Shown: one piece after another, positions 1 to 51,345 of the stretch
How positions within the stretch are numbered: the stretch's first letter is position 1
Layout of the letters: every line of letters starts with the position of its first letter
IMG/VR virus record: IMGVR_UViG_3300036859_000157
Span: 1-51,345 of that record
Source: a virus
Strand: one strand, 5' to 3'
Length of the DNA: 51,345 bases
Position numbers and translations under genes: made by a program
The notes under the pieces: generated by a model
The model's input: the letters and a program-made list of their open reading frames with translations, nothing else
Told to the model about the DNA's origin: nothing
Database searches by the model: none

Positions 1-147
1 AGCTTCGGCATACTGCGACGACCCCTGCCCGAACTTGTTGCGGATTTCCTCAGCGGCTGCCGATGCTGCAGAGAATCGCTGGAGCGTGGAGCGCTCAGAC
101 TCAAACGCGGCTGCGATCTCTTCGAACTCGATCTCTTTGGTTTCCAT
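1..147 (-). CDS. hypothetical protein, 3' end cut by window edge
   Basis: The first 49 residues are visible and begin METKEIEFEEIAAAF; the gene runs off the left edge. It is acidic and probably helical, rich in Ala and Glu. The start ATG shares one base with the TGA of the upstream gene (TGATG junction), which supports the start and suggests coupled translation. I do not recognise the family. Confidence 0.6.
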   Translation of the reverse strand, partial: METKEIEFEEIAAAFESERSTLQRFSAASAAAEEIRNKFGQGSSQYAEA

Positions 148-431
148 CAGCCTACCTTCCCGCTAAGTAACTCAGCGACTCGATCCCACGTCGGTTCGTT
201 ACCTGGCTTGACTCCGGCGATCTCGTGAGCCGCTTGCCGGATGTCGCCCTTCGCTAGTAACGACTTCAGATCATCGTGGTTCAGTCCTAGCACTTCGAAA
301 CCTACCGCGCGCAAGACACCGATTGCTAGTCGAGCAGACTTACGCTCGCGAGCTAGCGCCATGCGCAGTCGACCTTCCTCAGTGCCGTAGACGTCCCTTC
401 GGATTACCAAGTCAGCTCCTTTCCAGCTCAC
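147..431 (-). CDS. hypothetical protein, 94 aa
   Basis: No family recognised. The protein is basic at its N-terminus (arginine-rich residues 10-35) and ends in a short helical domain. It overlaps the upstream gene by 20 bp and its stop overlaps the next start, so it sits in a coupled operon of small phage genes. It is distal in the left arm, which probably starts near 9.06 kb. Confidence 0.55.
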   Translation of the reverse strand: MSWKGADLVIRRDVYGTEEGRLRMALARERKSARLAIGVLRAVGFEVLGLNHDDLKSLLAKGDIRQAAHEIAGVKPGNEPTWDRVAELLSGKVG

Positions 432-585
432 CGGCAGCGATGCGTTCCAAAACCTCTTCTCTACTGATACCGCGTTCGTAACCGCGCGTCAAGTGTAGTA
501 GCGCGAGAGCTTTCTTACGTTCGCCGCCGAAGCCGAAACGCGCGACTCCCTGCCAGAGTGCTTGCGAGAACTCGTCAGAGCGCAT
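412..585 (-). CDS. hypothetical protein, 57 aa
   Basis: The start ATG (MRSDEFSQALWQ) was chosen because AGGAG lies eight bases upstream; a longer frame exists but lacks this signal. The product is a small, basic, probably helical protein ending RIAAGELERS. Function unknown. It overlaps its neighbours on both sides. Confidence 0.55.
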   Translation of the reverse strand: MRSDEFSQALWQGVARFGFGGERKKALALLHLTRGYERGISREEVLERIAAGELERS

Positions 586-709
586 CGGCGCACTCCTGTA
601 TGAACTCTCGGTGAAGGTCAGCAAGGTGGAACATTTCCGTGCGATCAAACGTCCAGCAAGCGTACTGATGTACCCACAGCTTGGTGGCGACTGCGACTCT
701 ACGCGTCAA
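575..709 (-). CDS. small hypothetical protein, 44 aa, TTG start
   Basis: A short frame between two coupled genes begins at TTG with GAGG nine bases upstream. Its composition looks protein-like (several W, H, F, Y; ends REFIQECADAL). It overlaps the following gene by 11 bp and the preceding one by 11 bp, as usual in this operon. Only start and composition support it, so it is tentative. Confidence 0.4.
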   Translation of the reverse strand: MTRRVAVATKLWVHQYACWTFDRTEMFHLADLHREFIQECADAL

Positions 710-908
710 GAGGAAGAATCCTCAAATGCAGGTCTGCGCAATCCCGCGCTTCCGTTCGCTGACGATGTTCGTGCGAACACGTCCAGACATCTCTGAACCG
801 TAGCAGTCCGTTGACCTTCACAGCGCGCACGATCTCGCCACGGTAGCAGAGCGTGTCTTCGGTGCGGTAAAGGGAACCAAGAGTGTAAAGCCCAACACCA
901 CGACTCAT
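699..908 (-). CDS. hypothetical protein, 69 aa
   Basis: The start ATG overlaps the stop of the upstream gene as ATGA. The N-terminal half (GLYTLGSLYRTEDTLCYRG) looks like a small beta-rich fold. A Cys/His-rich middle (WTCSHEHRQRTEARDC) could bind metal, but this is only inference. Family not recognised. Confidence 0.55.
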   Translation of the reverse strand: MSRGVGLYTLGSLYRTEDTLCYRGEIVRAVKVNGLLRFRDVWTCSHEHRQRTEARDCADLHLRILPLDA

Positions 909-1225
909 GACTTCACTTCCTCTATATCGAACTTCAGACCTGACTTTGTGCGGAATGCCTTGATCGGCGAGTAAGCCGAACGCAGTTGCGCAACCGTGAC
1001 GTCGTCACGAGGACCGTAAACCACGTCGAACTTTCCATTACCTTCGAGCAGCTCCATCAACTTGCGAGCTGCGCGCGCAGGTTTCGGCCAGTACGCCCAA
1101 CCATCGGAGTTGGCATCAGCCGCGTCACGCAGATTGCGGAGCGTACGAGCAGCGGGGCCGAGAACCGGATGCCATGCACGCAGTGCAACTGCTCGGTCGA
1201 TGTCCCAACTATTCATGAACTTCAT
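905..1225 (-). CDS. hypothetical protein, 106 aa
   Basis: The start at MKFMNSWDID is chosen because it forms an ATGA overlap with the stop of the upstream gene and has a purine-rich AGGGAAGGGG stretch upstream; an in-frame start 11 codons earlier is less likely. The middle is rich in Arg/Ala/Lys helices and the C-terminal part is beta-rich (VVYGPRDDVTV). Function unknown. Confidence 0.6.
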   Translation of the reverse strand: MKFMNSWDIDRAVALRAWHPVLGPAARTLRNLRDAADANSDGWAYWPKPARAARKLMELLEGNGKFDVVYGPRDDVTVAQLRSAYSPIKAFRTKSGLKFDIEEVKS

Positions 1226-1971
1226 ACTGCCACCCCTTCCCTGTACTCGGCAAGCCACGCTCGCGGATCGATTGCGTTGTTGTAATCGGTGATCGTCTGC
1301 ATGATGTCCATCGTCGGCCCGTACACGGCGGCCATCTTGCGCGTGAACTCGTCGTAGGCAGCCGCCTCTTCGTCGGTCATCGACGCGAGCAGCGCGGCCT
1401 CTTCGTCGGCGTCGCGTACGATCCGATTCGCCTCGACCTCGCGCTCGAACTCTTCGCGCTGACGAGCCTCTGCCTTCTGGCCGTCGGACGGCTCGATGAC
1501 CTTGCCGACCGGCCGCTTGCCAAACGCGAAGTGCTCATCCTTACGCGTCCATGTTGCGGTCACTTCGACGCGCGCTCCGACGATGTCGCCGGGGACGGTC
1601 CAGATGCCCTTGGGAACCGTGACGAACACCTTCGAGCCGTTGTCGAGCCGGACCATCATCTTCTGGGTCGTGCCGTACTCGCTCTCGTACCACTTGACGA
1701 AGACGATCTCGCCCTCAACGGTCGACTTGCCGTTCTCGGGAGCGGGACCGGCGTTCACCGCGTCGTCGGCTCGGCGCTCGTCGCGAGCGATGGCCTTGAG
1801 GACCGCGTCCGCCTGCCGGTAGGTGAGTCCCCGGCTGGCCTTTGAAGCTACATCGAGCACGAAGGGATTCGTGCCCTGGTAGGACTTGAGCGCCGCCTGC
1901 GCCTGCTCTTCCTTGGTCGCGGAAGCATCGGCGTCGCGGACGGTTTCCGCGTACGTGCTATCGGTACTCAT
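1222..1971 (-). CDS. OB-fold-like hypothetical protein, 249 aa
   Basis: The N-terminal 65 residues are helical. Residues about 85-160 form a beta-rich stretch with features of an OB fold (GEIVFVKWYESEYGTTQ, GSKVFVTVPKG, GARVEVTATW). The C-terminal third is a charged acidic helix region. The start has GAAGGGAG upstream; a second in-frame ATG at 1995 sits only five bases after a possible -10 and could be a leaderless start. It is the first gene after the gap shared with the divergent WhiB gene. A nucleic-acid-binding role is inference only. Confidence 0.55.
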   Translation of the reverse strand: MSTDSTYAETVRDADASATKEEQAQAALKSYQGTNPFVLDVASKASRGLTYRQADAVLKAIARDERRADDAVNAGPAPENGKSTVEGEIVFVKWYESEYGTTQKMMVRLDNGSKVFVTVPKGIWTVPGDIVGARVEVTATWTRKDEHFAFGKRPVGKVIEPSDGQKAEARQREEFEREVEANRIVRDADEEAALLASMTDEEAAAYDEFTRKMAAVYGPTMDIMQTITDYNNAIDPRAWLAEYREGVAV

Positions 1972-2000
1972 CTTGTCTCCCTTCTCGTTGGTCATACCTA

Positions 2001-2039
2001 ATTGTGACAGGTTTCGACCTATTGCGCAAGTCGCCTGTC
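2001..2039 (-). promoter_or_regulatory. divergent promoter region with inverted repeat
   Basis: On the minus strand TTGCGC (2024-2029) and CACAAT (2001-2006) are 17 bp apart. The region also holds a GACAGG/CCTGTC inverted repeat (2006-2011 and 2034-2039) and an AGGT-CGAA-ACCT palindrome. It lies between the WhiB gene and a divergent operon, so it could be an operator. Sequence inspection only. Confidence 0.4.
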
Positions 2040-2087
2040 GTCACCCCGGTCACTTACTCTCTGTAGTCAACTAACAGAAGGTAAGTG

Positions 2088-2552
2088 ATGGATGACCAAC
2101 TAGAAGAAGCTCCACCGCAGCCTCATGCGTTCGCCCAGTTCCTTTCGATCCCCTGGCGTCAGGCGGCAGCGTGTCGTGGTATGGCTCCGCGCGGGCCAGA
2201 CGTCGACAAAGTTCGCCACTCGTGGTTTCCCGAATGGGGCGAGACTCAGCAACCCGCCAAAGATGTGTGCTTCACCTGTCCAGTGCGCGTACAGTGCCTG
2301 GAGTTCGCACTTGAGACTGAAGAGCGCTACGGGATATGGGGAGGATTGTCGCGAATTGAGCGCGACTACTGCGCCGAGCTGATGAAGCGCGGGATTCCAA
2401 CGATTATGGCGATTGAGCAAGCGCAGGACTTTCGCAAGTTGAAACGCGAGCTGGGGATCGACCCATTCGATAACTTAGAGACTGACGCGAAGATCGAGGA
2501 TCGGTTCATCAACGGGAAGCTTGACGGTAGCGAGCCCGTTGTCAACAGTTAG
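2088..2552 (+). CDS. whiB: WhiB-family transcriptional regulator
   Basis: WhiB-like proteins bind a 4Fe-4S cluster and act with the host sigma factor in actinobacteria. The four cysteines are present (C29, C61, C64, C70 in the CxxCxxxxxC arrangement), followed by the diagnostic GIWGG turn at residues 82-86. At 154 aa it carries a C-terminal extension with KxxKRELG-like basic residues that could touch DNA. The ATG at 2088 follows AGAAGG; a GTG one codon earlier is an alternative. It is a lone plus-strand gene in a minus-strand arm and overlaps the metallophosphoesterase gene tail to tail by 78 bp. Confidence 0.92.
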   Translation: MDDQLEEAPPQPHAFAQFLSIPWRQAAACRGMAPRGPDVDKVRHSWFPEWGETQQPAKDVCFTCPVRVQCLEFALETEERYGIWGGLSRIERDYCAELMKRGIPTIMAIEQAQDFRKLKRELGIDPFDNLETDAKIEDRFINGKLDGSEPVVNS

Positions 2553-3263
2553 CGAGATTGCGTTGTAGGGATCGCCATCCATGCCGAGCCCGACGACACG
2601 CGTGATACGAAAATCAGTCATGAAGTCATCAACGCCGACGGGTACCGGCATCTCGTGGTACTTGTACTCGTGCCAATGACCGTGGAAGAGCCAGTCAGGT
2701 TGTAGTGCTTCCATCACTGCGCGAACCGCCGCGTTGTTGGCATCAGTGTTCGCGTCGTCTTTGTAGAGCGGCTTACCGACTGCCCGGTACGGCGCGTCGT
2801 GAGTGAAGAGGATGTCACAGCTCTCGGCTTGCAGCGTACGCTCGACATCACGTTCACGGATCATCTCGTCTTCCCACCAAGAGTATCCAGGGATGCGCCG
2901 GTCTTTGTCGATAGAATACGCACCACCGAGCGCGACGAAGCGGACACCTTCCCATTGCCATGCGGTTCCACGAGGAACGTAGTGGAGTGCTTCGCGAACA
3001 CTAACGCGAGTAGCAGACGAACTGTGTTGTAATAAGTCTTCGTGGTTGTCGTGGTTGCCATCACACCAGTAAATTGGCATTTCAACCTTCATTGCCGTTT
3101 CAGATACGCGATCTATGTAGCGTTGACCCCAATCGACATGAGGCCACCATCCAAAATCGCCAAGTTGAAAAATTGCGTCGTATTGAGATTCGGCAGCAAA
3201 CTCAATAACTCGCGTTGCCCACGGAGCGTTTCCATGCCAATCGCCAGCCACTAAAATCTTCAT
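2475..3263 (-). CDS. calcineurin-like metallophosphoesterase
   Basis: The five metal-binding motifs are readable in order: GDWHGN near the N-terminus, QLGDFG, CDGNHDN, FTHDAP and GHWH. These fit a cytosolic dinuclear metal phosphoesterase of 262 aa. The start MKILVAGD overlaps the stop of the LAGLIDADG gene as ATGA. The substrate cannot be read from sequence; its position in an operon with two RNA ligases makes an RNA-end or nucleotide phosphodiesterase role possible, but that is inference. Its 3' end overlaps the convergent WhiB gene. Confidence 0.88.
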   Translation of the reverse strand: MKILVAGDWHGNAPWATRVIEFAAESQYDAIFQLGDFGWWPHVDWGQRYIDRVSETAMKVEMPIYWCDGNHDNHEDLLQHSSSATRVSVREALHYVPRGTAWQWEGVRFVALGGAYSIDKDRRIPGYSWWEDEMIRERDVERTLQAESCDILFTHDAPYRAVGKPLYKDDANTDANNAAVRAVMEALQPDWLFHGHWHEYKYHEMPVPVGVDDFMTDFRITRVVGLGMDGDPYNAISLTVDNGLATVKLPVDEPILDLRVSL

Positions 3264-3622
3264 CGCGTAACTTCCCGAATCTTGGCACGGCGCTTCGACG
3301 AGAACCACGGGTAAAGAGTGAAGAGCACACCTCTTGCCCTCGCTCCATACACCGCCCACCGGACACGAGGAACTTCTATGTAACTTCTCTGGTTTCGTTG
3401 GCGATCTATCGGGTAAACCTGACCACCGAACATGCGAATCAGCCGAACTATAGGTTCCCACTCTATCTGTTCGGCAGCAACGTACGCGCAACCACTGTTC
3501 TGAGAAATAGACACTTCACCTTCCAAGAACCCAGCCGCCCATGCGAGATCAACGACCGACGGTGATTCAACAGCCCGTAAGGTTCGCGCACGTTCCTTTC
3601 CTGTGTTCGCGTTTCTCTTCAC
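3260..3622 (-). CDS. LAGLIDADG-type homing endonuclease
   Basis: A 120-residue protein with one LAGLIDADG-type motif (LAWAAGFLEGEVS, residues about 27-39). A single motif in a short protein implies a homodimer. A second free-standing relative lies in the tRNA array. Both ends overlap neighbours by ATGA junctions, so it was inserted without breaking the operon. The second acidic position looks like E-x-E rather than the usual D-G, so activity is not certain. Confidence 0.75.
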   Translation of the reverse strand: MKRNANTGKERARTLRAVESPSVVDLAWAAGFLEGEVSISQNSGCAYVAAEQIEWEPIVRLIRMFGGQVYPIDRQRNQRSYIEVPRVRWAVYGARARGVLFTLYPWFSSKRRAKIREVTR

Positions 3623-3918
3623 TTGACCGGCACCCAGACTCTCGCTAACCCGGACGCGTCCTCGTCATCGAATGCAATGTCGACATCTAACAGTTTCGAA
3701 TCGTACTTCGACATTACGAGAACCGACAAGCCCGGAACGTTCTCGTTAAACAGACCGAGCTTTCGTGCCCAGTTTGCCGCATAGTCCTTGCCGCCACCAG
3801 ACCAAACAACGATGTCGTTGTACTTCTGTAGCTCGCGCAGGATGGCGATGACGTCATAGCGCGGCCGGTCGTATTCGTCGATTAGACAACCGTCTACATC
3901 AAACGCGATGAGTGCCAT
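3619..3918 (-). CDS. HAD-superfamily phosphatase, small
   Basis: Motif I is FDVDGCL at residues 5-11 (DxD nucleophile) and motif II is VVWSGGG; a late DDED stretch supplies acidic motif IV. At 99 aa it is a minimal HAD domain without a clear cap. The start MALIAFD fits a TGATG junction with the upstream gene. In this operon, close to RtcB and an Rnl2-like ligase, it could be a nucleotide or 3'-phosphatase partner, but the substrate is not shown. Confidence 0.8.
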   Translation of the reverse strand: MALIAFDVDGCLIDEYDRPRYDVIAILRELQKYNDIVVWSGGGKDYAANWARKLGLFNENVPGLSVLVMSKYDSKLLDVDIAFDDEDASGLARVWVPVK

Positions 3919-4154
3919 CAAGTTTTCCACTTCAGCGCTAGCTCAGCCTTGCGCCAATCTGCAAGCGACGCAGGCATGCGACCGCCCCACGGAGCGAGGT
4001 CGTCGAAGTTTTCGTCTGACCACTCGGATTCGGCATCGATACCACACAAGTCGAAGATGTGCTCAGGCTCTATGTCGTGGTGCTCGTACACAAGCTTGTC
4101 GCCGTCGTAGAGCCCGCACCAATCGTCGAGGCGAATGAGAGTGAAGCGCGCCAT
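3918..4154 (-). CDS. hypothetical protein, 78 aa
   Basis: Starts MARFTLIRLDDWCGLY and is acidic, with a conserved-looking core (LVYEHHDIEPEHIFDLCGID). The start overlaps the upstream stop by TGATG. It resembles small cytoplasmic phage proteins of unknown role; no catalytic motif is seen. Confidence 0.65.
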   Translation of the reverse strand: MARFTLIRLDDWCGLYDGDKLVYEHHDIEPEHIFDLCGIDAESEWSDENFDDLAPWGGRMPASLADWRKAELALKWKT

Positions 4155-4435
4155 CACGCCACCTTGACAATCGACGTGCCGGACGGCACGTCGGCCCGCA
4201 AGTGCATGGAGTAACCCTCTGCGTATAGGTCCACGCCGAACGGAACCGGCACGTCTTCGTCGACTGGTGCGCACTGAATCGCCCAGACTCCGTGCCCACC
4301 GTAGGTGACGCGCACGAGAAGACAGCCACCGATAACGAACTTGACATCGTCGCCGGAGTACTCGTCACAGCCCGGCAAGTTACCTTCGACTTCAACTAAG
4401 TCGTCGGATGCTCCGTAGATGTGTAGCGCACGCAT
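4154..4435 (-). CDS. hypothetical protein, 93 aa
   Basis: Begins MRALHIYGASDDLVEVEG, a pattern that I have seen in small actinophage proteins of unknown function. It is acidic and mostly beta-stranded. A GTG three codons upstream is a second possible start; ATG is preferred because GGGG lies about eight bases upstream. Confidence 0.65.
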   Translation of the reverse strand: MRALHIYGASDDLVEVEGNLPGCDEYSGDDVKFVIGGCLLVRVTYGGHGVWAIQCAPVDEDVPVPFGVDLYAEGYSMHLRADVPSGTSIVKVA

Positions 4436-4436
4436 A

Positions 4437-4691
4437 TCAGGCACCCCAGGTTGTTAGACGTTCTTTTGCGAACTGCTCGACTTCCTCGACTACCTTCGCG
4501 TGATTCAACTTCATAACACCAGCTTTGGAGCTACCACGATCATGACGCTTGACCATGCGCTTTGCGACGCGCCTAATCTTGCGTCGACCTGAATTCTTAC
4601 TGATAGCTTTCGTCTGATCCCCGTAGTTGATCCAGAGATAACTATCTGACGCGTCCATCTGCAACTTGTGCGTGTGCGGTTGTGCGTTCAT
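4437..4691 (-). CDS. basic hypothetical protein, 84 aa
   Basis: Starts MNAQPHTHK through an ATGA overlap with the rtcB stop. Residues 30-60 are strongly basic (RRKIRRVAKRMVKRH), suggesting nucleic-acid contact, and the C-terminus is an amphipathic helix. Co-translation with RtcB is suggested by the junction; a functional link is only inference. Confidence 0.6.
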   Translation of the reverse strand: MNAQPHTHKLQMDASDSYLWINYGDQTKAISKNSGRRKIRRVAKRMVKRHDRGSSKAGVMKLNHAKVVEEVEQFAKERLTTWGA

Positions 4692-5923
4692 TTGACCCCC
4701 TTGAAGTTGAGTACCTGACGCAGCACCCATAGCGGCTCGACCAAATCCTTCTGCGCTTCCATCACTTGGTCGATGTCCTTGTAAGCCTTCGGATGTTCGT
4801 CGACGAGCTGATCGACATCCTGCGCGAGCCACGCACAGTCACCCATCATCTCGGTGAGTGAATCCCCTGATAACTCCCGCTTCGCTTGGGAGCGCGACAT
4901 CGTGCGACCTGCGCCGTGGCTGCAGCTATGGTAGCTAGCTGGGTTGCCGAGTCCACGAACGATGTACGTAGCCGCTCCCATCGAGCCGGGAATAATTCCA
5001 AGGTCACCTTCTCGCGCACGAATCGCTCCTTTGCGGGTTAGGAAAACGTTGTTGCCCATGTGATTTTCGAGCGCTGTGTAGTTGTGATGACAGTTGATAC
5101 GGTCGATCTCGCGGGCGTGCGGGATGTGGTGTTGCAATGCGCGCATGACGACCGACAACATGCGCTCGCGATTAGCTAGCGCGTAGTTCTGCGACCACTT
5201 CAACTCAACGAGGTAGCGGTCGAACTCGGCCGTGCCCTGCGGCAGGTAAGCAAGCTCGGGGTCTTCGAGTTCGATGTACATGCGCTTCATTAAGTCTTTG
5301 GCCGCGCGGATGTAACGTTGTGCAGTTTCGTTGCCGATGCCACGCGAACCGGAGTGGAGCACGATCCAGACGATCTCGTGTTCCTGCGACTCGTCGTTGT
5401 AGTGCTCGTCTTGCACTACAAGAAATCGATTACCCAGGCACACTTCGATGAAGTGGTTACCGCTCCCGAGCGTGCCGAACTGCGAGATAATCTTATGCAC
5501 GCTCTTCTGGTTCCACACCTCAGCAACCGGGAAGTCCGGCGAATTAGCTTCGAGCCACTTCGCGCCGACGTCGAACCCCTTGCTGTTCCGATGGAAGCCC
5601 TGCCCGACACCAGACGGAACTTGAGACGCGATGGAGTCGAGCAGCGGTTCGAGCGAGTCTGGCAAATCGGACGCGAGTAGGTTTGTTCGGATAGCGGCCA
5701 TGCCGCAACCGATGTCGACGCCGACGGCTGACGGGATGACGGCACCGTGAGTTGGAATGACTGTGCCTACGCTAGAGCCCGGACCAACATGTGCGTCGGG
5801 CATTAGCGAGACATGCGGACGGACAAACGGAAGCCGAGCAACGCGTTCAGCCTGACGGATCGTGCCGGGCTCGATGTTGTCGAGTCCCCAGACTAGGAGT
5901 TTGTCGGAAACCTTCTCAGGCAT
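4688..5923 (-). CDS. rtcB: RtcB-type RNA ligase
   Basis: RtcB joins RNA 2',3'-cyclic phosphate or 3'-phosphate ends to 5'-OH ends using GTP and Mn2+. This 411-residue protein has the family signatures: MPDAHVG (41-47), VGVDIGCGM with the metal-binding Cys73, GTLGSGNHFIE, HSGSRGIG, the CHHNY histidines and the HGAGR-MSR segment that carries the guanylylated histidine. Length is close to bacterial RtcB. Start MPEKVSD overlaps the upstream gene by 8 bp. It sits in one operon with an Rnl2-like ligase and two phosphoesterases and next to a large tRNA array, fitting repair of cleaved tRNAs. Confidence 0.95.
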   Translation of the reverse strand: MPEKVSDKLLVWGLDNIEPGTIRQAERVARLPFVRPHVSLMPDAHVGPGSSVGTVIPTHGAVIPSAVGVDIGCGMAAIRTNLLASDLPDSLEPLLDSIASQVPSGVGQGFHRNSKGFDVGAKWLEANSPDFPVAEVWNQKSVHKIISQFGTLGSGNHFIEVCLGNRFLVVQDEHYNDESQEHEIVWIVLHSGSRGIGNETAQRYIRAAKDLMKRMYIELEDPELAYLPQGTAEFDRYLVELKWSQNYALANRERMLSVVMRALQHHIPHAREIDRINCHHNYTALENHMGNNVFLTRKGAIRAREGDLGIIPGSMGAATYIVRGLGNPASYHSCSHGAGRTMSRSQAKRELSGDSLTEMMGDCAWLAQDVDQLVDEHPKAYKDIDQVMEAQKDLVEPLWVLRQVLNFKGVK

Positions 5924-6185
5924 CCGGGTGACCTTTCGGGAGCTGGCGACGAACATCGTCGGCAACCTTAGCGTCAGTGAGTGCGAGCAACGCAGCGAGC
6001 AACTCCGCTCCACCAACAACAACGTGCGCGATGGATTTAGTCATTGTCTCTTCGTGTGTCTCTTTGAACTCACAGACGTCTATAAACACACGAGGACCGA
6101 CAGAAGAAATTTGCAAAACATGCTCTTCCGGTGGAGCGTATTTCTCGTCGTACTGTTCGATTACGATGCGTTGAATGCGACTCAT
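5916..6185 (-). CDS. hypothetical protein, 89 aa
   Basis: Starts MSRIQRIVIEQYDEKY through an ATGA overlap. The first 45 residues look beta-rich and the rest is an alanine-rich helix (GGAELLAALLAL). It directly precedes rtcB and overlaps it by 8 bp. Not recognised. Confidence 0.6.
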   Translation of the reverse strand: MSRIQRIVIEQYDEKYAPPEEHVLQISSVGPRVFIDVCEFKETHEETMTKSIAHVVVGGAELLAALLALTDAKVADDVRRQLPKGHPDA

Positions 6186-6403
6186 ACCTTCTCCTTTTCG
6201 TTCGCGTCATAGTACCAGCAAGCTAGACACGTGAGCCAATACTTCCCTTCGTAGCACCAGAGCGTCCAGTGTACCGTTCTTCCGTCAGTGAGTAGTGTTC
6301 CCACCGGCCCGCACCTCGGACACGGGTCGATGACGTTGATGAGCTTATGCGTTAGCTGGTTGAGCAAGTACCACTTAGGGAAACGGTACACACGGGACTC
6401 CAT
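6182..6403 (-). CDS. zinc-ribbon hypothetical protein, 73 aa
   Basis: Two CxxC pairs (CPRCG and CLACW) frame a beta hairpin, the usual pattern of a zinc ribbon. It is aromatic-rich (KWYLLNQ, WTLWCYEGKYW). Start MESRVYRF overlaps the upstream gene by 29 bp. Function unknown; one of many small zinc proteins in this genome. Confidence 0.6.
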   Translation of the reverse strand: MESRVYRFPKWYLLNQLTHKLINVIDPCPRCGPVGTLLTDGRTVHWTLWCYEGKYWLTCLACWYYDANEKEKV

Positions 6404-6812
6404 ACCGTTTCGCAACCTTACGAGATACCTTGCCGGTGTCGTAGATCGCATCAACAACAGCATGCGAAGAACGATATCCAAAACGATGCTCGTTGACGAT
6501 GCCAAACATCTTGATACGTCCGATCACTTCATTCTTGATGGGGAGTTCCGCTATCTGTTGTAGCTCCCATTCACCAAAATCCTTAAACCCATAGAACCCA
6601 CAGTTGCAATTAGGATTACCTGGTTGATGGGTGGGAGGATTGCTCATAGCACCCGGCTTCCTCCACAAGGAAGCACAACGAGCTTTATTTACACCCACCA
6701 CCCACTCGAAGTCGTGAGTAAGCGCCATGAGAATTTTCTTACGCCCAAAGAATCCTTTAGAGCTGACCATCCACGCACGGTAACCGATAACCGGTATGAA
6801 CCCATCCGGCAC
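6375..6812 (-). CDS. hypothetical protein, 145 aa, GTG start
   Basis: The start is placed at GTG (MPDGFIPVIGYRAW) because the upstream Pro-rich gene ends just before it; no ATG is available. The GYRAW opening, a central NPPTHQPGNPNCNCGFYGF segment and the C-terminal VVDAIYDTG region recall small proteins common in mycobacteriophages whose function is unknown. The Cys pair NCNCG may bind metal. Confidence 0.6.
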   Translation of the reverse strand: MPDGFIPVIGYRAWMVSSKGFFGRKKILMALTHDFEWVVGVNKARCASLWRKPGAMSNPPTHQPGNPNCNCGFYGFKDFGEWELQQIAELPIKNEVIGRIKMFGIVNEHRFGYRSSHAVVDAIYDTGKVSRKVAKRYGVPCVPFP

Positions 6813-6835
6813 CGCAGGCTTTTGATATGTCGGTT

Positions 6836-7021
6836 CTAAGCGGGAACTTTTTCTGGCGTAGGAGAGGTAGGAGAGATAGGTTCCGGCTTGATGGGCTCGA
6901 CTGGCTGCTCTGGCGGCACAGGTAAAGCAGGTTCCTCCACTGAGGGAGAAGGTTCCGCAGGAATGGCAGGTTCCTCCACGGGCTCGATGTAAATTGTGCG
7001 ACGGTACGGGCCTATGTTCAT
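6836..7021 (-). CDS. Pro/Glu-rich protein, 61 aa
   Basis: Starts MNIGPYRRTIYIEPVEEPA and continues as a proline-glutamate repeat, probably unstructured. Proteins with the same opening are widespread in actinophages and have no known role. The start overlaps the RNA ligase stop as ATGA. Confidence 0.7.
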   Translation of the reverse strand: MNIGPYRRTIYIEPVEEPAIPAEPSPSVEEPALPVPPEQPVEPIKPEPISPTSPTPEKVPA

Positions 7022-7941
7022 TGCGTTCCTCCTTGTCCATTTGGACTCCTTTCCGTGTCGAACTGCAACTCGGCTAGTTTCTGCTTGTACCAATCCGCGA
7101 ACCCGTTCACGACACCCTTCTTGATCTTCGGCATCGCCCACTTTACCAGGCGCGCGGCGATATCGCTAGTACCTTCGTCGTCAATGTCCATGTGTAGCTC
7201 GCGCATCAGCTCGGGGATATCGGCAGGCGAGTTTGTCAGCTCACCGCGCTCGCGCAGATGCTGAACTGCCTTAGCCCAGCGAGCCTCGGTTTTGTAAGCA
7301 GCCACGAGCTGGTCGAGCATGTCATCGGACTGCGTACGACCGCGCTGGCGGGCTGGCATGTTGACTTCGCGGAACACAGGCGACACGTACTTGCCCGCGA
7401 GAATTTTACCATCGCGGCCGTACTTGTTGTAGTTCTTGATGACGACCCCTTCGATCTTGCAGCCGCCGAGAAAGGATTCGTTGGCGAGCAGCATGTCGAG
7501 TGTAGACATATCGACGATCTCTACAGGGAAACGAGGCACAACATCGATGCCGAGCATCTCGGCGAACGTGTCCTTCTGGCTCGGCGATACGAACGTGTTC
7601 TCGGCAGGCTCTACGTCGTACAGCGCGAGACAGTGCTTGGGCGTTCGGCCGTAGAGCAACGCGTTATGCTTTGGTTTAGCGATGTACTCGCAACGGTATA
7701 CGTTGCCGGTCGGGATCGTGCTGAAGATGTCGGCGAGGTAGTCGACTGCAGGTTGGAACATGCCCGCGTTTTCCAGGTCGAGATCAGAATTCTTCGATCT
7801 CACGTAAAGCTTGTCGTCGAACACGCCGAACGAGAACTGTGAGCCGTCCAGTTTTTCTTCCAGAACGCAGGGGCCATTGAGCAAGTCTTCAATCTCGGGT
7901 GCGCCGAGATTCCAGACCTTACAGTATGACCAGATAGTCAC
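7018..7941 (-). CDS. Rnl2-type RNA ligase
   Basis: ATP-dependent RNA ligase that seals 3'-OH/5'-phosphate nicks, as T4 Rnl2 does. Motif I is EEKLDGS with the AMP-accepting Lys30. Later motifs are visible as RCEYIAKPKHN (motif III region), EGVVIKNY (motif IV) and GKYVSPVF (motif V). At 307 aa it has a C-terminal helical domain of family-like size. Its ATG overlaps both the upstream and downstream genes. With RtcB in the same operon the phage can seal both chemical types of RNA break. Confidence 0.9.
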   Translation of the reverse strand: MTIWSYCKVWNLGAPEIEDLLNGPCVLEEKLDGSQFSFGVFDDKLYVRSKNSDLDLENAGMFQPAVDYLADIFSTIPTGNVYRCEYIAKPKHNALLYGRTPKHCLALYDVEPAENTFVSPSQKDTFAEMLGIDVVPRFPVEIVDMSTLDMLLANESFLGGCKIEGVVIKNYNKYGRDGKILAGKYVSPVFREVNMPARQRGRTQSDDMLDQLVAAYKTEARWAKAVQHLRERGELTNSPADIPELMRELHMDIDDEGTSDIAARLVKWAMPKIKKGVVNGFADWYKQKLAELQFDTERSPNGQGGTQ

Positions 7942-8156
7942 GCTGCCACCTCCAATTCGATACCAGTATCAACATCACCGCGTCGTCCGCATAGCGCATA
8001 AATGCCAGCCCACGGTTGAGTGCTGGCTACGTCATCCACATGCGCACGTATCGCCGCGACAATCTTGTCCCACCTCTCGATAGCGTTTGGGTGCTTAACG
8101 TAGACAAGCGATTGCGCACGACCGGCTGAATTGTAGAGCGTGAAGTAAACGGTCAT
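7938..8156 (-). CDS. hypothetical protein, 72 aa
   Basis: Starts MTVYFTLYNSAGRAQ; the ATG overlaps the stop of the small gene upstream as ATGA, and its own stop overlaps the ligase ATG. Compact mixed alpha/beta protein ending GIELEVAA. Not recognised. Confidence 0.6.
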   Translation of the reverse strand: MTVYFTLYNSAGRAQSLVYVKHPNAIERWDKIVAAIRAHVDDVASTQPWAGIYALCGRRGDVDTGIELEVAA

Positions 8157-8311
8157 TCGTTGCAGCACGTGTGCGCTTCTTCGGACACGCGTTCCTTCAA
8201 GTCATCGATCTCGGCGAGTAAGTTCGAGATGTGCTCTAGAGCCCGAGTGACAATCACTTCAGGAGTGTGGTAGGAATTGAGATCGCGAACGAACCATCGG
8301 TAGCGTTCCAT
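8153..8311 (-). CDS. small helical protein, 52 aa
   Basis: Begins MERYRWFVRDLNSYHTPEV and continues as one amphipathic helix with heptad-like leucines (ALEHISNLLAEIDDLKERV), ending EEAHTCCNE. Stop and start are shared with both neighbours (ATGA and TGATG), strong evidence that it is translated. The double Cys may bind metal. Function unknown. Confidence 0.65.
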   Translation of the reverse strand: MERYRWFVRDLNSYHTPEVIVTRALEHISNLLAEIDDLKERVSEEAHTCCNE

Positions 8312-8619
8312 CACACGTCTTGCTTCCCACGCAATGCCATACGCACGTCATCGAGGAAGGAGCCACCACCGTTACGCATCGCGTAGTCGGTAAGTAGCTT
8401 CTGAACTACCTGTACGTCGTCGAACGGTTCGAGATCAGTGATGCCATGCTCTTCGAACGGTGACGGACACGAGCAACCCGAATCGGTCGCGTAGAAAAGT
8501 TTACCGGATTCGAGGTTGCGCCACACAACGAGATAATCGAACGAGTAATCCGGTTCACTTAGATCGACCTGTGTGAGCACCTCTAGACCGAACTTGCTTG
8601 GGTCGAAGTAGATGTCCAT
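8311..8619 (-). CDS. hypothetical protein, 102 aa
   Basis: Starts MDIYFDPSKFGLEVL at a TGATG junction. The core SFDYLVVWRNLESGKLFYATDSGCSCPSPFE is the pattern of a small conserved phage family that I recall as uncharacterised. The CSC motif is notable. Role unknown. Confidence 0.7.
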   Translation of the reverse strand: MDIYFDPSKFGLEVLTQVDLSEPDYSFDYLVVWRNLESGKLFYATDSGCSCPSPFEEHGITDLEPFDDVQVVQKLLTDYAMRNGGGSFLDDVRMALRGKQDV

Positions 8620-8786
8620 CACCACCAGCCTTGTGCGTTACCGATGCGGTACACCGCATATCCGACAGCACTCCAGAAAGCTGCCCAGAGAAGTAGCGAA
8701 AGACAACTGACACCGAGAACACCTGCCGCATACTTCTTCGGCAGTTTGGCATCGAAGTCGTGAGTGAAGCGACGATCCATAGGCAT
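8619..8786 (-). CDS. small membrane protein, 55 aa
   Basis: A strong AAGGAG lies seven bases before the ATG. The N-terminus is charged (MPMDRRFTHDFDAKLPKKY) and is followed by one long hydrophobic segment (GVLGVSCLSLLLWAAFW and on) ending NAQGWW. Topology is probably N-in with a single membrane pass. It closes with a TGATG junction to the next gene. Function unknown. Confidence 0.7.
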   Translation of the reverse strand: MPMDRRFTHDFDAKLPKKYAAGVLGVSCLSLLLWAAFWSAVGYAVYRIGNAQGWW

Positions 8787-8788
8787 CG

Positions 8789-9037
8789 TTACTCCTTGTC
8801 TAGTTCGGCTGTGTTGTCGGGAATGTTCGTCATAACAGCGTGCTCGAAGATTTTGATGAGGTCACGCAAGAATCCTCCACCGAGACTCACCATCAATAAT
8901 TCCGTGAGTACCGTAACGTCATCTTTGGTTACGTCTTCGAGTACATCTGCAAGACGAGCGGACGACTCACTCAAGTCGCGCGCTTTACGTGCGAAGCTCT
9001 CGCGCTCGCGTGCGTTCATATCGGTAATCAGTGGCAT
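8789..9037 (-). CDS. hypothetical protein, 82 aa, first gene of left operon
   Basis: Start MPLITDMNARERE has AAAGGAGAG upstream. The sequence is helical (SESSARLADVLEDVTKDDV) with a small hydrophobic patch near LLMVSLGGGFLRDLI. It is the first gene after the promoter at 9061-9090, so it should be the most strongly translated of the left arm. Not recognised. Confidence 0.65.
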   Translation of the reverse strand: MPLITDMNARERESFARKARDLSESSARLADVLEDVTKDDVTVLTELLMVSLGGGFLRDLIKIFEHAVMTNIPDNTAELDKE

Positions 9038-9060
9038 AACTCTCCTTTCGCGAGGTGTCC

Positions 9061-9090
9061 TGTATACCACAGATTTCACCGGATAAGCAA
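9061..9090 (-). promoter_or_regulatory. sigma70-like promoter of left operon
   Basis: On the minus strand TTGCTT (9085-9090) and TATACA (9061-9066) are separated by 18 bp, and the first gene with a good ribosome site follows 24 bases on. A terminator hairpin lies immediately upstream, which isolates this promoter. Confidence 0.6.
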
Positions 9091-9121
9091 GGAGCCCCGA
9101 TCCGAAGACCAGGGCTCCTTG
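9088..9121 (-). terminator. intrinsic terminator-like hairpin
   Basis: A perfect 10-bp stem (9088-9097 with 9112-9121) and a 14-nt loop. On the minus strand a short T-rich run (CTTGCTT) overlaps and follows the stem. It would end transcription of the upstream RNA and tRNA array just before the left-operon promoter. Confidence 0.6.
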
Positions 9122-9345
9122 TGTGAAGAGGACTTCACCTCTACCGAGGGACAAGGCGTTGGATGATAACCAATTACCCTCAGACCTAGCTGTCGCTATC
9201 GCCGCACGCCGCTTCCACGTATCCGCTTCCGCGCCCGAGTTGAGCACTTGCCGTCCCTCGGTCCTGCGTACCAACTAGTGCGTTACGGTCCTCCTTGCGT
9301 AGCCGTTGTTCCGCCATCACGCCCCTGGTCCGTCGACCAGGGGAG
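9088..9345 (-). ncRNA. candidate structured non-coding RNA
   Basis: This stretch has its own promoter (9351-9380) and ends at the hairpin at 9088-9121. It contains a 9-bp hairpin with a 4-nt loop near the 5' end (9322-9343) and a 120-nt domain closed by a perfect 10-bp helix (9143-9152 with 9253-9262). Two copies of an 8-bp repeat lie inside (9209-9216, 9223-9230). It matches no tmRNA, 6S or RNase P signature that I know. A 43-codon frame (9186-9317, starting MAEQRLRKEDRN) could instead make it an mRNA. Confidence 0.5.
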
Positions 9346-9350
9346 AACGT

Positions 9351-9380
9351 AGATTACTCCTTATGCAACTCCTTTGTCAA
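9351..9380 (-). promoter_or_regulatory. sigma70-like promoter, near-consensus -35
   Basis: TTGACA (9375-9380) and TAATCT (9351-9356) on the minus strand, 18 bp apart. It lies 77 bp downstream of the last tRNA and directly upstream of the structured RNA region. Confidence 0.6.
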
Positions 9381-9457
9381 ATGGCTCCAATGGCTGCCCG
9401 CTCACTTGAATACGGTGCGGCACCATAAGTCGGGTGTCAGTCCGCACACCACCGGAG

Positions 9458-9531
9458 TACGCCTGGCAGGATTCAAACCTGCACCTCCCACCTTCGTAGG
9501 GTGGTGCTCTGTTCAGTTGAGCTACAGACGC
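9458..9531 (-). tRNA. tRNA-Arg (ACG)
   Basis: Full cloverleaf: 7-bp acceptor with two G-U pairs, T loop TTTGAAT and anticodon loop CTACGAA. No encoded CCA. Last gene of the array. Confidence 0.93.
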
Positions 9532-9532
9532 G

Positions 9533-9604
9533 TAGCCTAGCCGGGTTACGATCCCGGTACCTCAGCTTGAAAGGCTGAGATGTTAACCAGTACACCACTA
9601 GGCC
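9533..9604 (-). tRNA. tRNA-Glu (TTC)
   Basis: Acceptor GGCCTAG/CTAGGCT, anticodon loop CTTTCAA. The T loop is ATCGTAA, slightly off consensus. One nucleotide separates it from tRNA-Arg. Confidence 0.9.
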
Positions 9605-9704
9605 ATGAAGGATTCGCACCTTCAAATCACGTAGCCACTCTCGTCTCCGACCAAGGGAGCTTGCAGCATCGCTCCAGATGCCTTATCCGAGCAACTACGT
9701 ATCG
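9605..9704 (-). other. tRNA-like region without a canonical tRNA
   Basis: The 100 bp between tRNA-Glu and tRNA-His hold tRNA parts that do not assemble. There is a perfect T-arm-like hairpin (9607-9623) with loop TGCGAAT, a D-arm-like stretch with GG, and a possible acceptor GATACGT/ACGTGAT (6 of 7 pairs). No standard anticodon arm is found. It may be a decayed tRNA or an unusual structured RNA. Confidence 0.35.
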
Positions 9705-9779
9705 GGTGACTGATGGGAATCGAACCCACTAGCGCTCAGGTTCACAGCCTGGCCCCTCATCCGGTTGGGTTCAGCCACC
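9705..9779 (-). tRNA. tRNA-His (GTG)
   Basis: Anticodon loop CTGTGAA, with the extra G-1 paired to discriminator C73, the identity mark of bacterial tRNA-His. Acceptor GTGGCTG/CAGTCAC. Confidence 0.93.
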
Positions 9780-9780
9780 G

Positions 9781-9852
9781 CAGCTCTGGCGAGGATCGAA
9801 CTCGCGATACCAGGTTGAGAACCTGGCGTGCTAACCGCTACACTACAGAGCC
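9781..9852 (-). tRNA. tRNA-Glu (CTC)
   Basis: Anticodon loop TTCTCAA on a perfect 5-bp stem; T loop TTCGATC; discriminator G. One nucleotide from each neighbour. Confidence 0.93.
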
Positions 9853-9853
9853 G

Positions 9854-9925
9854 TCCGCCTGGAAGGAATCGAACCTTCGTCTGCAAGATATAAGCTTGCG
9901 GTTCTTACCATTGAACTACAGGCGA
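9854..9925 (-). tRNA. tRNA-Ile (TAT)
   Basis: Anticodon loop CTTATAT, reading the rare AUA codon directly with U34 instead of the lysidine-dependent CAT form. Acceptor TCGCCTG/CAGGCGG starts with a U-G pair. Confidence 0.88.
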
Positions 9926-9926
9926 G

Positions 9927-9999
9927 TGCACCGTATCGGACTCGAACCGATGGTCTTCTGCTTGTAAGGCAGTTGCTTTAGCCGCTAAGCTAACAGTGC
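9927..9999 (-). tRNA. tRNA-Val (TAC)
   Basis: Acceptor GCACTGT/ACGGTGC, anticodon loop CTTACAA, T loop TTCGAGT, discriminator A. Confidence 0.93.
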
Positions 10000-10025
10000 G
10001 CCATTACTTTAACACGTACTGCAAG

Positions 10026-10098
10026 CACCGGTATGAGGATTCGAACCCCAATCTGACTCGTTAGAAGCGAGCCGTCTTCTCCGTTAGACGATACCGGC
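10026..10098 (-). tRNA. tRNA-Arg (TCT)
   Basis: Anticodon loop CTTCTAA on a 5-bp stem, decoding AGA/AGG. Acceptor GCCGGTA/TACCGGT. Separated from tRNA-Val by a 26-nt spacer with no visible feature. Confidence 0.93.
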
Positions 10099-10099
10099 G

Positions 10100-10184
10100 C
10101 GGAGGATAGGTGATTCGAACACCTACTGGTATACCCAGCCCGTCGGTTAGCAACCGAGGACGTTAGCCGTTCCGTCAATCCTCC
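10100..10184 (-). tRNA. tRNA-Ser (GCT)
   Basis: Class II tRNA of 85 nt with a long variable arm, perfect acceptor GGAGGAT/ATCCTCC, anticodon loop TTGCTAA and discriminator G. Confidence 0.92.
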
Positions 10185-10185
10185 G

Positions 10186-10268
10186 AGGAAAGTAGACGGA
10201 TCGAACGCCCGCGTGTTACCGCGCCCTGGGGTTCAAACCCAGTTGCCCACCATTGAGCGGTACCTTCC
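10186..10268 (-). tRNA. tRNA-Ser (TGA)
   Basis: Class II, 83 nt, anticodon loop TTTGAAC on stem CTGGG/CCCAG. The T stem has two G-U pairs and the discriminator is U rather than the usual G of serine tRNAs. Confidence 0.82.
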
Positions 10269-10269
10269 G

Positions 10270-10351
10270 TGAAGGTGGAGAGATTCGAACTCTCATGTCG
10301 CGAGGACACTGCGCACTCAACGCAGCGTGTATACCGTTCCACCACACCTTC
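10270..10351 (-). tRNA. tRNA-Leu (GAG)
   Basis: Class II, 82 nt, perfect acceptor GAAGGTG/CACCTTC, anticodon loop TTGAGTG, T arm GAGAG/CTCTC, discriminator A as expected for leucine. Confidence 0.92.
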
Positions 10352-10352
10352 G

Positions 10353-10425
10353 CACGCCAGGCAGGATTCGAACCTGCGACCATCTGCTTCGAAGGCAGAC
10401 ACTCTGTCCGCTGAGTTACTGACGC
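10353..10425 (-). tRNA. tRNA-Arg (TCG)
   Basis: Anticodon loop CTTCGAA on stem TCTGC/GCAGA; T loop TTCGAAT; discriminator G. Confidence 0.93.
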
Positions 10426-10426
10426 G

Positions 10427-10498
10427 TGAAGCCACTGGGACTCGAACCCAGGTCACCGGGTTAAGAGCCCGGTAGTCTAGCCGCTGACTTATAGCTTC
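10427..10498 (-). tRNA. tRNA-Lys (CTT)
   Basis: Anticodon loop CTCTTAA on a GC-rich stem; acceptor GAAGCTA/TGGCTTC. Its 5' end overlaps the 3' end of an HNH gene by 10 bp. Confidence 0.92.
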
Positions 10499-10869
10499 GT
10501 TGTGAGTTTACCACGACGCCGCAAGCTCTCTCGCCACTTGCGTCGATCTAGTGTATTTGCCAATCGACAAGCATCACATCGGCATCTATGAATCTTGTAG
10601 CGTCGCGTGCTTCCGTGTGGTGATTCATGTTTCTTCTTATGGCACTCCCGACAAAGTACCTGGCACTTTGCAAGCTCTTCGGCACGACGCGTTGGTGTCC
10701 ACGTCCAAACGTTGTGTGACACCTTTTCGTCTGGATCGATGTGGTCAACTTCTAAATTCTGTGTTGAACCACAAGCTACACACCTCTTCCCGGCCAAGAA
10801 CTCTGCACGAATTCTTGCATTACGCTCGCGTTGATATTTGCGTTGTCGTGCTGGGTTCTTGTAGGGCAT
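10489..10869 (-). CDS. HNH homing endonuclease inside tRNA array
   Basis: A 126-aa HNH nuclease. The core reads CVACGSTQNLEVDHIDPDEK, then LCRECHKKKHE, giving two CxxC zinc knuckles around the catalytic DHID histidine. The N-terminal segment is basic (PARQRKYQRERNARIRAEF) and the C-terminus has a third Cys pair (RCRCDAC). It occupies the gap between tRNA-Gly and tRNA-Lys and its end overlaps tRNA-Lys by 10 bp. ATG is preferred over a GTG two codons upstream. Confidence 0.85.
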   Translation of the reverse strand: MPYKNPARQRKYQRERNARIRAEFLAGKRCVACGSTQNLEVDHIDPDEKVSHNVWTWTPTRRAEELAKCQVLCRECHKKKHESPHGSTRRYKIHRCRCDACRLANTLDRRKWRESLRRRGKLTTKL

Positions 10870-10896
10870 CCCCACAAGATATCAGGAAAAGAGCGG

Positions 10897-10967
10897 CGTG
10901 GTTGCCGGGAATCGAACCCGGATCGAAACGTTGGCAACGTCCCGTCATGCCGTTAGACCACAACCAC
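10897..10967 (-). tRNA. tRNA-Gly (GCC)
   Basis: Acceptor GTGGTTG/CAACCAC, anticodon loop TTGCCAA, T arm CCGGG/CCCGG. A 25-bp part of its anticodon arm region (10928-10952) is repeated exactly at 19128-19152 inside a protein gene. Confidence 0.93.
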
Positions 10968-10968
10968 G

Positions 10969-11042
10969 CGATGCTGATGGGATTCGAACCCACACGTTCC
11001 ACCGTGACAGGGTGGCGCACTGTCCAGTTGTGCTACAGCACC
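10969..11042 (-). tRNA. tRNA-Asp (GTC)
   Basis: Anticodon loop CTGTCAC on stem CCACC/GGTGG; discriminator G as expected for aspartate. Confidence 0.93.
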
Positions 11043-11043
11043 G

Positions 11044-11114
11044 CTCGCGGACGTGGACTCGAACCACGATGACGAGGGTCAAAGCCTCGCGACTTGCCGT
11101 TAATCGATCCGCGA
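11044..11114 (-). tRNA. tRNA-Gln (TTG)
   Basis: Perfect acceptor TCGCGGA/TCCGCGA, anticodon loop CTTTGAC, discriminator G. The acceptor is identical to that of the second glutamine tRNA at 13058. Confidence 0.92.
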
Positions 11115-11115
11115 G

Positions 11116-11196
11116 TTGACTCGGTGGGAGTCGAACCCACATCCCGCGAGGGCACAGTTTCTAAGACTGCTGCGTATCCCGTTCCGCCACGAGTCA
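11116..11196 (-). tRNA. tRNA-Leu (TAG)
   Basis: Class II, 81 nt, perfect acceptor TGACTCG/CGAGTCA, anticodon loop CTTAGAA, long variable arm, discriminator A. Confidence 0.92.
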
Positions 11197-11197
11197 G

Positions 11198-11270
11198 TAC
11201 AGTGGGCGAGATTCGAACTCGCAACCCATCGGGCTTAAACCGACGGCCTCTACCATTGGGCTACCACTGC
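11198..11270 (-). tRNA. tRNA with anticodon TAA, class I shape
   Basis: A 73-nt tRNA with a 7-bp acceptor (GCAGTGG/CCACTGT) and loop TTTAAGC. The anticodon UAA reads the leucine codon UUA, yet the variable loop has only five bases, unlike class II leucine tRNAs. Charging identity is therefore uncertain. Its D arm resembles that of the next tRNA. Confidence 0.8.
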
Positions 11271-11271
11271 G

Positions 11272-11346
11272 TAACGCAGGTGGGAGTCGAACCCACAACA
11301 GCGAGGTTTTGAAGCTCGCGCCTCTGCCAAATTGGGCTACTGCGTC
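11272..11346 (-). tRNA. tRNA with anticodon CAA, class I shape
   Basis: Acceptor GACGCAG/CTGCGTT. Anticodon loop TTCAAAA, with a C-C mismatch at position 31-39, or a 9-nt loop if read on the perfect GCGAG/CTCGC stem. CAA reads UUG (Leu) but the variable region is short. Similar D arm to its UAA neighbour. Confidence 0.75.
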
Positions 11347-11683
11347 ACTGAAACGATAACACATAACGCACGGCTTCCTTGCGGCGTTTACCTAATCCGC
11401 TCCAGAGGAAGGCTGCTACAGCTTGCGTGCGCTCGAATCCATTCGCTCGCCATACAAATGATTTCTTGTAGTGCGAGTACTTCGGATGATCTTTGAAGTC
11501 GCGAGAGTGGACGGTCCCGAATCCAATGATGCGCTGAAACCGCAATACAGAATCTTCGTCGGTCATACGCAGCGCTGCAGTTGGGTAAACGTACTCCTTC
11601 CCATTCTTGCGAATAGTAGTTAGGAAGAAAGAACCTTCACCTTCAAAGAGCCCCGCTGCCCATGCCAGCTCTTCACGATTCAC
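11345..11683 (-). CDS. LAGLIDADG homing endonuclease inside tRNA array
   Basis: A 112-aa protein with one LAGLIDADG-type motif (LAWAAGLFEGEGSFF, residues 6-20) and typical downstream pattern (TAALRMTDEDSVLRFQRIIGFG). It resembles the free-standing gene at 3260. It starts at GTG only 2 bp from tRNA-Pro and its end overlaps the CAA tRNA by 2 bp, so it fills exactly the space between two tRNAs. Expected to act as a homodimer. Confidence 0.85.
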   Translation of the reverse strand: MNREELAWAAGLFEGEGSFFLTTIRKNGKEYVYPTAALRMTDEDSVLRFQRIIGFGTVHSRDFKDHPKYSHYKKSFVWRANGFERTQAVAAFLWSGLGKRRKEAVRYVLSFQ

Positions 11684-11684
11684 G

Positions 11685-11755
11685 TCTGGGTAGGAGGAAT
11701 TGAACCTCCGCTAAAGGCTTCCAAGGCCCTCGTGCGGCCACAACACTTTACCCAG
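11685..11755 (-). tRNA. tRNA-Pro (TGG)
   Basis: Perfect acceptor CTGGGTA/TACCCAG, anticodon loop CTTGGAA, T loop TTCAATT, discriminator A. Confidence 0.92.
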
Positions 11756-11756
11756 G

Positions 11757-11829
11757 TTGGTCAGGTGAGGATCGAACTCACTAATGCCGCCATATCAGAG
11801 CGGTGTGTTTACCAATTCACCACTGACCA
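11757..11829 (-). tRNA. tRNA-Ile (GAT)
   Basis: Perfect acceptor TGGTCAG/CTGACCA, anticodon loop CTGATAT, discriminator A. The end of a broken HNH gene runs into its 5' half. Confidence 0.93.
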
Positions 11830-12143
11830 GTGTCCGCTCGCGCGAACCAAATGTGCGTTCTGCGTGACAGTTCGCACATACTATATCGCACTTGACAACT
11901 TCTGCCAAGATTACTCCCCAAGCTCGCTTCCAGTTCGATGAAATTCCAAACGATTTCTCAGCCGGATCACGATGATCGAACTGCATCACATACGGCGGAT
12001 ACTTCACACCACAATCTGCACAAGGAACGTTCTAACTCGTTAAGTACTGCGCGACGTTTCTCGTATTGTCTGCGACTGTGACGCAACGCATCCTCTGGCC
12101 GTGACTTCCGATACTTACGCATGTATTCAGTAGTTGCAGCCAT
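11795..12143 (-). pseudogene. HNH endonuclease broken by a frameshift
   Basis: Two minus-strand frames together make one phage-type HNH protein. The N-terminal frame starts ATG at 12143 (MAATTEYMRKYRKSRPED) and reads to about residue 37. The rest continues in another frame as NVPCADCGVKYPPYVMQFDHRDP, then IVCANCHAERTFG. The junction lies near 12030, at a TTAGAACGTT stretch, and looks like a 1-bp indel. The 3' end reads into tRNA-Ile. Either a pseudogene or a sequencing error; programmed shifting is unlikely because no slippery site is evident. Confidence 0.7.
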
Positions 12144-12147
12144 CTCG

Positions 12148-12232
12148 TGTAGCGGGCAGGATTTGAACCTGCGCGGCCCTCTCGGACTCCGGGGTTACAG
12201 CCCGGCGCTTTCAGCCTCTCAGCCACCGCTAC
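12148..12232 (-). tRNA. tRNA-Tyr (GTA)
   Basis: Class II, 85 nt, perfect acceptor GTAGCGG/CCGCTAC, anticodon loop CTGTAAC, long variable arm, discriminator A. Confidence 0.93.
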
Positions 12233-12233
12233 G

Positions 12234-12312
12234 TGGAGCGCCCGAGATTCGAACTCGGTTCTCACCGCGCTCCGCATGCGGCTCTCACGGTGATCGAAAC
12301 CAATTACACTCC
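12234..12312 (-). tRNA. atypical tRNA, anticodon not assignable
   Basis: The acceptor (GGAGTGT/GCGCTCC) and T arm (CCGAG/CTCGG, loop TTCGAAT) are good, and it keeps the exact one-nucleotide spacing to both neighbours. Between them no 7-nt anticodon loop with U33 can be formed; instead TCACCG pairs with CGGTGA and encloses a CCG-CATG-CGG hairpin. It may be a changed or non-decoding tRNA. Confidence 0.5.
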
Positions 12313-12313
12313 G

Positions 12314-12385
12314 AGCTGGTAACAGGAGTCGAACCCGTGTCAGCACATTACAAGTGTGCCGCTCTACCACTTGAGCTATACCAGC
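12314..12385 (-). tRNA. tRNA-Thr (TGT)
   Basis: Perfect acceptor GCTGGTA/TACCAGC, anticodon loop CTTGTAA, discriminator U. Confidence 0.92.
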
Positions 12386-12386
12386 G

Positions 12387-12457
12387 AGCCGCATCGGGGA
12401 ATCGAACTCCGATCACGTGTTTACGAAACACGCACTCTGCCTTTGAGCTAATGCGGC
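12387..12457 (-). tRNA. tRNA-Thr (CGT)
   Basis: Perfect acceptor GCCGCAT/ATGCGGC, anticodon loop TTCGTAA on stem CGTGT/ACACG; one A-C mismatch in the T stem. Confidence 0.9.
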
Positions 12458-12458
12458 G

Positions 12459-12529
12459 AGCTTGTGGCGGGAATCGAACCCACACTAGTTGCTTACCGAG
12501 CAACCGTTCTACCGTTGAACTACACAAGC
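12459..12529 (-). tRNA. tRNA-Thr (GGT), C33 variant
   Basis: Acceptor GCTTGTG/CACAAGC and stem GTTGC/GCAAC are perfect. The loop TCGGTAA gives anticodon GGT but carries C instead of the nearly invariant U at position 33. Confidence 0.85.
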
Positions 12530-12530
12530 G

Positions 12531-12602
12531 CTCCGCAGGTAGGATTCGAACCCACGCCGCCGTCCTTAACAGGGACGCATGCCGCCACAACACCTCTGCG
12601 GA
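12531..12602 (-). tRNA. tRNA-Asn (GTT)
   Basis: Perfect acceptor TCCGCAG/CTGCGGA, anticodon loop CTGTTAA, discriminator G. Confidence 0.93.
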
Positions 12603-12603
12603 G

Positions 12604-12676
12604 TGCTCCCAGTAGGATTCGAACCCACATCTACGCGGTTAAAAGCCGCTTGCTCTAGCCATTGAGCTACGGGAGC
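12604..12676 (-). tRNA. tRNA-Lys (TTT)
   Basis: Acceptor GCTCCCG/TGGGAGC, anticodon loop CTTTTAA, discriminator A. Confidence 0.92.
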
Positions 12677-12677
12677 G

Positions 12678-12750
12678 TGGAGCTTCGGGGAGTCGAACCC
12701 CGTCCTCCTGGGTGCAAACCAGGTGTGATAACCGGTAACACTAAAGCCCC
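12678..12750 (-). tRNA. tRNA-Ala (TGC)
   Basis: Acceptor GGGGCTT/AAGCTCC contains a G-U at the third pair (G3-U70), the alanine identity element. Anticodon loop TTTGCAC, T arm CGGGG/CCCCG. Confidence 0.93.
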
Positions 12751-12751
12751 G

Positions 12752-12821
12752 AGGCGCGGGACGGATTCGAACCGTCTTCGACGAGTTTGCAGCTCGCCTG
12801 CTCACCATTTGCTTACGCGCC
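12752..12821 (-). tRNA. tRNA-Cys (GCA)
   Basis: Anticodon loop CTGCAAA on stem GCGAG/CTCGT; discriminator U, the cysteine identity base. The seventh acceptor pair is mismatched (U-C). Confidence 0.9.
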
Positions 12822-12846
12822 ATGACCGATTGCTCGATCAAAAGCG

Positions 12847-12903
12847 TGCCGGACATTTCAGACGGCCCTTTTCGCTGGCCGCGCGGGCTTCACCGCTCCG
12901 GCA
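12847..12903 (-). other. compact tRNA-like RNA lacking a T arm
   Basis: Within the 88-nt gap between tRNA-Gly(TCC) and tRNA-Cys lies a 57-nt element. It has a perfect 7-bp closing stem (TGCCGGA/TCCGGCA), a 4-bp GCGG/CCGC hairpin and a 5-bp CGGCC/GGCCG hairpin with a 9-nt loop. That layout is acceptor, D-like arm and anticodon-like arm with no T arm. No U33-anticodon is evident. Not a recognised RNA. Confidence 0.4.
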
Positions 12904-12909
12904 TCCTCG

Positions 12910-12982
12910 TGTGGTAGCTGGGATTCGAACCCAGACGATCTGCTTGGAAGGCAGAGGTGCTGTCCGTTGACACTACTACCAC
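12910..12982 (-). tRNA. tRNA-Gly (TCC)
   Basis: Perfect acceptor GTGGTAG/CTACCAC, anticodon loop CTTCCAA, T arm CTGGG/CCCAG. Confidence 0.93.
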
Positions 12983-12983
12983 G

Positions 12984-13056
12984 TGTCGTAGGGTGGACTC
13001 GAACCACCAACGCCCGCGTCTTCAGCGCGGCGCTCTACCGTTGGAGCTACTACGAC
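12984..13056 (-). tRNA. tRNA-Phe (GAA)
   Basis: Perfect acceptor GTCGTAG/CTACGAC, anticodon loop CTGAAGA on stem CCGCG/CGCGG, discriminator A. Confidence 0.93.
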
Positions 13057-13057
13057 G

Positions 13058-13130
13058 CTCGCGGAGAAGGATTCGAACCCTCATCTCGCTGGCTCAGAAC
13101 CAGCTATCTTTCCTGTTAGACGATCCGCGA
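13058..13130 (-). tRNA. tRNA-Gln (CTG)
   Basis: Acceptor TCGCGGA/TCCGCGA, anticodon loop TTCTGAG on stem GCTGG/CCAGC, discriminator G. Confidence 0.92.
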
Positions 13131-13131
13131 G

Positions 13132-13199
13132 CGGGCCACCGAGGTATCGCGCCCCGCCCGGCGAGTTTTGGAGGCTCACCTGTGCCTTGCACGTAGCCC
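13132..13199 (-). tRNA. atypical tRNA-Trp (CCA)
   Basis: Acceptor GGGCTAC/GTGGCCC pairs fully and discriminator G fits tryptophan. The loop CTCCAAA gives anticodon CCA, with a C-A mismatch closing the stem. The D arm is very short and the T loop reads CGCGATA instead of TTCGANN. The exact one-nucleotide spacing to tRNA-Gln supports it as a real array member. Confidence 0.6.
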
Positions 13200-13315
13200 A
13201 GGCCGGGTTTGCACCGGCTAAATATTCGGTGGCAGGTACGAGGCAGTCGCCGAGCCGGGACCGCGAGCAGAGCCCACAGCACCGGCCAGGCGAGCGCCCC
13301 GCCCTTACCACCACG
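13200..13315 (-). other. GC-rich tRNA-like spacer
   Basis: The 116 bp between tRNA-Met and the Trp-like tRNA hold a perfect T-arm-like hairpin (GCCGG/CCGGC, loop TGCAAAC, about 13202-13218) whose following bases overlap the Trp-like tRNA. A weak seven-pair acceptor partner with three wobbles can be drawn, but no anticodon arm. No open frame is convincing. Confidence 0.3.
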
Positions 13316-13389
13316 TTGCGGAGACGGGATTCGAACCCGTGATCTTCGGGATATGAGCCCGACGTGATAGACCACTTCACTACTCCGCT
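13316..13389 (-). tRNA. tRNA-Met (CAT), initiator-like
   Basis: Anticodon loop CTCATAT on a stem with three consecutive G-C pairs (TCGGG/CCCGA) and an unpaired 1-72 position (A-A), both initiator features. The D stem has U11-A24, which is elongator-like, so its role is not settled. First tRNA of the array. Confidence 0.88.
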
Positions 13390-13398
13390 GCGGCGAAG

Positions 13399-13426
13399 TG
13401 TATCAGACGCAGGAGACATCCGTCAA
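13399..13426 (-). promoter_or_regulatory. possible promoter of the tRNA array
   Basis: TTGACG (13421-13426) and GATACA (13399-13404), 16 bp apart on the minus strand, end ten bases before the first tRNA. The -35 overlaps the stop codon of the upstream gene. Confidence 0.45.
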
Positions 13427-13566
13427 CAGTTGCTCACCGGAGCACCTTCACAGCACGGCTCGACAAACCCGCAGCCCTTCGGCAACCGACACTCATAGTG
13501 CTGCTTGATCGGCGTCATCACTTGCCCGCAGTTAGGACAATTAAGCGTCGGGTTCGTAGGCGACAA
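13423..13566 (-). CDS. zinc-ribbon protein, 47 aa
   Basis: CPNCGQ near the N-terminus, later CRLPKGCG and a terminal CCEGAPVSNC. This layout, ending CCEG-P, matches small zinc-ribbon proteins common in actinophages. The start is probably TTG (SPTNPTLNCPNCG) inside the end of the upstream gene; a start at the internal ATG would lose the first CxxC. Function unknown. Confidence 0.65.
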   Translation of the reverse strand: MSPTNPTLNCPNCGQVMTPIKQHYECRLPKGCGFVEPCCEGAPVSNC

Positions 13567-14011
13567 GCTCGATACCACCAACCTTTACGCGCTGCAACCG
13601 TATAAACCCGTAGAGCGCAACTACCTGTCCGTCGGATTCGACGAGTGCTAGTTCGGCATCTTCGGTGCCAGGAATGAACGCGTCAACGAAGCCTACACGA
13701 TCAGCAAACACGATCAGTTGGTCGGGGAATTTAGATGTCTCATCCTTCTCCACTGCATCCTCCTTTGTCAGTCGTTCTAACTCACGCTTAGCGGCTGCTG
13801 GATTATATATCCAGCCGGTGTCGTTGCAGAGCGAGCAGTGACCGAACCCGTGACAAAGATTAGGACACTTGACGTAGCCATGCTCGGCCTGCGAGATCAA
13901 AACGTCCTTCATCGACCAACTAAAGTTCATCGTGTCCTCTTTCGCTGGATATTCGTCCGCAAAGTTACCACTCCCATGTGCGACAACGTCGAAGTAGTGC
14001 GCCTCGCTCAT
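13541..14011 (-). CDS. zinc-finger hypothetical protein, 156 aa
   Basis: The start MSEAHYFD is linked to the upstream stop by ATGA; an internal ATG at 13930 with AAAGAGG upstream is an alternative. Residues about 45-66 (CPNLCHGFGHCSLCNDTG) form a DnaJ-like zinc finger. The C-terminal half is beta-rich. Not recognised as a named family. Confidence 0.6.
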   Translation of the reverse strand: MSEAHYFDVVAHGSGNFADEYPAKEDTMNFSWSMKDVLISQAEHGYVKCPNLCHGFGHCSLCNDTGWIYNPAAAKRELERLTKEDAVEKDETSKFPDQLIVFADRVGFVDAFIPGTEDAELALVESDGQVVALYGFIRLQRVKVGGIELVAYEPDA

Positions 14012-14184
14012 GTACACGTCCCGCACGGGTGAAGGATATCCCACTGTCCGCGCGTGCGAGCCTGCCAGCAGATCAACTCACAGCGCGCGCACTGGAAGAA
14101 CTTGTTGCCCGACATCACGACGGTGCGCTTGCCGTCGCTGATCTTCTCGCGCACGTACTCCCACCGCTCTTGCCAATCGTGCAT
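14008..14184 (-). CDS. zinc-motif protein, 58 aa
   Basis: AAAGGAG precedes the ATG (MHDWQERWEYVREK). It has CARCELIC and a terminal HPCGTCT, likely one zinc site. Basic middle (SDGKRTVVMSGNKFF). Function unknown. Confidence 0.65.
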   Translation of the reverse strand: MHDWQERWEYVREKISDGKRTVVMSGNKFFQCARCELICWQARTRGQWDILHPCGTCT

Positions 14185-14213
14185 AAGTCTCCTTTCCACT
14201 GCCGACACTATAG

Positions 14214-14645
14214 CTAATAGAACGCGTCCTTGCCACGGAACTCGCACACCTCTGGACGATCTTCCTCATGTCCAACATGCGCCCAACAATCATCGCAGAA
14301 CACAATCGGCATGTAGTCGACGAGCACGTTGTCGGCAATCATCACAACACGCTCACAGCACGCGCACGTGAGGTGCATCGATTGGAAGAAACCCGTCTGC
14401 CAGATGTATGTTCCACGCGCCTTACGGTCGTGAGCTTCCTTGCGCCGCTGGTGCTCGCGGTTGCGTTTGAGGTTGCAGCTCCGACACAGTGTCTGGAGAT
14501 TCGACTGGCGGTTGGTACCACCCTCGGACACCGGCTGAATATGATCGATGGTGAGGTTTTCAGAAGTTCCACACCAACGACACTGGTTGTTGTCGCGTTC
14601 GAATATCTTGCGCCGGACGCTCGGCTTGATGCCCGAGCGCGCCAT
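14214..14645 (-). CDS. HNH endonuclease with C-terminal zinc ribbon
   Basis: 143 aa. The N-terminal HNH domain reads CRWCGTSENLTIDHIQPVSEGG and LCRSCNLKRNREH, with the catalytic DHIQP and two CxxC knuckles. A second region (CACCERVV and CDDCWAHVGH) forms another zinc ribbon. It starts at a TGATG junction. It may be a homing enzyme or a DNA-packaging-type HNH; it is far from terminase genes, so homing is more likely. Confidence 0.85.
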   Translation of the reverse strand: MARSGIKPSVRRKIFERDNNQCRWCGTSENLTIDHIQPVSEGGTNRQSNLQTLCRSCNLKRNREHQRRKEAHDRKARGTYIWQTGFFQSMHLTCACCERVVMIADNVLVDYMPIVFCDDCWAHVGHEEDRPEVCEFRGKDAFY

Positions 14646-14893
14646 CAGTTATCGAAGGGGTTTGGTTCCTCGTGTTTATGAGGAACGTTGCCATACCAGC
14701 GATTGATGGTATTGATCGGTCGACGTTGTTCGGCTGGACAACGAACTTGCTGACCTTCTGGCTCATGGCCGGTGAATGCAATCTGTGCGACGATCCGGTA
14801 CTCCTGCCAGTCTGGATATTCGTCACAGTATTGACACTCACCAGGAGCATGGAGCACAGCCTGATCGCAATGCGGTGCGTACGCGCGTGACAT
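14645..14893 (-). CDS. conserved actinophage protein, 82 aa
   Basis: Begins MSRAYAPHCDQAVLHAPGECQYC. The CDxAVLHAPGEC-YC and FTGHEP patterns are familiar from many actinophages, with no assigned role. The Cys/His residues suggest metal binding. A TTG one codon upstream is an alternative start. Confidence 0.75.
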   Translation of the reverse strand: MSRAYAPHCDQAVLHAPGECQYCDEYPDWQEYRIVAQIAFTGHEPEGQQVRCPAEQRRPINTINRWYGNVPHKHEEPNPFDN

Positions 14894-14898
14894 CAACT

Positions 14899-15033
14899 CT
14901 AAAACAGCAGGCTGAGTATCAACCAGATAAGCAGAACCGTGAAGATCAACCCGATTGGCGTGCGATAGTTCGGCGAACCGATACCTCCGGCCAGCAAAAC
15001 GATGAGCACGACAATCAGCAAGATGGTCAGCAT
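14899..15033 (-). CDS. two-pass membrane protein, 44 aa
   Basis: AAGGAG stands seven bases before ATG. Two hydrophobic segments (ILLIVVLIVLLAGG and LIFTVLLIWLILSLLF) flank a polar turn (GSPNYRTP). Predicted inner-membrane hairpin. Overlaps the tiny gene upstream by 7 bp. Confidence 0.7.
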   Translation of the reverse strand: MLTILLIVVLIVLLAGGIGSPNYRTPIGLIFTVLLIWLILSLLF

Positions 15034-15098
15034 TCCAACTCCTTAATCACGAACCAGATCACGAGTACCACGAACAGGAGAATAGCACACGCGATCAT
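15027..15098 (-). CDS. single-pass membrane peptide, 23 aa
   Basis: Reads MIACAILLFVVLVIWFVIKE, almost entirely one membrane helix with a short charged tail. The ATG overlaps the upstream stop (ATGA) and its 3' end overlaps the next gene, so its position is tightly packed between two credible genes. Translation is plausible but unproven. Confidence 0.5.
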   Translation of the reverse strand: MIACAILLFVVLVIWFVIKELEC

Positions 15099-15271
15099 CC
15101 GGCCAATTCGGTGAGCCAGTCGGCCAGCTCGCGAGCTTCATCTGGCGTGAGATAGTCACTTAGTTGCCCGAGCGCGCGGATAGGAGAGCGCATGACGATG
15201 CTGACCTTATCGCCGAAGCGATAAAGTCGAATCTGACCGCCCTCTTGGGTGACGAGCACCTTAACGGGCAT
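15095..15271 (-). CDS. hypothetical protein, 58 aa
   Basis: MPVKVLVTQEGGQIRLYRFG opens a small beta sheet and SDYLTPDEARELADWLTELAG closes with helices. It looks like a compact soluble domain. Stop is ATGA with the next gene. Not recognised. Confidence 0.65.
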   Translation of the reverse strand: MPVKVLVTQEGGQIRLYRFGDKVSIVMRSPIRALGQLSDYLTPDEARELADWLTELAG

Positions 15272-15310
15272 TTATGACCGTCCGATGTCATAACTTTCTC
15301 CACCATCACC

Positions 15311-15526
15311 TTAACGCTTCTCGTCTTCGGTTACGCGCACGTCGGTCGTCGCCCAGATGTCGATAGCCGTCACCGTGAGCGCGAGCCACGATAACACGAG
15401 CGTTTGGATAAGCATCAACTCATTTGAGAGTGAGCCAACCAAGAATAGAGTCGTATCCGCTACGGCGGCGAGGCCGGTAACGACGACGGCCCACAAAGCC
15501 AGACGACGGCGGGTACGTGGACGCAT
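15311..15526 (-). CDS. two-pass membrane protein, 71 aa
   Basis: A basic N-terminus (MRPRTRRR) is followed by two hydrophobic segments (LALWAVVVTGLAAVADTTLFLVG and LIQTLVLSWLALTVTAIDIW) and a charged tail. N-in, C-in topology by the positive-inside rule. Function unknown. Confidence 0.7.
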   Translation of the reverse strand: MRPRTRRRLALWAVVVTGLAAVADTTLFLVGSLSNELMLIQTLVLSWLALTVTAIDIWATTDVRVTEDEKR

Positions 15527-15745
15527 TCACGGAATCAAATGAGCCCGACCGAAATCATCGTTTTCTACCCAGTGAACATGCCAGTTGCGCAGGAACGCCG
15601 TGATCGATTTGTACGGACAAGGATATTCGGGTGCATCGGGATTATCCGGTCGAACGAAATTGCCTTGAAGGATCAACGTATAAGTTCGACCACGAATGTA
15701 TCCAAGCGATCCGTCTTCGCCGATGAACTGCGCATGGATTTTCAT
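15527..15745 (-). CDS. conserved small phage protein, 72 aa
   Basis: IGEDGSLGYIRGRTYTL and CPYKSITAFLRNWHVHW form a pattern found in actinophage genomes without a known role. Starts in an ATGA overlap. Soluble, beta-rich. Confidence 0.7.
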   Translation of the reverse strand: MKIHAQFIGEDGSLGYIRGRTYTLILQGNFVRPDNPDAPEYPCPYKSITAFLRNWHVHWVENDDFGRAHLIP

Positions 15746-16047
15746 TCGTAATTTGCGAGCTTCTCATGTGCAAGTGTTAACTGATCCGCACCCTCAGCGA
15801 TCAGATGATTCGCTGCTGTGTTCGCGCGCCGTAACTCCGCAATAGTCTCTTGTTGATTCTGCAACCGCTGCAGGATCGACTTCAGCAGAATGGGATCGAC
15901 CGTTATCGGCAACGGTCCACGTAGTCGCTTGTTGTCTTTGTCGAAGTTCAGTTCGTAGTCGGCTTCGAGATGGCGGTTGAGCTTAGCTTCCAATTCGGCA
16001 ATTGGATCAGGGATAATCGGCAACTCTCCATGTGCGCTAGTAACCAC
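15742..16047 (-). CDS. coiled-coil protein, 101 aa
   Basis: The C-terminal 50 residues (LLKSILQRLQNQQETIAELRRANTAA and on) are predicted coiled coil. The N-terminal part has a Pro-rich stretch (LPIIPDPIAELEAKL). Overlaps the upstream gene by 11 bp. Function unknown. Confidence 0.6.
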   Translation of the reverse strand: MVTSAHGELPIIPDPIAELEAKLNRHLEADYELNFDKDNKRLRGPLPITVDPILLKSILQRLQNQQETIAELRRANTAANHLIAEGADQLTLAHEKLANYE

Positions 16048-16399
16048 GAGTCACCTCTTCTATATCCGCACCGTCGGCGAGTTTGTGAAGCGCATTCTTG
16101 ACGCGTGTTGCCCTAGAGCCGCTGCCCTTCGGCTCCCAGCCCGAGAAGAACAAGATCGATGCCTCATCGTCCGTCAAGCCGAGTTGCTCTTGTGCGAAGG
16201 CACCGATATCGTAAAGCTCTCCGTTTACCAAAACCTCATCGTGATTGATGACGAATCCCTGGTAGCCCTTCACAAGTGACGCAGCAGTTCCAGCCACACA
16301 CATCATTGTGCCACAGTTCCACGTGTGCTGGTTGTACTTGTGCGGGTGCTTCTCGATGAAGTCTCCCGTACGACGAAGCAGCTTCTTGTTGCGTGTCAT
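16037..16399 (-). CDS. hypothetical protein, 120 aa
   Basis: AAAGGAG precedes ATG (MTRNKKLLRRTGDFIEKHP). The block HTWNCGTMMCVAGTAASLVKG with an NCG-CVAG core resembles a small family in actinophages and actinobacteria of unknown function. The C-terminus is helical. Confidence 0.65.
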   Translation of the reverse strand: MTRNKKLLRRTGDFIEKHPHKYNQHTWNCGTMMCVAGTAASLVKGYQGFVINHDEVLVNGELYDIGAFAQEQLGLTDDEASILFFSGWEPKGSGSRATRVKNALHKLADGADIEEVTRGY

Positions 16400-16410
16400 C
16401 TCGACTCCTT

Positions 16411-16599
16411 TCATGGGCCGTAAGTGTATATCCGCTCCAACTCGTCGCGCACGTCTTCCACTTCTGCCTTCAGCGACTTCACTTCAGCCTCCAGCTCACG
16501 GATGCGTTCCTCTCTGCGACACAGACAACAATCGTACGGTCCATACAGCAGATGCAATGGTCGATGCTGGTTGGCCGAGAGTGCTTTCATTGGACTCAT
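16411..16599 (-). CDS. zinc/coiled-coil protein, 62 aa
   Basis: CCLC in the middle is followed by an uninterrupted acidic-basic coiled coil (REERIRELEAEVKSLKAEVE and on). Starts at an ATGA overlap. Possibly an oligomeric adaptor; unknown. Confidence 0.6.
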   Translation of the reverse strand: MSPMKALSANQHRPLHLLYGPYDCCLCRREERIRELEAEVKSLKAEVEDVRDELERIYTYGP

Positions 16600-16829
16600 T
16601 CCATCTCTACTAAGTCATCCAACTCCAGCACTGGCTTACGATACGCACTCAACAACCAACTTGGGTGACGCAAGAAATCCTGCCAGCGGTAGCTGCTGTA
16701 ACAAAAGGGCCGCGAGTCGCCGGGGTCGTTGTAGAACACCTCACGAACGCGGACTCCTTCTGATAAACGAACTCGTCGGTGGTTCCAGTGCGTTAGTTCA
16801 TCCAGGTGATGCGATTCTGTGATTGCCAT
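16596..16829 (-). CDS. hypothetical protein, 77 aa
   Basis: Start MAITESHHLDELTHWN chosen because AAAGGA lies eight bases upstream; an ATG three codons earlier is too close to it. Aromatic-rich middle (CYSSYRWQDFLRHPSWLLSAY). Not recognised. Confidence 0.6.
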   Translation of the reverse strand: MAITESHHLDELTHWNHRRVRLSEGVRVREVFYNDPGDSRPFCYSSYRWQDFLRHPSWLLSAYRKPVLELDDLVEME

Positions 16830-16831
16830 TT

Positions 16832-16987
16832 TTACCATCCTTTCAGATGTCCATCGCCCGCTCGTGTCGGCATTTCTTCGCACAACCAGTGCGGAGTATC
16901 GTCGTTGTACACGTCGGCAAGAAACGGGTCAGGGCCGAAGGTGGCATCTTGTGATCCGCGCATCTCGCAGGGCTGGTTGTCAGGCAT
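16832..16987 (-). CDS. conserved small protein, 51 aa
   Basis: MPDNQPCEMRGSQDATFGPDP followed by DVYNDDTPHWLCEEM. The C-x-x-RG-x-DA-x-x-GPDP and DVY-D patterns occur in small actinophage proteins. Two Cys pairs could bind zinc. Ends three bases before the next start. Confidence 0.7.
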   Translation of the reverse strand: MPDNQPCEMRGSQDATFGPDPFLADVYNDDTPHWLCEEMPTRAGDGHLKGW

Positions 16988-17001
16988 GGAACGAGGGTAC
17001 C

Positions 17002-17610
17002 CTACGTCGAGCTATCACACAAGAAGTCTTCCAGATGCCTTGTGTTGTCGGGATACACCACGTCGATATCTGCCGGACGTAACGTCAGTCCTCGCGCAAT
17101 CAAACTCACCCACCACTCGTCGCCTACAAGCCCGAGCATCGCTGCTGTCTCAGAAATCGTCCAGCCCTGCGTGAGGAACTTCGTTATTGCAGAAACGCGT
17201 TCTTGGAGTCGCCCTTCCCAGTCGTCATATCGTGCTTGTGCTGCAGCAACTCTTCGACGGTGATTCTCCTGCTCTTCACGCATCACCATTGCGCGCTTGC
17301 TGCGTTCTTCTCGCGCGATCTTCCACGCTTTCTTTACAGCCTCCCACCTAGCGAGGCGCGCCGCTTCGCACGTCGGACACACCCAACGGTACTTACCTTT
17401 CACGCGACTGTGGCCTAACGCACAGAGAGGTTTCGCCGGACGACCACTACGGCCACGTTGCTGCCCGCGCCGCTCTGTGGGTGAGTATTTCCAGGCTGTT
17501 GAAGTACTCACGCCAACCTTCTCAGCGATTTCTTGTAAGGTCAGATTGCTGTCTGCGAGGTCGCGAATCTGATTAATCTGGGTGCTGTTGAGATTACGCT
17601 TAGAGCCCAT
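17002..17610 (-). CDS. HTH DNA-binding protein with zinc knuckle
   Basis: 202 aa. Residues about 18-40 (IRDLADSNLTLQEIAEKVGV, then STSTAWKY) form a resolvase/MarR-like helix-turn-helix. A CALGHSRV and CPTCEAARLAR pair forms a zinc knuckle, followed by a long basic helix and a second HTH-like segment (WTISETAAMLGLVGDEW). The start follows a TATGAT -10 by six bases, implying a leaderless mRNA, and an inverted repeat overlaps that promoter. A regulator, possibly self-regulated. Confidence 0.7.
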   Translation of the reverse strand: MGSKRNLNSTQINQIRDLADSNLTLQEIAEKVGVSTSTAWKYSPTERRGQQRGRSGRPAKPLCALGHSRVKGKYRWVCPTCEAARLARWEAVKKAWKIAREERSKRAMVMREEQENHRRRVAAAQARYDDWEGRLQERVSAITKFLTQGWTISETAAMLGLVGDEWWVSLIARGLTLRPADIDVVYPDNTRHLEDFLCDSST

Positions 17611-17616
17611 GTCAGA

Positions 17617-17647
17617 ATCATACCGCACCTAGAAAATTGTTGGTGCG
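17617..17647 (-). promoter_or_regulatory. leaderless promoter with inverted repeat
   Basis: TATGAT (17617-17622, minus strand) lies six bases before the start codon. CGCACC/GGTGCG (17624-17629 and 17642-17647) is a perfect inverted repeat overlapping the promoter, as expected of an operator. No good -35 is visible. Confidence 0.5.
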
Positions 17648-17741
17648 CGCGCTGGGACCCACCTCGCCGGTCCTATAGGGTGCCCAGGTACTGCGTCAGA
17701 CGGTTTTCGCGTTCACCCTGCACATTCGCATCCGCCAACCC

Positions 17742-18377
17742 TCAGCTTACGCCCTCTACCAGCTCGCCCTCCACTATCCCCTGCCCCTGCTCATCGCTAA
17801 CATCCTTACGCTTAGCGTTTTCGCCTGACGACCCCTCCCCTTGCGATAGGCGCTTAGCAATAATCGAATCCGCGTGCTTGGCTGCTACCGCTTCGACGTT
17901 TCGCTGCATGCGCTCTGCAGCTTCGAGAGATTCTTCGGGTGTGAGCGGTACGGCCTTGTGCTCGATAGTGCCGGAGTGCTCGATCTTCTGTGCGGCCGGT
18001 GGCGACTTGAGTGCGTAGAGCGTGGCGAGCTGACCTAAACCCTTGAGGATGACTGCGGCTCGCTTGTCGTCGATAGTATCGTCGGCTATCTGATTGAGAA
18101 CGTGCTCGATACGCTCTGCAATGTCGGTGCGCATCTGCGATACATCTTCAACCGTTTGGCTCTCTCGCCATCGCGCTACCATCTTGTATGACGTGCCATC
18201 CGCAACGCCGAGCTTGGCATCTATTTCGGACCAAGGCCGACCCTTGCGTCGCATGTCGAGTGCTTCCATCAAGCGAATGCGTGCCTGTACGCGACGAGGC
18301 GATAGGGGGTTAGCTGCTCCGCGTAATCTGCGCTTGGGTTGGGACAACGCTATGGGAGAAGACGATGTAGAGGTCAT
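17742..18377 (-). CDS. DNA-binding protein, possibly small-terminase-like
   Basis: 211 aa. Residues about 28-75 (RVQARIRLMEALDMRRKGRP, WSEIDAKLGVADGTSYKMVARW) look like a helix-turn-helix of the type in small terminase subunits or phage repressors. A helical oligomerisation region and a charged disordered tail follow. It is the first minus-strand gene next to the early divergent region, which fits a regulator better than packaging; no large terminase is nearby. The ribosome site is weak. Confidence 0.55.
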   Translation of the reverse strand: MTSTSSSPIALSQPKRRLRGAANPLSPRRVQARIRLMEALDMRRKGRPWSEIDAKLGVADGTSYKMVARWRESQTVEDVSQMRTDIAERIEHVLNQIADDTIDDKRAAVILKGLGQLATLYALKSPPAAQKIEHSGTIEHKAVPLTPEESLEAAERMQRNVEAVAAKHADSIIAKRLSQGEGSSGENAKRKDVSDEQGQGIVEGELVEGVS

Positions 18378-18473
18378 ACATCCACGTTGACATGCGCGCC
18401 AAGGATTGCGTCGATGTTACGGATATGGTTACATTCATGGCTTGCGCCAGGAAAGGTGATTTGCGCAATGCGG

Positions 18474-18479
18474 TATACT
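18474..18479 (+). promoter_or_regulatory. -10 element of early plus-strand promoter
   Basis: TATACT stands 35 bases before a gene with a strong ribosome site and lies in the 136-bp gap between divergent genes. No clear -35 is seen; a TTGCGCAA palindrome lies just upstream. Confidence 0.4.
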
Positions 18480-18513
18480 GGTTGTAGGAGAGATGTCGGC
18501 GAAAGGAGTCGAG

Positions 18514-18708
18514 ATGCTCGACATGTTCAAGCCCGGCGACCGAGTTCGGGTAAAGCTCGATGGACAAGTGCAACGAGGTATCTGGGTGTTCGTGCGATTC
18601 TACCCAGACGATCAGACTGTGGAGTTGCGGCCTATCAAGATGGCCAGCGGTCGGCTGTGGAAAGCAGAGCGAGTTGAGGTAATCGACTGGGACGCTAAGT
18701 GGAGGTGA
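18514..18708 (+). CDS. small SH3-like/KOW-like protein, 64 aa
   Basis: GAAAGGAG precedes the ATG (MLDMFKPGDRVRVKLDGQVQ). The beta-rich pattern with GD-RVRV and VFVRFYPDDQTVELRP suggests a small barrel. First gene of the right-hand early operon. Function unknown. Confidence 0.65.
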   Translation: MLDMFKPGDRVRVKLDGQVQRGIWVFVRFYPDDQTVELRPIKMASGRLWKAERVEVIDWDAKWR

Positions 18709-18709
18709 C

Positions 18710-19072
18710 ATGAACTGCGCTAGCGACCGCGCGAGTGCTGGAGAATTTGGTGACATGCTAAACTGCGTACAGACCGTGGTAGGGAAGGATGTGGCATCGG
18801 TGAGTTGGAGACTAGACAGCACGAAGCGTCGCGACTTCCGCCAGCATGGTGAGCAGGAACGCGGTGAGGATCGAGCACGTACGCACAACACGCGCAAGGA
18901 CACCAAGCGCTGGTGCCGGGGAAAGGTAGGACGCGAGCACGTGTGGGAGTTGTTTCATGTCCATGCACCACGGTTCCGGTATCGCGCGTGGGCCGTTGAT
19001 CGGTGTGTTGCATGTCGCAAGCAGCGATGGCGTGACGCGACACCGGAAGAGATATTGCGACATGCCTCCTGA
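18710..19072 (+). CDS. conserved zinc-motif protein, 120 aa
   Basis: GGAGGTGA precedes the ATG. The C-terminal part has RTHNTRKDTKRWCRGKVGREH and later CVACRKQRWR. The T-x-RWCRGK-GREH signature with a distal CxxC is widespread in actinophages with no assigned role. The N-terminal half is variable. Probably binds one zinc ion. Confidence 0.75.
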   Translation: MNCASDRASAGEFGDMLNCVQTVVGKDVASVSWRLDSTKRRDFRQHGEQERGEDRARTHNTRKDTKRWCRGKVGREHVWELFHVHAPRFRYRAWAVDRCVACRKQRWRDATPEEILRHAS

Positions 19073-19289
19073 AGAGCATCAGTGCTTCTACTGTGATCGC
19101 GTGGGTGTCCGTGGATTCGAGTTGACCACGTTGGCAACGTCCCGTCATGCCGATAATGATGGGCTCGAAGTTTGGATGTGTGTCGCAGAGCAGGCTTGCG
19201 AGCGGCGAGCACAAGCGATAATCCGTCACGACCAAACGCACTGCTGGTGTCCACACTGCGGCAACGAACATCCATTGCGCAGTTCTTGA
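19062..19289 (+). CDS. zinc-finger protein, 75 aa, carries tRNA-Gly fragment
   Basis: CFYCDRVG at the N-terminus and CWCPHCGNEH near the end form a zinc site. The middle codons (TTLATSRHA) lie on a 25-bp sequence identical to part of the phage's own tRNA-Gly(GCC). Start ATG overlaps the upstream gene by 11 bp. The stop codon overlaps a TTGACA promoter element. Confidence 0.65.
   Translation: MPPEEHQCFYCDRVGVRGFELTTLATSRHADNDGLEVWMCVAEQACERRAQAIIRHDQTHCWCPHCGNEHPLRSS
19128..19152. repeat. 25-bp copy of tRNA-Gly(GCC) segment
   Basis: Identical to 10928-10952, which covers the anticodon loop and part of the D arm of tRNA-Gly. Flanking bases also keep a GGATTCGA piece reminiscent of a T loop, so this may be a decayed tRNA or an attachment-site core. 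Confidence 0.7.
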
Positions 19290-19313
19290 CAAACTCGCTT
19301 TTGGGTGTAGACT
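19286..19313 (+). promoter_or_regulatory. sigma70-like promoter
   Basis: TTGACA (19286-19291) and TAGACT (19308-19313) with 16 bp between. A GC-rich hairpin CTCGGC/GCCGAG (19312-19327) sits at the expected start of transcription. Confidence 0.5.
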
Positions 19314-19403
19314 CGGCTTACGCCGAGCCGCCGAAGCCGCCTCTCCGCCTCCCGCCAACCCGCTCCCCACTCCCTCTCCACGAAGTGTCATCTGGTGCAT
19401 CTA

Positions 19404-19444
19404 CCTTTATACCCTTGCACTCCATTAGTGCTTAGGTGTAAAGG
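19404..19444. repeat. long interrupted inverted repeat
   Basis: Outer arms of 10 bp (one mismatch), a symmetric 3-nt internal loop, then a perfect 5-bp GCACT/AGTGC stem and a 5-nt loop. No T-run follows, so a terminator is unlikely. Confidence 0.6.
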
Positions 19445-19550
19445 GCGTATACACATTTGCTATGGTCACACCGTCATCCGTCGAAGATGCACCAGCTCAC
19501 AGAAGCGAGTACATCAGTTGCGCAGGATGCTAGGCGGAAGTTTGGGCGAT

Positions 19551-19601
19551 TGCTACTTTTTCGGTAGCAGAATTCTGTCATCTGCTACTTTTTTGGTAGC
19601 A
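19551..19601. promoter_or_regulatory. two tandem operator-like inverted repeats
   Basis: TGCTAC-N7-GTAGCA occurs at 19551-19569 and 19583-19601. The arms are identical and the spacers (TTTTTCG, TTTTTTG) nearly so. Centres are 32 bp apart, three helical turns. They lie just upstream of the regulator promoter. Confidence 0.7.
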
Positions 19602-19609
19602 CAAATCCC

Positions 19610-19636
19610 TTGCAAATGTCACTGGCATCGTATAGT
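19610..19636 (+). promoter_or_regulatory. promoter of XRE-RHH regulator
   Basis: TTGCAA (19610-19615) and TATAGT (19631-19636), 15 bp apart. The GTG start at 19648 is 11 bases after the -10, so the mRNA would be nearly leaderless. Confidence 0.5.
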
Positions 19637-19647
19637 CTCGCCGTCCT

Positions 19648-19977
19648 GTGATCTTCGGAACGGTCGTTAAATCTCTACGCGTTGCGCGCGGTATGGGCGT
19701 AAGCGAGCTAGCCGACAAAGCGCACATCTCGCGGCAGTACCTGGCGGCTATCGAAGCTGGTCACAAACCGGGCACCGAGCCCGTACTCAAGCGACTAGCT
19801 TTGGCGCTTAACGTCAACCCAGTTGCACTAGGCGGCAAACGCACGATTGCCGTGAACCTGCGCACGGATGTGTATGCGGCCGTGGTAAGGGAAGCACAGC
19901 AGTTAGGTCAGCGACCGAGCACGCTGATTGCCGAATGGATCAACGCGATAGTTGGAGGAATAGATGGGTCTGCATGA
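19648..19977 (+). CDS. XRE-family HTH regulator fused to RHH domain
   Basis: Residues about 5-60 are a lambda-repressor-like HTH (MGVSELADKAHISRQYLAAIE, then VLKRLALALNVNPVAL). Residues 64-105 (RTIAVNLRTDVYAAVVREAQ, PSTLIAEWINAIV) look like a ribbon-helix-helix (CopG/Arc) domain, giving two DNA-binding folds in 109 aa. It starts at GTG a few bases after its promoter. Two paired inverted repeats upstream are likely targets. Role: early or immunity-type repressor of the replication arm, by inference. Confidence 0.75.
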   Translation: MIFGTVVKSLRVARGMGVSELADKAHISRQYLAAIEAGHKPGTEPVLKRLALALNVNPVALGGKRTIAVNLRTDVYAAVVREAQQLGQRPSTLIAEWINAIVGGIDGSA

Positions 19978-20524
19978 CAACGTTCGTCGCATTGCCGACG
20001 CACACAGCAAGGGTAAGAAGTGGACAGGCAAGCGCGACTTGCTTGACTCTGATGAATCCGATAACGAGTACTCGCAAGAGAAGTTCTACACGCGAGCAAC
20101 CGATGGCGATGGTCAAACTCGTAGTCGTGGTATTACGTTACGTCCGAGCATCGCGGCGGCCATCGATGCACTCGTTCAATCAGGACGCATACCCGAGTAC
20201 ACGACCGTCGACGCGTTCATGCGTGATGCCGCTTATCACCGTTTATGGAAAGTCACGCACGACGAGCACATGACTGGTGATATCAAGTTGCTTAAGTCGC
20301 TTCAAGCTCAGGAGAAGTCGCTACAGATCAAAGCTCGCAACGATGCAAACAAGATACTTATCGATTCATGGGAAACTGTATTACGTCAGTTGGAGATGAG
20401 CGACGACAAGATTGAACTAGCTGAGTTGTGCGACTCGATTAGCGATACAATTCCTACGCTCAACCATCCATGGAACGAGAAAGCGATTGTGTTACTCAAT
20501 CGTGCAAAGGGGCGTCTGCTATAA
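19964..20524 (+). CDS. putative RHH-type DNA-binding protein, 186 aa
   Basis: GGAGG precedes the ATG, which lies inside the end of the regulator gene. Residues about 50-90 (RGITLRPSIAAAIDALVQSG, then TVDAFMRDAAYHRL) look like a ribbon-helix-helix or ParB-N-like motif, flanked by an acidic N-terminus and a helical C-terminus. Similar arrangements occur in actinophage replication arms. Function not certain. Confidence 0.65.
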   Translation: MGLHDNVRRIADAHSKGKKWTGKRDLLDSDESDNEYSQEKFYTRATDGDGQTRSRGITLRPSIAAAIDALVQSGRIPEYTTVDAFMRDAAYHRLWKVTHDEHMTGDIKLLKSLQAQEKSLQIKARNDANKILIDSWETVLRQLEMSDDKIELAELCDSISDTIPTLNHPWNEKAIVLLNRAKGRLL

Positions 20525-20691
20525 AGCTATTTAAGTGGCTAGAGCGTTGGTTTAACCCGAGCCCTATACCGCAGGGTATTGTGTGCCCAGGCTGTGATGG
20601 CGATGGCTGGGTTGAGTTCGTAGAAGATGACAGCTCGCTAGGAACCACCACGTGCAATGACTGCAACGGCTCTGGAGTTCTGCTGATCTAA
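20470..20691 (+). CDS. DnaJ-type zinc protein, start uncertain
   Basis: CPGCDGDGW and CNDCNGSG are two CxxCxGxG repeats as in DnaJ zinc domains. The stretch before them (FKWLERWFNP) looks coding, but the only ATG overlaps the upstream gene by 55 bp without a ribosome site; a GTG at 20581 would give 36 aa. Stop overlaps the next ATG (TAATG). Confidence 0.55.
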   Translation: MERESDCVTQSCKGASAIKLFKWLERWFNPSPIPQGIVCPGCDGDGWVEFVEDDSSLGTTTCNDCNGSGVLLI

Positions 20692-20933
20692 TGCTTGATC
20701 TCGTAACTCCTAAAGGAGAAGAGGCCGTTAAGCGCGGCATTCTTGAGTTCACCCGTCGCGCCAATGCAGACGGTGATGTCGTGAGCGCACTGGCGCATTC
20801 GATGATGAGTATCAGTGCTTACATGGAGAGTGAGTTGAGCGAGGCCGGGCTCGATGCAGAACGCACTATGAGCTTGGTTGCCACGTTTCTTTGGGGATAC
20901 ATCATCAACATGAACTGCAGCTTCGATGATTAA
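20691..20933 (+). CDS. helical hypothetical protein, 80 aa
   Basis: All-helical, with MSLVATFLWGYIINMN near the C-terminus that is hydrophobic but short for a membrane segment. It overlaps the helicase gene start by 8 bp and its own start overlaps the previous stop. Not recognised. Confidence 0.6.
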   Translation: MLDLVTPKGEEAVKRGILEFTRRANADGDVVSALAHSMMSISAYMESELSEAGLDAERTMSLVATFLWGYIINMNCSFDD

Positions 20934-23397
20934 CATTCCGTTTGACGACTTCAATGATCCGAAATGGGGAACGCAAGCTCCCTGGCCTCCACCTTGGTTC
21001 AAGGGATATAAGCCTGGGCAAAAGGACGCTATCCAACAAATAGTCGATTGCTACGAAGAGCGCAACGCCGATCTCGTGCTGCTCGACGCGCCGACGGGAG
21101 CGGGCAAAACGTTCATAGCTGAAGCTACGCGTCGATTGCTAGAGGTTCATCAAACCTGCTACATGTGCAGCGACCTCGCCCTCATGGAACAGTTCGTATC
21201 GCCTAAGAAGGGTTTCCCTTATGCAGCGCGCATCATGGGGCGAGCCAACTACCCGACAGCCGATTATCCTCACTACTTTGATCTCCCGAGCTGGGATACG
21301 CGGTATCTCACGTGTGCAGACTGTACACGCAGCGAAAAGGAGTCTAGCTGTCAGCACTGTAGCGTCCCGACCGCGAGTCCATACCAACACTGCAACTGGT
21401 GTCATGGCTCATGCCCGTATCAGGCAGCTAAGTTCCTGGCGCTCAACTCTAAGCTGAGCTGTACCAATTCGGCCTACTTCCTTTACCACTGCAACTCGGG
21501 GGCCGAACAGAATCTGTCTGGGTGTGAGTTCGTAATCGCTGATGAATGTGATCGGCTAGAGAGTGAGCTACTTTCATACGTGAGTGTGGAGATCAGCGCG
21601 AAGCGCATGCACGAGATGAAGATAGACCTGCCGCCTAAAGTCACTATCGCCGAGTCGTGGGAAGAGTGGATACGCGACGAAGCAGCACCTGCCGTAACGC
21701 GTAAGCTCAACGATCTCAATGGGCTGACAGATAAACAATCGGTGCGCTCGCGTGACTATTACACCAAGCTGCGGGACAAGCTTAAGAGCCTAGCCGGTGA
21801 GGTGGGCAACGAGAACTGGGTGCTCGACGGTTACCAGCGTGGCAACGTAATCTTTAAGCCAGTACGCGTAAACGAGGTAGGCGACGGCGTGTTGTGGAAG
21901 CACGGCACACGTTGGTTGTGCATGAGCGCAACGATCTTGAGCCCGCCTGAGTTTGTAGAGAGCTTAGGTTTCCAGGGCAACTGGGAGTATGTACAGATGG
22001 GCAGCACGTTTGATCCCAAGCGTAGGCCCGTGAGAGTCGCCCCAGTTGCGAACATGAACCTCGATAACAAACCACACGCGTGGCCTGCGATGGTTGATGG
22101 AATCGCTAAGGTAATGAGCTGGCACCCTACCGAACGCATCCTCATTCATACAGTGAGTTATCCGCTAGCCAAATACCTCGAAGAGAAATTGTCATCACCT
22201 CGTGTTATGACATACAGCCAATCTAAGGAGCGCACCAAGATTTTGAAGTTGTACACACAAACACCCAATGCGGTTATGCTCGCACCATCAATGGATCGCG
22301 GAGTTGACTTACCACATGATGATTGTCGCGTTGTTGTTGTAGCGAAAGCGCCGTGGCCGAACTTAGGCGACAAGCAGATAGCGAAGCGGCGCTACACACA
22401 CGGTGGCTCGTTGTGGTACGTTGTCACGATGTTCCGCACGCTTATTCAGCAAGTAGGACGCGCAATGCGCGCTGAGGATGACTACTGCTTCTGCGTTGGT
22501 CCCGAGACTCGTGTTCTCACTGAAGACCTAATGTGGATTCCTGCCGGTAAGCTTTCTGTGGGAGACAAGCTACTTGGGTTCGACGAATCCACGTCCGGTC
22601 ATGATAAACGTCGCATTAAACCCGCTACGGTCCTCGCGACAGGTATCGAAGAGTTACCTCGCATACGAATCCACCTGGCATCAGGGCAATCAATAGATTG
22701 CACGCCCGGACATAAATGGCTTGCAAGACGGCGCGGACGTGTGACGTGGGTACGCACCGATCAGTTGAAGGTGGGAGACTCTGTTAACCGCTACCTAGAC
22801 ACTTGGGACGAAGATACGTCTTACGAGGCAGGTTGGTTATCTGCCTTCTTCGACAGTGAAGGATGTCTCACAACGCGCACAGGTACACGCAATCCTCGTG
22901 TTACTTCACTCAATGCGAGCCAACGGCCAGGACGTGTATTGAATCGGGCTGAAACCTACCTCTCACATCTAGAGTTTCCCATCGCTATTTATGGCAACAA
23001 CTCCACTGATGTGCAGACCATCAACGTGCAGGGTGGCTTAACCTCGCACCTTCGGTTACTTGGGCAGATACGACCACTACGATTGCTCGATAAGATGATT
23101 ACCTCGGGTTACCAACAAGAATTACGAGCAATAGAACAAACGGAAGTAGTTGACGTAGAGGTTCTTGACGATGGCCCAATGGTTACACTGCAGAGTTCGT
23201 CGGAGACATACTTCGCTGAAGGTTTTGGAGCGCACAACACCTACATACTTGACGAAAGTGCTGCAAAGGAGTTGAATAGGTACCCTCGTTTGATCCCAAA
23301 ATGGTTCAGCGACGCGATTGTAACGACAGGAACTTGGGCGAAAGACTTACGCCCAGAAAGGCAGGTGATTGATCCCGCTCTAGTCGAAGCGAAGTAG
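20926..23397 (+). CDS. DinG/Rad3-like helicase with intein
   Basis: An SF2 helicase of the XPD/DinG type. Walker A is APTGAGKT (55-62). A cysteine-rich region (CADC, CQHC, CNWCHGSC, about 126-165) probably holds an Fe-S cluster or zinc. Walker B is ADECD. Motif VI is QQVGRAMRAEDDYCF at about 508-522. A 249-residue intein (523-771) interrupts the protein directly after this motif; the host protein resumes with TYILDE. Without the intein it is 574 aa. It leads the replication and recombination genes and probably unwinds DNA. Confidence 0.88.
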   Translation: MINIPFDDFNDPKWGTQAPWPPPWFKGYKPGQKDAIQQIVDCYEERNADLVLLDAPTGAGKTFIAEATRRLLEVHQTCYMCSDLALMEQFVSPKKGFPYAARIMGRANYPTADYPHYFDLPSWDTRYLTCADCTRSEKESSCQHCSVPTASPYQHCNWCHGSCPYQAAKFLALNSKLSCTNSAYFLYHCNSGAEQNLSGCEFVIADECDRLESELLSYVSVEISAKRMHEMKIDLPPKVTIAESWEEWIRDEAAPAVTRKLNDLNGLTDKQSVRSRDYYTKLRDKLKSLAGEVGNENWVLDGYQRGNVIFKPVRVNEVGDGVLWKHGTRWLCMSATILSPPEFVESLGFQGNWEYVQMGSTFDPKRRPVRVAPVANMNLDNKPHAWPAMVDGIAKVMSWHPTERILIHTVSYPLAKYLEEKLSSPRVMTYSQSKERTKILKLYTQTPNAVMLAPSMDRGVDLPHDDCRVVVVAKAPWPNLGDKQIAKRRYTHGGSLWYVVTMFRTLIQQVGRAMRAEDDYCFCVGPETRVLTEDLMWIPAGKLSVGDKLLGFDESTSGHDKRRIKPATVLATGIEELPRIRIHLASGQSIDCTPGHKWLARRRGRVTWVRTDQLKVGDSVNRYLDTWDEDTSYEAGWLSAFFDSEGCLTTRTGTRNPRVTSLNASQRPGRVLNRAETYLSHLEFPIAIYGNNSTDVQTINVQGGLTSHLRLLGQIRPLRLLDKMITSGYQQELRAIEQTEVVDVEVLDDGPMVTLQSSSETYFAEGFGAHNTYILDESAAKELNRYPRLIPKWFSDAIVTTGTWAKDLRPERQVIDPALVEAK
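22492..23238 (+). other. intein with LAGLIDADG endonuclease
   Basis: Residues 523-771 of the helicase. It starts with Cys (CVGPETRVLT) and ends HN followed by Thr, the splice-junction residues of class 1 inteins. Block B-like TPGHKW (TxxH) is present. An endonuclease motif reads AGWLSAFFDSEGCL. Insertion is at the conserved motif VI, typical of inteins in essential enzymes. Confidence 0.88.
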
Positions 23398-23403
23398 CCG
23401 CCC

Positions 23404-23440
23404 CATTTGGAAACTACCTTTACCAGGTGGTAACCAAATG
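23404..23440 (+). promoter_or_regulatory. stem-loop upstream of recombination genes
   Basis: CATTTGG/CCAAATG arms enclose a second hairpin TTACC/GGTAA. It lies between the helicase and the next gene, and could be an RNA stability or attenuation element. No T-run follows. Confidence 0.45.
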
Positions 23441-23509
23441 CACCGGGCACGCCCCCGAGTATGTACGGCGCGGTCGTTAGTAGTCAATTCTCTAAGAGGG
23501 AGAATGTAA

Positions 23510-24232
23510 ATGGCACCACGTGATTTGCTGGACGGTGACGTAGGTCTACCGGATAACTACACCTTCAAGGTGCAGGAAGCCGAGTACAACAACGACTCCG
23601 AGTACAACAACGGCCAGACACTGTTGTTGATCCTTCGTGGAACGCGCACGTTGGAAGATGGAGAAGTACAGCTCGACCAGCGCGAGATTTACTCGTGCGG
23701 TAACAAGTGGAAGCAAACGCAGGGTGGGCAGTTTGCTATCCACGAAACGAAGGGCGAGCCGTGGGACGATTCCCTCGGCGACAAGGCACCTCGTTTCAAC
23801 AAGCAGTCCGCGATCTACTCATTCCTCACTGCGCTTTCTGAGGCAGGTGGAGCCGAGTTGCTTCGCAACGGCACTGGAGATGGCAAGGGCTACTTCAACG
23901 CTCAGACGTTCGTTGGCGTCGAGATGAAGATGAAGCAGACCGAAGTCATCAACCCCGTGTCGCAAGAAGTGAAGTCGCGCGCGCTACCTGCCAGCGTTTC
24001 CGGTGGACCAATCGCCGGAGCCACGCAGACAGTTGCACCGGCTGCAGTAGCAACAGCCGAAACCAACGGGCATTCCAGCGATGTGCTGGCGCAGCTCAAG
24101 GCTAAGGCTGCTGAGATCAAGGCTAATGGTGGCGACAACAACGCGTTCGTATCGGCAGTCGTCGGAACTATCGACGGTTGGGATGCGCATGCGGTTGAAG
24201 TCACCGACGGCACGATCTTCGCCGGAGTCTAG
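23510..24232 (+). CDS. hypothetical protein in recombination module, 240 aa
   Basis: GAGGGAG precedes the ATG. The N-terminal 150 residues look like a beta-rich DNA-binding or OB-type domain (FKVQEAEYNND, QTLLLILRGTR, QTFVGVEMKMKQ). An Ala/Pro linker and a small helical C-terminal domain follow. It directly precedes a Cas4-like exonuclease and a Sak4-like ATPase. A single-strand-binding or annealing role is suspected from position only. Confidence 0.6.
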   Translation: MAPRDLLDGDVGLPDNYTFKVQEAEYNNDSEYNNGQTLLLILRGTRTLEDGEVQLDQREIYSCGNKWKQTQGGQFAIHETKGEPWDDSLGDKAPRFNKQSAIYSFLTALSEAGGAELLRNGTGDGKGYFNAQTFVGVEMKMKQTEVINPVSQEVKSRALPASVSGGPIAGATQTVAPAAVATAETNGHSSDVLAQLKAKAAEIKANGGDNNAFVSAVVGTIDGWDAHAVEVTDGTIFAGV

Positions 24233-24269
24233 AGCAGCCTCAGCGTACAGTCGAGAGGCAGACGACTCT

Positions 24270-25286
24270 ATGGCGGGTGCTTGGTGGGATGGTTCGGTTG
24301 CAGTGGTACGTGCGTCTGCGTACGGAAGCTGCATCCGAGCCATCTCTGCCGAGCTAGCAGGCTACCAGGGCAAGCTTCCTGATGATGCCGCAGAAATACG
24401 TATGGGTGAGGGCAACCTACATGAGCCTGATATCTTGCGCAGGATCGGCGATGAGTTCGGTTGGTACACGCTGAACGAAGCTCACTCGGTGACTGTGCTG
24501 CAGCATCGGCAGGTGAGCTACTCCATCGACACTGACGAATCGGGTAAGAACCAATTCAAGTTCGCGCTTGCGGTATTGCCGAACCTGCGAACGACTGGAC
24601 ACACCGACGGATTTGCGCGCAGCGACGGTCACGAAGAGCGTGTAGTTGAGGCCAAAGCATTCAGCGATGGATGGTTTAAGAAGTGGGAGAAGGAAGGCTG
24701 GGAAGCGTTCCAGCGCTACGCGTATCAGTTGAGCATCTACATGCACGCGACGACGATGCCGGGACTCATGGCCGTCAAGAACCGCAACACCGGCAAGATT
24801 GTGATCGAGTTGGTCGACGAACCGCTTGTGTCTATTGCGCAATTAAAGGCACGCGGAGCGATGGTGATGGCCGGTGCGCATCCCGCACGATTGCCGGACT
24901 GCAGCCAAGAATCCGACTGGCTATGCCCCTTCAAGTATTTGCACGTAGCAGACGGCCCTACAGAGCCCTCTGAGGCGATTCCTGCGGCTCAAGCGATGGA
25001 CTTCGACCAAGCGTGCAAACGCTGGCAGGAGTTGAAGAAGGCTGAGAATGAGATTGATGACGAGCTGGATATATTGCGCAAGAGCTTCTTCGGGTGGGTT
25101 GATCTAAAGACAGATCAAAAGTCTTTGACGTCAGAAAGCGATGGGTATAAACTCACTCTCTCGTGGCGCAACAACACGCAGACGGATTTCGACGCGATGC
25201 GTGCAGATGGTGTGGATGTAGAGCAGTACCAACACACGACGCGTAGCAAGGTGCCGCGCGTAACGAAGAAAGGAGCTAAGAAATGA
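24270..25286 (+). CDS. Cas4-like RecB-family exonuclease
   Basis: A PD-(D/E)XK nuclease of 338 aa. One Cys lies near the N-terminus (YGSC, C21) and others at DCSQESDWLC, together able to hold the 4Fe-4S cluster of Cas4/AddB-type nucleases. The catalytic residues are GHTDGF (Asp) and VVEAKAF (E-x-K), followed by a QxxxY helix (FQRYAYQLSIY). A helical C-terminal region follows. It works on DNA ends in phage recombination, next to the Sak4-like gene; no cas1/cas2 is nearby. Confidence 0.85.
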   Translation: MAGAWWDGSVAVVRASAYGSCIRAISAELAGYQGKLPDDAAEIRMGEGNLHEPDILRRIGDEFGWYTLNEAHSVTVLQHRQVSYSIDTDESGKNQFKFALAVLPNLRTTGHTDGFARSDGHEERVVEAKAFSDGWFKKWEKEGWEAFQRYAYQLSIYMHATTMPGLMAVKNRNTGKIVIELVDEPLVSIAQLKARGAMVMAGAHPARLPDCSQESDWLCPFKYLHVADGPTEPSEAIPAAQAMDFDQACKRWQELKKAENEIDDELDILRKSFFGWVDLKTDQKSLTSESDGYKLTLSWRNNTQTDFDAMRADGVDVEQYQHTTRSKVPRVTKKGAKK

Positions 25287-25561
25287 GTTGGAACGTATCT
25301 GTACGTGACGTTGTTCCGGGTGAGCTATATGACAAGCTCGAAGAGGCTACCGAGGTGTACTTCATTAGTTGGGGTAATGACCAGTTGGCTACCGTTGAAT
25401 CTGTTGAACAAGCTGCAGTAGCCTCTGACGCCGCGCAAGTCTTAGCGACCGCGCTACAAGGTGGGCGCCTAGTAAACGCAACAATCTCAGGACATGCCAA
25501 TCCTGACCATGACCCGAGTAAGGGTGCGCCCGAGTATATTTCCGTCAGCGTAGCTCACTAA
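25283..25561 (+). CDS. hypothetical protein, 92 aa
   Basis: Start overlaps the exonuclease stop (ATGA). Mixed fold with an N-terminal beta part (WNVSVRDVVPG) and an Ala-rich helix (AAVASDAAQVLATAL). Not recognised; conserved position within the recombination genes. Confidence 0.6.
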   Translation: MSWNVSVRDVVPGELYDKLEEATEVYFISWGNDQLATVESVEQAAVASDAAQVLATALQGGRLVNATISGHANPDHDPSKGAPEYISVSVAH

Positions 25562-25573
25562 AGGAGTCCATTA

Positions 25574-25786
25574 ATGGCAACACGCAAGCAGTCTGAAGTA
25601 ACGCGTTTCTCGGTAGACGGGCAGCTCACTGCTGAGGATTTCATCGCTCAGCTAGTGGACTACGACCAGTTCTATCTGCCGGACGATTTCGCTCGTTCAG
25701 ATTGCAAGGTTGAATCTATCGAGTTGAAGGATGGGATGATCTTCTACCGCATCTCGACGGCAGCTACTAAGAAGGCAACAAGCTGA
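25574..25786 (+). CDS. hypothetical protein, 70 aa
   Basis: AAAGGAG precedes the ATG. Small alpha/beta protein (AEDFIAQLVDYDQFYLPDDF). Its stop overlaps the start of the ATPase gene (TGATG). Not recognised. Confidence 0.6.
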   Translation: MATRKQSEVTRFSVDGQLTAEDFIAQLVDYDQFYLPDDFARSDCKVESIELKDGMIFYRISTAATKKATS

Positions 25787-26565
25787 TGCTGCACTCTCCA
25801 TTCCCCGTACCCGAGCGCATACTGTTCTACGGCCCGGCCGGAGTTGGCAAGACGTACGCCTACCTCAAGATCGCAGACTGGCTGCAACGCTCTAAGTCGG
25901 ACGCGAAGATGTACATCCTCGACACCGACCGCACGGTCGAGCGCATGCTGGTCACCGAGTTCAGCCACCTCACCAATGTCGAGCACAAGGTGTGCATCAA
26001 CTGGAAGACGCTCACCGAGGCCACGCGCGAGTTCGTTAGCAAGGCTCGTGCTCAAGACTGGGTCGTATGCGACATGATCGGCCCTCAGGCATGGAAACAC
26101 GCGCAGAACCACTTCGCTTACACCGTCCATCAACTCGACGAAGAAGAAGGTGTCGGCGAATATCTACTGCAGAAGCGTGCCCAAGCACGCGGTAACAAGC
26201 CAGTAGGTGTAGCCGAAGGCTGGGACTGGCAATTTATCAACGGTGTATATGGCGATTGGTTCGACAAGTTCGCGTACGGAGACTTCCATGCACTGGCTGT
26301 TGCGGGTATAGACGCAACAAGCGAGAACGACGATAAGTCTACGAAGATCACGTTCGGCCCACTTGGCGCTAAGCCAAAGGGTCAGAAGGACTTAGCTCAC
26401 GCATTCCATACCGTCATCATGGTGCAGGCTCAGCGTAAAGGTATGGAGTTGAAGCCAAAGCTCACGACAGCAAAGGATCGCGGGCGCGAGCTGCTAGATG
26501 ACACAGAGATAACGGACTTTGCGATGGGTTATCTAGTCAACAAAGCAGGTTGGAAGCTAGCGTAA
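25786..26565 (+). CDS. Sak4-like RecA-fold ATPase
   Basis: A single-domain ATPase of 259 aa with Walker A GPAGVGKT (16-23), a hydrophobic strand ending WVVCDMIG as Walker B-like, and a late HTVIMVQAQRKG strand. These fit the AAA_24/Sak4 phage single-strand annealing group, where the protein pairs with an SSB. Its place after a Cas4-like exonuclease supports a recombination role. It starts by a TGATG overlap. Confidence 0.8.
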   Translation: MLHSPFPVPERILFYGPAGVGKTYAYLKIADWLQRSKSDAKMYILDTDRTVERMLVTEFSHLTNVEHKVCINWKTLTEATREFVSKARAQDWVVCDMIGPQAWKHAQNHFAYTVHQLDEEEGVGEYLLQKRAQARGNKPVGVAEGWDWQFINGVYGDWFDKFAYGDFHALAVAGIDATSENDDKSTKITFGPLGAKPKGQKDLAHAFHTVIMVQAQRKGMELKPKLTTAKDRGRELLDDTEITDFAMGYLVNKAGWKLA

Positions 26566-26574
26566 GGAGAACGT

Positions 26575-26649
26575 GATGGCTGCAAGTGTTGTGGTGGCTA
26601 GGACTAGCGCCGATGTGTATACTAAGTGGATACGCCGGATCAACAGGTA
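26575..26649 (+). CDS. very small protein, 24 aa
   Basis: AAGGAG six bases upstream of ATG gives one of the best ribosome sites in the arm, but the frame is only MAASVVVARTSADVYTKWIR and four more residues. A second frame here starting GTG (LWWLGLAPMCILSG) is hydrophobic and also possible. Tentative. Confidence 0.35.
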
Positions 26650-26694
26650 AATTCTGGCTGCTCTTTGATGATTGTACTGAGGGGGCGCTTACGG

Positions 26695-26886
26695 ATGGGT
26701 TACAGCATCAGCAGGTTATGGCCCAACGGGGCGTTGGTGATGTTCACACCGCAAGGTTGGATGTTGTTCGGAGCAACGATCACTGCTGGGTTCCTACTTG
26801 GGTTGTTTCTCGGGTGGCCTGGTGTCGCTGCAGCGTTGGTTCTCGGGTATTTCGCAGGTAAGTACTCGGCGATACGACGCTGGTGA
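26695..26886 (+). CDS. membrane protein, 63 aa
   Basis: Starts MGYSISRLWPNG and has two glycine-rich hydrophobic stretches (FGATITAGFLLGLFLGW and VAAALVLGYFAGKY), ending with basic IRRW. Probably a membrane hairpin. The start follows a GAGGGGG stretch. Stop overlaps the next start (GTGA). Confidence 0.6.
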   Translation: MGYSISRLWPNGALVMFTPQGWMLFGATITAGFLLGLFLGWPGVAAALVLGYFAGKYSAIRRW

Positions 26887-27047
26887 CTGAGTACTGCGGT
26901 ATGCCGATGTGCATCAACGAAGCTCACCATGCGGTCTCAGTGAACGTCTTTATGGATAGGCTGGGATTCGTACAGGCTGTGCTAGTAGTATGCACCGAGC
27001 ACTTCGACCGATTAGGACTCAACGAAGACAAGGCAGCGCTGCAATGA
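26883..27047 (+). CDS. Cys/His-containing small protein, 54 aa, GTG start
   Basis: GTG overlaps the previous stop and the stop overlaps the next ATG, strong packing evidence. The sequence TEYCGMPMCINEAHHAVSV and CTEHFDRLG has two Cys and three His that could hold zinc. Unknown. Confidence 0.6.
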   Translation: MTEYCGMPMCINEAHHAVSVNVFMDRLGFVQAVLVVCTEHFDRLGLNEDKAALQ

Positions 27048-27808
27048 CCCACTACCTATCGCGGATGCAAGAGGGTGTCGTCGAGAAGGTTACTCGCACG
27101 GACGGTAACGACTACTACACGGTCATGCTCGAAGACGGTACTGGGTTCGGACTCGGTGCCGAGTATGGGTGTAAGCCACAGCGCGGCGACTTCGTGCGTC
27201 TACACGTGTACCAGGACAGCCGGATACGCGGCATCTCGATTAACCGTCGAGAGCTGTTTTACTACGACGATCACGAGTTAGATCGCCGTCACGCTGAGCA
27301 GCACGCTAAGTACGTGGCCGAGAAGATGGCTGCGTTTGAAGAAGCTAAGGAGACGCTCGACAAGGCTTATGGCGAATTACCCGACGAGTTCAAGCGGCGC
27401 ATAGATCGATTTCGAGCAGGCAACGAGACTTTTAGGTGGGAGCACGAGTCCTACGAGATGAGTGTGTGCCAGGATGCGGTGAAGATGGCACTGGCGTACT
27501 GGGAGACATTTGAAGTACCAGCACCACGTAACTCTGAGCCAATCACCCATGAAGAAGCCGAACAGCGCGTTCGTGATTGGTTCAAGCGTTTCAACGATCT
27601 CAACTTCGAGATGCAAAACTATGTCGTTAAGACTCTCACTGGCAACGAACTGTACGACGGACATTCGGGCAATTCTTGGGGGATGGCGCAGCGCTTGGCT
27701 TACTGGTATCTTATGAAGCCCGAGTATGTCGTCGAAGAACATGGAGCAATGACGGCACTGACGGGTTGCGAAGACTATGGATGCACACACGAGGGAGAAG
27801 AAGAGTGA
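27044..27808 (+). CDS. hypothetical protein, 254 aa
   Basis: The N-terminal 75 residues are beta-rich (GVVEKVTRTDGNDYYTVMLE, FVRLHVYQDSRIRGI), like a small barrel. Residues 80-170 are long charged helices (AEQHAKYVAEKMAAFEEAKE). The C-terminal part has many aromatic residues and ends acidic (CTHEGEEE). Actinophage proteins with this domain order exist but I cannot name the function. Confidence 0.65.
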   Translation: MTHYLSRMQEGVVEKVTRTDGNDYYTVMLEDGTGFGLGAEYGCKPQRGDFVRLHVYQDSRIRGISINRRELFYYDDHELDRRHAEQHAKYVAEKMAAFEEAKETLDKAYGELPDEFKRRIDRFRAGNETFRWEHESYEMSVCQDAVKMALAYWETFEVPAPRNSEPITHEEAEQRVRDWFKRFNDLNFEMQNYVVKTLTGNELYDGHSGNSWGMAQRLAYWYLMKPEYVVEEHGAMTALTGCEDYGCTHEGEEE

Positions 27809-27942
27809 GATTCGATGACGAGTTGCGCGAGGAAGCTCTAAGCCAAGCACGACTTAGTTTCGACGGAATGTACCCTTCGACACGAGAGATTCTGGAGCGC
27901 GCACAGGAGTTCTATGAGTTCCTGGCGGGTCTAGAAGAGTGA
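27805..27942 (+). CDS. small helical protein, 45 aa, GTG start
   Basis: GTGA overlap with the previous stop and again with the next start. Acidic helices (FDDELREEALSQARLSFDG). Unknown. Confidence 0.6.
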   Translation: MRFDDELREEALSQARLSFDGMYPSTREILERAQEFYEFLAGLEE

Positions 27943-28277
27943 GTCTCGTTAAACTCACCACCGAAAATGGTCGCGTGACTTTTGTACGCGCGGCGGATAT
28001 CAAGGTCATCTCGGAAGTTAACCTCAAGCACGGTGACAAGGATGTGCCGCTCGCATTACTGCGCGTGAAGGTGAACGATCAACACTCGCTAGAGTTGATC
28101 GTGCAAGAGGAACCTCAGCGCGTGGCTGAATTGGTAATCGCTACAGAGGTGTACGGCTCGCTGAGGCACGAGGACATGTGCGACGTAAGTGCAAGCACGC
28201 TTGGTAACTCAGCCGACTGCGAGTATCCAAAAGGACATCAGGGTCATCACTCATGGGAAAAGGATGTTGGAAAGTGA
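27939..28277 (+). CDS. hypothetical protein, 112 aa, GTG start
   Basis: Beta-rich N-terminus (VKLTTENGRVTFVRAADIKV) and a Cys/His-rich tail (MCDVSASTLGNSADCEYPKG then HQGHHSW) that resembles a small zinc site. Coupled at both ends by GTGA. Function unknown. Confidence 0.6.
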   Translation: MSLVKLTTENGRVTFVRAADIKVISEVNLKHGDKDVPLALLRVKVNDQHSLELIVQEEPQRVAELVIATEVYGSLRHEDMCDVSASTLGNSADCEYPKGHQGHHSWEKDVGK

Positions 28278-28450
28278 GGCAGCTTGGTTGGGTCAATCAC
28301 CCTAACATGGGAGATAACACGGTCCTTGTCGAGATGTCTCGTGACGAGTGGTGGGCGCTTCAGCGTGTTGGTGACAAGGTGTTCGAATACCTGCGCGCGT
28401 GTGAGTTCATCCGTGAGCTAACGAGGCAGTTTAAGGCAATCGATGACTGA
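28274..28450 (+). CDS. hypothetical protein, 58 aa, GTG start
   Basis: GTG at 28274 forms the GTGA overlap typical of this operon; an ATG seven codons upstream is also possible. Tryptophan-rich (SRDEWWALQRVGDKVFEYL). Unknown. Confidence 0.6.
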   Translation: MRQLGWVNHPNMGDNTVLVEMSRDEWWALQRVGDKVFEYLRACEFIRELTRQFKAIDD

Positions 28451-28859
28451 GCCCTGGGTCGGATGCGACTTGGATGGCACGCTCGCCGTCTACGACGAGT
28501 GGCGCGGGATCGAGCATATCGGCGCGCCTATCTGGCCGATGGTTCATCGCGTGCAGGGCTGGCTGCGTCAGGGTTTGGAAGTTCGAATCTTCACAGCGCG
28601 GATTAGTGAGCGCGGGATCGACAAACAGACGCGTGTGGTTCAGGCGATAGAGAAGTGGTGCCTGCTCTACATAGGTAAGGTCCTGCCGGTCACGAACGTG
28701 AAGGACTACGGGATGGTCGAGTTGTGGGATGATCGTTGCGTGCAGATGGAAACCAACACAGGTGTGTGCATCGGTGAAAGTAGGCTACAGTTCCATATGC
28801 AAGTTCACCAGGACGCTGCGGTAGCGGCCGAGAAGGTTGCTGAAGAAACGAGTCCGTGA
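28443..28859 (+). CDS. HAD-superfamily hydrolase, 138 aa
   Basis: Motif I CDLDGTLAVYD (DxDGTL, residues 8-18), motif II IFTARI, and acidic WDDRCVQME as motif IV. Short cap. Actinophages often carry this type of HAD-like phosphatase; the substrate is unknown, and nucleotide or 5'-phosphate removal is possible. Overlaps both neighbours. Confidence 0.85.
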   Translation: MTEPWVGCDLDGTLAVYDEWRGIEHIGAPIWPMVHRVQGWLRQGLEVRIFTARISERGIDKQTRVVQAIEKWCLLYIGKVLPVTNVKDYGMVELWDDRCVQMETNTGVCIGESRLQFHMQVHQDAAVAAEKVAEETSP

Positions 28860-29020
28860 GTAACGTGGTGCCGATCTCAGACTTCTGTGTCGACTGCGGG
28901 TGGAAAGCCACGAAGCGTTGTACGCTGTGTCGCGCACCTCTGTGCTACGCGTGCTTCAGTGAACAGGAAGGTCTATGCGAACAGTGCGAGGAAGAGGAAA
29001 ATGAAACGCTACGTCGTTGA
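28856..29020 (+). CDS. B-box-like zinc protein, 54 aa, GTG start
   Basis: Eight cysteines in CVDCG, CTLCRAPLCYAC and LCEQC make two cross-braced zinc sites, B-box-like. Acidic tail EEEENET. GTG overlaps the previous stop (GTGA). Unknown; a protein-interaction role is possible. Confidence 0.65.
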   Translation: MSNVVPISDFCVDCGWKATKRCTLCRAPLCYACFSEQEGLCEQCEEEENETLRR

Positions 29021-29153
29021 CGACTTGCCGGGTGTAGGGATGGGTAGCTACGAGTTCTCTGTCGACCTAGGCGCACTAGAGCAGCTCGCACAGGCGGTCG
29101 CTTCGTTTCGCCAGCTTCTCGGCCATCTAGAGGCTATCCTCAACGCGTCATGA
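29001..29153 (+). CDS. small helical protein, 50 aa
   Basis: GAGGAAGAGGAAA precedes ATG (MKRYVVDDLPGVGMG). Helix LEQLAQAVASFRQLLGHLEA follows. Overlaps the previous gene by 20 bp and the nuclease start by 4 bp. Unknown. Confidence 0.6.
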   Translation: MKRYVVDDLPGVGMGSYEFSVDLGALEQLAQAVASFRQLLGHLEAILNAS

Positions 29154-29821
29154 CCCAGTGGCTTATCGATCCGCGCGAACCTAAAGAGCTAGTCGCTATC
29201 GGTATTCCGTCGGCCACTATCGAAGCGGTGCATGGAGTCGACGCGCTTCTCCCTACCTCTCTCGGGCTTGTTGGGCTCCAGCGCAAGGAAATCCACGATC
29301 TGTTTGCCAGCGCTCACAGTGGACGGCTAGGTCAGCAGCTTAACCGCATGAACGAGAGCGTCGCAATTGGTATCGTGCTGATTGAAGGGCAACCGAAGTG
29401 GACGGTAGAGGGCGGCATCCTAGACGCACCGGGTTGGAGCGTACCTAAGTATCGCGGGCTGCTGTTCTCTATCCAGTGTCGCGGTTACTGGGTTGTGCAT
29501 ACGCGTGATCTGAAGGATACTGTGCAGACAATGGAGCACATCGCGCGATGGTTCGCGAAGAGTCGGCACGATACGCTGTCACGTATGCCCAACGCGAAAG
29601 GGAAGCTCGGGTTACCTGCTACGCGCGAAGAGAAGCTCGCGTACGTGATTCAGGCTATTGCTCCGGGCATCGGGCCGGTGGTCGCTATGAATATCGTGCA
29701 CCACTTCGGACGGCTTCCACTACGATGGGACGTGACCTACGACGAGTTGCTTGAGGTGCCGAAGGTTGGCAAAGGGCGCGTTGAGGACTTGACGAAAGAA
29801 ATCAAGGCGATACCGTTTTGA
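29150..29821 (+). CDS. ERCC4/XPF-type structure-specific nuclease
   Basis: The ERCC4 active site appears as IDPREP near residue 6 and LQRKEIHDL around residues 44-52 (the ERKxxxD pattern with Q for E). A C-terminal helix-hairpin-helix region (AIAPGIGPVVAMNIVHHFG, EVPKVGKGRVEDL) binds DNA. At 223 aa it is like single-chain archaeal and phage XPF nucleases that cut branched DNA. It sits in the recombination and repair part of the arm. Confidence 0.82.
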   Translation: MTQWLIDPREPKELVAIGIPSATIEAVHGVDALLPTSLGLVGLQRKEIHDLFASAHSGRLGQQLNRMNESVAIGIVLIEGQPKWTVEGGILDAPGWSVPKYRGLLFSIQCRGYWVVHTRDLKDTVQTMEHIARWFAKSRHDTLSRMPNAKGKLGLPATREEKLAYVIQAIAPGIGPVVAMNIVHHFGRLPLRWDVTYDELLEVPKVGKGRVEDLTKEIKAIPF

Positions 29822-30057
29822 CTCGTGACTACCTCGAAGGTGAAGAGTTCATCGACAACCGACCACGAAGCCGACGTCCGACCTTCTCGCAAGAGTTCTG
29901 GATGCCGCGCGTATACGCATGGTGGAATGGTCGGTGTCCTAACTGTGGCATTGAGACAGTAGAAGGTGATCCTGTGTATAAGGCGCAAGCACTTGTCGAT
30001 CAGGATTCGTTTCCCTGGGTGTGTGAGTACTGTGCTCCGGAGTTTAGCCCCCGATGA
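29818..30057 (+). CDS. zinc-ribbon protein, 79 aa, TTG start
   Basis: TTG overlaps the nuclease stop (TTGA). CPNCGIET and CEYCAPEF form a zinc ribbon. The middle has FWMPRVYAWWNGRC. Small zinc-ribbon proteins of this kind are common in actinophages and unassigned. Confidence 0.65.
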   Translation: MTRDYLEGEEFIDNRPRSRRPTFSQEFWMPRVYAWWNGRCPNCGIETVEGDPVYKAQALVDQDSFPWVCEYCAPEFSPR

Positions 30058-30206
30058 CCAACGCGCCGCGTGACCCGTTCTCTGAGCTAACCGCCGCCGC
30101 GATGTCGGTCCACGAACTCTTCATCACCTACGTCGATGTCGGCTTCACTCGCGAGGAAGCGCTCAGGTTGATAATCGCCATGATCCAGAATAGTCCCGGC
30201 CTTTGA
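30054..30206 (+). CDS. conserved small helical protein, 50 aa
   Basis: MTNAPRDPFSELTAAAMSVHE then GFTREEALRLIIAMIQ. The AA-x-x-VHE-F-x-Y-x-x-GFTR-EAL pattern is a recurrent small actinophage family. Both ends overlap neighbours. Confidence 0.72.
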   Translation: MTNAPRDPFSELTAAAMSVHELFITYVDVGFTREEALRLIIAMIQNSPGL

Positions 30207-30826
30207 AGTGTGGTAGGTGTCACAACGAAGTCGGTAGCTTGCTTACTCGATCCTCGACCGGCAAGATGGTTTGCGTCGTCTGCCAGGCTGTGTATACTGC
30301 CTGTGCGATAGCTGGGGCTGATGTACCTGCCTATCGTCCCCCGTCTGTCCCGGCCTCAGCCGAACACAGACATCCCCCATTGCCTACGGGCTTTGGGGTG
30401 CGCGAAGAACAATTAACCCTCAAAGTAGGAACTGGCGAGGTGGGGATGTCTGGACGAGGCAAGGAATCCGGGCAGACGGGGGCGCTTTTAACTTTGGCCG
30501 CGAAGCGGCCTGGGCAGGATGCAACTCTATTCTGGTCGCGCGTGTTCGTCGAAGGTGAATGTTGGATATGGCGAGGTAACCGCAAGCGTGGTTATGCTAT
30601 CTTTCGGATTCGTGAGAACGGCGTTAAGCGAAACCTGAGTGCACCTCGTTGGGCGTACGAATACCTGAAGGATATTGAGTTGCCAGATCATCTCATTCTC
30701 GTTAGTACGTGCGACAACAAGTTTTGTGTCCGGCCGAGCCATCATCGCATTAAGGAGCGCATCTCTTGGGACGAGATAATGACGACAGACGCTACTGCAC
30801 CAAGCACCCTAAACAACTCAGCATAG
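30203..30826 (+). CDS. zinc ribbon fused to HNH homing endonuclease
   Basis: 207 aa from a TTG start (TTGA overlap). Residues 1-35 are a zinc ribbon (CGRCHNEVG, CVVCQAVY). A Pro-rich linker follows to about residue 110. Residues 110-195 are an HNH homing domain (FWSRVFVEGECWIWRGNRKR, GYAIFRI, APRWAYEYL, STCDNKFCVRPSHH). The two parts look joined after insertion of the endonuclease into a zinc-protein gene. Overlaps the next gene by 61 bp. Confidence 0.7.
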   Translation: MKCGRCHNEVGSLLTRSSTGKMVCVVCQAVYTACAIAGADVPAYRPPSVPASAEHRHPPLPTGFGVREEQLTLKVGTGEVGMSGRGKESGQTGALLTLAAKRPGQDATLFWSRVFVEGECWIWRGNRKRGYAIFRIRENGVKRNLSAPRWAYEYLKDIELPDHLILVSTCDNKFCVRPSHHRIKERISWDEIMTTDATAPSTLNNSA

Positions 30827-31056
30827 CTTCCTACAAAGAGGTTACGTGCGAGCTGATCGTTCACGCATGCAAGAAGTGCAACGTGTACTATGGATCGCGG
30901 CGTGGCTTTGAAAGGATAGGTGATGACTCCGACTACTTCAACGGACTCGACGAGCGAATCGCAGCCATCAAGCGACGACAGCGAGCGGTGGATGAAGCAC
31001 GACGAATCGCAGCTCGATCCCGTGATAGTCGCGCGCAACATCGCGGCGGTTCGTAG
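30766..31056 (+). CDS. zinc/coiled-coil protein, start uncertain
   Basis: YCTKHPKQLSI and CKKCNVYYGSRRGF form a likely zinc site, followed by a charged helix (ERIAAIKRRQRAVDEARRIA). Only a TTG inside the HNH gene provides a start, so its real N-terminus may have been changed by the HNH insertion. Unknown role. Confidence 0.5.
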   Translation: MGRDNDDRRYCTKHPKQLSIASYKEVTCELIVHACKKCNVYYGSRRGFERIGDDSDYFNGLDERIAAIKRRQRAVDEARRIAARSRDSRAQHRGGS

Positions 31057-31732
31057 CCAGATAACTAGCTGTACAGCTTGCAAACTCGTCGACTGCTCTA
31101 CTCAGCGCGTACCGTTTAGAGGCTCTCCATTGGGAAAGGCAGCACACATCTCTATCATTGGCGAGGCACCTGGCCCAAAGGAAGACAAGGCGGGCCAACC
31201 ATTCATCGGGCCAAGCGGAAAGCTACTCGATCAGCTCATGGGCGAGGTGTTCGGTTTTACGTCCCACGACTGTATGGTCTACAATGCGGCCTCGTGCTGG
31301 CCTAATCGTGACGGTAAGACTGTCCGTCCCACCGACATCGACCGCCAGGCACTACAGAAGTGTCGTCCTAACTTGCTCTCCCAGATTGCACTGGCCGACT
31401 CTCCGTTCTTACTTCTGCTCGGCAACTCAGCACTCGAAGCGTTTCGTCCTGGTATTGCTATAGGTCAGATTCACGGTCGGCCAATGATGTGGAACGGTCG
31501 CATGTTGTTTCCTACTTATCATCCAGCCGCAGCCCTACGCGCTACCGGTATACAGCGCGCTATCCGCATCGATCTATCCAAGCTCGCGACCTACATCGAT
31601 GACCCCTCGCGGGAGTGGCCCGAAGACTGTCTGTGCGGAAACGTTGAGATTGAGCGTGCCGACGACTTTGGGCTCTACTGGTGCGCGAAATGCTGGCCTA
31701 ACTCGCCCGAACAACGTGTATTGCGCAAGTAG
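30992..31732 (+). CDS. uracil-DNA glycosylase, family 4-like
   Basis: Removes uracil from DNA. The Fe-S cysteines begin with CTACKLVDC (C27, C30, C35). The active-site loop is GEAPGPKEDKAGQPFIGPSG (57-76), typical of the Fe-S family 4. The uracil-binding loop TYHPAAALR follows near residue 180. An added C-terminal CLCG...CAKC zinc site is unusual. ATG at 30992 was chosen; an earlier start at 30920/30923 has a better ribosome site but adds a Ser/Thr-rich stretch that looks like a by-product of the overlapping gene. Confidence 0.85.
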   Translation: MKHDESQLDPVIVARNIAAVRSQITSCTACKLVDCSTQRVPFRGSPLGKAAHISIIGEAPGPKEDKAGQPFIGPSGKLLDQLMGEVFGFTSHDCMVYNAASCWPNRDGKTVRPTDIDRQALQKCRPNLLSQIALADSPFLLLLGNSALEAFRPGIAIGQIHGRPMMWNGRMLFPTYHPAAALRATGIQRAIRIDLSKLATYIDDPSREWPEDCLCGNVEIERADDFGLYWCAKCWPNSPEQRVLRK

Positions 31733-31738
31733 TAACTA

Positions 31739-32206
31739 ATGCGCTGGTTATCCTTTATCCTCATGCTTGTACAGTCGGTGACGCAACCTCATGTATTCCA
31801 CACGTACGCGCAACCACACATCCTGCACGCGGCTCCAGAATCGTCTGAGAAGCCCCAGAGCGCCCCTCTGCGCCCACGGATGCCACGGCGGGTACTGCGT
31901 CCGCTTCTTTTTCGCCACTCTCATTCCTCCTGGCTTAAGCTCGCCGACTGCGAGTCCGGCCAACGTACGCGCTCGGGCCGGGTGATATCCGGTACTGCTC
32001 GTTGGCATCTCAACAAATTCCACGATGGTGGGCTCCAGTTTCATCCGGGTACGTGGCGGTCATACAAACGCCCTGGTGATCCTTCATTTGCCTGGATGGC
32101 TTCGCCGGTAACCCAGATAGCAGTAGCTAAACTGGTACGCTCAGCGCAGGGTTGGGGCGCTTGGCCGCTCTGCAGCCGTAAGCTCGGTCTACGGCCAGCG
32201 AGATGA
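31739..32206 (+). CDS. secreted Rpf-like muralytic enzyme
   Basis: The N-terminus (MRWLSFILMLVQSVTQ) looks like a signal peptide. After a Pro/Arg-rich linker, residues about 64-150 match the resuscitation-promoting factor fold: W-x-LADCESG, GGLQFHPGTW, QIAVAKLVRSAQGWGAWPLC and SRKLG. Rpf enzymes cleave peptidoglycan in actinobacteria; the Glu in CESG is the catalytic residue. It lies in the early arm, not with the endolysin. It overlaps a convergent membrane gene by 18 bp. Confidence 0.82.
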   Translation: MRWLSFILMLVQSVTQPHVFHTYAQPHILHAAPESSEKPQSAPLRPRMPRRVLRPLLFRHSHSSWLKLADCESGQRTRSGRVISGTARWHLNKFHDGGLQFHPGTWRSYKRPGDPSFAWMASPVTQIAVAKLVRSAQGWGAWPLCSRKLGLRPAR

Positions 32207-32353
32207 GTTCCAATGAATCGATGCAGTTAGTAGCGCAAGACCGACCGACACGAGCCTGAGATCACCTACTCCAAACCATGCCCATGTTGCTGCCACCGAT
32301 ACGAACGCAGCGATGGCTGCGAGCGCGAGTCCTAGCTTCACTGTTAGTTTCAT
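32189..32353 (-). CDS. two-pass membrane protein, 54 aa
   Basis: Short basic N-terminus (MKLTVKLG), then two hydrophobic segments (LALAAIAAFVSVAATWAWF and LRLVSVGLALLTASIHW). A TACAGT -10-like element is six bases before ATG, with TTAGTT 17 bp upstream, so the mRNA may be leaderless. It converges on the Rpf-like gene. A holin-like or exclusion role is speculative. Confidence 0.5.
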   Translation of the reverse strand: MKLTVKLGLALAAIAAFVSVAATWAWFGVGDLRLVSVGLALLTASIHWNSSRWP

Positions 32354-32387
32354 GGGTCCACTGTACGATTTTCAGTTATCGTAACTA

Positions 32388-32440
32388 AACACTTGCACTG
32401 AACCACTACCCGCGCAAGTGTTGTGTTGTTGCGCTAGTAT
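32388..32440. promoter_or_regulatory. divergent operator/promoter
   Basis: AACACTTGC/GCAAGTGTT form a perfect 9-bp inverted repeat with a 17-bp spacer (32388-32422). TAGTAT (32435-32440) lies six bases before the GTG of the plus gene, so that mRNA may be leaderless. The minus gene starts 35 bp on the other side. Confidence 0.55.
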
Positions 32441-32446
32441 CCTTAC

Positions 32447-32662
32447 GTGACCGATAAACATTGTCTCAATTGCGGAAAGCCCGTACGTTCGCTGGGCGCG
32501 CATTACTGTGCTGAGTGCTTCACTGGAAAACGCAAGGAACAACGAGCCCGTGAGAACACTATCAACCGCGCGCGTAACGCGGCAATCAATCGCTTACGTG
32601 ATAAGTTCAAAGAAGAGTGGGACGTTATCTACGCCGAAGAAAAGGAGAAGCTCGGCGTATAG
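32447..32662 (+). CDS. zinc-ribbon basic protein, 71 aa, GTG start
   Basis: CLNCGKPVRSLGAHYCAECF is a zinc ribbon; the rest is a strongly basic helix (KRKEQRARENTINRARNAAI). Possibly a DNA- or RNA-binding regulator. Last plus-strand gene before the convergent terminator, with its own promoter. Confidence 0.65.
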   Translation: MTDKHCLNCGKPVRSLGAHYCAECFTGKRKEQRARENTINRARNAAINRLRDKFKEEWDVIYAEEKEKLGV

Positions 32663-32685
32663 GTTTGAAAGGGTGCTCCTTCTTT

Positions 32686-32731
32686 AGAGGGCCGGGTTAC
32701 CGTACAATCTGGGTCGGTGGCTCGGCCCTCT
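32686..32731. terminator. convergent intrinsic terminator
   Basis: A perfect 9-bp stem (32686-32694 with 32723-32731) ends in CTCTTTAT on the plus strand; the reverse strand also has a T/A-rich end. It separates the early plus arm from the late minus operon. The loop is long (28 nt). Confidence 0.7.
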
Positions 32732-32929
32732 TTATGTCTGAGAATTAGGCACAGCCCAAACAACGAGCGCGGTGAGAAAGCCCGTCGCCGAGTTGACCAT
32801 CATCTCGCGCAAGGTTAGTCCACTAGCAAGATCGGTCTGGATACCTGCCAATACCGGCGCGAGAAACGCCACGATAGCCTTGAGGTATCGTCCAACGAAC
32901 TTCTCTGCGTAGCTCTTGCGGCGTGTCAT
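32732..32929 (-). CDS. holin candidate, 65 aa
   Basis: Basic N-terminus (MTRRKSYAEKF), a first hydrophobic segment (YLKAIVAFLAPVLAGI) and a second (SATGFLTALVVWAVPNS). Proteins with LTALVVW-VPN ends follow endolysins in many actinophages and are taken as holins. Last gene of the late operon; start shares a base with the previous stop (TAATG). Confidence 0.65.
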   Translation of the reverse strand: MTRRKSYAEKFVGRYLKAIVAFLAPVLAGIQTDLASGLTLREMMVNSATGFLTALVVWAVPNSQT

Positions 32930-33537
32930 TAATCGTTCTTAAGAATGGCTAGCGGAGGATTTGATGGAGGCTCACAAATACCGAAGATGGCGCAAACATC
33001 GATTGATCCTCCACCGTTTCCTCCACCGGGAGGTGGAGTGGGAGGTGGAGTGGGAACAGCCACGGGACTTGGTGTAGGTTGCGGTTGTGGGCGAGGTGAC
33101 GAATTGGATGCAGATGCCGGAGGTGGAGTAGGACGAGCAAGTATCTGATCGGCAACTTGTCGATTTTGCCGTAGCAACGTATTGTTCTGTCGGGTGATTA
33201 CCTTGATCTCATCGATGTCTTCACGTAAGCCAGCTACCTCTACAGCAGCGTCTTTAATCAACTCGGTACGCCGTTTATTATCTTCTTCGAGAGCTAAGAT
33301 CAACCGATGATTCTCTTGTTGAAGTTGTTTAACCGTCTCGATACTCTCGGCTTGTATTGTCTCCAACCGCTTGGTTTTTGCCGATTGGTCGAAGAAGGCG
33401 ATAACTAATACGGCAATCACGGCGAACTCAAGAAAGCGCGATACAACGTTTAACCACACAGCCGTGCGGTTCTTGCGCTCGAAGTTAGCTACGCTAACTG
33501 GTATCGCGTCGAGGGTTTCGTGTCTGTTTTCTGACAT
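32929..33537 (-). CDS. membrane-anchored coiled-coil, Pro-rich protein
   Basis: 202 aa. One membrane segment (FLEFAVIAVLVIAFF, about 36-50), then a coiled coil (residues 55-130) and a Pro-rich tail (PTPPPASASNSS and on) ending with a Cys pair (DVCAIFGICEPP). The layout, anchor plus long periplasmic rod in a lysis cassette, resembles a spanin-like protein or a lysis regulator; this is inference. Confidence 0.6.
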   Translation of the reverse strand: MSENRHETLDAIPVSVANFERKNRTAVWLNVVSRFLEFAVIAVLVIAFFDQSAKTKRLETIQAESIETVKQLQQENHRLILALEEDNKRRTELIKDAAVEVAGLREDIDEIKVITRQNNTLLRQNRQVADQILARPTPPPASASNSSPRPQPQPTPSPVAVPTPPPTPPPGGGNGGGSIDVCAIFGICEPPSNPPLAILKND

Positions 33538-33826
33538 TAGTTTCTAGTTCCTTCACGCGCGCGCGTAACTGTTCTGTCTCTTTTTTTAGCTGATCCACCT
33601 GAGACTTGAGCGCTGCTATCAAATGATCGCGGTCGTCCAAAACCATCCTCTGCGCGGCTGTATGTTCGTTTAGAAGTCGAACTGTCTCCTTCGAGACATT
33701 GCTCCGAACAACCGTATACGCTACGGCTAGGATTCCAGCCAACGACGCAATAGCTATGAGATAGCCGATATACGGTGGCGTTGATGGAGCCGCTGTTGCC
33801 GCGAGAAGATAACTGGCTAGCAGCAC
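33494..33826 (-). CDS. membrane-anchored coiled-coil protein, 110 aa
   Basis: Signal-like hydrophobic N-terminus and one membrane segment (YLIAIASLAGILAVAYTV), then a coiled coil (LIAALKSQVDQLKKETEQLR and on). Overlaps the following membrane/coiled-coil gene by 44 bp, as spanin pairs often do. Probably part of the lysis cassette. Confidence 0.6.
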   Translation of the reverse strand: MLLASYLLAATAAPSTPPYIGYLIAIASLAGILAVAYTVVRSNVSKETVRLLNEHTAAQRMVLDDRDHLIAALKSQVDQLKKETEQLRARVKELETNVRKQTRNPRRDTS

Positions 33827-33830
33827 GCAC

Positions 33831-34406
33831 TTACTTCTCGGCTAGCTTAGCTTCAATGCGCTTGATCGCTTCCTCGATACGCAGCAAACGTCCTTTAAGA
33901 ACGTTCTCGCGTACATCTTCGACGAAGTCGCGCGTTTCCCGTAGGTTGTCGCGTACTTCCTTCTGTTCTGTTTCTGTTAGTCCAGCCAAGAATCCATCCT
34001 CCTGATCTTCTGCGATGCCCCACGGTGAGGTATCGTCTTGGTTCTTATCGAGTACTGAAACATGTAGATGCTTATCGTGGCGATTCTTACCTAAGTACGG
34101 TCGGGGAACCCAGGGCTGTGGTCCGGCGTTTCCCGACATGATCTGCCCCTCGAAGATGAGATAGCTAACGCGAGGATCGCGGCGGGCTCGTATTCGGTTC
34201 CAGACCTTGCGCATGTCTGCGCCGTTTGCTGGGTCGTGTGTATAATCGCGCGCATCGACTGTCCCATCTGGCTCAGCGTTATGGTCGGAGTGGCGTGCTG
34301 CATGAGCCGGATCGCCTATCCATCCGTCCGAAGCCTTTGACCGATTAGGTGCCCAGCGATTGATCTCATTGAGCAGAGTGAGTTGTGATTTAACTGAACG
34401 TGCCAT
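33831..34406 (-). CDS. endolysin, M15-like peptidase
   Basis: Zinc L,D- or D,D-peptidase fold. HSDHNAEPDGTVDARDYTHD carries the first metal ligands (His, Asp) and RHDKHLHVSV holds the HxH ligands, with YLIFEGQIM between. This matches VanY/M15-type endolysin domains that cut peptidoglycan cross-links. The C-terminal 60 residues form a coiled coil (TETEQKEVRDNLRETRDFVE and on) rather than a known cell-wall-binding domain. 191 aa; no separate amidase or glycosidase domain. Confidence 0.82.
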   Translation of the reverse strand: MARSVKSQLTLLNEINRWAPNRSKASDGWIGDPAHAARHSDHNAEPDGTVDARDYTHDPANGADMRKVWNRIRARRDPRVSYLIFEGQIMSGNAGPQPWVPRPYLGKNRHDKHLHVSVLDKNQDDTSPWGIAEDQEDGFLAGLTETEQKEVRDNLRETRDFVEDVRENVLKGRLLRIEEAIKRIEAKLAEK

Positions 34407-34439
34407 ACATATATCCTCCCAGGGCAGTCATTTCTTGCG

Positions 34440-34937
34440 CTAGGGGTTGACCTCGAAGAGGTGAAGTGTTGCATATCCAAATTCGTCGACGGTATAGGTG
34501 CCACTATCCATCATGATTCGCAGCTTGATCGTGTAAGTTGCGGGGGTAATGCCTGTAATCTTCACACCCCCGCCGTGGTATTGATAAGAGTTTAGTTCGG
34601 TAACAAATCTCATCGGCAAGGTGAGCCCATAATCGGTACCTGAGATACGTACGCCGAACTTAGCCTGGGAAGTAGCGGTTGCATATCCACCCACAAACCA
34701 GACCGCGATGATATTGGTGTTGGTGTCGATCTTCTTAAAATCGAGCTGTAATGGCGTTGATCCATTCCAATCCACTGCTGTAGTTGAGCTTGTACTCCAG
34801 CTTGTTGCCGGGACAAGAGTCGCAACATCTTCGTGGTAGGCGTAGAGTCGATTGAGTACATCGCTGATATGTGCGTTCAACTTCGAAGCGGTTACCGATT
34901 CTCCGGCAGTCCAGACGTACTTGGATGAATAACTCAT
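34440..34937 (-). CDS. minor tail/appendage protein, paralogue A
   Basis: 165 aa. The N-terminal motif W-x-x-GESVTASKLNAHISDVL is shared with the two genes upstream, followed by a beta-sandwich-like region. Starts by a TAATG overlap. Probably a virion surface protein near the tail tip. Confidence 0.65.
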   Translation of the reverse strand: MSYSSKYVWTAGESVTASKLNAHISDVLNRLYAYHEDVATLVPATSWSTSSTTAVDWNGSTPLQLDFKKIDTNTNIIAVWFVGGYATATSQAKFGVRISGTDYGLTLPMRFVTELNSYQYHGGGVKITGITPATYTIKLRIMMDSGTYTVDEFGYATLHLFEVNP

Positions 34938-35473
34938 TAGGCCAAAAGGAAGTCGGGGAAGTAGCTCTCGGATACGCGCATGCAAGCGAAGTCGTTTGTG
35001 TTTGTTTGTGCTATAACGGACGCACCTGCAGTCCGAATTCTTAAGCGTAAGGTCTTTGCACCTGCAGTTTGCGAAGGAATGGCTGTTTGACCAACAAATC
35101 CCAATGGTACGTTGATAGTGTTGGTGTGAGTTGGACTTGGAAAAAAGGCGTAATCGGTTGCGCCGATCTTTACCGCAAAGTAGACACCACCGATAGCCGA
35201 AGTTGCCTCAAGGCGGTATTGTGTGTATAGCGTTACAGCCAGATATGTCGATACTGAGCTTTCTTGCTTAGTGAAACTCATATCAAATGGAGTTCCAGTA
35301 TTCCAATCGACGTATGATGCACCCGAGTATGTGATCGTGCTCGTACCGATCTTGTTATCGATATCCATACGTGCAGCCTTGAGTAAATCCATATTGTCGG
35401 ATACGTACGTGTTAAGCCATGAGGCTGTAACTTTAGTTGCTGTTACGAAGACAGGAGGTTTCGTCCAAGCCAT
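34937..35473 (-). CDS. minor tail/appendage protein, paralogue B
   Basis: 178 aa. Same N-terminal module (FVTATKVTASWLNTYVSDNMDLL) and a beta-rich C-terminus (YRLEATSAIGGVYFAVKIG). TAATG junctions with both neighbours. Confidence 0.65.
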   Translation of the reverse strand: MAWTKPPVFVTATKVTASWLNTYVSDNMDLLKAARMDIDNKIGTSTITYSGASYVDWNTGTPFDMSFTKQESSVSTYLAVTLYTQYRLEATSAIGGVYFAVKIGATDYAFFPSPTHTNTINVPLGFVGQTAIPSQTAGAKTLRLRIRTAGASVIAQTNTNDFACMRVSESYFPDFLLA

Positions 35474-36045
35474 TAGTCCACCGCGTCCCAGTGTTCAATG
35501 ATAGTCATTGATCCGCCGTCGGCATTAGTCACTTGATAAGCTCCTGCACCTGAATAATTGACTCGGAGCCAGATGTCGTACACACCCTTCGGAAGCGGTT
35601 TGATTTTGAAGGTTCCAAATGAATTACGGTGATGGTTAGCGATGTTCTGCAAACGTGAAGGGTAGAGAAAGGTGGGAGGGTCGATAGTGAGAATTTGTCC
35701 CCCCCAATCGACTCCGTTGACCCATAGTGCATAATCAGCCGAACCCGAACTTGTCATTAACGCAGTCACGGAAAAGGTTACGAACAACGCAGTGTCATTT
35801 TCTTGCTTAGGAGTGTTCAAAAATCCTAGATAGATGTCGGTATTACCAATAAATGGAGCGTCGTTAGTCATCTTTCCCCAGAACACAAACGCTGACGTAT
35901 TGTGGCTAGCGGTTGTTGCAACGTTGACTGTACGAACAATGCTCCAAGGTGCGTGTAGGTATCGAATATCGTCACGTATATCGTTGATACGCGATGACGA
36001 AACGACATCGTAAGCTACCCAGATTCTAGGAGTTGTCCAAGGCAT
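35473..36045 (-). CDS. minor tail/appendage protein, paralogue C
   Basis: 190 aa. N-terminal WVAYDVVSSSRINDIRDDIRYL is the third copy of the module; the rest is beta-rich (DIYLGFLNTPKQENDTALFV). Lies directly after the zinc protein that follows the large minor tail gene. Confidence 0.65.
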   Translation of the reverse strand: MPWTTPRIWVAYDVVSSSRINDIRDDIRYLHAPWSIVRTVNVATTASHNTSAFVFWGKMTNDAPFIGNTDIYLGFLNTPKQENDTALFVTFSVTALMTSSGSADYALWVNGVDWGGQILTIDPPTFLYPSRLQNIANHHRNSFGTFKIKPLPKGVYDIWLRVNYSGAGAYQVTNADGGSMTIIEHWDAVD

Positions 36046-36458
36046 TATTCGACTCCGTGTACCTCATTTTCACGATTGAGGTATTGCGTAGTTTCTCCAT
36101 GCGACCAGTTTCGATTGATGGCAGGACGTCGCACGAGCAATTCTTCGATTGCCTCAGCATCTTCGGGCCAAACTACTTCGACCCATTGTCCGGCAACGTC
36201 AGCCATCTCGCACTCAGGACACCAGAACTTCGGATCAGTGTGGCTTGCAATCTGTGCGGATGCACAAAACGGACATCTAACGACCCAGCGCCCGTGGTTC
36301 ACCTCAGCATAAGCCTTGTCGGATGTTGCGGTTCCAGATACAGGTAAAGTTACTGGCTGACCCTGCGCGGCATAGTATTGTGCTGGCCCCCAAGTTGATG
36401 GGCGTTCTTTGATAGCTCCGAGCGGAGCGCCCATGTCTTCTATCGTTTGAAGTTTCAT
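36045..36458 (-). CDS. zinc-ribbon virion-region protein, 137 aa
   Basis: CPFCASAQ and CPECEMAD form a zinc ribbon in the middle. The N-terminal MKLQTIEDMGAPLGAIKERP and Pro-rich linker look like a binding tail. It sits between the large minor tail gene and three appendage genes, so a tail-tip or assembly role is possible. Confidence 0.65.
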   Translation of the reverse strand: MKLQTIEDMGAPLGAIKERPSTWGPAQYYAAQGQPVTLPVSGTATSDKAYAEVNHGRWVVRCPFCASAQIASHTDPKFWCPECEMADVAGQWVEVVWPEDAEAIEELLVRRPAINRNWSHGETTQYLNRENEVHGVE

Positions 36459-39400
36459 TATAAAGGTGATATCCAATCTCCCAGAGTTGACTGCGTCGGG
36501 TGGTCGGCTATAAGTACATCTTCGATATCGGTATCAGATAACCAGAAGGTTGTTTCCCAGGTACCCGGTGTGATGACTTGCTGGATACCTTCGATCACAA
36601 CGTCGTATTCCTGCATCACATTATCAGGTGGAGGTCGTCGCCGTACCTTTACGCGCTCACCGATCTCTCGCTGCAGAACTTGTGGTAGCAGGTTCGTCGG
36701 ATCGTTCTGTGCTCGAATTCGAATCTCGCGCACACGAGTCTTAGGTTGTTTGTGTTTGTAGATAATCCACTCAGCGAATGCCTTAGCATCCGAGTCGCGA
36801 TCAGCTAGCGTGTCTATTTCAACCTCGCGTTTAAGATAGGTAGCTTGAGAGGCTGTGTCCTTAGCCGTTTGCGGCTCGCCGTCTTCGCGAGTGATTTTAG
36901 CTTCGTTGACTATGTCAACGTCGTTGTATTCAATGACAAGATCGACGTACGGCAATTCTCCGTCCACTGAAGCTATGTACGAATCTCCGGCTAGTAGCCA
37001 ATACTTACCAGTGCTGTCGGCGAAGTAAGTAGTCGTAGAAGGTTGCACAGAAAAGTCAGGGTTAGCAACCGTAGTTCCACCGATAGAGTCCTTAACAATA
37101 GCTGCATGCAGTTGTCCGAAGGTATTACCACTAAGGAAACTACGTCCGATTCGAACTTCACCAGAACCGGAGTAGATAGAGGTGGCGGTTGCAACAGTGT
37201 GAGTAGAGATTAGCGTCCAACCTGAGTTGCTTTCGATTTGGGGTAGTAATGGCTGCGTGGTGTCGAGAGTCTTCTTGTAGTAGGTGTAAACCTTCTGTGA
37301 AGCTCCATTATCGGGATCGAAGGTACCTCGCAAGCCGTATAGCGTGTTGTCCGTAAGTCCAGCTCCGGTAGACGCAGTACCAATGACTTGCGCTGCAGTT
37401 GTTCCGTCGGGTGAAGTGATGAACTGTAATTGTCCGGCTGCGCTGATCTGAAAGATATAACTCCGTTGGTTGGTGCCGTCCTTGGCAACAAGAACCTGTG
37501 AAGCAGCAGCCGTATAATCAGGCAACGTAACAGCCGCACGGATGTCGAGTTCTGCCGTGATATCCAACGAAGAATGATCGGGAGTGGAAGCGAAGTCGCC
37601 CGCATTTGTCAGTACTATTGCTCCGAGTGACGCACCCGATCCGTCGCCAAAGGTTGCTTGTACATCTGACAGAGGTGCCTGATAGGTAGCGTGTCGGTTA
37701 AGGAACTTAGCCTTACCATCTTTAGTTATGAAGAACCGGCCTTGCTCGGTGTTGACAATCTCGCTGATGTACTCCAGCGCACGTGTGCCTAGATGACTTG
37801 CAACTCCTAACGTAGTATCTCCAACTGCTATTTCTCGAACTGCCGCAGGCCAGTCGCAGTAATCCAAAATACGCACAATACGTTCACTCGATAAGTCACC
37901 TCGCCACGGTTCGCGTAGTAGAGGCCAGAATCCCTCCATAGTTGATTGGTCTAGTTCTTGGTAATAGATCATTGGTTCATCAATCCATCCGGCCCAAGCC
38001 CAATATCCAGCTACAATTCCGTAACTATAAAGGAATCCCTGGTTGTCTTCACGTACGAAATCACGCGTGCCAATTTTTACTGTTCCAATAGAAGGACTCG
38101 CGACAGACCAATCGTGTCCAGCGTTAAAGTCCAACGTTTCTCTTAATTCGCCATCGATATACACATTGCAGTAACGATCTCCAATTGTGAAGCCAACCTG
38201 ATGTCGTGAAGGGGTGAGTAGTGAATTAGAACCCTGAATCGTAACGTCTTGCTTGTTCACGAAAACGTTTGTAGTGCTGTCGCCTAAGGTAAAGAAGGTA
38301 TCGAGCGTTCCTTCACGTCCTGGTGTCGTGTTATCCTTTAGGGTGACTCCAAGAAAGAATGCAACAGCACCACCGTAAGTACTAGAATCGTAGTTCTCAA
38401 ATCCAGGTGGAAGAATTATAGCTTCTACAAGAACACGCGAAATAATATCATCGTCTGGTTTTTCGTCGAACATTTTCTTGTTGAGATCAGCATTAGGGAC
38501 AAAGTTCATAACGAAGGAAAATGGTGGGTTAAGTGCTACTGGTATAGCTACATATTGACCACGCACACCACCTGCTCGCTGCCACGCATCTTCTGGTGTG
38601 AACTGTCGACTTGAGTTGCTATCAAAGGCGTTAAGCGATTCAGCCGGAGGTGGAGGGAATCCGAGAGGTTGGTACGAGCCCTTCTCGTCTTCGTTCATGG
38701 CGTTAATTGCATCTTGAGAAGTTTCGTCTTCGCCCAGTCGGTACCAATACTTTGGCTCAAGCGCACGAACGTCCATCTCCCATGCCGATTCAGGAAGCTG
38801 CACGTTCGCCAACACCTTGAATCCGTCGGTTGCCGACAGGTCGACTACAGCATCAGCGTGTCCGCGCCACGAGAGATTCCACGAGTCCGCGTATCCGGTG
38901 AATAGTGGATAGATAATCCCGCTTCTGCGTACCCTCGCGCGCACGGGCATCATGGGCTTGATAAGCGATCCGGCCGTGTCCTGCAGGATGTTAGTTAGTG
39001 CGGATTGACTCCAAGTATTACGGTTACTGTCGAGTGAGGTACCCGCACCCACCGGCCATTCAATTGAGTCTACGAACTTAGGAAAAGCGACTACTTCGCC
39101 GTCGATACCTTGACGAACTTGTGCGGCATAGACACGTCCGATTGAGGTTCGCGTTCCATCTGCTAGCCTACCTATAGTAAGAGGTTGCGTGTTATTGAAG
39201 ATTGAAATAGCAGTGGCAACAGTGTGTGTGCTAATAAGCGTCCAGCCAGTGTTGTCGTTAAGATCACGCGCGCAAGTAGCAACAGTCGTATTTTTCTTGT
39301 AGAAGCTATACACACGTCCGGCTGCTCCGTTGTCTGCATCAAAGGTTGCTCTTAAGCAATATAGAGTGTCGTCAACCAGAGAAGGAGCAGACGAATTTTG

Positions 39401-39859
39401 CAACAGGTTGTTAGTACCATCAGCAGAAACATCAAGAAAAAGCGTCCCGTCTGTGTTAACAGCAAACCGATAGGATTCGTTTCCGGCCGATGTAATCCAT
39501 TTGGCTATTAAGGTCTGGTTAAGTGCAGTGGTGTAATCAGTAAGCCGTACGGCGATACGTAAGTCTAAATCACCGGTAATAGAAATTTCCGAATTGTCGG
39601 GTGTCTCCGCACCTGTTGATCCTGTTAGGTTTAGATAGTTGAGCCCCCCGTACTCGGGGTCGAATCTTCGATCTCTATTATCAAGCACACAGCGCATCGT
39701 GCCAGCTTCGATTCGTCCGGCATCCTGCTGTGCTCCACGCCGAGTTTCTAATCCACGGCCAAGTCTTGATACATCAGTCCACAAGGGATCGTCATCATCA
39801 GCATTGGACAATGGAGCAACCTCAACGATGATGTCTGCAAGAGTTGAAATAACAGCCAT
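36458..39859 (-). CDS. large minor tail protein with LamG-like repeats
   Basis: 1133 aa. The N-terminus (residues 1-75) is a tail-hub-like start (VEVAPLSNADDDDPLWTDVS). Two related LamG/concanavalin-like units lie at about 78-260 and 745-945, each with the same landmarks (LDLRIAVRLTDYTTALNQ versus LDIRAAVTLPDYTAAASQ; GWTLISTHTVATA in both). A third beta-sandwich lies between. The C-terminus (VREIRIRAQNDP, GERVKVRRRPP, TTFWLSDTD) matches actinophage minor tail proteins. Likely distal tail and receptor-binding function. Confidence 0.8.
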   Translation of the reverse strand: MAVISTLADIIVEVAPLSNADDDDPLWTDVSRLGRGLETRRGAQQDAGRIEAGTMRCVLDNRDRRFDPEYGGLNYLNLTGSTGAETPDNSEISITGDLDLRIAVRLTDYTTALNQTLIAKWITSAGNESYRFAVNTDGTLFLDVSADGTNNLLQNSSAPSLVDDTLYCLRATFDADNGAAGRVYSFYKKNTTVATCARDLNDNTGWTLISTHTVATAISIFNNTQPLTIGRLADGTRTSIGRVYAAQVRQGIDGEVVAFPKFVDSIEWPVGAGTSLDSNRNTWSQSALTNILQDTAGSLIKPMMPVRARVRRSGIIYPLFTGYADSWNLSWRGHADAVVDLSATDGFKVLANVQLPESAWEMDVRALEPKYWYRLGEDETSQDAINAMNEDEKGSYQPLGFPPPPAESLNAFDSNSSRQFTPEDAWQRAGGVRGQYVAIPVALNPPFSFVMNFVPNADLNKKMFDEKPDDDIISRVLVEAIILPPGFENYDSSTYGGAVAFFLGVTLKDNTTPGREGTLDTFFTLGDSTTNVFVNKQDVTIQGSNSLLTPSRHQVGFTIGDRYCNVYIDGELRETLDFNAGHDWSVASPSIGTVKIGTRDFVREDNQGFLYSYGIVAGYWAWAGWIDEPMIYYQELDQSTMEGFWPLLREPWRGDLSSERIVRILDYCDWPAAVREIAVGDTTLGVASHLGTRALEYISEIVNTEQGRFFITKDGKAKFLNRHATYQAPLSDVQATFGDGSGASLGAIVLTNAGDFASTPDHSSLDITAELDIRAAVTLPDYTAAASQVLVAKDGTNQRSYIFQISAAGQLQFITSPDGTTAAQVIGTASTGAGLTDNTLYGLRGTFDPDNGASQKVYTYYKKTLDTTQPLLPQIESNSGWTLISTHTVATATSIYSGSGEVRIGRSFLSGNTFGQLHAAIVKDSIGGTTVANPDFSVQPSTTTYFADSTGKYWLLAGDSYIASVDGELPYVDLVIEYNDVDIVNEAKITREDGEPQTAKDTASQATYLKREVEIDTLADRDSDAKAFAEWIIYKHKQPKTRVREIRIRAQNDPTNLLPQVLQREIGERVKVRRRPPPDNVMQEYDVVIEGIQQVITPGTWETTFWLSDTDIEDVLIADHPTQSTLGDWISPL

Positions 39860-42800
39860 TAGCGGCGACTCCCTCGCACACCTATATCGACGTTACGGAA
39901 TTGTGCGTCTGATAGACCACGACGTACAGATTCAGTGATGTCGTCGTGTCCGCGACCAGTGATCGACGATGCGTAGATATTGATAACTGCGCCACCCCCG
40001 CCGCCGATACCACCCCAGTTACTCATAGCAGCATGACGACGTGCAGATTGAATGTTGTTGGCACCGAAACGACGTACATCCTGGCGCGACAAAACCATTT
40101 CGCCAGCCTGAAGCATTGCGGGCACTTCGCCTGGACCATTACGACGACCGGCGTGAGCAGAGGTGACCCACCCACCCATGTGCATTAAGCGACCCGTGTG
40201 GGGATATGCATTAATATCAAAACCAACACCAAATAGATTTGTAAAAATACGGTAAGCATCACTGTTAAGAAATGCCTGAAGCTCATCAGATAGTCCATTA
40301 ACTATCGCTCGACCAGTATCAGCACCAACGTTGTATCCTGCTTCAGCTCCAGTGCCTCGCCAGTTTTCCAGTCCTGAACGAAATACTCCGTCACGAAGTG
40401 CGTCTATCAGTGCAGATACGTTTGGACCAAGAGCACCTAGACCATCACCCGAGGTAATTGCATCGGCGATACCGCGCGCGTACTTAGCTTGCTCTGGTCC
40501 AGCTTCCTGTAGAACCTTCGCAAGATCAGTCATACCTGCATCAGCGATGCTATTGATCGTTGCGACCCACCGCTTGTACTCTTCGATGTTCTTGTTGAAA
40601 ATCTCAGCAAAGCGCTTTAGTTCAGCATCGCTCAAGTCGGCTGTATCGCGCATAGCTCCAGGGATTTCATCCTTCACAACCTTAGCGAGTTTGGCGCTGG
40701 CTGTACCGGCCATATCTTCGAAGTTCGCTCCCCATGTAACAGCACGCTTGTCGAATGCGGCTTTGGCTGCCTTGGCTGCTTCTTCCATCGCCTTCGGTAA
40801 ATCACCGAGTCCTTGTCCCGACTTGAGTCGGTTGACGGCCTCAGCCGCAAGGTCCGCGCCCTCGACGCCCATGAGATACAGTTCGTGTGCGAATCCGACG
40901 TGACCCTTAGACGCGAGGTAGTTGACGTTCGCAACGAATGTAGCGAGCACCTTAGCGTTGTCCCGCGTGCGACGAGCAAACTCATCGACGAGCGAGTTGA
41001 TCTGCTGCTTAACTCGCGCGAACGCCGATCCGGTTACCGATGGGTCGGGCGCGAACGACTGGGCAGCATCTTCTCCGCGCTCCTGTAACGACTCCAGCGT
41101 ACGGATGTTATCGCGCAGCAGGTTGAAGCTAACGATAAGCGAGAAGTTTGATGCCTCGCGCTCGCGCCGAGCCTGCTGTTCCTGACGTGTAAGGTCGACA
41201 ACAGCCTGGATAGCTTCCTGACGAATCTGTAATAATTCGCTCTCGGTAATTGCCGTTGTAGACGTCGCGCGACGATGACGGATATATGCTTCGACCAACC
41301 GATCTTGTTCTGCGCGTAGTTGTGCCGAAGTTAGATTACCGAACTGAAGCGCTTCTGCGTAGCGACGTGTTGCATTGTCGACATCACGCGAAGCAGCAGC
41401 GAACTGACCGAAGTCGCGAGTAATGATCTTTGTTGTCTCATCGGCCTTCTGCATCTCTTCTTCGAACTCTGCAATAGAGCGTTGTAGAATTCCGCCAACC
41501 GTGTTGAGAGCACCGAGCAATGCCTGGTTTAATTTCTCTGCATTGTTGGCCTGATCTATGAACGCAGGGTTATCACCAAATGATTTCGCCTCGGCGTCGA
41601 GGCGCTTAACTTCATTCTTCGCATTACCAATTTCAGATTGAAGTCGTTTTGCTCGCTCCGCTTGAGTATTAGCTGCTTTAGCAGTTTCGTTACCATAGAG
41701 TTCTCCAAGCTGTGGAAACTTACGACGCAAAAACTCGCGGGCTTTGCCAATACCAGGGATGCTTGACAAGAAGTTGCGCTCGGTTGCGTACGACTCAAGA
41801 AGACGATTAGCTTCTGCACGGGCATCCTGGAGTTCAGCTTTAAGAAGACTAAGTCGTTGACGGGCTGCATCTATAGTATTTCCTGCAGGGAGCCCAGCCA
41901 TAAAACTGTCGACAAGGCGGTCAGCTTCTTCTCTAGCACGTGCGGCATTCGATGCTATACGACCAACAATAACGGCCGTAGTTCCCAGTACAATATTCAT
42001 GGGGGTAAGGATGTTTGCTATACCCGCAAAGGCTGTTCGAAATACTCCAGCACTCTTAGCGGACTTGTCTATTGCTTGCTGAGTGCGTGCGATGTTTCCG
42101 GCAAGATTTGCGAATCCATGCGCACCACCAATTCCTTGCCCTGAAGCACCTGCTATGTTAGCGGCACCTTGCGCAGTTGCAAGTTGGCGCAGCGCGGCTG
42201 CTTGTCGAATTGCTGCTGCGCTTGCAGAACTAGAACCCTGTACCCAGCGAGCTAGTAATGGGACACCTTCGGCCAATCTCGCGCCAACTCGCCCGATTAT
42301 AATGCTCAAGGCTGATTTTACTTTGGAGAAGATGACAAGTGCCGCTACAACACTAAAGATCGAAGAAGGTATCTTGCTTAAGATTTCTAGTAGTGGTGAT
42401 ACAACCTTGACAATTACAATCAGTGCTTGCGCGAAGCCTTGTGCAGCAACGGCAGCCGTAGTAAAGAAGGACGGAGCTACAGCAGAAGCCACATCACGCA
42501 TCGCTGCTCCAAGTTCAGTTAATGCCTTGCGTCCTTCCTTAGATGAAAGTAGAACACTTCCGATAACTGCAGGAATGAGTCCAAATTGTGCTACAACAGG
42601 TGGAATGAGGCGACCTATAATTGGCAGCGATTCGGCAAACCTTAATACACCACCAGCCGCTACTCCAAGTGATAACCCAATAAGCGGTGCAATACCTGAC
42701 ATCGCCTTCATGTCTTTGACAATGCCACGAAATCCTCCCGCTGCATTGAATCGTTCAAGCGCTTTCGCGATAGGCGCAATTAACTCCTTCATCTTCGGAG

Positions 42801-43674
42801 CTGTTTCATCAAGCACGTTAGACATCGACTCAATAGTTCCAGCTAATGACTTGGCATCTCCTTGTAGAGATTCGAAGATGCGCGCGCCGAATCGAGCTAG
42901 CGCTGCTTTGAAACCACCGACGGCACCTTCAAGGTTCTTACGCAAATCCTCCATCGATCCAGCCATCGACTTAACATTCTCGGTTCCTTCTAGAATGCCC
43001 TTTGTAAGAATGTCGATAGCAGTCTTACCGTCGATGCCTAATTCGGTAAAGTTACGGTTGGTATTACCGATCTCATATCCGAAGTCACGAAAGATTTGTA
43101 CTGCATTGACTCCGATGAGAGAAAGCGAACGAACCTCGTCACCCGATATACGTCCAGCCGTAGCAATACGTGCCATGACTGCTGAAAGTTGCGATAGATT
43201 CTGGTTGGCTTCACCAATACCACCGGCTGCTGCTTCGCCGATAGCCGTCATGATGCGCGGTAGTTTCTCCGCTTCGATACCCATGCGAGCGAGCAACGAA
43301 GAGGCGTCAGCGAACTGGTCGAAGTTAAATGGTGTGCCTTGAACGATTTCGAGCTGCTTCGCCATGAATGTTGTAGCTTTCGAAGCACTATCAAAAGTAC
43401 GTGTCAATGATGCAGTAGCATTTTCGATTGTCGTGAATCGTTGGTATCCCTTTATAAGTGCAGGAACCAAAGCACCAGAGACTGCTGCACCTGCTGCCAA
43501 AGCAGCAGATTCGAATCCTCGGAGTGATCGGGATGCTGCCGCGTCAACTCGACCAAAGCTCGCGGTAGCTTGTGACTCAAATTGTTGAGTAGCACGTTGT
43601 GCAGTAGCCGCAGCAGCCAAGAACTGGCGCGCGTCGGCAGAGAAGGTTACCCGAACCTCACCTGCCGACGGCAC
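39859..43674 (-). CDS. tape measure protein
   Basis: 1271 aa with the typical mix of helical, Ala-rich and hydrophobic segments. The N-terminal domain (GTPFNFDQFADASSLLARMG to GRISGDEVRSLSLIG) is the tape-measure domain of many siphoviruses. Hydrophobic stretches lie at about 335-475. Glycine-rich and QAGEMVLSRQDVRRFG sequences lie near the C-terminus. Tape length usually sets tail length at roughly 1.5 angstroms per residue, which would predict a tail near 190 nm. GTG start overlaps the chaperone stop. Confidence 0.93.
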   Translation of the reverse strand: MPSAGEVRVTFSADARQFLAAAATAQRATQQFESQATASFGRVDAAASRSLRGFESAALAAGAAVSGALVPALIKGYQRFTTIENATASLTRTFDSASKATTFMAKQLEIVQGTPFNFDQFADASSLLARMGIEAEKLPRIMTAIGEAAAGGIGEANQNLSQLSAVMARIATAGRISGDEVRSLSLIGVNAVQIFRDFGYEIGNTNRNFTELGIDGKTAIDILTKGILEGTENVKSMAGSMEDLRKNLEGAVGGFKAALARFGARIFESLQGDAKSLAGTIESMSNVLDETAPKMKELIAPIAKALERFNAAGGFRGIVKDMKAMSGIAPLIGLSLGVAAGGVLRFAESLPIIGRLIPPVVAQFGLIPAVIGSVLLSSKEGRKALTELGAAMRDVASAVAPSFFTTAAVAAQGFAQALIVIVKVVSPLLEILSKIPSSIFSVVAALVIFSKVKSALSIIIGRVGARLAEGVPLLARWVQGSSSASAAAIRQAAALRQLATAQGAANIAGASGQGIGGAHGFANLAGNIARTQQAIDKSAKSAGVFRTAFAGIANILTPMNIVLGTTAVIVGRIASNAARAREEADRLVDSFMAGLPAGNTIDAARQRLSLLKAELQDARAEANRLLESYATERNFLSSIPGIGKAREFLRRKFPQLGELYGNETAKAANTQAERAKRLQSEIGNAKNEVKRLDAEAKSFGDNPAFIDQANNAEKLNQALLGALNTVGGILQRSIAEFEEEMQKADETTKIITRDFGQFAAASRDVDNATRRYAEALQFGNLTSAQLRAEQDRLVEAYIRHRRATSTTAITESELLQIRQEAIQAVVDLTRQEQQARREREASNFSLIVSFNLLRDNIRTLESLQERGEDAAQSFAPDPSVTGSAFARVKQQINSLVDEFARRTRDNAKVLATFVANVNYLASKGHVGFAHELYLMGVEGADLAAEAVNRLKSGQGLGDLPKAMEEAAKAAKAAFDKRAVTWGANFEDMAGTASAKLAKVVKDEIPGAMRDTADLSDAELKRFAEIFNKNIEEYKRWVATINSIADAGMTDLAKVLQEAGPEQAKYARGIADAITSGDGLGALGPNVSALIDALRDGVFRSGLENWRGTGAEAGYNVGADTGRAIVNGLSDELQAFLNSDAYRIFTNLFGVGFDINAYPHTGRLMHMGGWVTSAHAGRRNGPGEVPAMLQAGEMVLSRQDVRRFGANNIQSARRHAAMSNWGGIGGGGGAVINIYASSITGRGHDDITESVRRGLSDAQFRNVDIGVRGSRR

Positions 43675-44257
43675 TAGTTCCCTCCGAACACATCGTCTTT
43701 ACCTATTCCTTGACCAACCTTTTGCTTCAAGCGCTCCATCTCTGCCACACGAGCCTTCTCGTTGTAGTACTCCTTCCACTCTTCAACCTCATACGACTTC
43801 ATCTCTCCGAGCATGCGGTCTACCGAGGCATAGTGGAGGTTTTCGGCTAGCTGGTAGTAGAAGAACCGTTCTGGTGCGCTGCGGAGTCTTTTCCCACTTC
43901 CTGACTACCGACGTTCGATAGACCAGAAAGTCGGAGCGCAACCTGCGCGAGCTGCTCTAGTGCGCCGCCGTTCTTGTCGTTGATCGACTCTTCGTCAGAG
44001 TCGGTGAACAACTTTTCCCCGGAATCGGGGTCGTAAGCACAGTGGATAATCAAACGAGGGTAAAATTTGAGAAAGTCGACTTTACCCTCGTCGTCGACAG
44101 AGTCAGCTAGCATCTTCGCTCGCTCTCGGCCGGACATACTTCTGATCTCCACAGCAGCATTACCCCACTGCTTGACTTCGACGGTCTCTTTGTCGATATC
44201 GACAAAGGCGAGAATCCTGTCACGCAGAGATACTGCTTCAGTAGCTTCGTTCGTCAT
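43674..44257 (-). CDS. tail assembly chaperone, -1 frameshift product
   Basis: The second chaperone form. Translation slips at GGGAAAA (43889-43895) and continues in the -1 frame as RLRSAPERFFYYQLAENLHY to VFGGN, ending at the TAG that overlaps the tape-measure start. The extension is acidic/basic helical, like other T-type domains. The slip site has the canonical XXXYYYZ form. Confidence 0.88.
43847..44257 (-). CDS. tail assembly chaperone, short form
   Basis: 136 aa, reading through the slip site in frame and ending HQNGSSTTS. Helical protein between tail tube and tape-measure genes, the universal position of the G chaperone in siphoviruses. It coats the tape measure during assembly. Confidence 0.88.
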   Translation of the reverse strand: MTNEATEAVSLRDRILAFVDIDKETVEVKQWGNAAVEIRSMSGRERAKMLADSVDDEGKVDFLKFYPRLIIHCAYDPDSGEKLFTDSDEESINDKNGGALEQLAQVALRLSGLSNVGSQEVGKDSAAHQNGSSTTS

Positions 44258-44279
44258 CTTTATTCACCTCCGTCCTGGT

Positions 44280-44711
44280 TTAGAATGTGTTACGTGTTAC
44301 AGCAGCGTCGATACGTGTGTTGGCTGTAAAGTTGACCAAGTCGGAAGCACCGGTTGTAACTTCGTAACTCAACACAACAACTTCACCTGTATAGCGACGC
44401 TGTCCAACTGATCCACCATGAGGTCCGAACTCAAAGGTGCGCTTTGCATTCGCGCCAGAAGCACCAACTGCAGTTGAGAGAATGTCATGAATCGCACCAG
44501 ATGCACTATCGTAGCGACCGTTGAGCGTGACGCTGGCACCGATAAAACCTGCTACGTAGGACTTCTCCTGCTTACCAAGAGTGGTTGATTCGAGTTGCTC
44601 CGGCTCCTGAGGAAATCCGATCTCGGTGAGGTATTGCGTGATGTCTACGACGGCACCAACGCTATTATCGAGTTTAAAGACCGCGTCCTTACCAGCTTGA
44701 AAAGTAGCCAT
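44280..44711 (-). CDS. tail tube protein, paralogue 2
   Basis: 143 aa. Tube-fold landmarks: GKDAVFKLDNS, DITQYLTEIG, LESTTLGKQEKSYVAGFIG, EFGPHGGSVGQRRYTGEVVV. It shares the GK-A, LTQY/ITQY and TTLG/TTFG motifs with the longer gene upstream. One of the two builds the main tail tube; which one is not decided. Confidence 0.78.
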   Translation of the reverse strand: MATFQAGKDAVFKLDNSVGAVVDITQYLTEIGFPQEPEQLESTTLGKQEKSYVAGFIGASVTLNGRYDSASGAIHDILSTAVGASGANAKRTFEFGPHGGSVGQRRYTGEVVVLSYEVTTGASDLVNFTANTRIDAAVTRNTF

Positions 44712-44721
44712 TTATATCCCC

Positions 44722-45495
44722 TTAGAATCCACGATTGATCGCGATGGCGAACTTAAGCGTTCCGGCACCAGCAGCCCCGGTGTAGGAAGCTCGTAACCAC
44801 TTGTTGACCGTCGTACCGATGTTGATTTCCTTGACTTCAGATGTGACGGTTGTTGCGGGTACAGCCGTGAAAGTCACGAGAGCTGCCCAGGTTCCATCAG
44901 AACCGGTTGTCGAATCTGCGCTGTGTTCTACGCGGAAGGTTGTTGATTGGTTGTAAGCGTTAGATGGCACGTGAAGATGGGCACGTAGCCCCTTAGCCGT
45001 GGACGCGTTCGTTGGGTTGTTGATACCAACTAGGTTGACTGCCGAGCCGGTCGGCGTAACTCCGGTGTCGGTCTGCGCTGCAGCAGTGAGTACCTTACCC
45101 CAACGCGTTCCACCCGAGCCCACGAACGCACCCGCAGCCGGTACCGGAGCGGATAGACCAGCACCAGTTTCGTAACGAGTCTCGACGGCTGAGAGAACGA
45201 ATGCAGTGTTACCGAGCGTTCCGTATCCTTCTGGAAAGAATGAAATAGCCGCAGGAGTCGCGTCGTCGAGCATGTCGAACAATGCATCATCGGGACCGCC
45301 AACTACTGGATCGTAGAACCCAGTCATACCCATTGAGCCGTCGACGAATCCACCGATAAACGAGCGGTATGCCGAACCGAATGTTGTAGTGTCAAGCTCG
45401 TCGGCCGTCGAGCCTGCGGTGACTTCCTGGAAGTACTGCGTGAGATCGTACTGTTTTACGAGAAGTTTTGCGTTCTTACCTGAGGTAAATGCCAT
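44722..45495 (-). CDS. tail tube protein, paralogue 1
   Basis: 257 aa. N-terminal tube fold (GKNAKLLVKQYDLTQYFQEV, LDTTTFGSAYRSFIGGFVD). Residues 120-257 form an added beta-sandwich (HLHVPSNAYNQSTTFRVEHS), as in tube proteins with an extra Ig-like surface domain. TAATG junction with the acidic gene. Confidence 0.78.
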   Translation of the reverse strand: MAFTSGKNAKLLVKQYDLTQYFQEVTAGSTADELDTTTFGSAYRSFIGGFVDGSMGMTGFYDPVVGGPDDALFDMLDDATPAAISFFPEGYGTLGNTAFVLSAVETRYETGAGLSAPVPAAGAFVGSGGTRWGKVLTAAAQTDTGVTPTGSAVNLVGINNPTNASTAKGLRAHLHVPSNAYNQSTTFRVEHSADSTTGSDGTWAALVTFTAVPATTVTSEVKEINIGTTVNKWLRASYTGAAGAGTLKFAIAINRGF

Positions 45496-45743
45496 TATTC
45501 TTCCCTTTCGTCAAGCTCGATGTCGTCGAAAAACCCTTCGTTCTCTTCGGCTACGACGCGATCCTCTTCGTTCTCGCGAGCGTCCTCGTCTACGGGCTCA
45601 TCGCTGGCATCGTTTGTCGTACCAACTGCTCCAGAACGGAGCAGTTCTTCGGTGACTACATCCTCTGGAAGAGAATCACCGGGTTGATAGGTCTTCCCGT
45701 CTACTTCTACTTCGACGGTTGCTACGTAGTCTACCTTCGCCAT
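45495..45743 (-). CDS. acidic protein, 82 aa
   Basis: A short beta-barrel-like N-terminus (VEVEVDGKTYQPGDSLPED) and an extremely acidic tail (DEDARENEEDRVVAEENEGF). AGGAG precedes ATG. Lies between the connector genes and tail tube genes; possibly an assembly factor. Unknown. Confidence 0.65.
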   Translation of the reverse strand: MAKVDYVATVEVEVDGKTYQPGDSLPEDVVTEELLRSGAVGTTNDASDEPVDEDARENEEDRVVAEENEGFFDDIELDEREE

Positions 45744-45865
45744 TTAAGTCTCCTAGCACGCCGAGACTCGCCTGGCTTCGAGGCCACCTACCTCGGGCTG
45801 GGGAGGCTCGCTACGTGAGCAAGACGATAAGTTGTCACTGAAATCATGCCTTGCGCGGTCAAGGC
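45744..45865 (-). other. 122-bp gap before acidic gene
   Basis: No gene. It holds a GCTC/GAGC hairpin near 45810 and a GAGG/CCTC hairpin near 45780, followed by the AGGAG of the next gene. No convincing promoter. Confidence 0.3.
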
Positions 45866-46063
45866 TTACGCTGGGTGCGGCCCCTCGGAGCGGTTATACG
45901 TGCGGCAGTGACGGCACTGGATGCGCCACGGGCGACTCGCGTAAGTCGCGATCATCTTGCCGCACTTGGCACAGCGAGGCTTGTGATCGGTGACTGGGCG
46001 AACTCCGAAACCCGCGTATGGCTCTACGGAACTTATGGTGATCTCCAGGCTTCGTAATTGCAT
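45866..46063 (-). CDS. Com-like zinc protein, 65 aa
   Basis: CAKCGKMIATYASRPWRIQC then RHC: two CxxC pairs with a basic loop, the pattern of Mu Com, a zinc-dependent mRNA-binding translational activator. Found in many actinophage structural operons. It overlaps the tail terminator gene by 31 bp. Target RNA unknown. Confidence 0.7.
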   Translation of the reverse strand: MQLRSLEITISSVEPYAGFGVRPVTDHKPRCAKCGKMIATYASRPWRIQCRHCRTYNRSEGPHPA

Positions 46064-46449
46064 GCCAGCCGCCAGCGTCCGCCTTGCACGGTCCCGTCAG
46101 GCGGGCCGAGTGGAAAAGGCTCCGACTGGAGCGCGCGCACGCGGAGATAGTTGGCTCCCGACAGCGACTGGTTGCTTATCGCGTGGAGCTTGGTGCGTAT
46201 GCTCGTAGACTTCGTGAGCGCAGTTGGGTAATCAACCGCGCGCACGAGCACTTGGAACCGTAGCACGAGCACGGCGTCAGCATTAAAGACTTCCTCGGAC
46301 GGGGCACCGGGTGAGGTAAGGATAGACGTCACAGTCGTAAGAGGATTAACGACCGGGTCGTCTGGCATATAGCTTAGCCAGATGGTTTGATCGAGAACAC
46401 CTTCACCGTTCGCGGCGAGGTAAGCACCAATCTCAGTTAGGGTAGCCAT
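46033..46449 (-). CDS. tail terminator protein
   Basis: 138 aa. Opens MATLTEIGAYLAANGEG, then MPDDP and VLRFQVLVRAVDYPTALTKS, and ends with an LxGP-DG region. This order matches tail terminators of actinophages that close the tail tube before head joining. TAATG junction with the upstream connector gene. Confidence 0.75.
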   Translation of the reverse strand: MATLTEIGAYLAANGEGVLDQTIWLSYMPDDPVVNPLTTVTSILTSPGAPSEEVFNADAVLVLRFQVLVRAVDYPTALTKSTSIRTKLHAISNQSLSGANYLRVRALQSEPFPLGPPDGTVQGGRWRLACNYEAWRSP

Positions 46450-46847
46450 TAACGCCTCAATGTAGCGGCAAACACCCAACCCGCTACCTTACTTGGAAAG
46501 TCACGTGACATCTCTAAGAATGGAAGCTCCAAGAACTTAGCTTGCCCGTCGTCGTGGAAGGCTTGCAGGTCTTCATGAACGATCCATCCATAGAACACGT
46601 TACCGGGTTGGTCGGCCCCTCCGAATACAACATCGGCAGAAATAGCTCGCGTACGCCGTGTTTCTATGCGACCAGAGTTGACAAGATCACGATACAGCGT
46701 CGGTACTAGCGGTCGCGCGCGGTCGAGTAGCTCCTGCGCTTCGCGCATCACTCCGTCTCGAATTGCTAGTCCGGTGTAGCGCCGGATACGCGCGAAGTTC
46801 TCGATCACTATGTCGGTACCTTCCACCTTCACTTGCACTCTAAACAC
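46449..46847 (-). CDS. HK97 gp10-like head-tail connector
   Basis: 132 aa. Basic helix region followed by AIRDGVMREAQELLDRARPL, then beta strands, ending EMSRDFPSKVAGWVFAATL. This is the HK97 gp10 pattern. GTG at 46847 has AGGAG six bases upstream, which is better spaced than the TTG at 46853. Confidence 0.75.
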   Translation of the reverse strand: MFRVQVKVEGTDIVIENFARIRRYTGLAIRDGVMREAQELLDRARPLVPTLYRDLVNSGRIETRRTRAISADVVFGGADQPGNVFYGWIVHEDLQAFHDDGQAKFLELPFLEMSRDFPSKVAGWVFAATLRR

Positions 46848-46874
46848 CGTCAACTCCTAACATAGTCGTCATAG

Positions 46875-46964
46875 CTACTCCACGACGTTTGAGCAGAGGT
46901 ACCAAAATCTCGGTACTGGAGCACCCGAATTATCGGTACTGGAGGTCTTGAAATACAACGACAA
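46875..46964 (-). CDS. possible very small protein, 29 aa
   Basis: A TTG start has GGAGGT ten bases upstream and reads SLYFKTSSTDNSGAPVP then RFWYLCSNVVE, filling the gap between two connector genes. It contains two copies of a CTCCAGTACCG motif. Tentative: supported only by ribosome site and composition. Confidence 0.3.
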   Translation of the reverse strand: MSLYFKTSSTDNSGAPVPRFWYLCSNVVE

Positions 46965-46968
46965 CTCT

Positions 46969-47301
46969 TTATGTACCTCCACACAACACCTCCGTGTGGT
47001 GGACCCCGCGTTCATCACGCAGTACTTCGGTTGCAACGATGCGTGGTGTCGATCCATCAGGAAACGTGATTCGGTCATTAGCTGTAAGTTGCACCTCGCC
47101 GTCGATGTAAACGGTATGCGTGATCTGGTCCATCTGCCCTGCTTCATTACGCACAAATCGGTGCTTGTTTTCTATCCATGCGCGATGTTCAATGGGCTCG
47201 TCGTACGTAGGAATACCGAATCCTGTGCCGTCATAAGCATTGGCGTTTTCGGTAATCACAATATCGGTCATGAGCTGTAGCAGCTCGGGCTCCATAGCCA
47301 T
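46969..47301 (-). CDS. head-tail stopper
   Basis: 110 aa. MAMEPELLQLMTDIVITENA, then beta strands (EHRAWIENKHRFVRN, DGEVQLTANDRITFPDG) of the siphovirus stopper fold (gp16/gpFII-like). Position between adaptor and gp10-like gene fits. TAATG start overlap. Confidence 0.75.
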   Translation of the reverse strand: MAMEPELLQLMTDIVITENANAYDGTGFGIPTYDEPIEHRAWIENKHRFVRNEAGQMDQITHTVYIDGEVQLTANDRITFPDGSTPRIVATEVLRDERGVHHTEVLCGGT

Positions 47302-47744
47302 TAATGGTGACCCCACGCAGTACCCCAGAATCCTTCGGTTACAAACGGTCCATCGTGAACACCTAAGATGATGTACGGAGGAACCAACTCACTATCCTGT
47401 AGCCAGTTGTCACGGTCGGTTTGTGTAACACCACCGGCATACGGATAACCTGGTGACACTCGCTGAGCACGATGACGCAATGACTTAGCGACTTCACGGT
47501 AATACTGAGCGTTAGTCGAGTAGGTTATCGACATACCGCCGATGCGGCGATCTGGCAAGGCAGCGAAGCGAGCCGCTATTACACTAGCGCCCTCGGCAGC
47601 CGCGTAAAGCGGATTAGCAAATTGATCCAGGAGCCAGTTGATCTCTTCATCTTGCATGAGTTGCCGGTTCTCGTCGGTGTCTTGCAACAAGAACCGTACT
47701 TGGTCTTTCTCTGATACAGCCGGATTAGCCGTGTATGTCCACAT
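47301..47744 (-). CDS. head-tail adaptor
   Basis: 147 aa. An all-helical connector of the HK97 gp6 type: VRFLLQDTDENRQLMQDEEI followed by EGASVIAARFA and AQYYREVAKSLRHRAQRV. The DTDE-x-x-QLL-DEEI sequence is characteristic. It begins the connector block. Confidence 0.8.
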   Translation of the reverse strand: MWTYTANPAVSEKDQVRFLLQDTDENRQLMQDEEINWLLDQFANPLYAAAEGASVIAARFAALPDRRIGGMSITYSTNAQYYREVAKSLRHRAQRVSPGYPYAGGVTQTDRDNWLQDSELVPPYIILGVHDGPFVTEGFWGTAWGHH

Positions 47745-47747
47745 AAC

Positions 47748-50012
47748 CTATTCCTCCACCACTACGATAACCGGCACGGCTTCTCGAATAGCTTGGACAC
47801 CAGGTTGAAAGTCTCGAATAGCTTGGACACCAGGTTGGAAGATTTGAACGAGAGGACTCTGCTGGAAATCAACACCCAAGCTGATAATTGGAATGCCGAA
47901 AATCTCACCTGAAGCTATAGCTACCGGCATGGTAATCACCGAACCGGTCAGTATGGTTGGAGACCCTATACTCTGAGCTGATGCAATGCCTCCGGGAGCG
48001 ACAACTACCGCTCCTGGAACGAATTCAGGAAGACCGAAAGATTCGCCACCAGAGATTGAAACTGGCGCGACAGTCAGGAGTAAATCGAAGTTTCCGAATT
48101 GCTCATCTGATGCAATAGCTGAAGGAGCAATTCTTAAGTGAACCGCAGGCATACCAGTTACTTCGGCACTCGCGATACCTGTAGGCAGAAGAGTTGTCTG
48201 CGTGCTAAGGGATGGTGACCCTAGTGCTTCCAACGAGTCGATGGCGACTGGAGTTACTAGGAATGCACCTGTTGTCAAAACAGGCAATCCAACAGTCTGA
48301 GCGCTTGCGATTCCGTTAGGTAATATTGTCACACTTCCAGGAATTAAGGTAGGATTACCTAACGTTTCGGTTGAGGCGATGCCCGTCAAGGAGATCACGG
48401 TTCCACCTGCCAATACCAGCGGGTTTCCGAATGATTCTTCAGTAGAAATGCTAGCTGAGAATACACGCAAGTTGAGTTGAGGAATCCCGAACGTTTCATT
48501 GCTGGCGACTCCTGAAGGTGAGAGCGTCACTGCACCAGATAGAATTGATGGTGCGCCGAAATCTTGTTGGCTAACGATCCCGTTAGGCAATACTGTGACT
48601 ACACCACTCTGTAGAGTCGGTGAGCCAAGTTCTTCTGCAGTAGCAATACCAACTAAAACGAGAGTCACAGCCCCAGAAGTTATGGCTGGAGCACCAAAAA
48701 CTTCAGCAGTACTTACTCCAGCAGGAAAGATTCTATAGTGTAACGTTGGTGTTCCAAACGTCTCGGTTGAGGCAACGCCGTTGGCTAGAATCAATGCAGC
48801 ACCTAGAGCTATAACCGGTGCTCCAAATGCACTTGATGATGCAACTCCGATTGGGAAGATACGCTGTTGCAACATTGGCGCTCCAAAAACTTCGTTGCTG
48901 GCGATGTTAGTTGGCACAACAACTACAGCACCAGTAACGATTGACAACGTACCGAAGGCTTGGTTCGAACTAATACCTGCCGGGAACACACGCAAGTGCA
49001 AGGTTGGAGTACCAAACACTTGAGCGGACGGTATGCCAGACAACACGACGGTCGCGACACCGGGAGCGATTGTTGGAGAACCAAAAACAGTCGCGCTGGC
49101 TACTCCGCTAGGGAATAGACGTAGGTTGAGTTTTGGAATACCAAATGCCTGCGCACTGGCTACACCTGATGGAATTACCGTTGTGGCTCCAACCTGTATC
49201 GTCGGCGAGCCTATCGCTTGTGCGGATGTAATGCCTGTCGGCACGATGCTAACCGATCCACGTTGAATCGTAGGTGAACCCATTGCTTGGCTGGACGCAA
49301 CGCCAGTAGGTTGAATCGTTGTCGATCCGGCCGCTATCGAAAGCGCTGGTCTTCCAAATTGGTTCGGTCCTTGAAACCAGAAGTCCTTCTCAACATCAGA
49401 CTTAAAATCGCTCCATCGTGCAAGATACGATGTAGCTGGAGGGTAAATTGCCCGTGGGTTTACGGCAATTTGTGTCCGTAAGGTACCGAAGGCTCCTGCT
49501 GAAGCTATTCCAGTCGGGATAACAGTTTGGTCTGCGTTAAAGGGAGTGATAACTTCGCAAGCTGTTGTTCCAGTTGTAAGAGTTGCTGTGCGTGTGCTAA
49601 TAGCATTCGAATTACGAAACCGATAGTCGACACGAAGACGATCTCCAGCGTTCCAGGTGCCAAGGTTCACACTCGACAAAAGGAAACTTAGGTTACCGGT
49701 AAGATTCTGTTCTGTAGATGCTCCCGAACTAGCCTGAACAACACCGGACGAGTTAATTCGACGCACTTCTACAGACGCAAAAAGGTCAGCGTGTCCAGTT
49801 GTGACGCCGATCTCAACAGTAATATTGCCAGTAGTACCCGCAGCACCCGGTTTGCCAGGTAAGGTGAACCCAAATGAGATGTCGGTTGTTAATGCAGGGA
49901 CTGAGATACCAACCGTGCTGCCCGTCTCAGTTCCGACAGACAACTCCTTATTGAAGTCGTTGCCACCCGTGAGATCAGAGTTCGCTGTTTTAAGAACATA
50001 GGTGACAGCCAT
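47748..50012 (-). CDS. virion protein with about 23 tandem repeats
   Basis: 754 aa. The N-terminal 165 residues are a beta-sandwich (VEIGVTTGHADLFASVEVRR). After a short linker, residues about 166-720 carry about 23 units of 20-23 residues with consensus G-I-A-S-x-E-x-F-G-x-P-T-I (for example TGIASAEVTGMP, SGVASNETFGIP). Such regular repeats suggest a beta-solenoid or beta-prism rod. The C-terminus has a duplicated FQPGVQAIR segment. Probably a capsid decoration or fibre; not recognised as a named family. Confidence 0.7.
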   Translation of the reverse strand: MAVTYVLKTANSDLTGGNDFNKELSVGTETGSTVGISVPALTTDISFGFTLPGKPGAAGTTGNITVEIGVTTGHADLFASVEVRRINSSGVVQASSGASTEQNLTGNLSFLLSSVNLGTWNAGDRLRVDYRFRNSNAISTRTATLTTGTTACEVITPFNADQTVIPTGIASAGAFGTLRTQIAVNPRAIYPPATSYLARWSDFKSDVEKDFWFQGPNQFGRPALSIAAGSTTIQPTGVASSQAMGSPTIQRGSVSIVPTGITSAQAIGSPTIQVGATTVIPSGVASAQAFGIPKLNLRLFPSGVASATVFGSPTIAPGVATVVLSGIPSAQVFGTPTLHLRVFPAGISSNQAFGTLSIVTGAVVVVPTNIASNEVFGAPMLQQRIFPIGVASSSAFGAPVIALGAALILANGVASTETFGTPTLHYRIFPAGVSTAEVFGAPAITSGAVTLVLVGIATAEELGSPTLQSGVVTVLPNGIVSQQDFGAPSILSGAVTLSPSGVASNETFGIPQLNLRVFSASISTEESFGNPLVLAGGTVISLTGIASTETLGNPTLIPGSVTILPNGIASAQTVGLPVLTTGAFLVTPVAIDSLEALGSPSLSTQTTLLPTGIASAEVTGMPAVHLRIAPSAIASDEQFGNFDLLLTVAPVSISGGESFGLPEFVPGAVVVAPGGIASAQSIGSPTILTGSVITMPVAIASGEIFGIPIISLGVDFQQSPLVQIFQPGVQAIRDFQPGVQAIREAVPVIVVVEE
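47782..47837. repeat. 26-bp direct repeat with 30-bp period
   Basis: Positions 47782-47807 and 47812-47837 are identical. It encodes the duplicated FQPGVQAIR tail of the repeat protein and looks like recent tandem duplication. Confidence 0.85.
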
Positions 50013-50022
50013 GTGTCACCTC

Positions 50023-50502
50023 TTACTTGAAATAGTCGACCCAACCGTGGCTTCCACGCAGGATCGTGACGGTACCAGATGTGCCTGCTTCGATCTTGTA
50101 TTGAGGAATAACCATCCCGCCAGTCGACCCATTGATAACGTAACCATTGATGCGCATGAAGTAAGCCGTTGCTCCTGGACCGGTAGTCGGTGCTGCAACT
50201 GTTCCATATGCCGTCGCAACTACACCGGTACCAGCAACCGCAGTCACCCAAGGAACATCCATTGAGTAACGAAGCTGTGTTGGTGAAGCGGGTCCGTTCA
50301 TGGTGAGCTGAATACCTATAGTTGTTGCCGAAGAAGTGTAAAACAAGTGATACCAGAACAATGCTCGCTGATTAGCGCGAAGTTTAAATCCTAGTCCTGT
50401 GATATTGGTTAGCGTTGTGTTGTTCGTGTACGCCTGGTCTGCATTCTTCCATAGTTTCTGGAAGGTCAAGTCCCAAGGAGATTCACCGTAGTCGATAGTC
50501 AT
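50023..50502 (-). CDS. virion-region hypothetical protein, 159 aa
   Basis: Beta-rich (ALFWYHLFYTSSATTIGIQL, ILRGSHGWVDY). The pattern 'TLTNITGLGFKLRANQRALF' looks like C-terminal domains of phage fibres and decoration proteins. Between the beta-propeller gene and the repeat protein. Function not certain. Confidence 0.6.
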   Translation of the reverse strand: MTIDYGESPWDLTFQKLWKNADQAYTNNTTLTNITGLGFKLRANQRALFWYHLFYTSSATTIGIQLTMNGPASPTQLRYSMDVPWVTAVAGTGVVATAYGTVAAPTTGPGATAYFMRINGYVINGSTGGMVIPQYKIEAGTSGTVTILRGSHGWVDYFK

Positions 50503-51344
50503 TAGTCGTTCGGTCCCGCGACTGCTTCGTCGATGTAAACTGAACCGTGTTCGGTATAGAAGTCGTCGGCTGGATTAACGATGAACTTTGTGCCCTGATA
50601 GCAGTAGACGTTACCTTCACCGTTTTGGTCGCTGCACATATAGAGGTTGGAGTTCCCTGGACCCATGACGATACGTGTAGCCGGTATGCCTGAATCGACG
50701 AACTCATAGGTCGTGCTCTTAGATGGCAGAACGAAGGACGCCCAATTGCGAGTTCCACGTCCTACGGCATACATAGATTTCCCAGTAGGAGAAATTACGA
50801 CATCCTTAGGAGCGTTCATAGCAAGTGTTGTACCGGTAAAGAAGAACCCCGGAACCGACCATTCACGAAGAAGGTTAGCGCTCTCATCGGCCATCCAAGC
50901 TGTTATTGCATCAGGTGCAACCGAAAGTCCTCTCAACCCTGTACCGCCTGAAGCGTTCCCAATATTCGTATCGTTAGAAGTTGTGATGCCATGCACGTTT
51001 GTTGAAGTAGTCGCATAAACGACAGAATCTCCCGGTACCACAGCTACGTCTCGCTGGTTTGATCCGGTAGTAATTGCCAGTACGTTAGCATCCGACAATC
51101 GAACTCTATAGATGCGACCGTTGCTTCCGTCAGACACGTATAGCTTTGAGCCATCGGAGAGGATGCACATGAACTCGGGCGTGCCAGGTGTCGAGAATGT
51201 ACGTAGCACTTCACCTGACTGCGGGTTGATTTCAAGTACGTTAGCAGCCGAACGCTGACTTACGTAGATTTTCGTTGCATCAGTCGGATGTGCAACTACA
51301 CCATAGGGATCAGTGAGGTCTGTTAAAGATGGAAGTTGTCCCAT
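50502..51344 (-). CDS. beta-propeller protein, 280 aa
   Basis: Repeating blades such as YGVVAHPTDATKIYVSQRS, EFMCILSDGSKLYVSDGSNG and DVVISPTGKSMYAVGRGTRN are NHL/YVTN-type blades, about five to six. No signal peptide. Virion surface propellers can bind host polymers. The ATG lies one base from the window end, so an upstream start cannot be excluded. Confidence 0.65.
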   Translation of the reverse strand: MGQLPSLTDLTDPYGVVAHPTDATKIYVSQRSAANVLEINPQSGEVLRTFSTPGTPEFMCILSDGSKLYVSDGSNGRIYRVRLSDANVLAITTGSNQRDVAVVPGDSVVYATTSTNVHGITTSNDTNIGNASGGTGLRGLSVAPDAITAWMADESANLLREWSVPGFFFTGTTLAMNAPKDVVISPTGKSMYAVGRGTRNWASFVLPSKSTTYEFVDSGIPATRIVMGPGNSNLYMCSDQNGEGNVYCYQGTKFIVNPADDFYTEHGSVYIDEAVAGPND

Positions 51345-51345
51345 C

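Follow-up and report, generated by a model that had tools for sequence, protein, structure and literature searches.

The minus-strand stretch from 9380 to 9088 of the window (the whole 51,345-nt piece of DNA analyzed, from IMG/VR virus record IMGVR_UViG_3300036859_000157) may form a promoter-to-terminator unit that makes an untranslated, leader-type RNA of ~260 nt at the head of a leftward operon, a reading to which we give about even confidence. The promoter and hairpins of this unit are seen in the sequence, and we infer the start, stop, and abundance of the RNA. The reading rests on several features: both predicted ends of the RNA have outlier hairpins, the promoter 7 nt upstream of the 5' hairpin has a perfect -35 box, the inner frame is unlike the phage genes, the 82-aa gene beyond the terminator carries a ribosome site of its own, and the 3' hairpin is expected to be a constitutive stop. 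RNA polymerase would start at about 9346 from the TTGACA/TAATCT promoter, and the first ~24 nt would fold into a tight 5' hairpin, protecting the RNA. The 15-bp UUCG hairpin (9121-9088) would then halt most polymerases to give an RNA of about 260 nt, and the operon from 9037 would be fed by read-through or from a second promoter-like site (9090-9061); the unit would in this way set how strongly that operon is expressed. The features are as follows.

9351 to 9380, minus strand: promoter candidate TTGACA-N18-TAATCT, -35 box 6/6, -10 box 3/6 (TANNNT fits)
9322 to 9343, minus strand: 5'-end hairpin, 9 perfect bp with a GACG loop, -18.8 kcal/mol
9122 to 9321, minus strand: interior of the predicted transcript, fold not significant (z about -0.5)
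9186 to 9320, minus strand: frame of 43/44 codons with a GTG ATG start, judged probably not translated
9143 to 9262, minus strand: 120-nt domain closed by a 10-bp helix (9262-9253/9152-9143), helix exact and chance-grade
9088 to 9121, minus strand: terminator-grade 3' hairpin, 15 bp including two G-U pairs, cUUCGg loop, -27.1 kcal/mol
9061 to 9090, minus strand: weak promoter-like site, the second of the region, TTGCTT-N18-TATACA with its second box preceded by TGG, -35 only 3/6, read from sequence
8789 to 9037, minus strand: first gene of the leftward operon, 82 aa, with an AAAGGAG ribosome site

The candidate lies within a 419-bp gap between a tRNA-Arg gene, which ends at 9457, and the 82-aa gene, which starts at 9037. 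The tRNA array consists of 30 genes found by ARAGORN and one more found by Rfam (9705-9778), all on the minus strand within 9457-13389. To its left, also on the minus strand, the 82-aa gene comes first; its product matched neither a Pfam nor a PHROG family. A 55-aa gene, a DUF7574 gene, and the genes for an RNA ligase and RtcB follow. The host is likely an actinobacterium, because the window carries a WhiB gene and its tail proteins are related, at ~24 to 31% identity, to those of Streptomyces and Arthrobacter phages. Two different major tail protein genes (PHROG 10528 and PHROG 9522) stand side by side at 44280-45495 on the minus strand.

Several other observations concern the array and its neighbors. 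RtcB and the RNA ligase (4688-7941, minus strand) adjoin the tRNA array. One IMG/VR locus (L150) has an RNA ligase, RtcB, and eight tRNAs together, and two others (L101 and L131) have DUF7574, RtcB, and tRNAs together; RtcB/RNA ligase next to tRNAs is a recurring tRNA-repair island. The DUF7574 gene (8311-8625, minus strand) carries a DSGCSCPSP motif and is found in or beside tRNA arrays in several phages, two of which have a tmRNA as well. Homing endonuclease genes of HNH and weak LAGLIDADG type lie inside the array at 10489-10875 and 11345-11683 (minus strand). By eye, a tRNA-Trp(CCA) missed by both ARAGORN and Rfam is seen at about 13199-13132, and 10187-10268 looks like a Ser(TGA) tRNA with a weak match to the tRNA-Sec model (29 bits). 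The gap at 9605-9704 is tRNA-like with a T-arm-like end (GAAGGTGCGAATCCTTC), and the gap between tRNA-Met and tRNA-Gln at 13131-13314 has a folding z of -3.1, with a long irregular hairpin directly after tRNA-Met; all of these are on the minus strand.

Read on the minus strand, TTGACA at 9380-9375 is followed by an 18-nt spacer and TAATCT at 9356-9351, and transcription is predicted to start at about 9347-9344. The earlier note had described this promoter as near-consensus. The boxes are present and the -35 is perfect, but the wording is generous for a -10 that agrees with TATAAT only at T1, A2, and T6. The promoter was absent from the sigma-70 scan listing because that scan had a threshold of 4/6 in each box. 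Judged from its letters, the weak -10 box is a point against the promoter-to-terminator reading. The pattern TTGACA-N16-19-TANNNT occurs three times in the window, against 1.2 expected from dinucleotide shuffles.

When 36-nt windows were folded on both strands of the 51 kb, the 3' hairpin ranked first in stability and the 5' hairpin fifth, and the two together explain all of the unusual stability of the stretch. The 5' hairpin (9343-9322) reads CCCCTGGTC-GACG-GACCAGGGG on the minus strand; it had been proposed as a 9-bp hairpin with a 4-nt loop at the predicted 5' end, and it is indeed there and above chance: for a region of this kind, finding a perfect 9-bp hairpin has a P of about 0.006. The terminator-like hairpin at 9121-9088 had been given 10 bp; it is present with 15 pairs. 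Its tail is TTGCTTAT, in which five of eight letters are T, only when the outer CAAGG/CCTTG pairs are not counted as stem, and the scan did not call it; the stem is very strong, and the U-tract is short and interrupted. Such a U-tract is, on the sequence, a further point against the promoter-to-terminator reading. Pairing between the two hairpins, with only that pairing forced, gave -101.7 versus -117.7 kcal/mol, and in this folding model regulated attenuation by such pairing is unlikely. Because forming the antiterminator costs ~16 kcal/mol relative to the terminator fold, the 3' hairpin is expected to stop transcription constitutively.

The main rival holds that the region is a boundary with stops and an operator and makes no functional RNA: the hairpins would stop transcription and so keep the tRNA array and the leftward operon apart, and/or the dyad would be a repressor operator, with the inner 200 nt having no RNA function. 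We consider this possible, though distinctly less probable than the leader-type unit. The 5' hairpin at 9343-9322 is equally readable as a 22-bp DNA dyad over the start site, and both hairpins share CCCTGGTC, which is found nowhere else in the window, as expected of duplicated signals. At the other perfect TTGACA promoter before an operon (19286, plus strand), a GC-rich dyad likewise covers the start, and a gene for an HTH_3 regulator follows. However, the dyads of the two promoters have no common half-site, a stop at the first hairpin would serve no purpose directly after a promoter, and a 250-bp spacer is long for a compact phage. The inner 200 nt fold like shuffled sequence, as the boundary explanation would have it.

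The complete 258-nt stretch has a folding z of about -4, whereas the 200 nt between the hairpins give only -0.4 to -0.5 relative to shuffled sequence and the 120-nt domain alone gives -1.6; sampled 200-nt windows, used as background for these values, have a mean of -0.16 and a standard deviation of 1.3. Thus, with the hairpins as outliers and a z of about -0.5 once they are removed, the ends are exceptional and the core between them is not. The domain had been presented as closed by a perfect 10-bp helix, and the helix is exact (ACCGAGGGAC/GTCCCTCGGT, at 9262-9253/9152-9143, with 100 nt between the arms) but of chance grade: the window has 10 perfect 10-bp inverted repeats with 20- to 150-nt loops compared to 5.5 expected, and the P for a 10-bp inverted repeat in the 293-nt stretch is about 0.02. 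An Rfam scan of the transcript interior gave nothing above gathering score. The idea of a conserved, folded RNA domain was not borne out, with a chance-grade inner helix and no relatives found. What stands of the dedicated non-coding RNA is a discrete minus-strand unit (promoter, hairpins, and second promoter-like site) that has no convincing gene. A statistically better structured-RNA candidate than 9088-9380 is the leader at 19286-19647 (plus strand), in which the second perfect TTGACA promoter is followed by 330 nt with a z of -4.0 before the HTH_3 gene. This leader contains an 11-bp helix around a 10-bp helix at 19380-19520 (z of -3.6) and two tandem TGCTAC...GTAGCA hairpins before the HTH_3 gene, and it gave no Rfam match.

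The stretch had also been said to have no clear gene, which our analysis of the 43-codon frame upholds. This frame is probably untranslated, judging by its composition and start region. Its GC content at the three codon positions is 0.74/0.56/0.60, compared to 0.56-0.64/0.34-0.48/0.43-0.71 in the phage genes. Neither Pfam nor PHROG gave it a family match, and the sole start site of the frame abuts the 5' hairpin. We consider it unlikely that these 43 codons form a gene with a dedicated promoter and terminator. The codon score of 0.12 bits per codon does fall within the lower coding range, near the 25th percentile for segments that truly code, and exceeds the scores of almost all of 111 antisense frames. 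Against such a gene stand the high second-position GC, the missing family match, and the location of the sole SD-like run, which is buried in the 3' arm of the 9-bp stem, 1 to 4 nt from the start. We also considered and rejected an 80-codon upstream extension of the 82-aa gene from a TTG at 9274; it is open, but its composition is non-coding (-0.17 bits per codon).

Four AAGGAG hexamers occur in the ~260 nt at 9374-9120 on the minus strand, compared to 23 on the entire minus strand, and none of the four is at SD distance before a start codon. One AAGGAGG and three more AAGGAG motifs, along with the location next to the tRNA array and the RNA-repair module, would fit an RNA that acts in trans through a specific folded core, as a decoy, antisense, or anti-defence RNA, and that is perhaps linked to RtcB/RNA ligase. 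We find this explanation very unlikely: the core fold is at chance level, complementarity to other parts of the window extends over at most 11 to 12 nt, the same as in shuffles, and there is no Rfam match. Regulatory decoys and anti-defence RNAs had been offered as parallels, and we found no supporting evidence for them. Fainter still is the prospect of a lineage-specific trans-acting RNA, capped by a hairpin at its 5' end and closed by a UUCG terminator, that would act on host RNA polymerase, ribosomes, or RNA-targeting defence beside the RtcB/RNA-ligase tRNA-repair island.

Relatives of the RNA were checked for by blastn, with a covariance model of the 120-nt domain added where whole records were searched; the model, built from a single sequence, has little reach, and distant homologues could escape it. 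A DNA search with the region among 50,697 phage records matched nothing. When IMG/VR was scanned with the RNA ligase, the 82-aa protein, and RtcB as protein seeds, no relatives emerged, and the best RNA ligase and RtcB in the contigs brought in by protein seeds were 46% and 49%, respectively. The helicase-seeded IMG/VR scan returned one contig in which the common part was only the intein-like segment. This helicase (Helicase_C_2; 20926-23397, plus strand) has an apparent intein at about residues 523-772, a part with 36% identity to a segment of IMG/VR locus L002, the intein reading being from sequence only. A tape-measure alignment from IMG/VR held 42 loci, the best with 41% identity over the full match, and the RNA was absent from the 16 records with a tape-measure match that were searched. 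Likewise, it was not found among the 80 loci of a DUF7574 alignment or the 22 loci of an RNA-ligase alignment. The exact helix pattern had 0 matches in IMG/VR, and the 3' hairpin had 0 matches in GTDB genomes. IMG/VR contig G022 was rejected as a true relative, its common content being only the RNA ligase (38%) and DUF7574, and we regarded short matches with E < 1 (14 to 24 bp, or one of 14.9 bits to the model) as chance. With no homologue among the phage records and IMG/VR contigs searched, there is no sign of conservation for the RNA, a point against the promoter-to-terminator reading.

In light of these results, the candidate is a plausible orphan small RNA or leader, apparently ordinary and of a known kind. 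Several known RNAs were considered and set aside: no Rfam model was matched for a 6S/Ms1 type polymerase-binding RNA, a T-box, or a known riboswitch, no model was matched for a tRNA-like fold, and neither ARAGORN nor Rfam found a tmRNA in the window. GOLLD and ROOL resemble the candidate as non-coding RNAs beside a phage-type tRNA array with homing endonucleases. However, they are larger and have an Rfam or published model, whereas the candidate has no Rfam match, and their family covariance models were not matched. The mycobacterial GOLLD in a tRNA cluster is over 400 nt (PMC6582537). Attenuated leaders have the same order of promoter, leader with helices, terminator hairpin, and operon, but the ~16 kcal/mol deficit of the antiterminator fold here means that terminator and antiterminator are not of similar stability, and on the pairing that was forced, an attenuator or riboswitch leader is unlikely.

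Pleft, an early promoter in the cluster A mycobacteriophages L5, D29, and StarStuff, is the source of a stable, processed non-coding RNA of about 500 nt (PMC5712189). This RNA is very abundant, with about 90% termination before the early genes, and the Pleft region is toxic to M. smegmatis (PMC5712189). The stretch had no match to Pleft (L5/D29 right end) in 50,697 phage records, and the Pleft RNA, at about 500 nt and processed, differs from the ~260 nt predicted here. The two are alike in that the RNA comes, here by prediction, from a promoter heading a leftward operon, lacks a convincing ORF, and would stop before the first gene. The Pleft RNA is the closest described parallel, in likeness of layout rather than in membership, and serves as a precedent for the promoter-to-terminator reading. 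If the stretch is transcribed as predicted, it would add another phage operon with a short, terminated non-coding RNA at its head, and would suggest that this layout recurs in unrelated actinophages.
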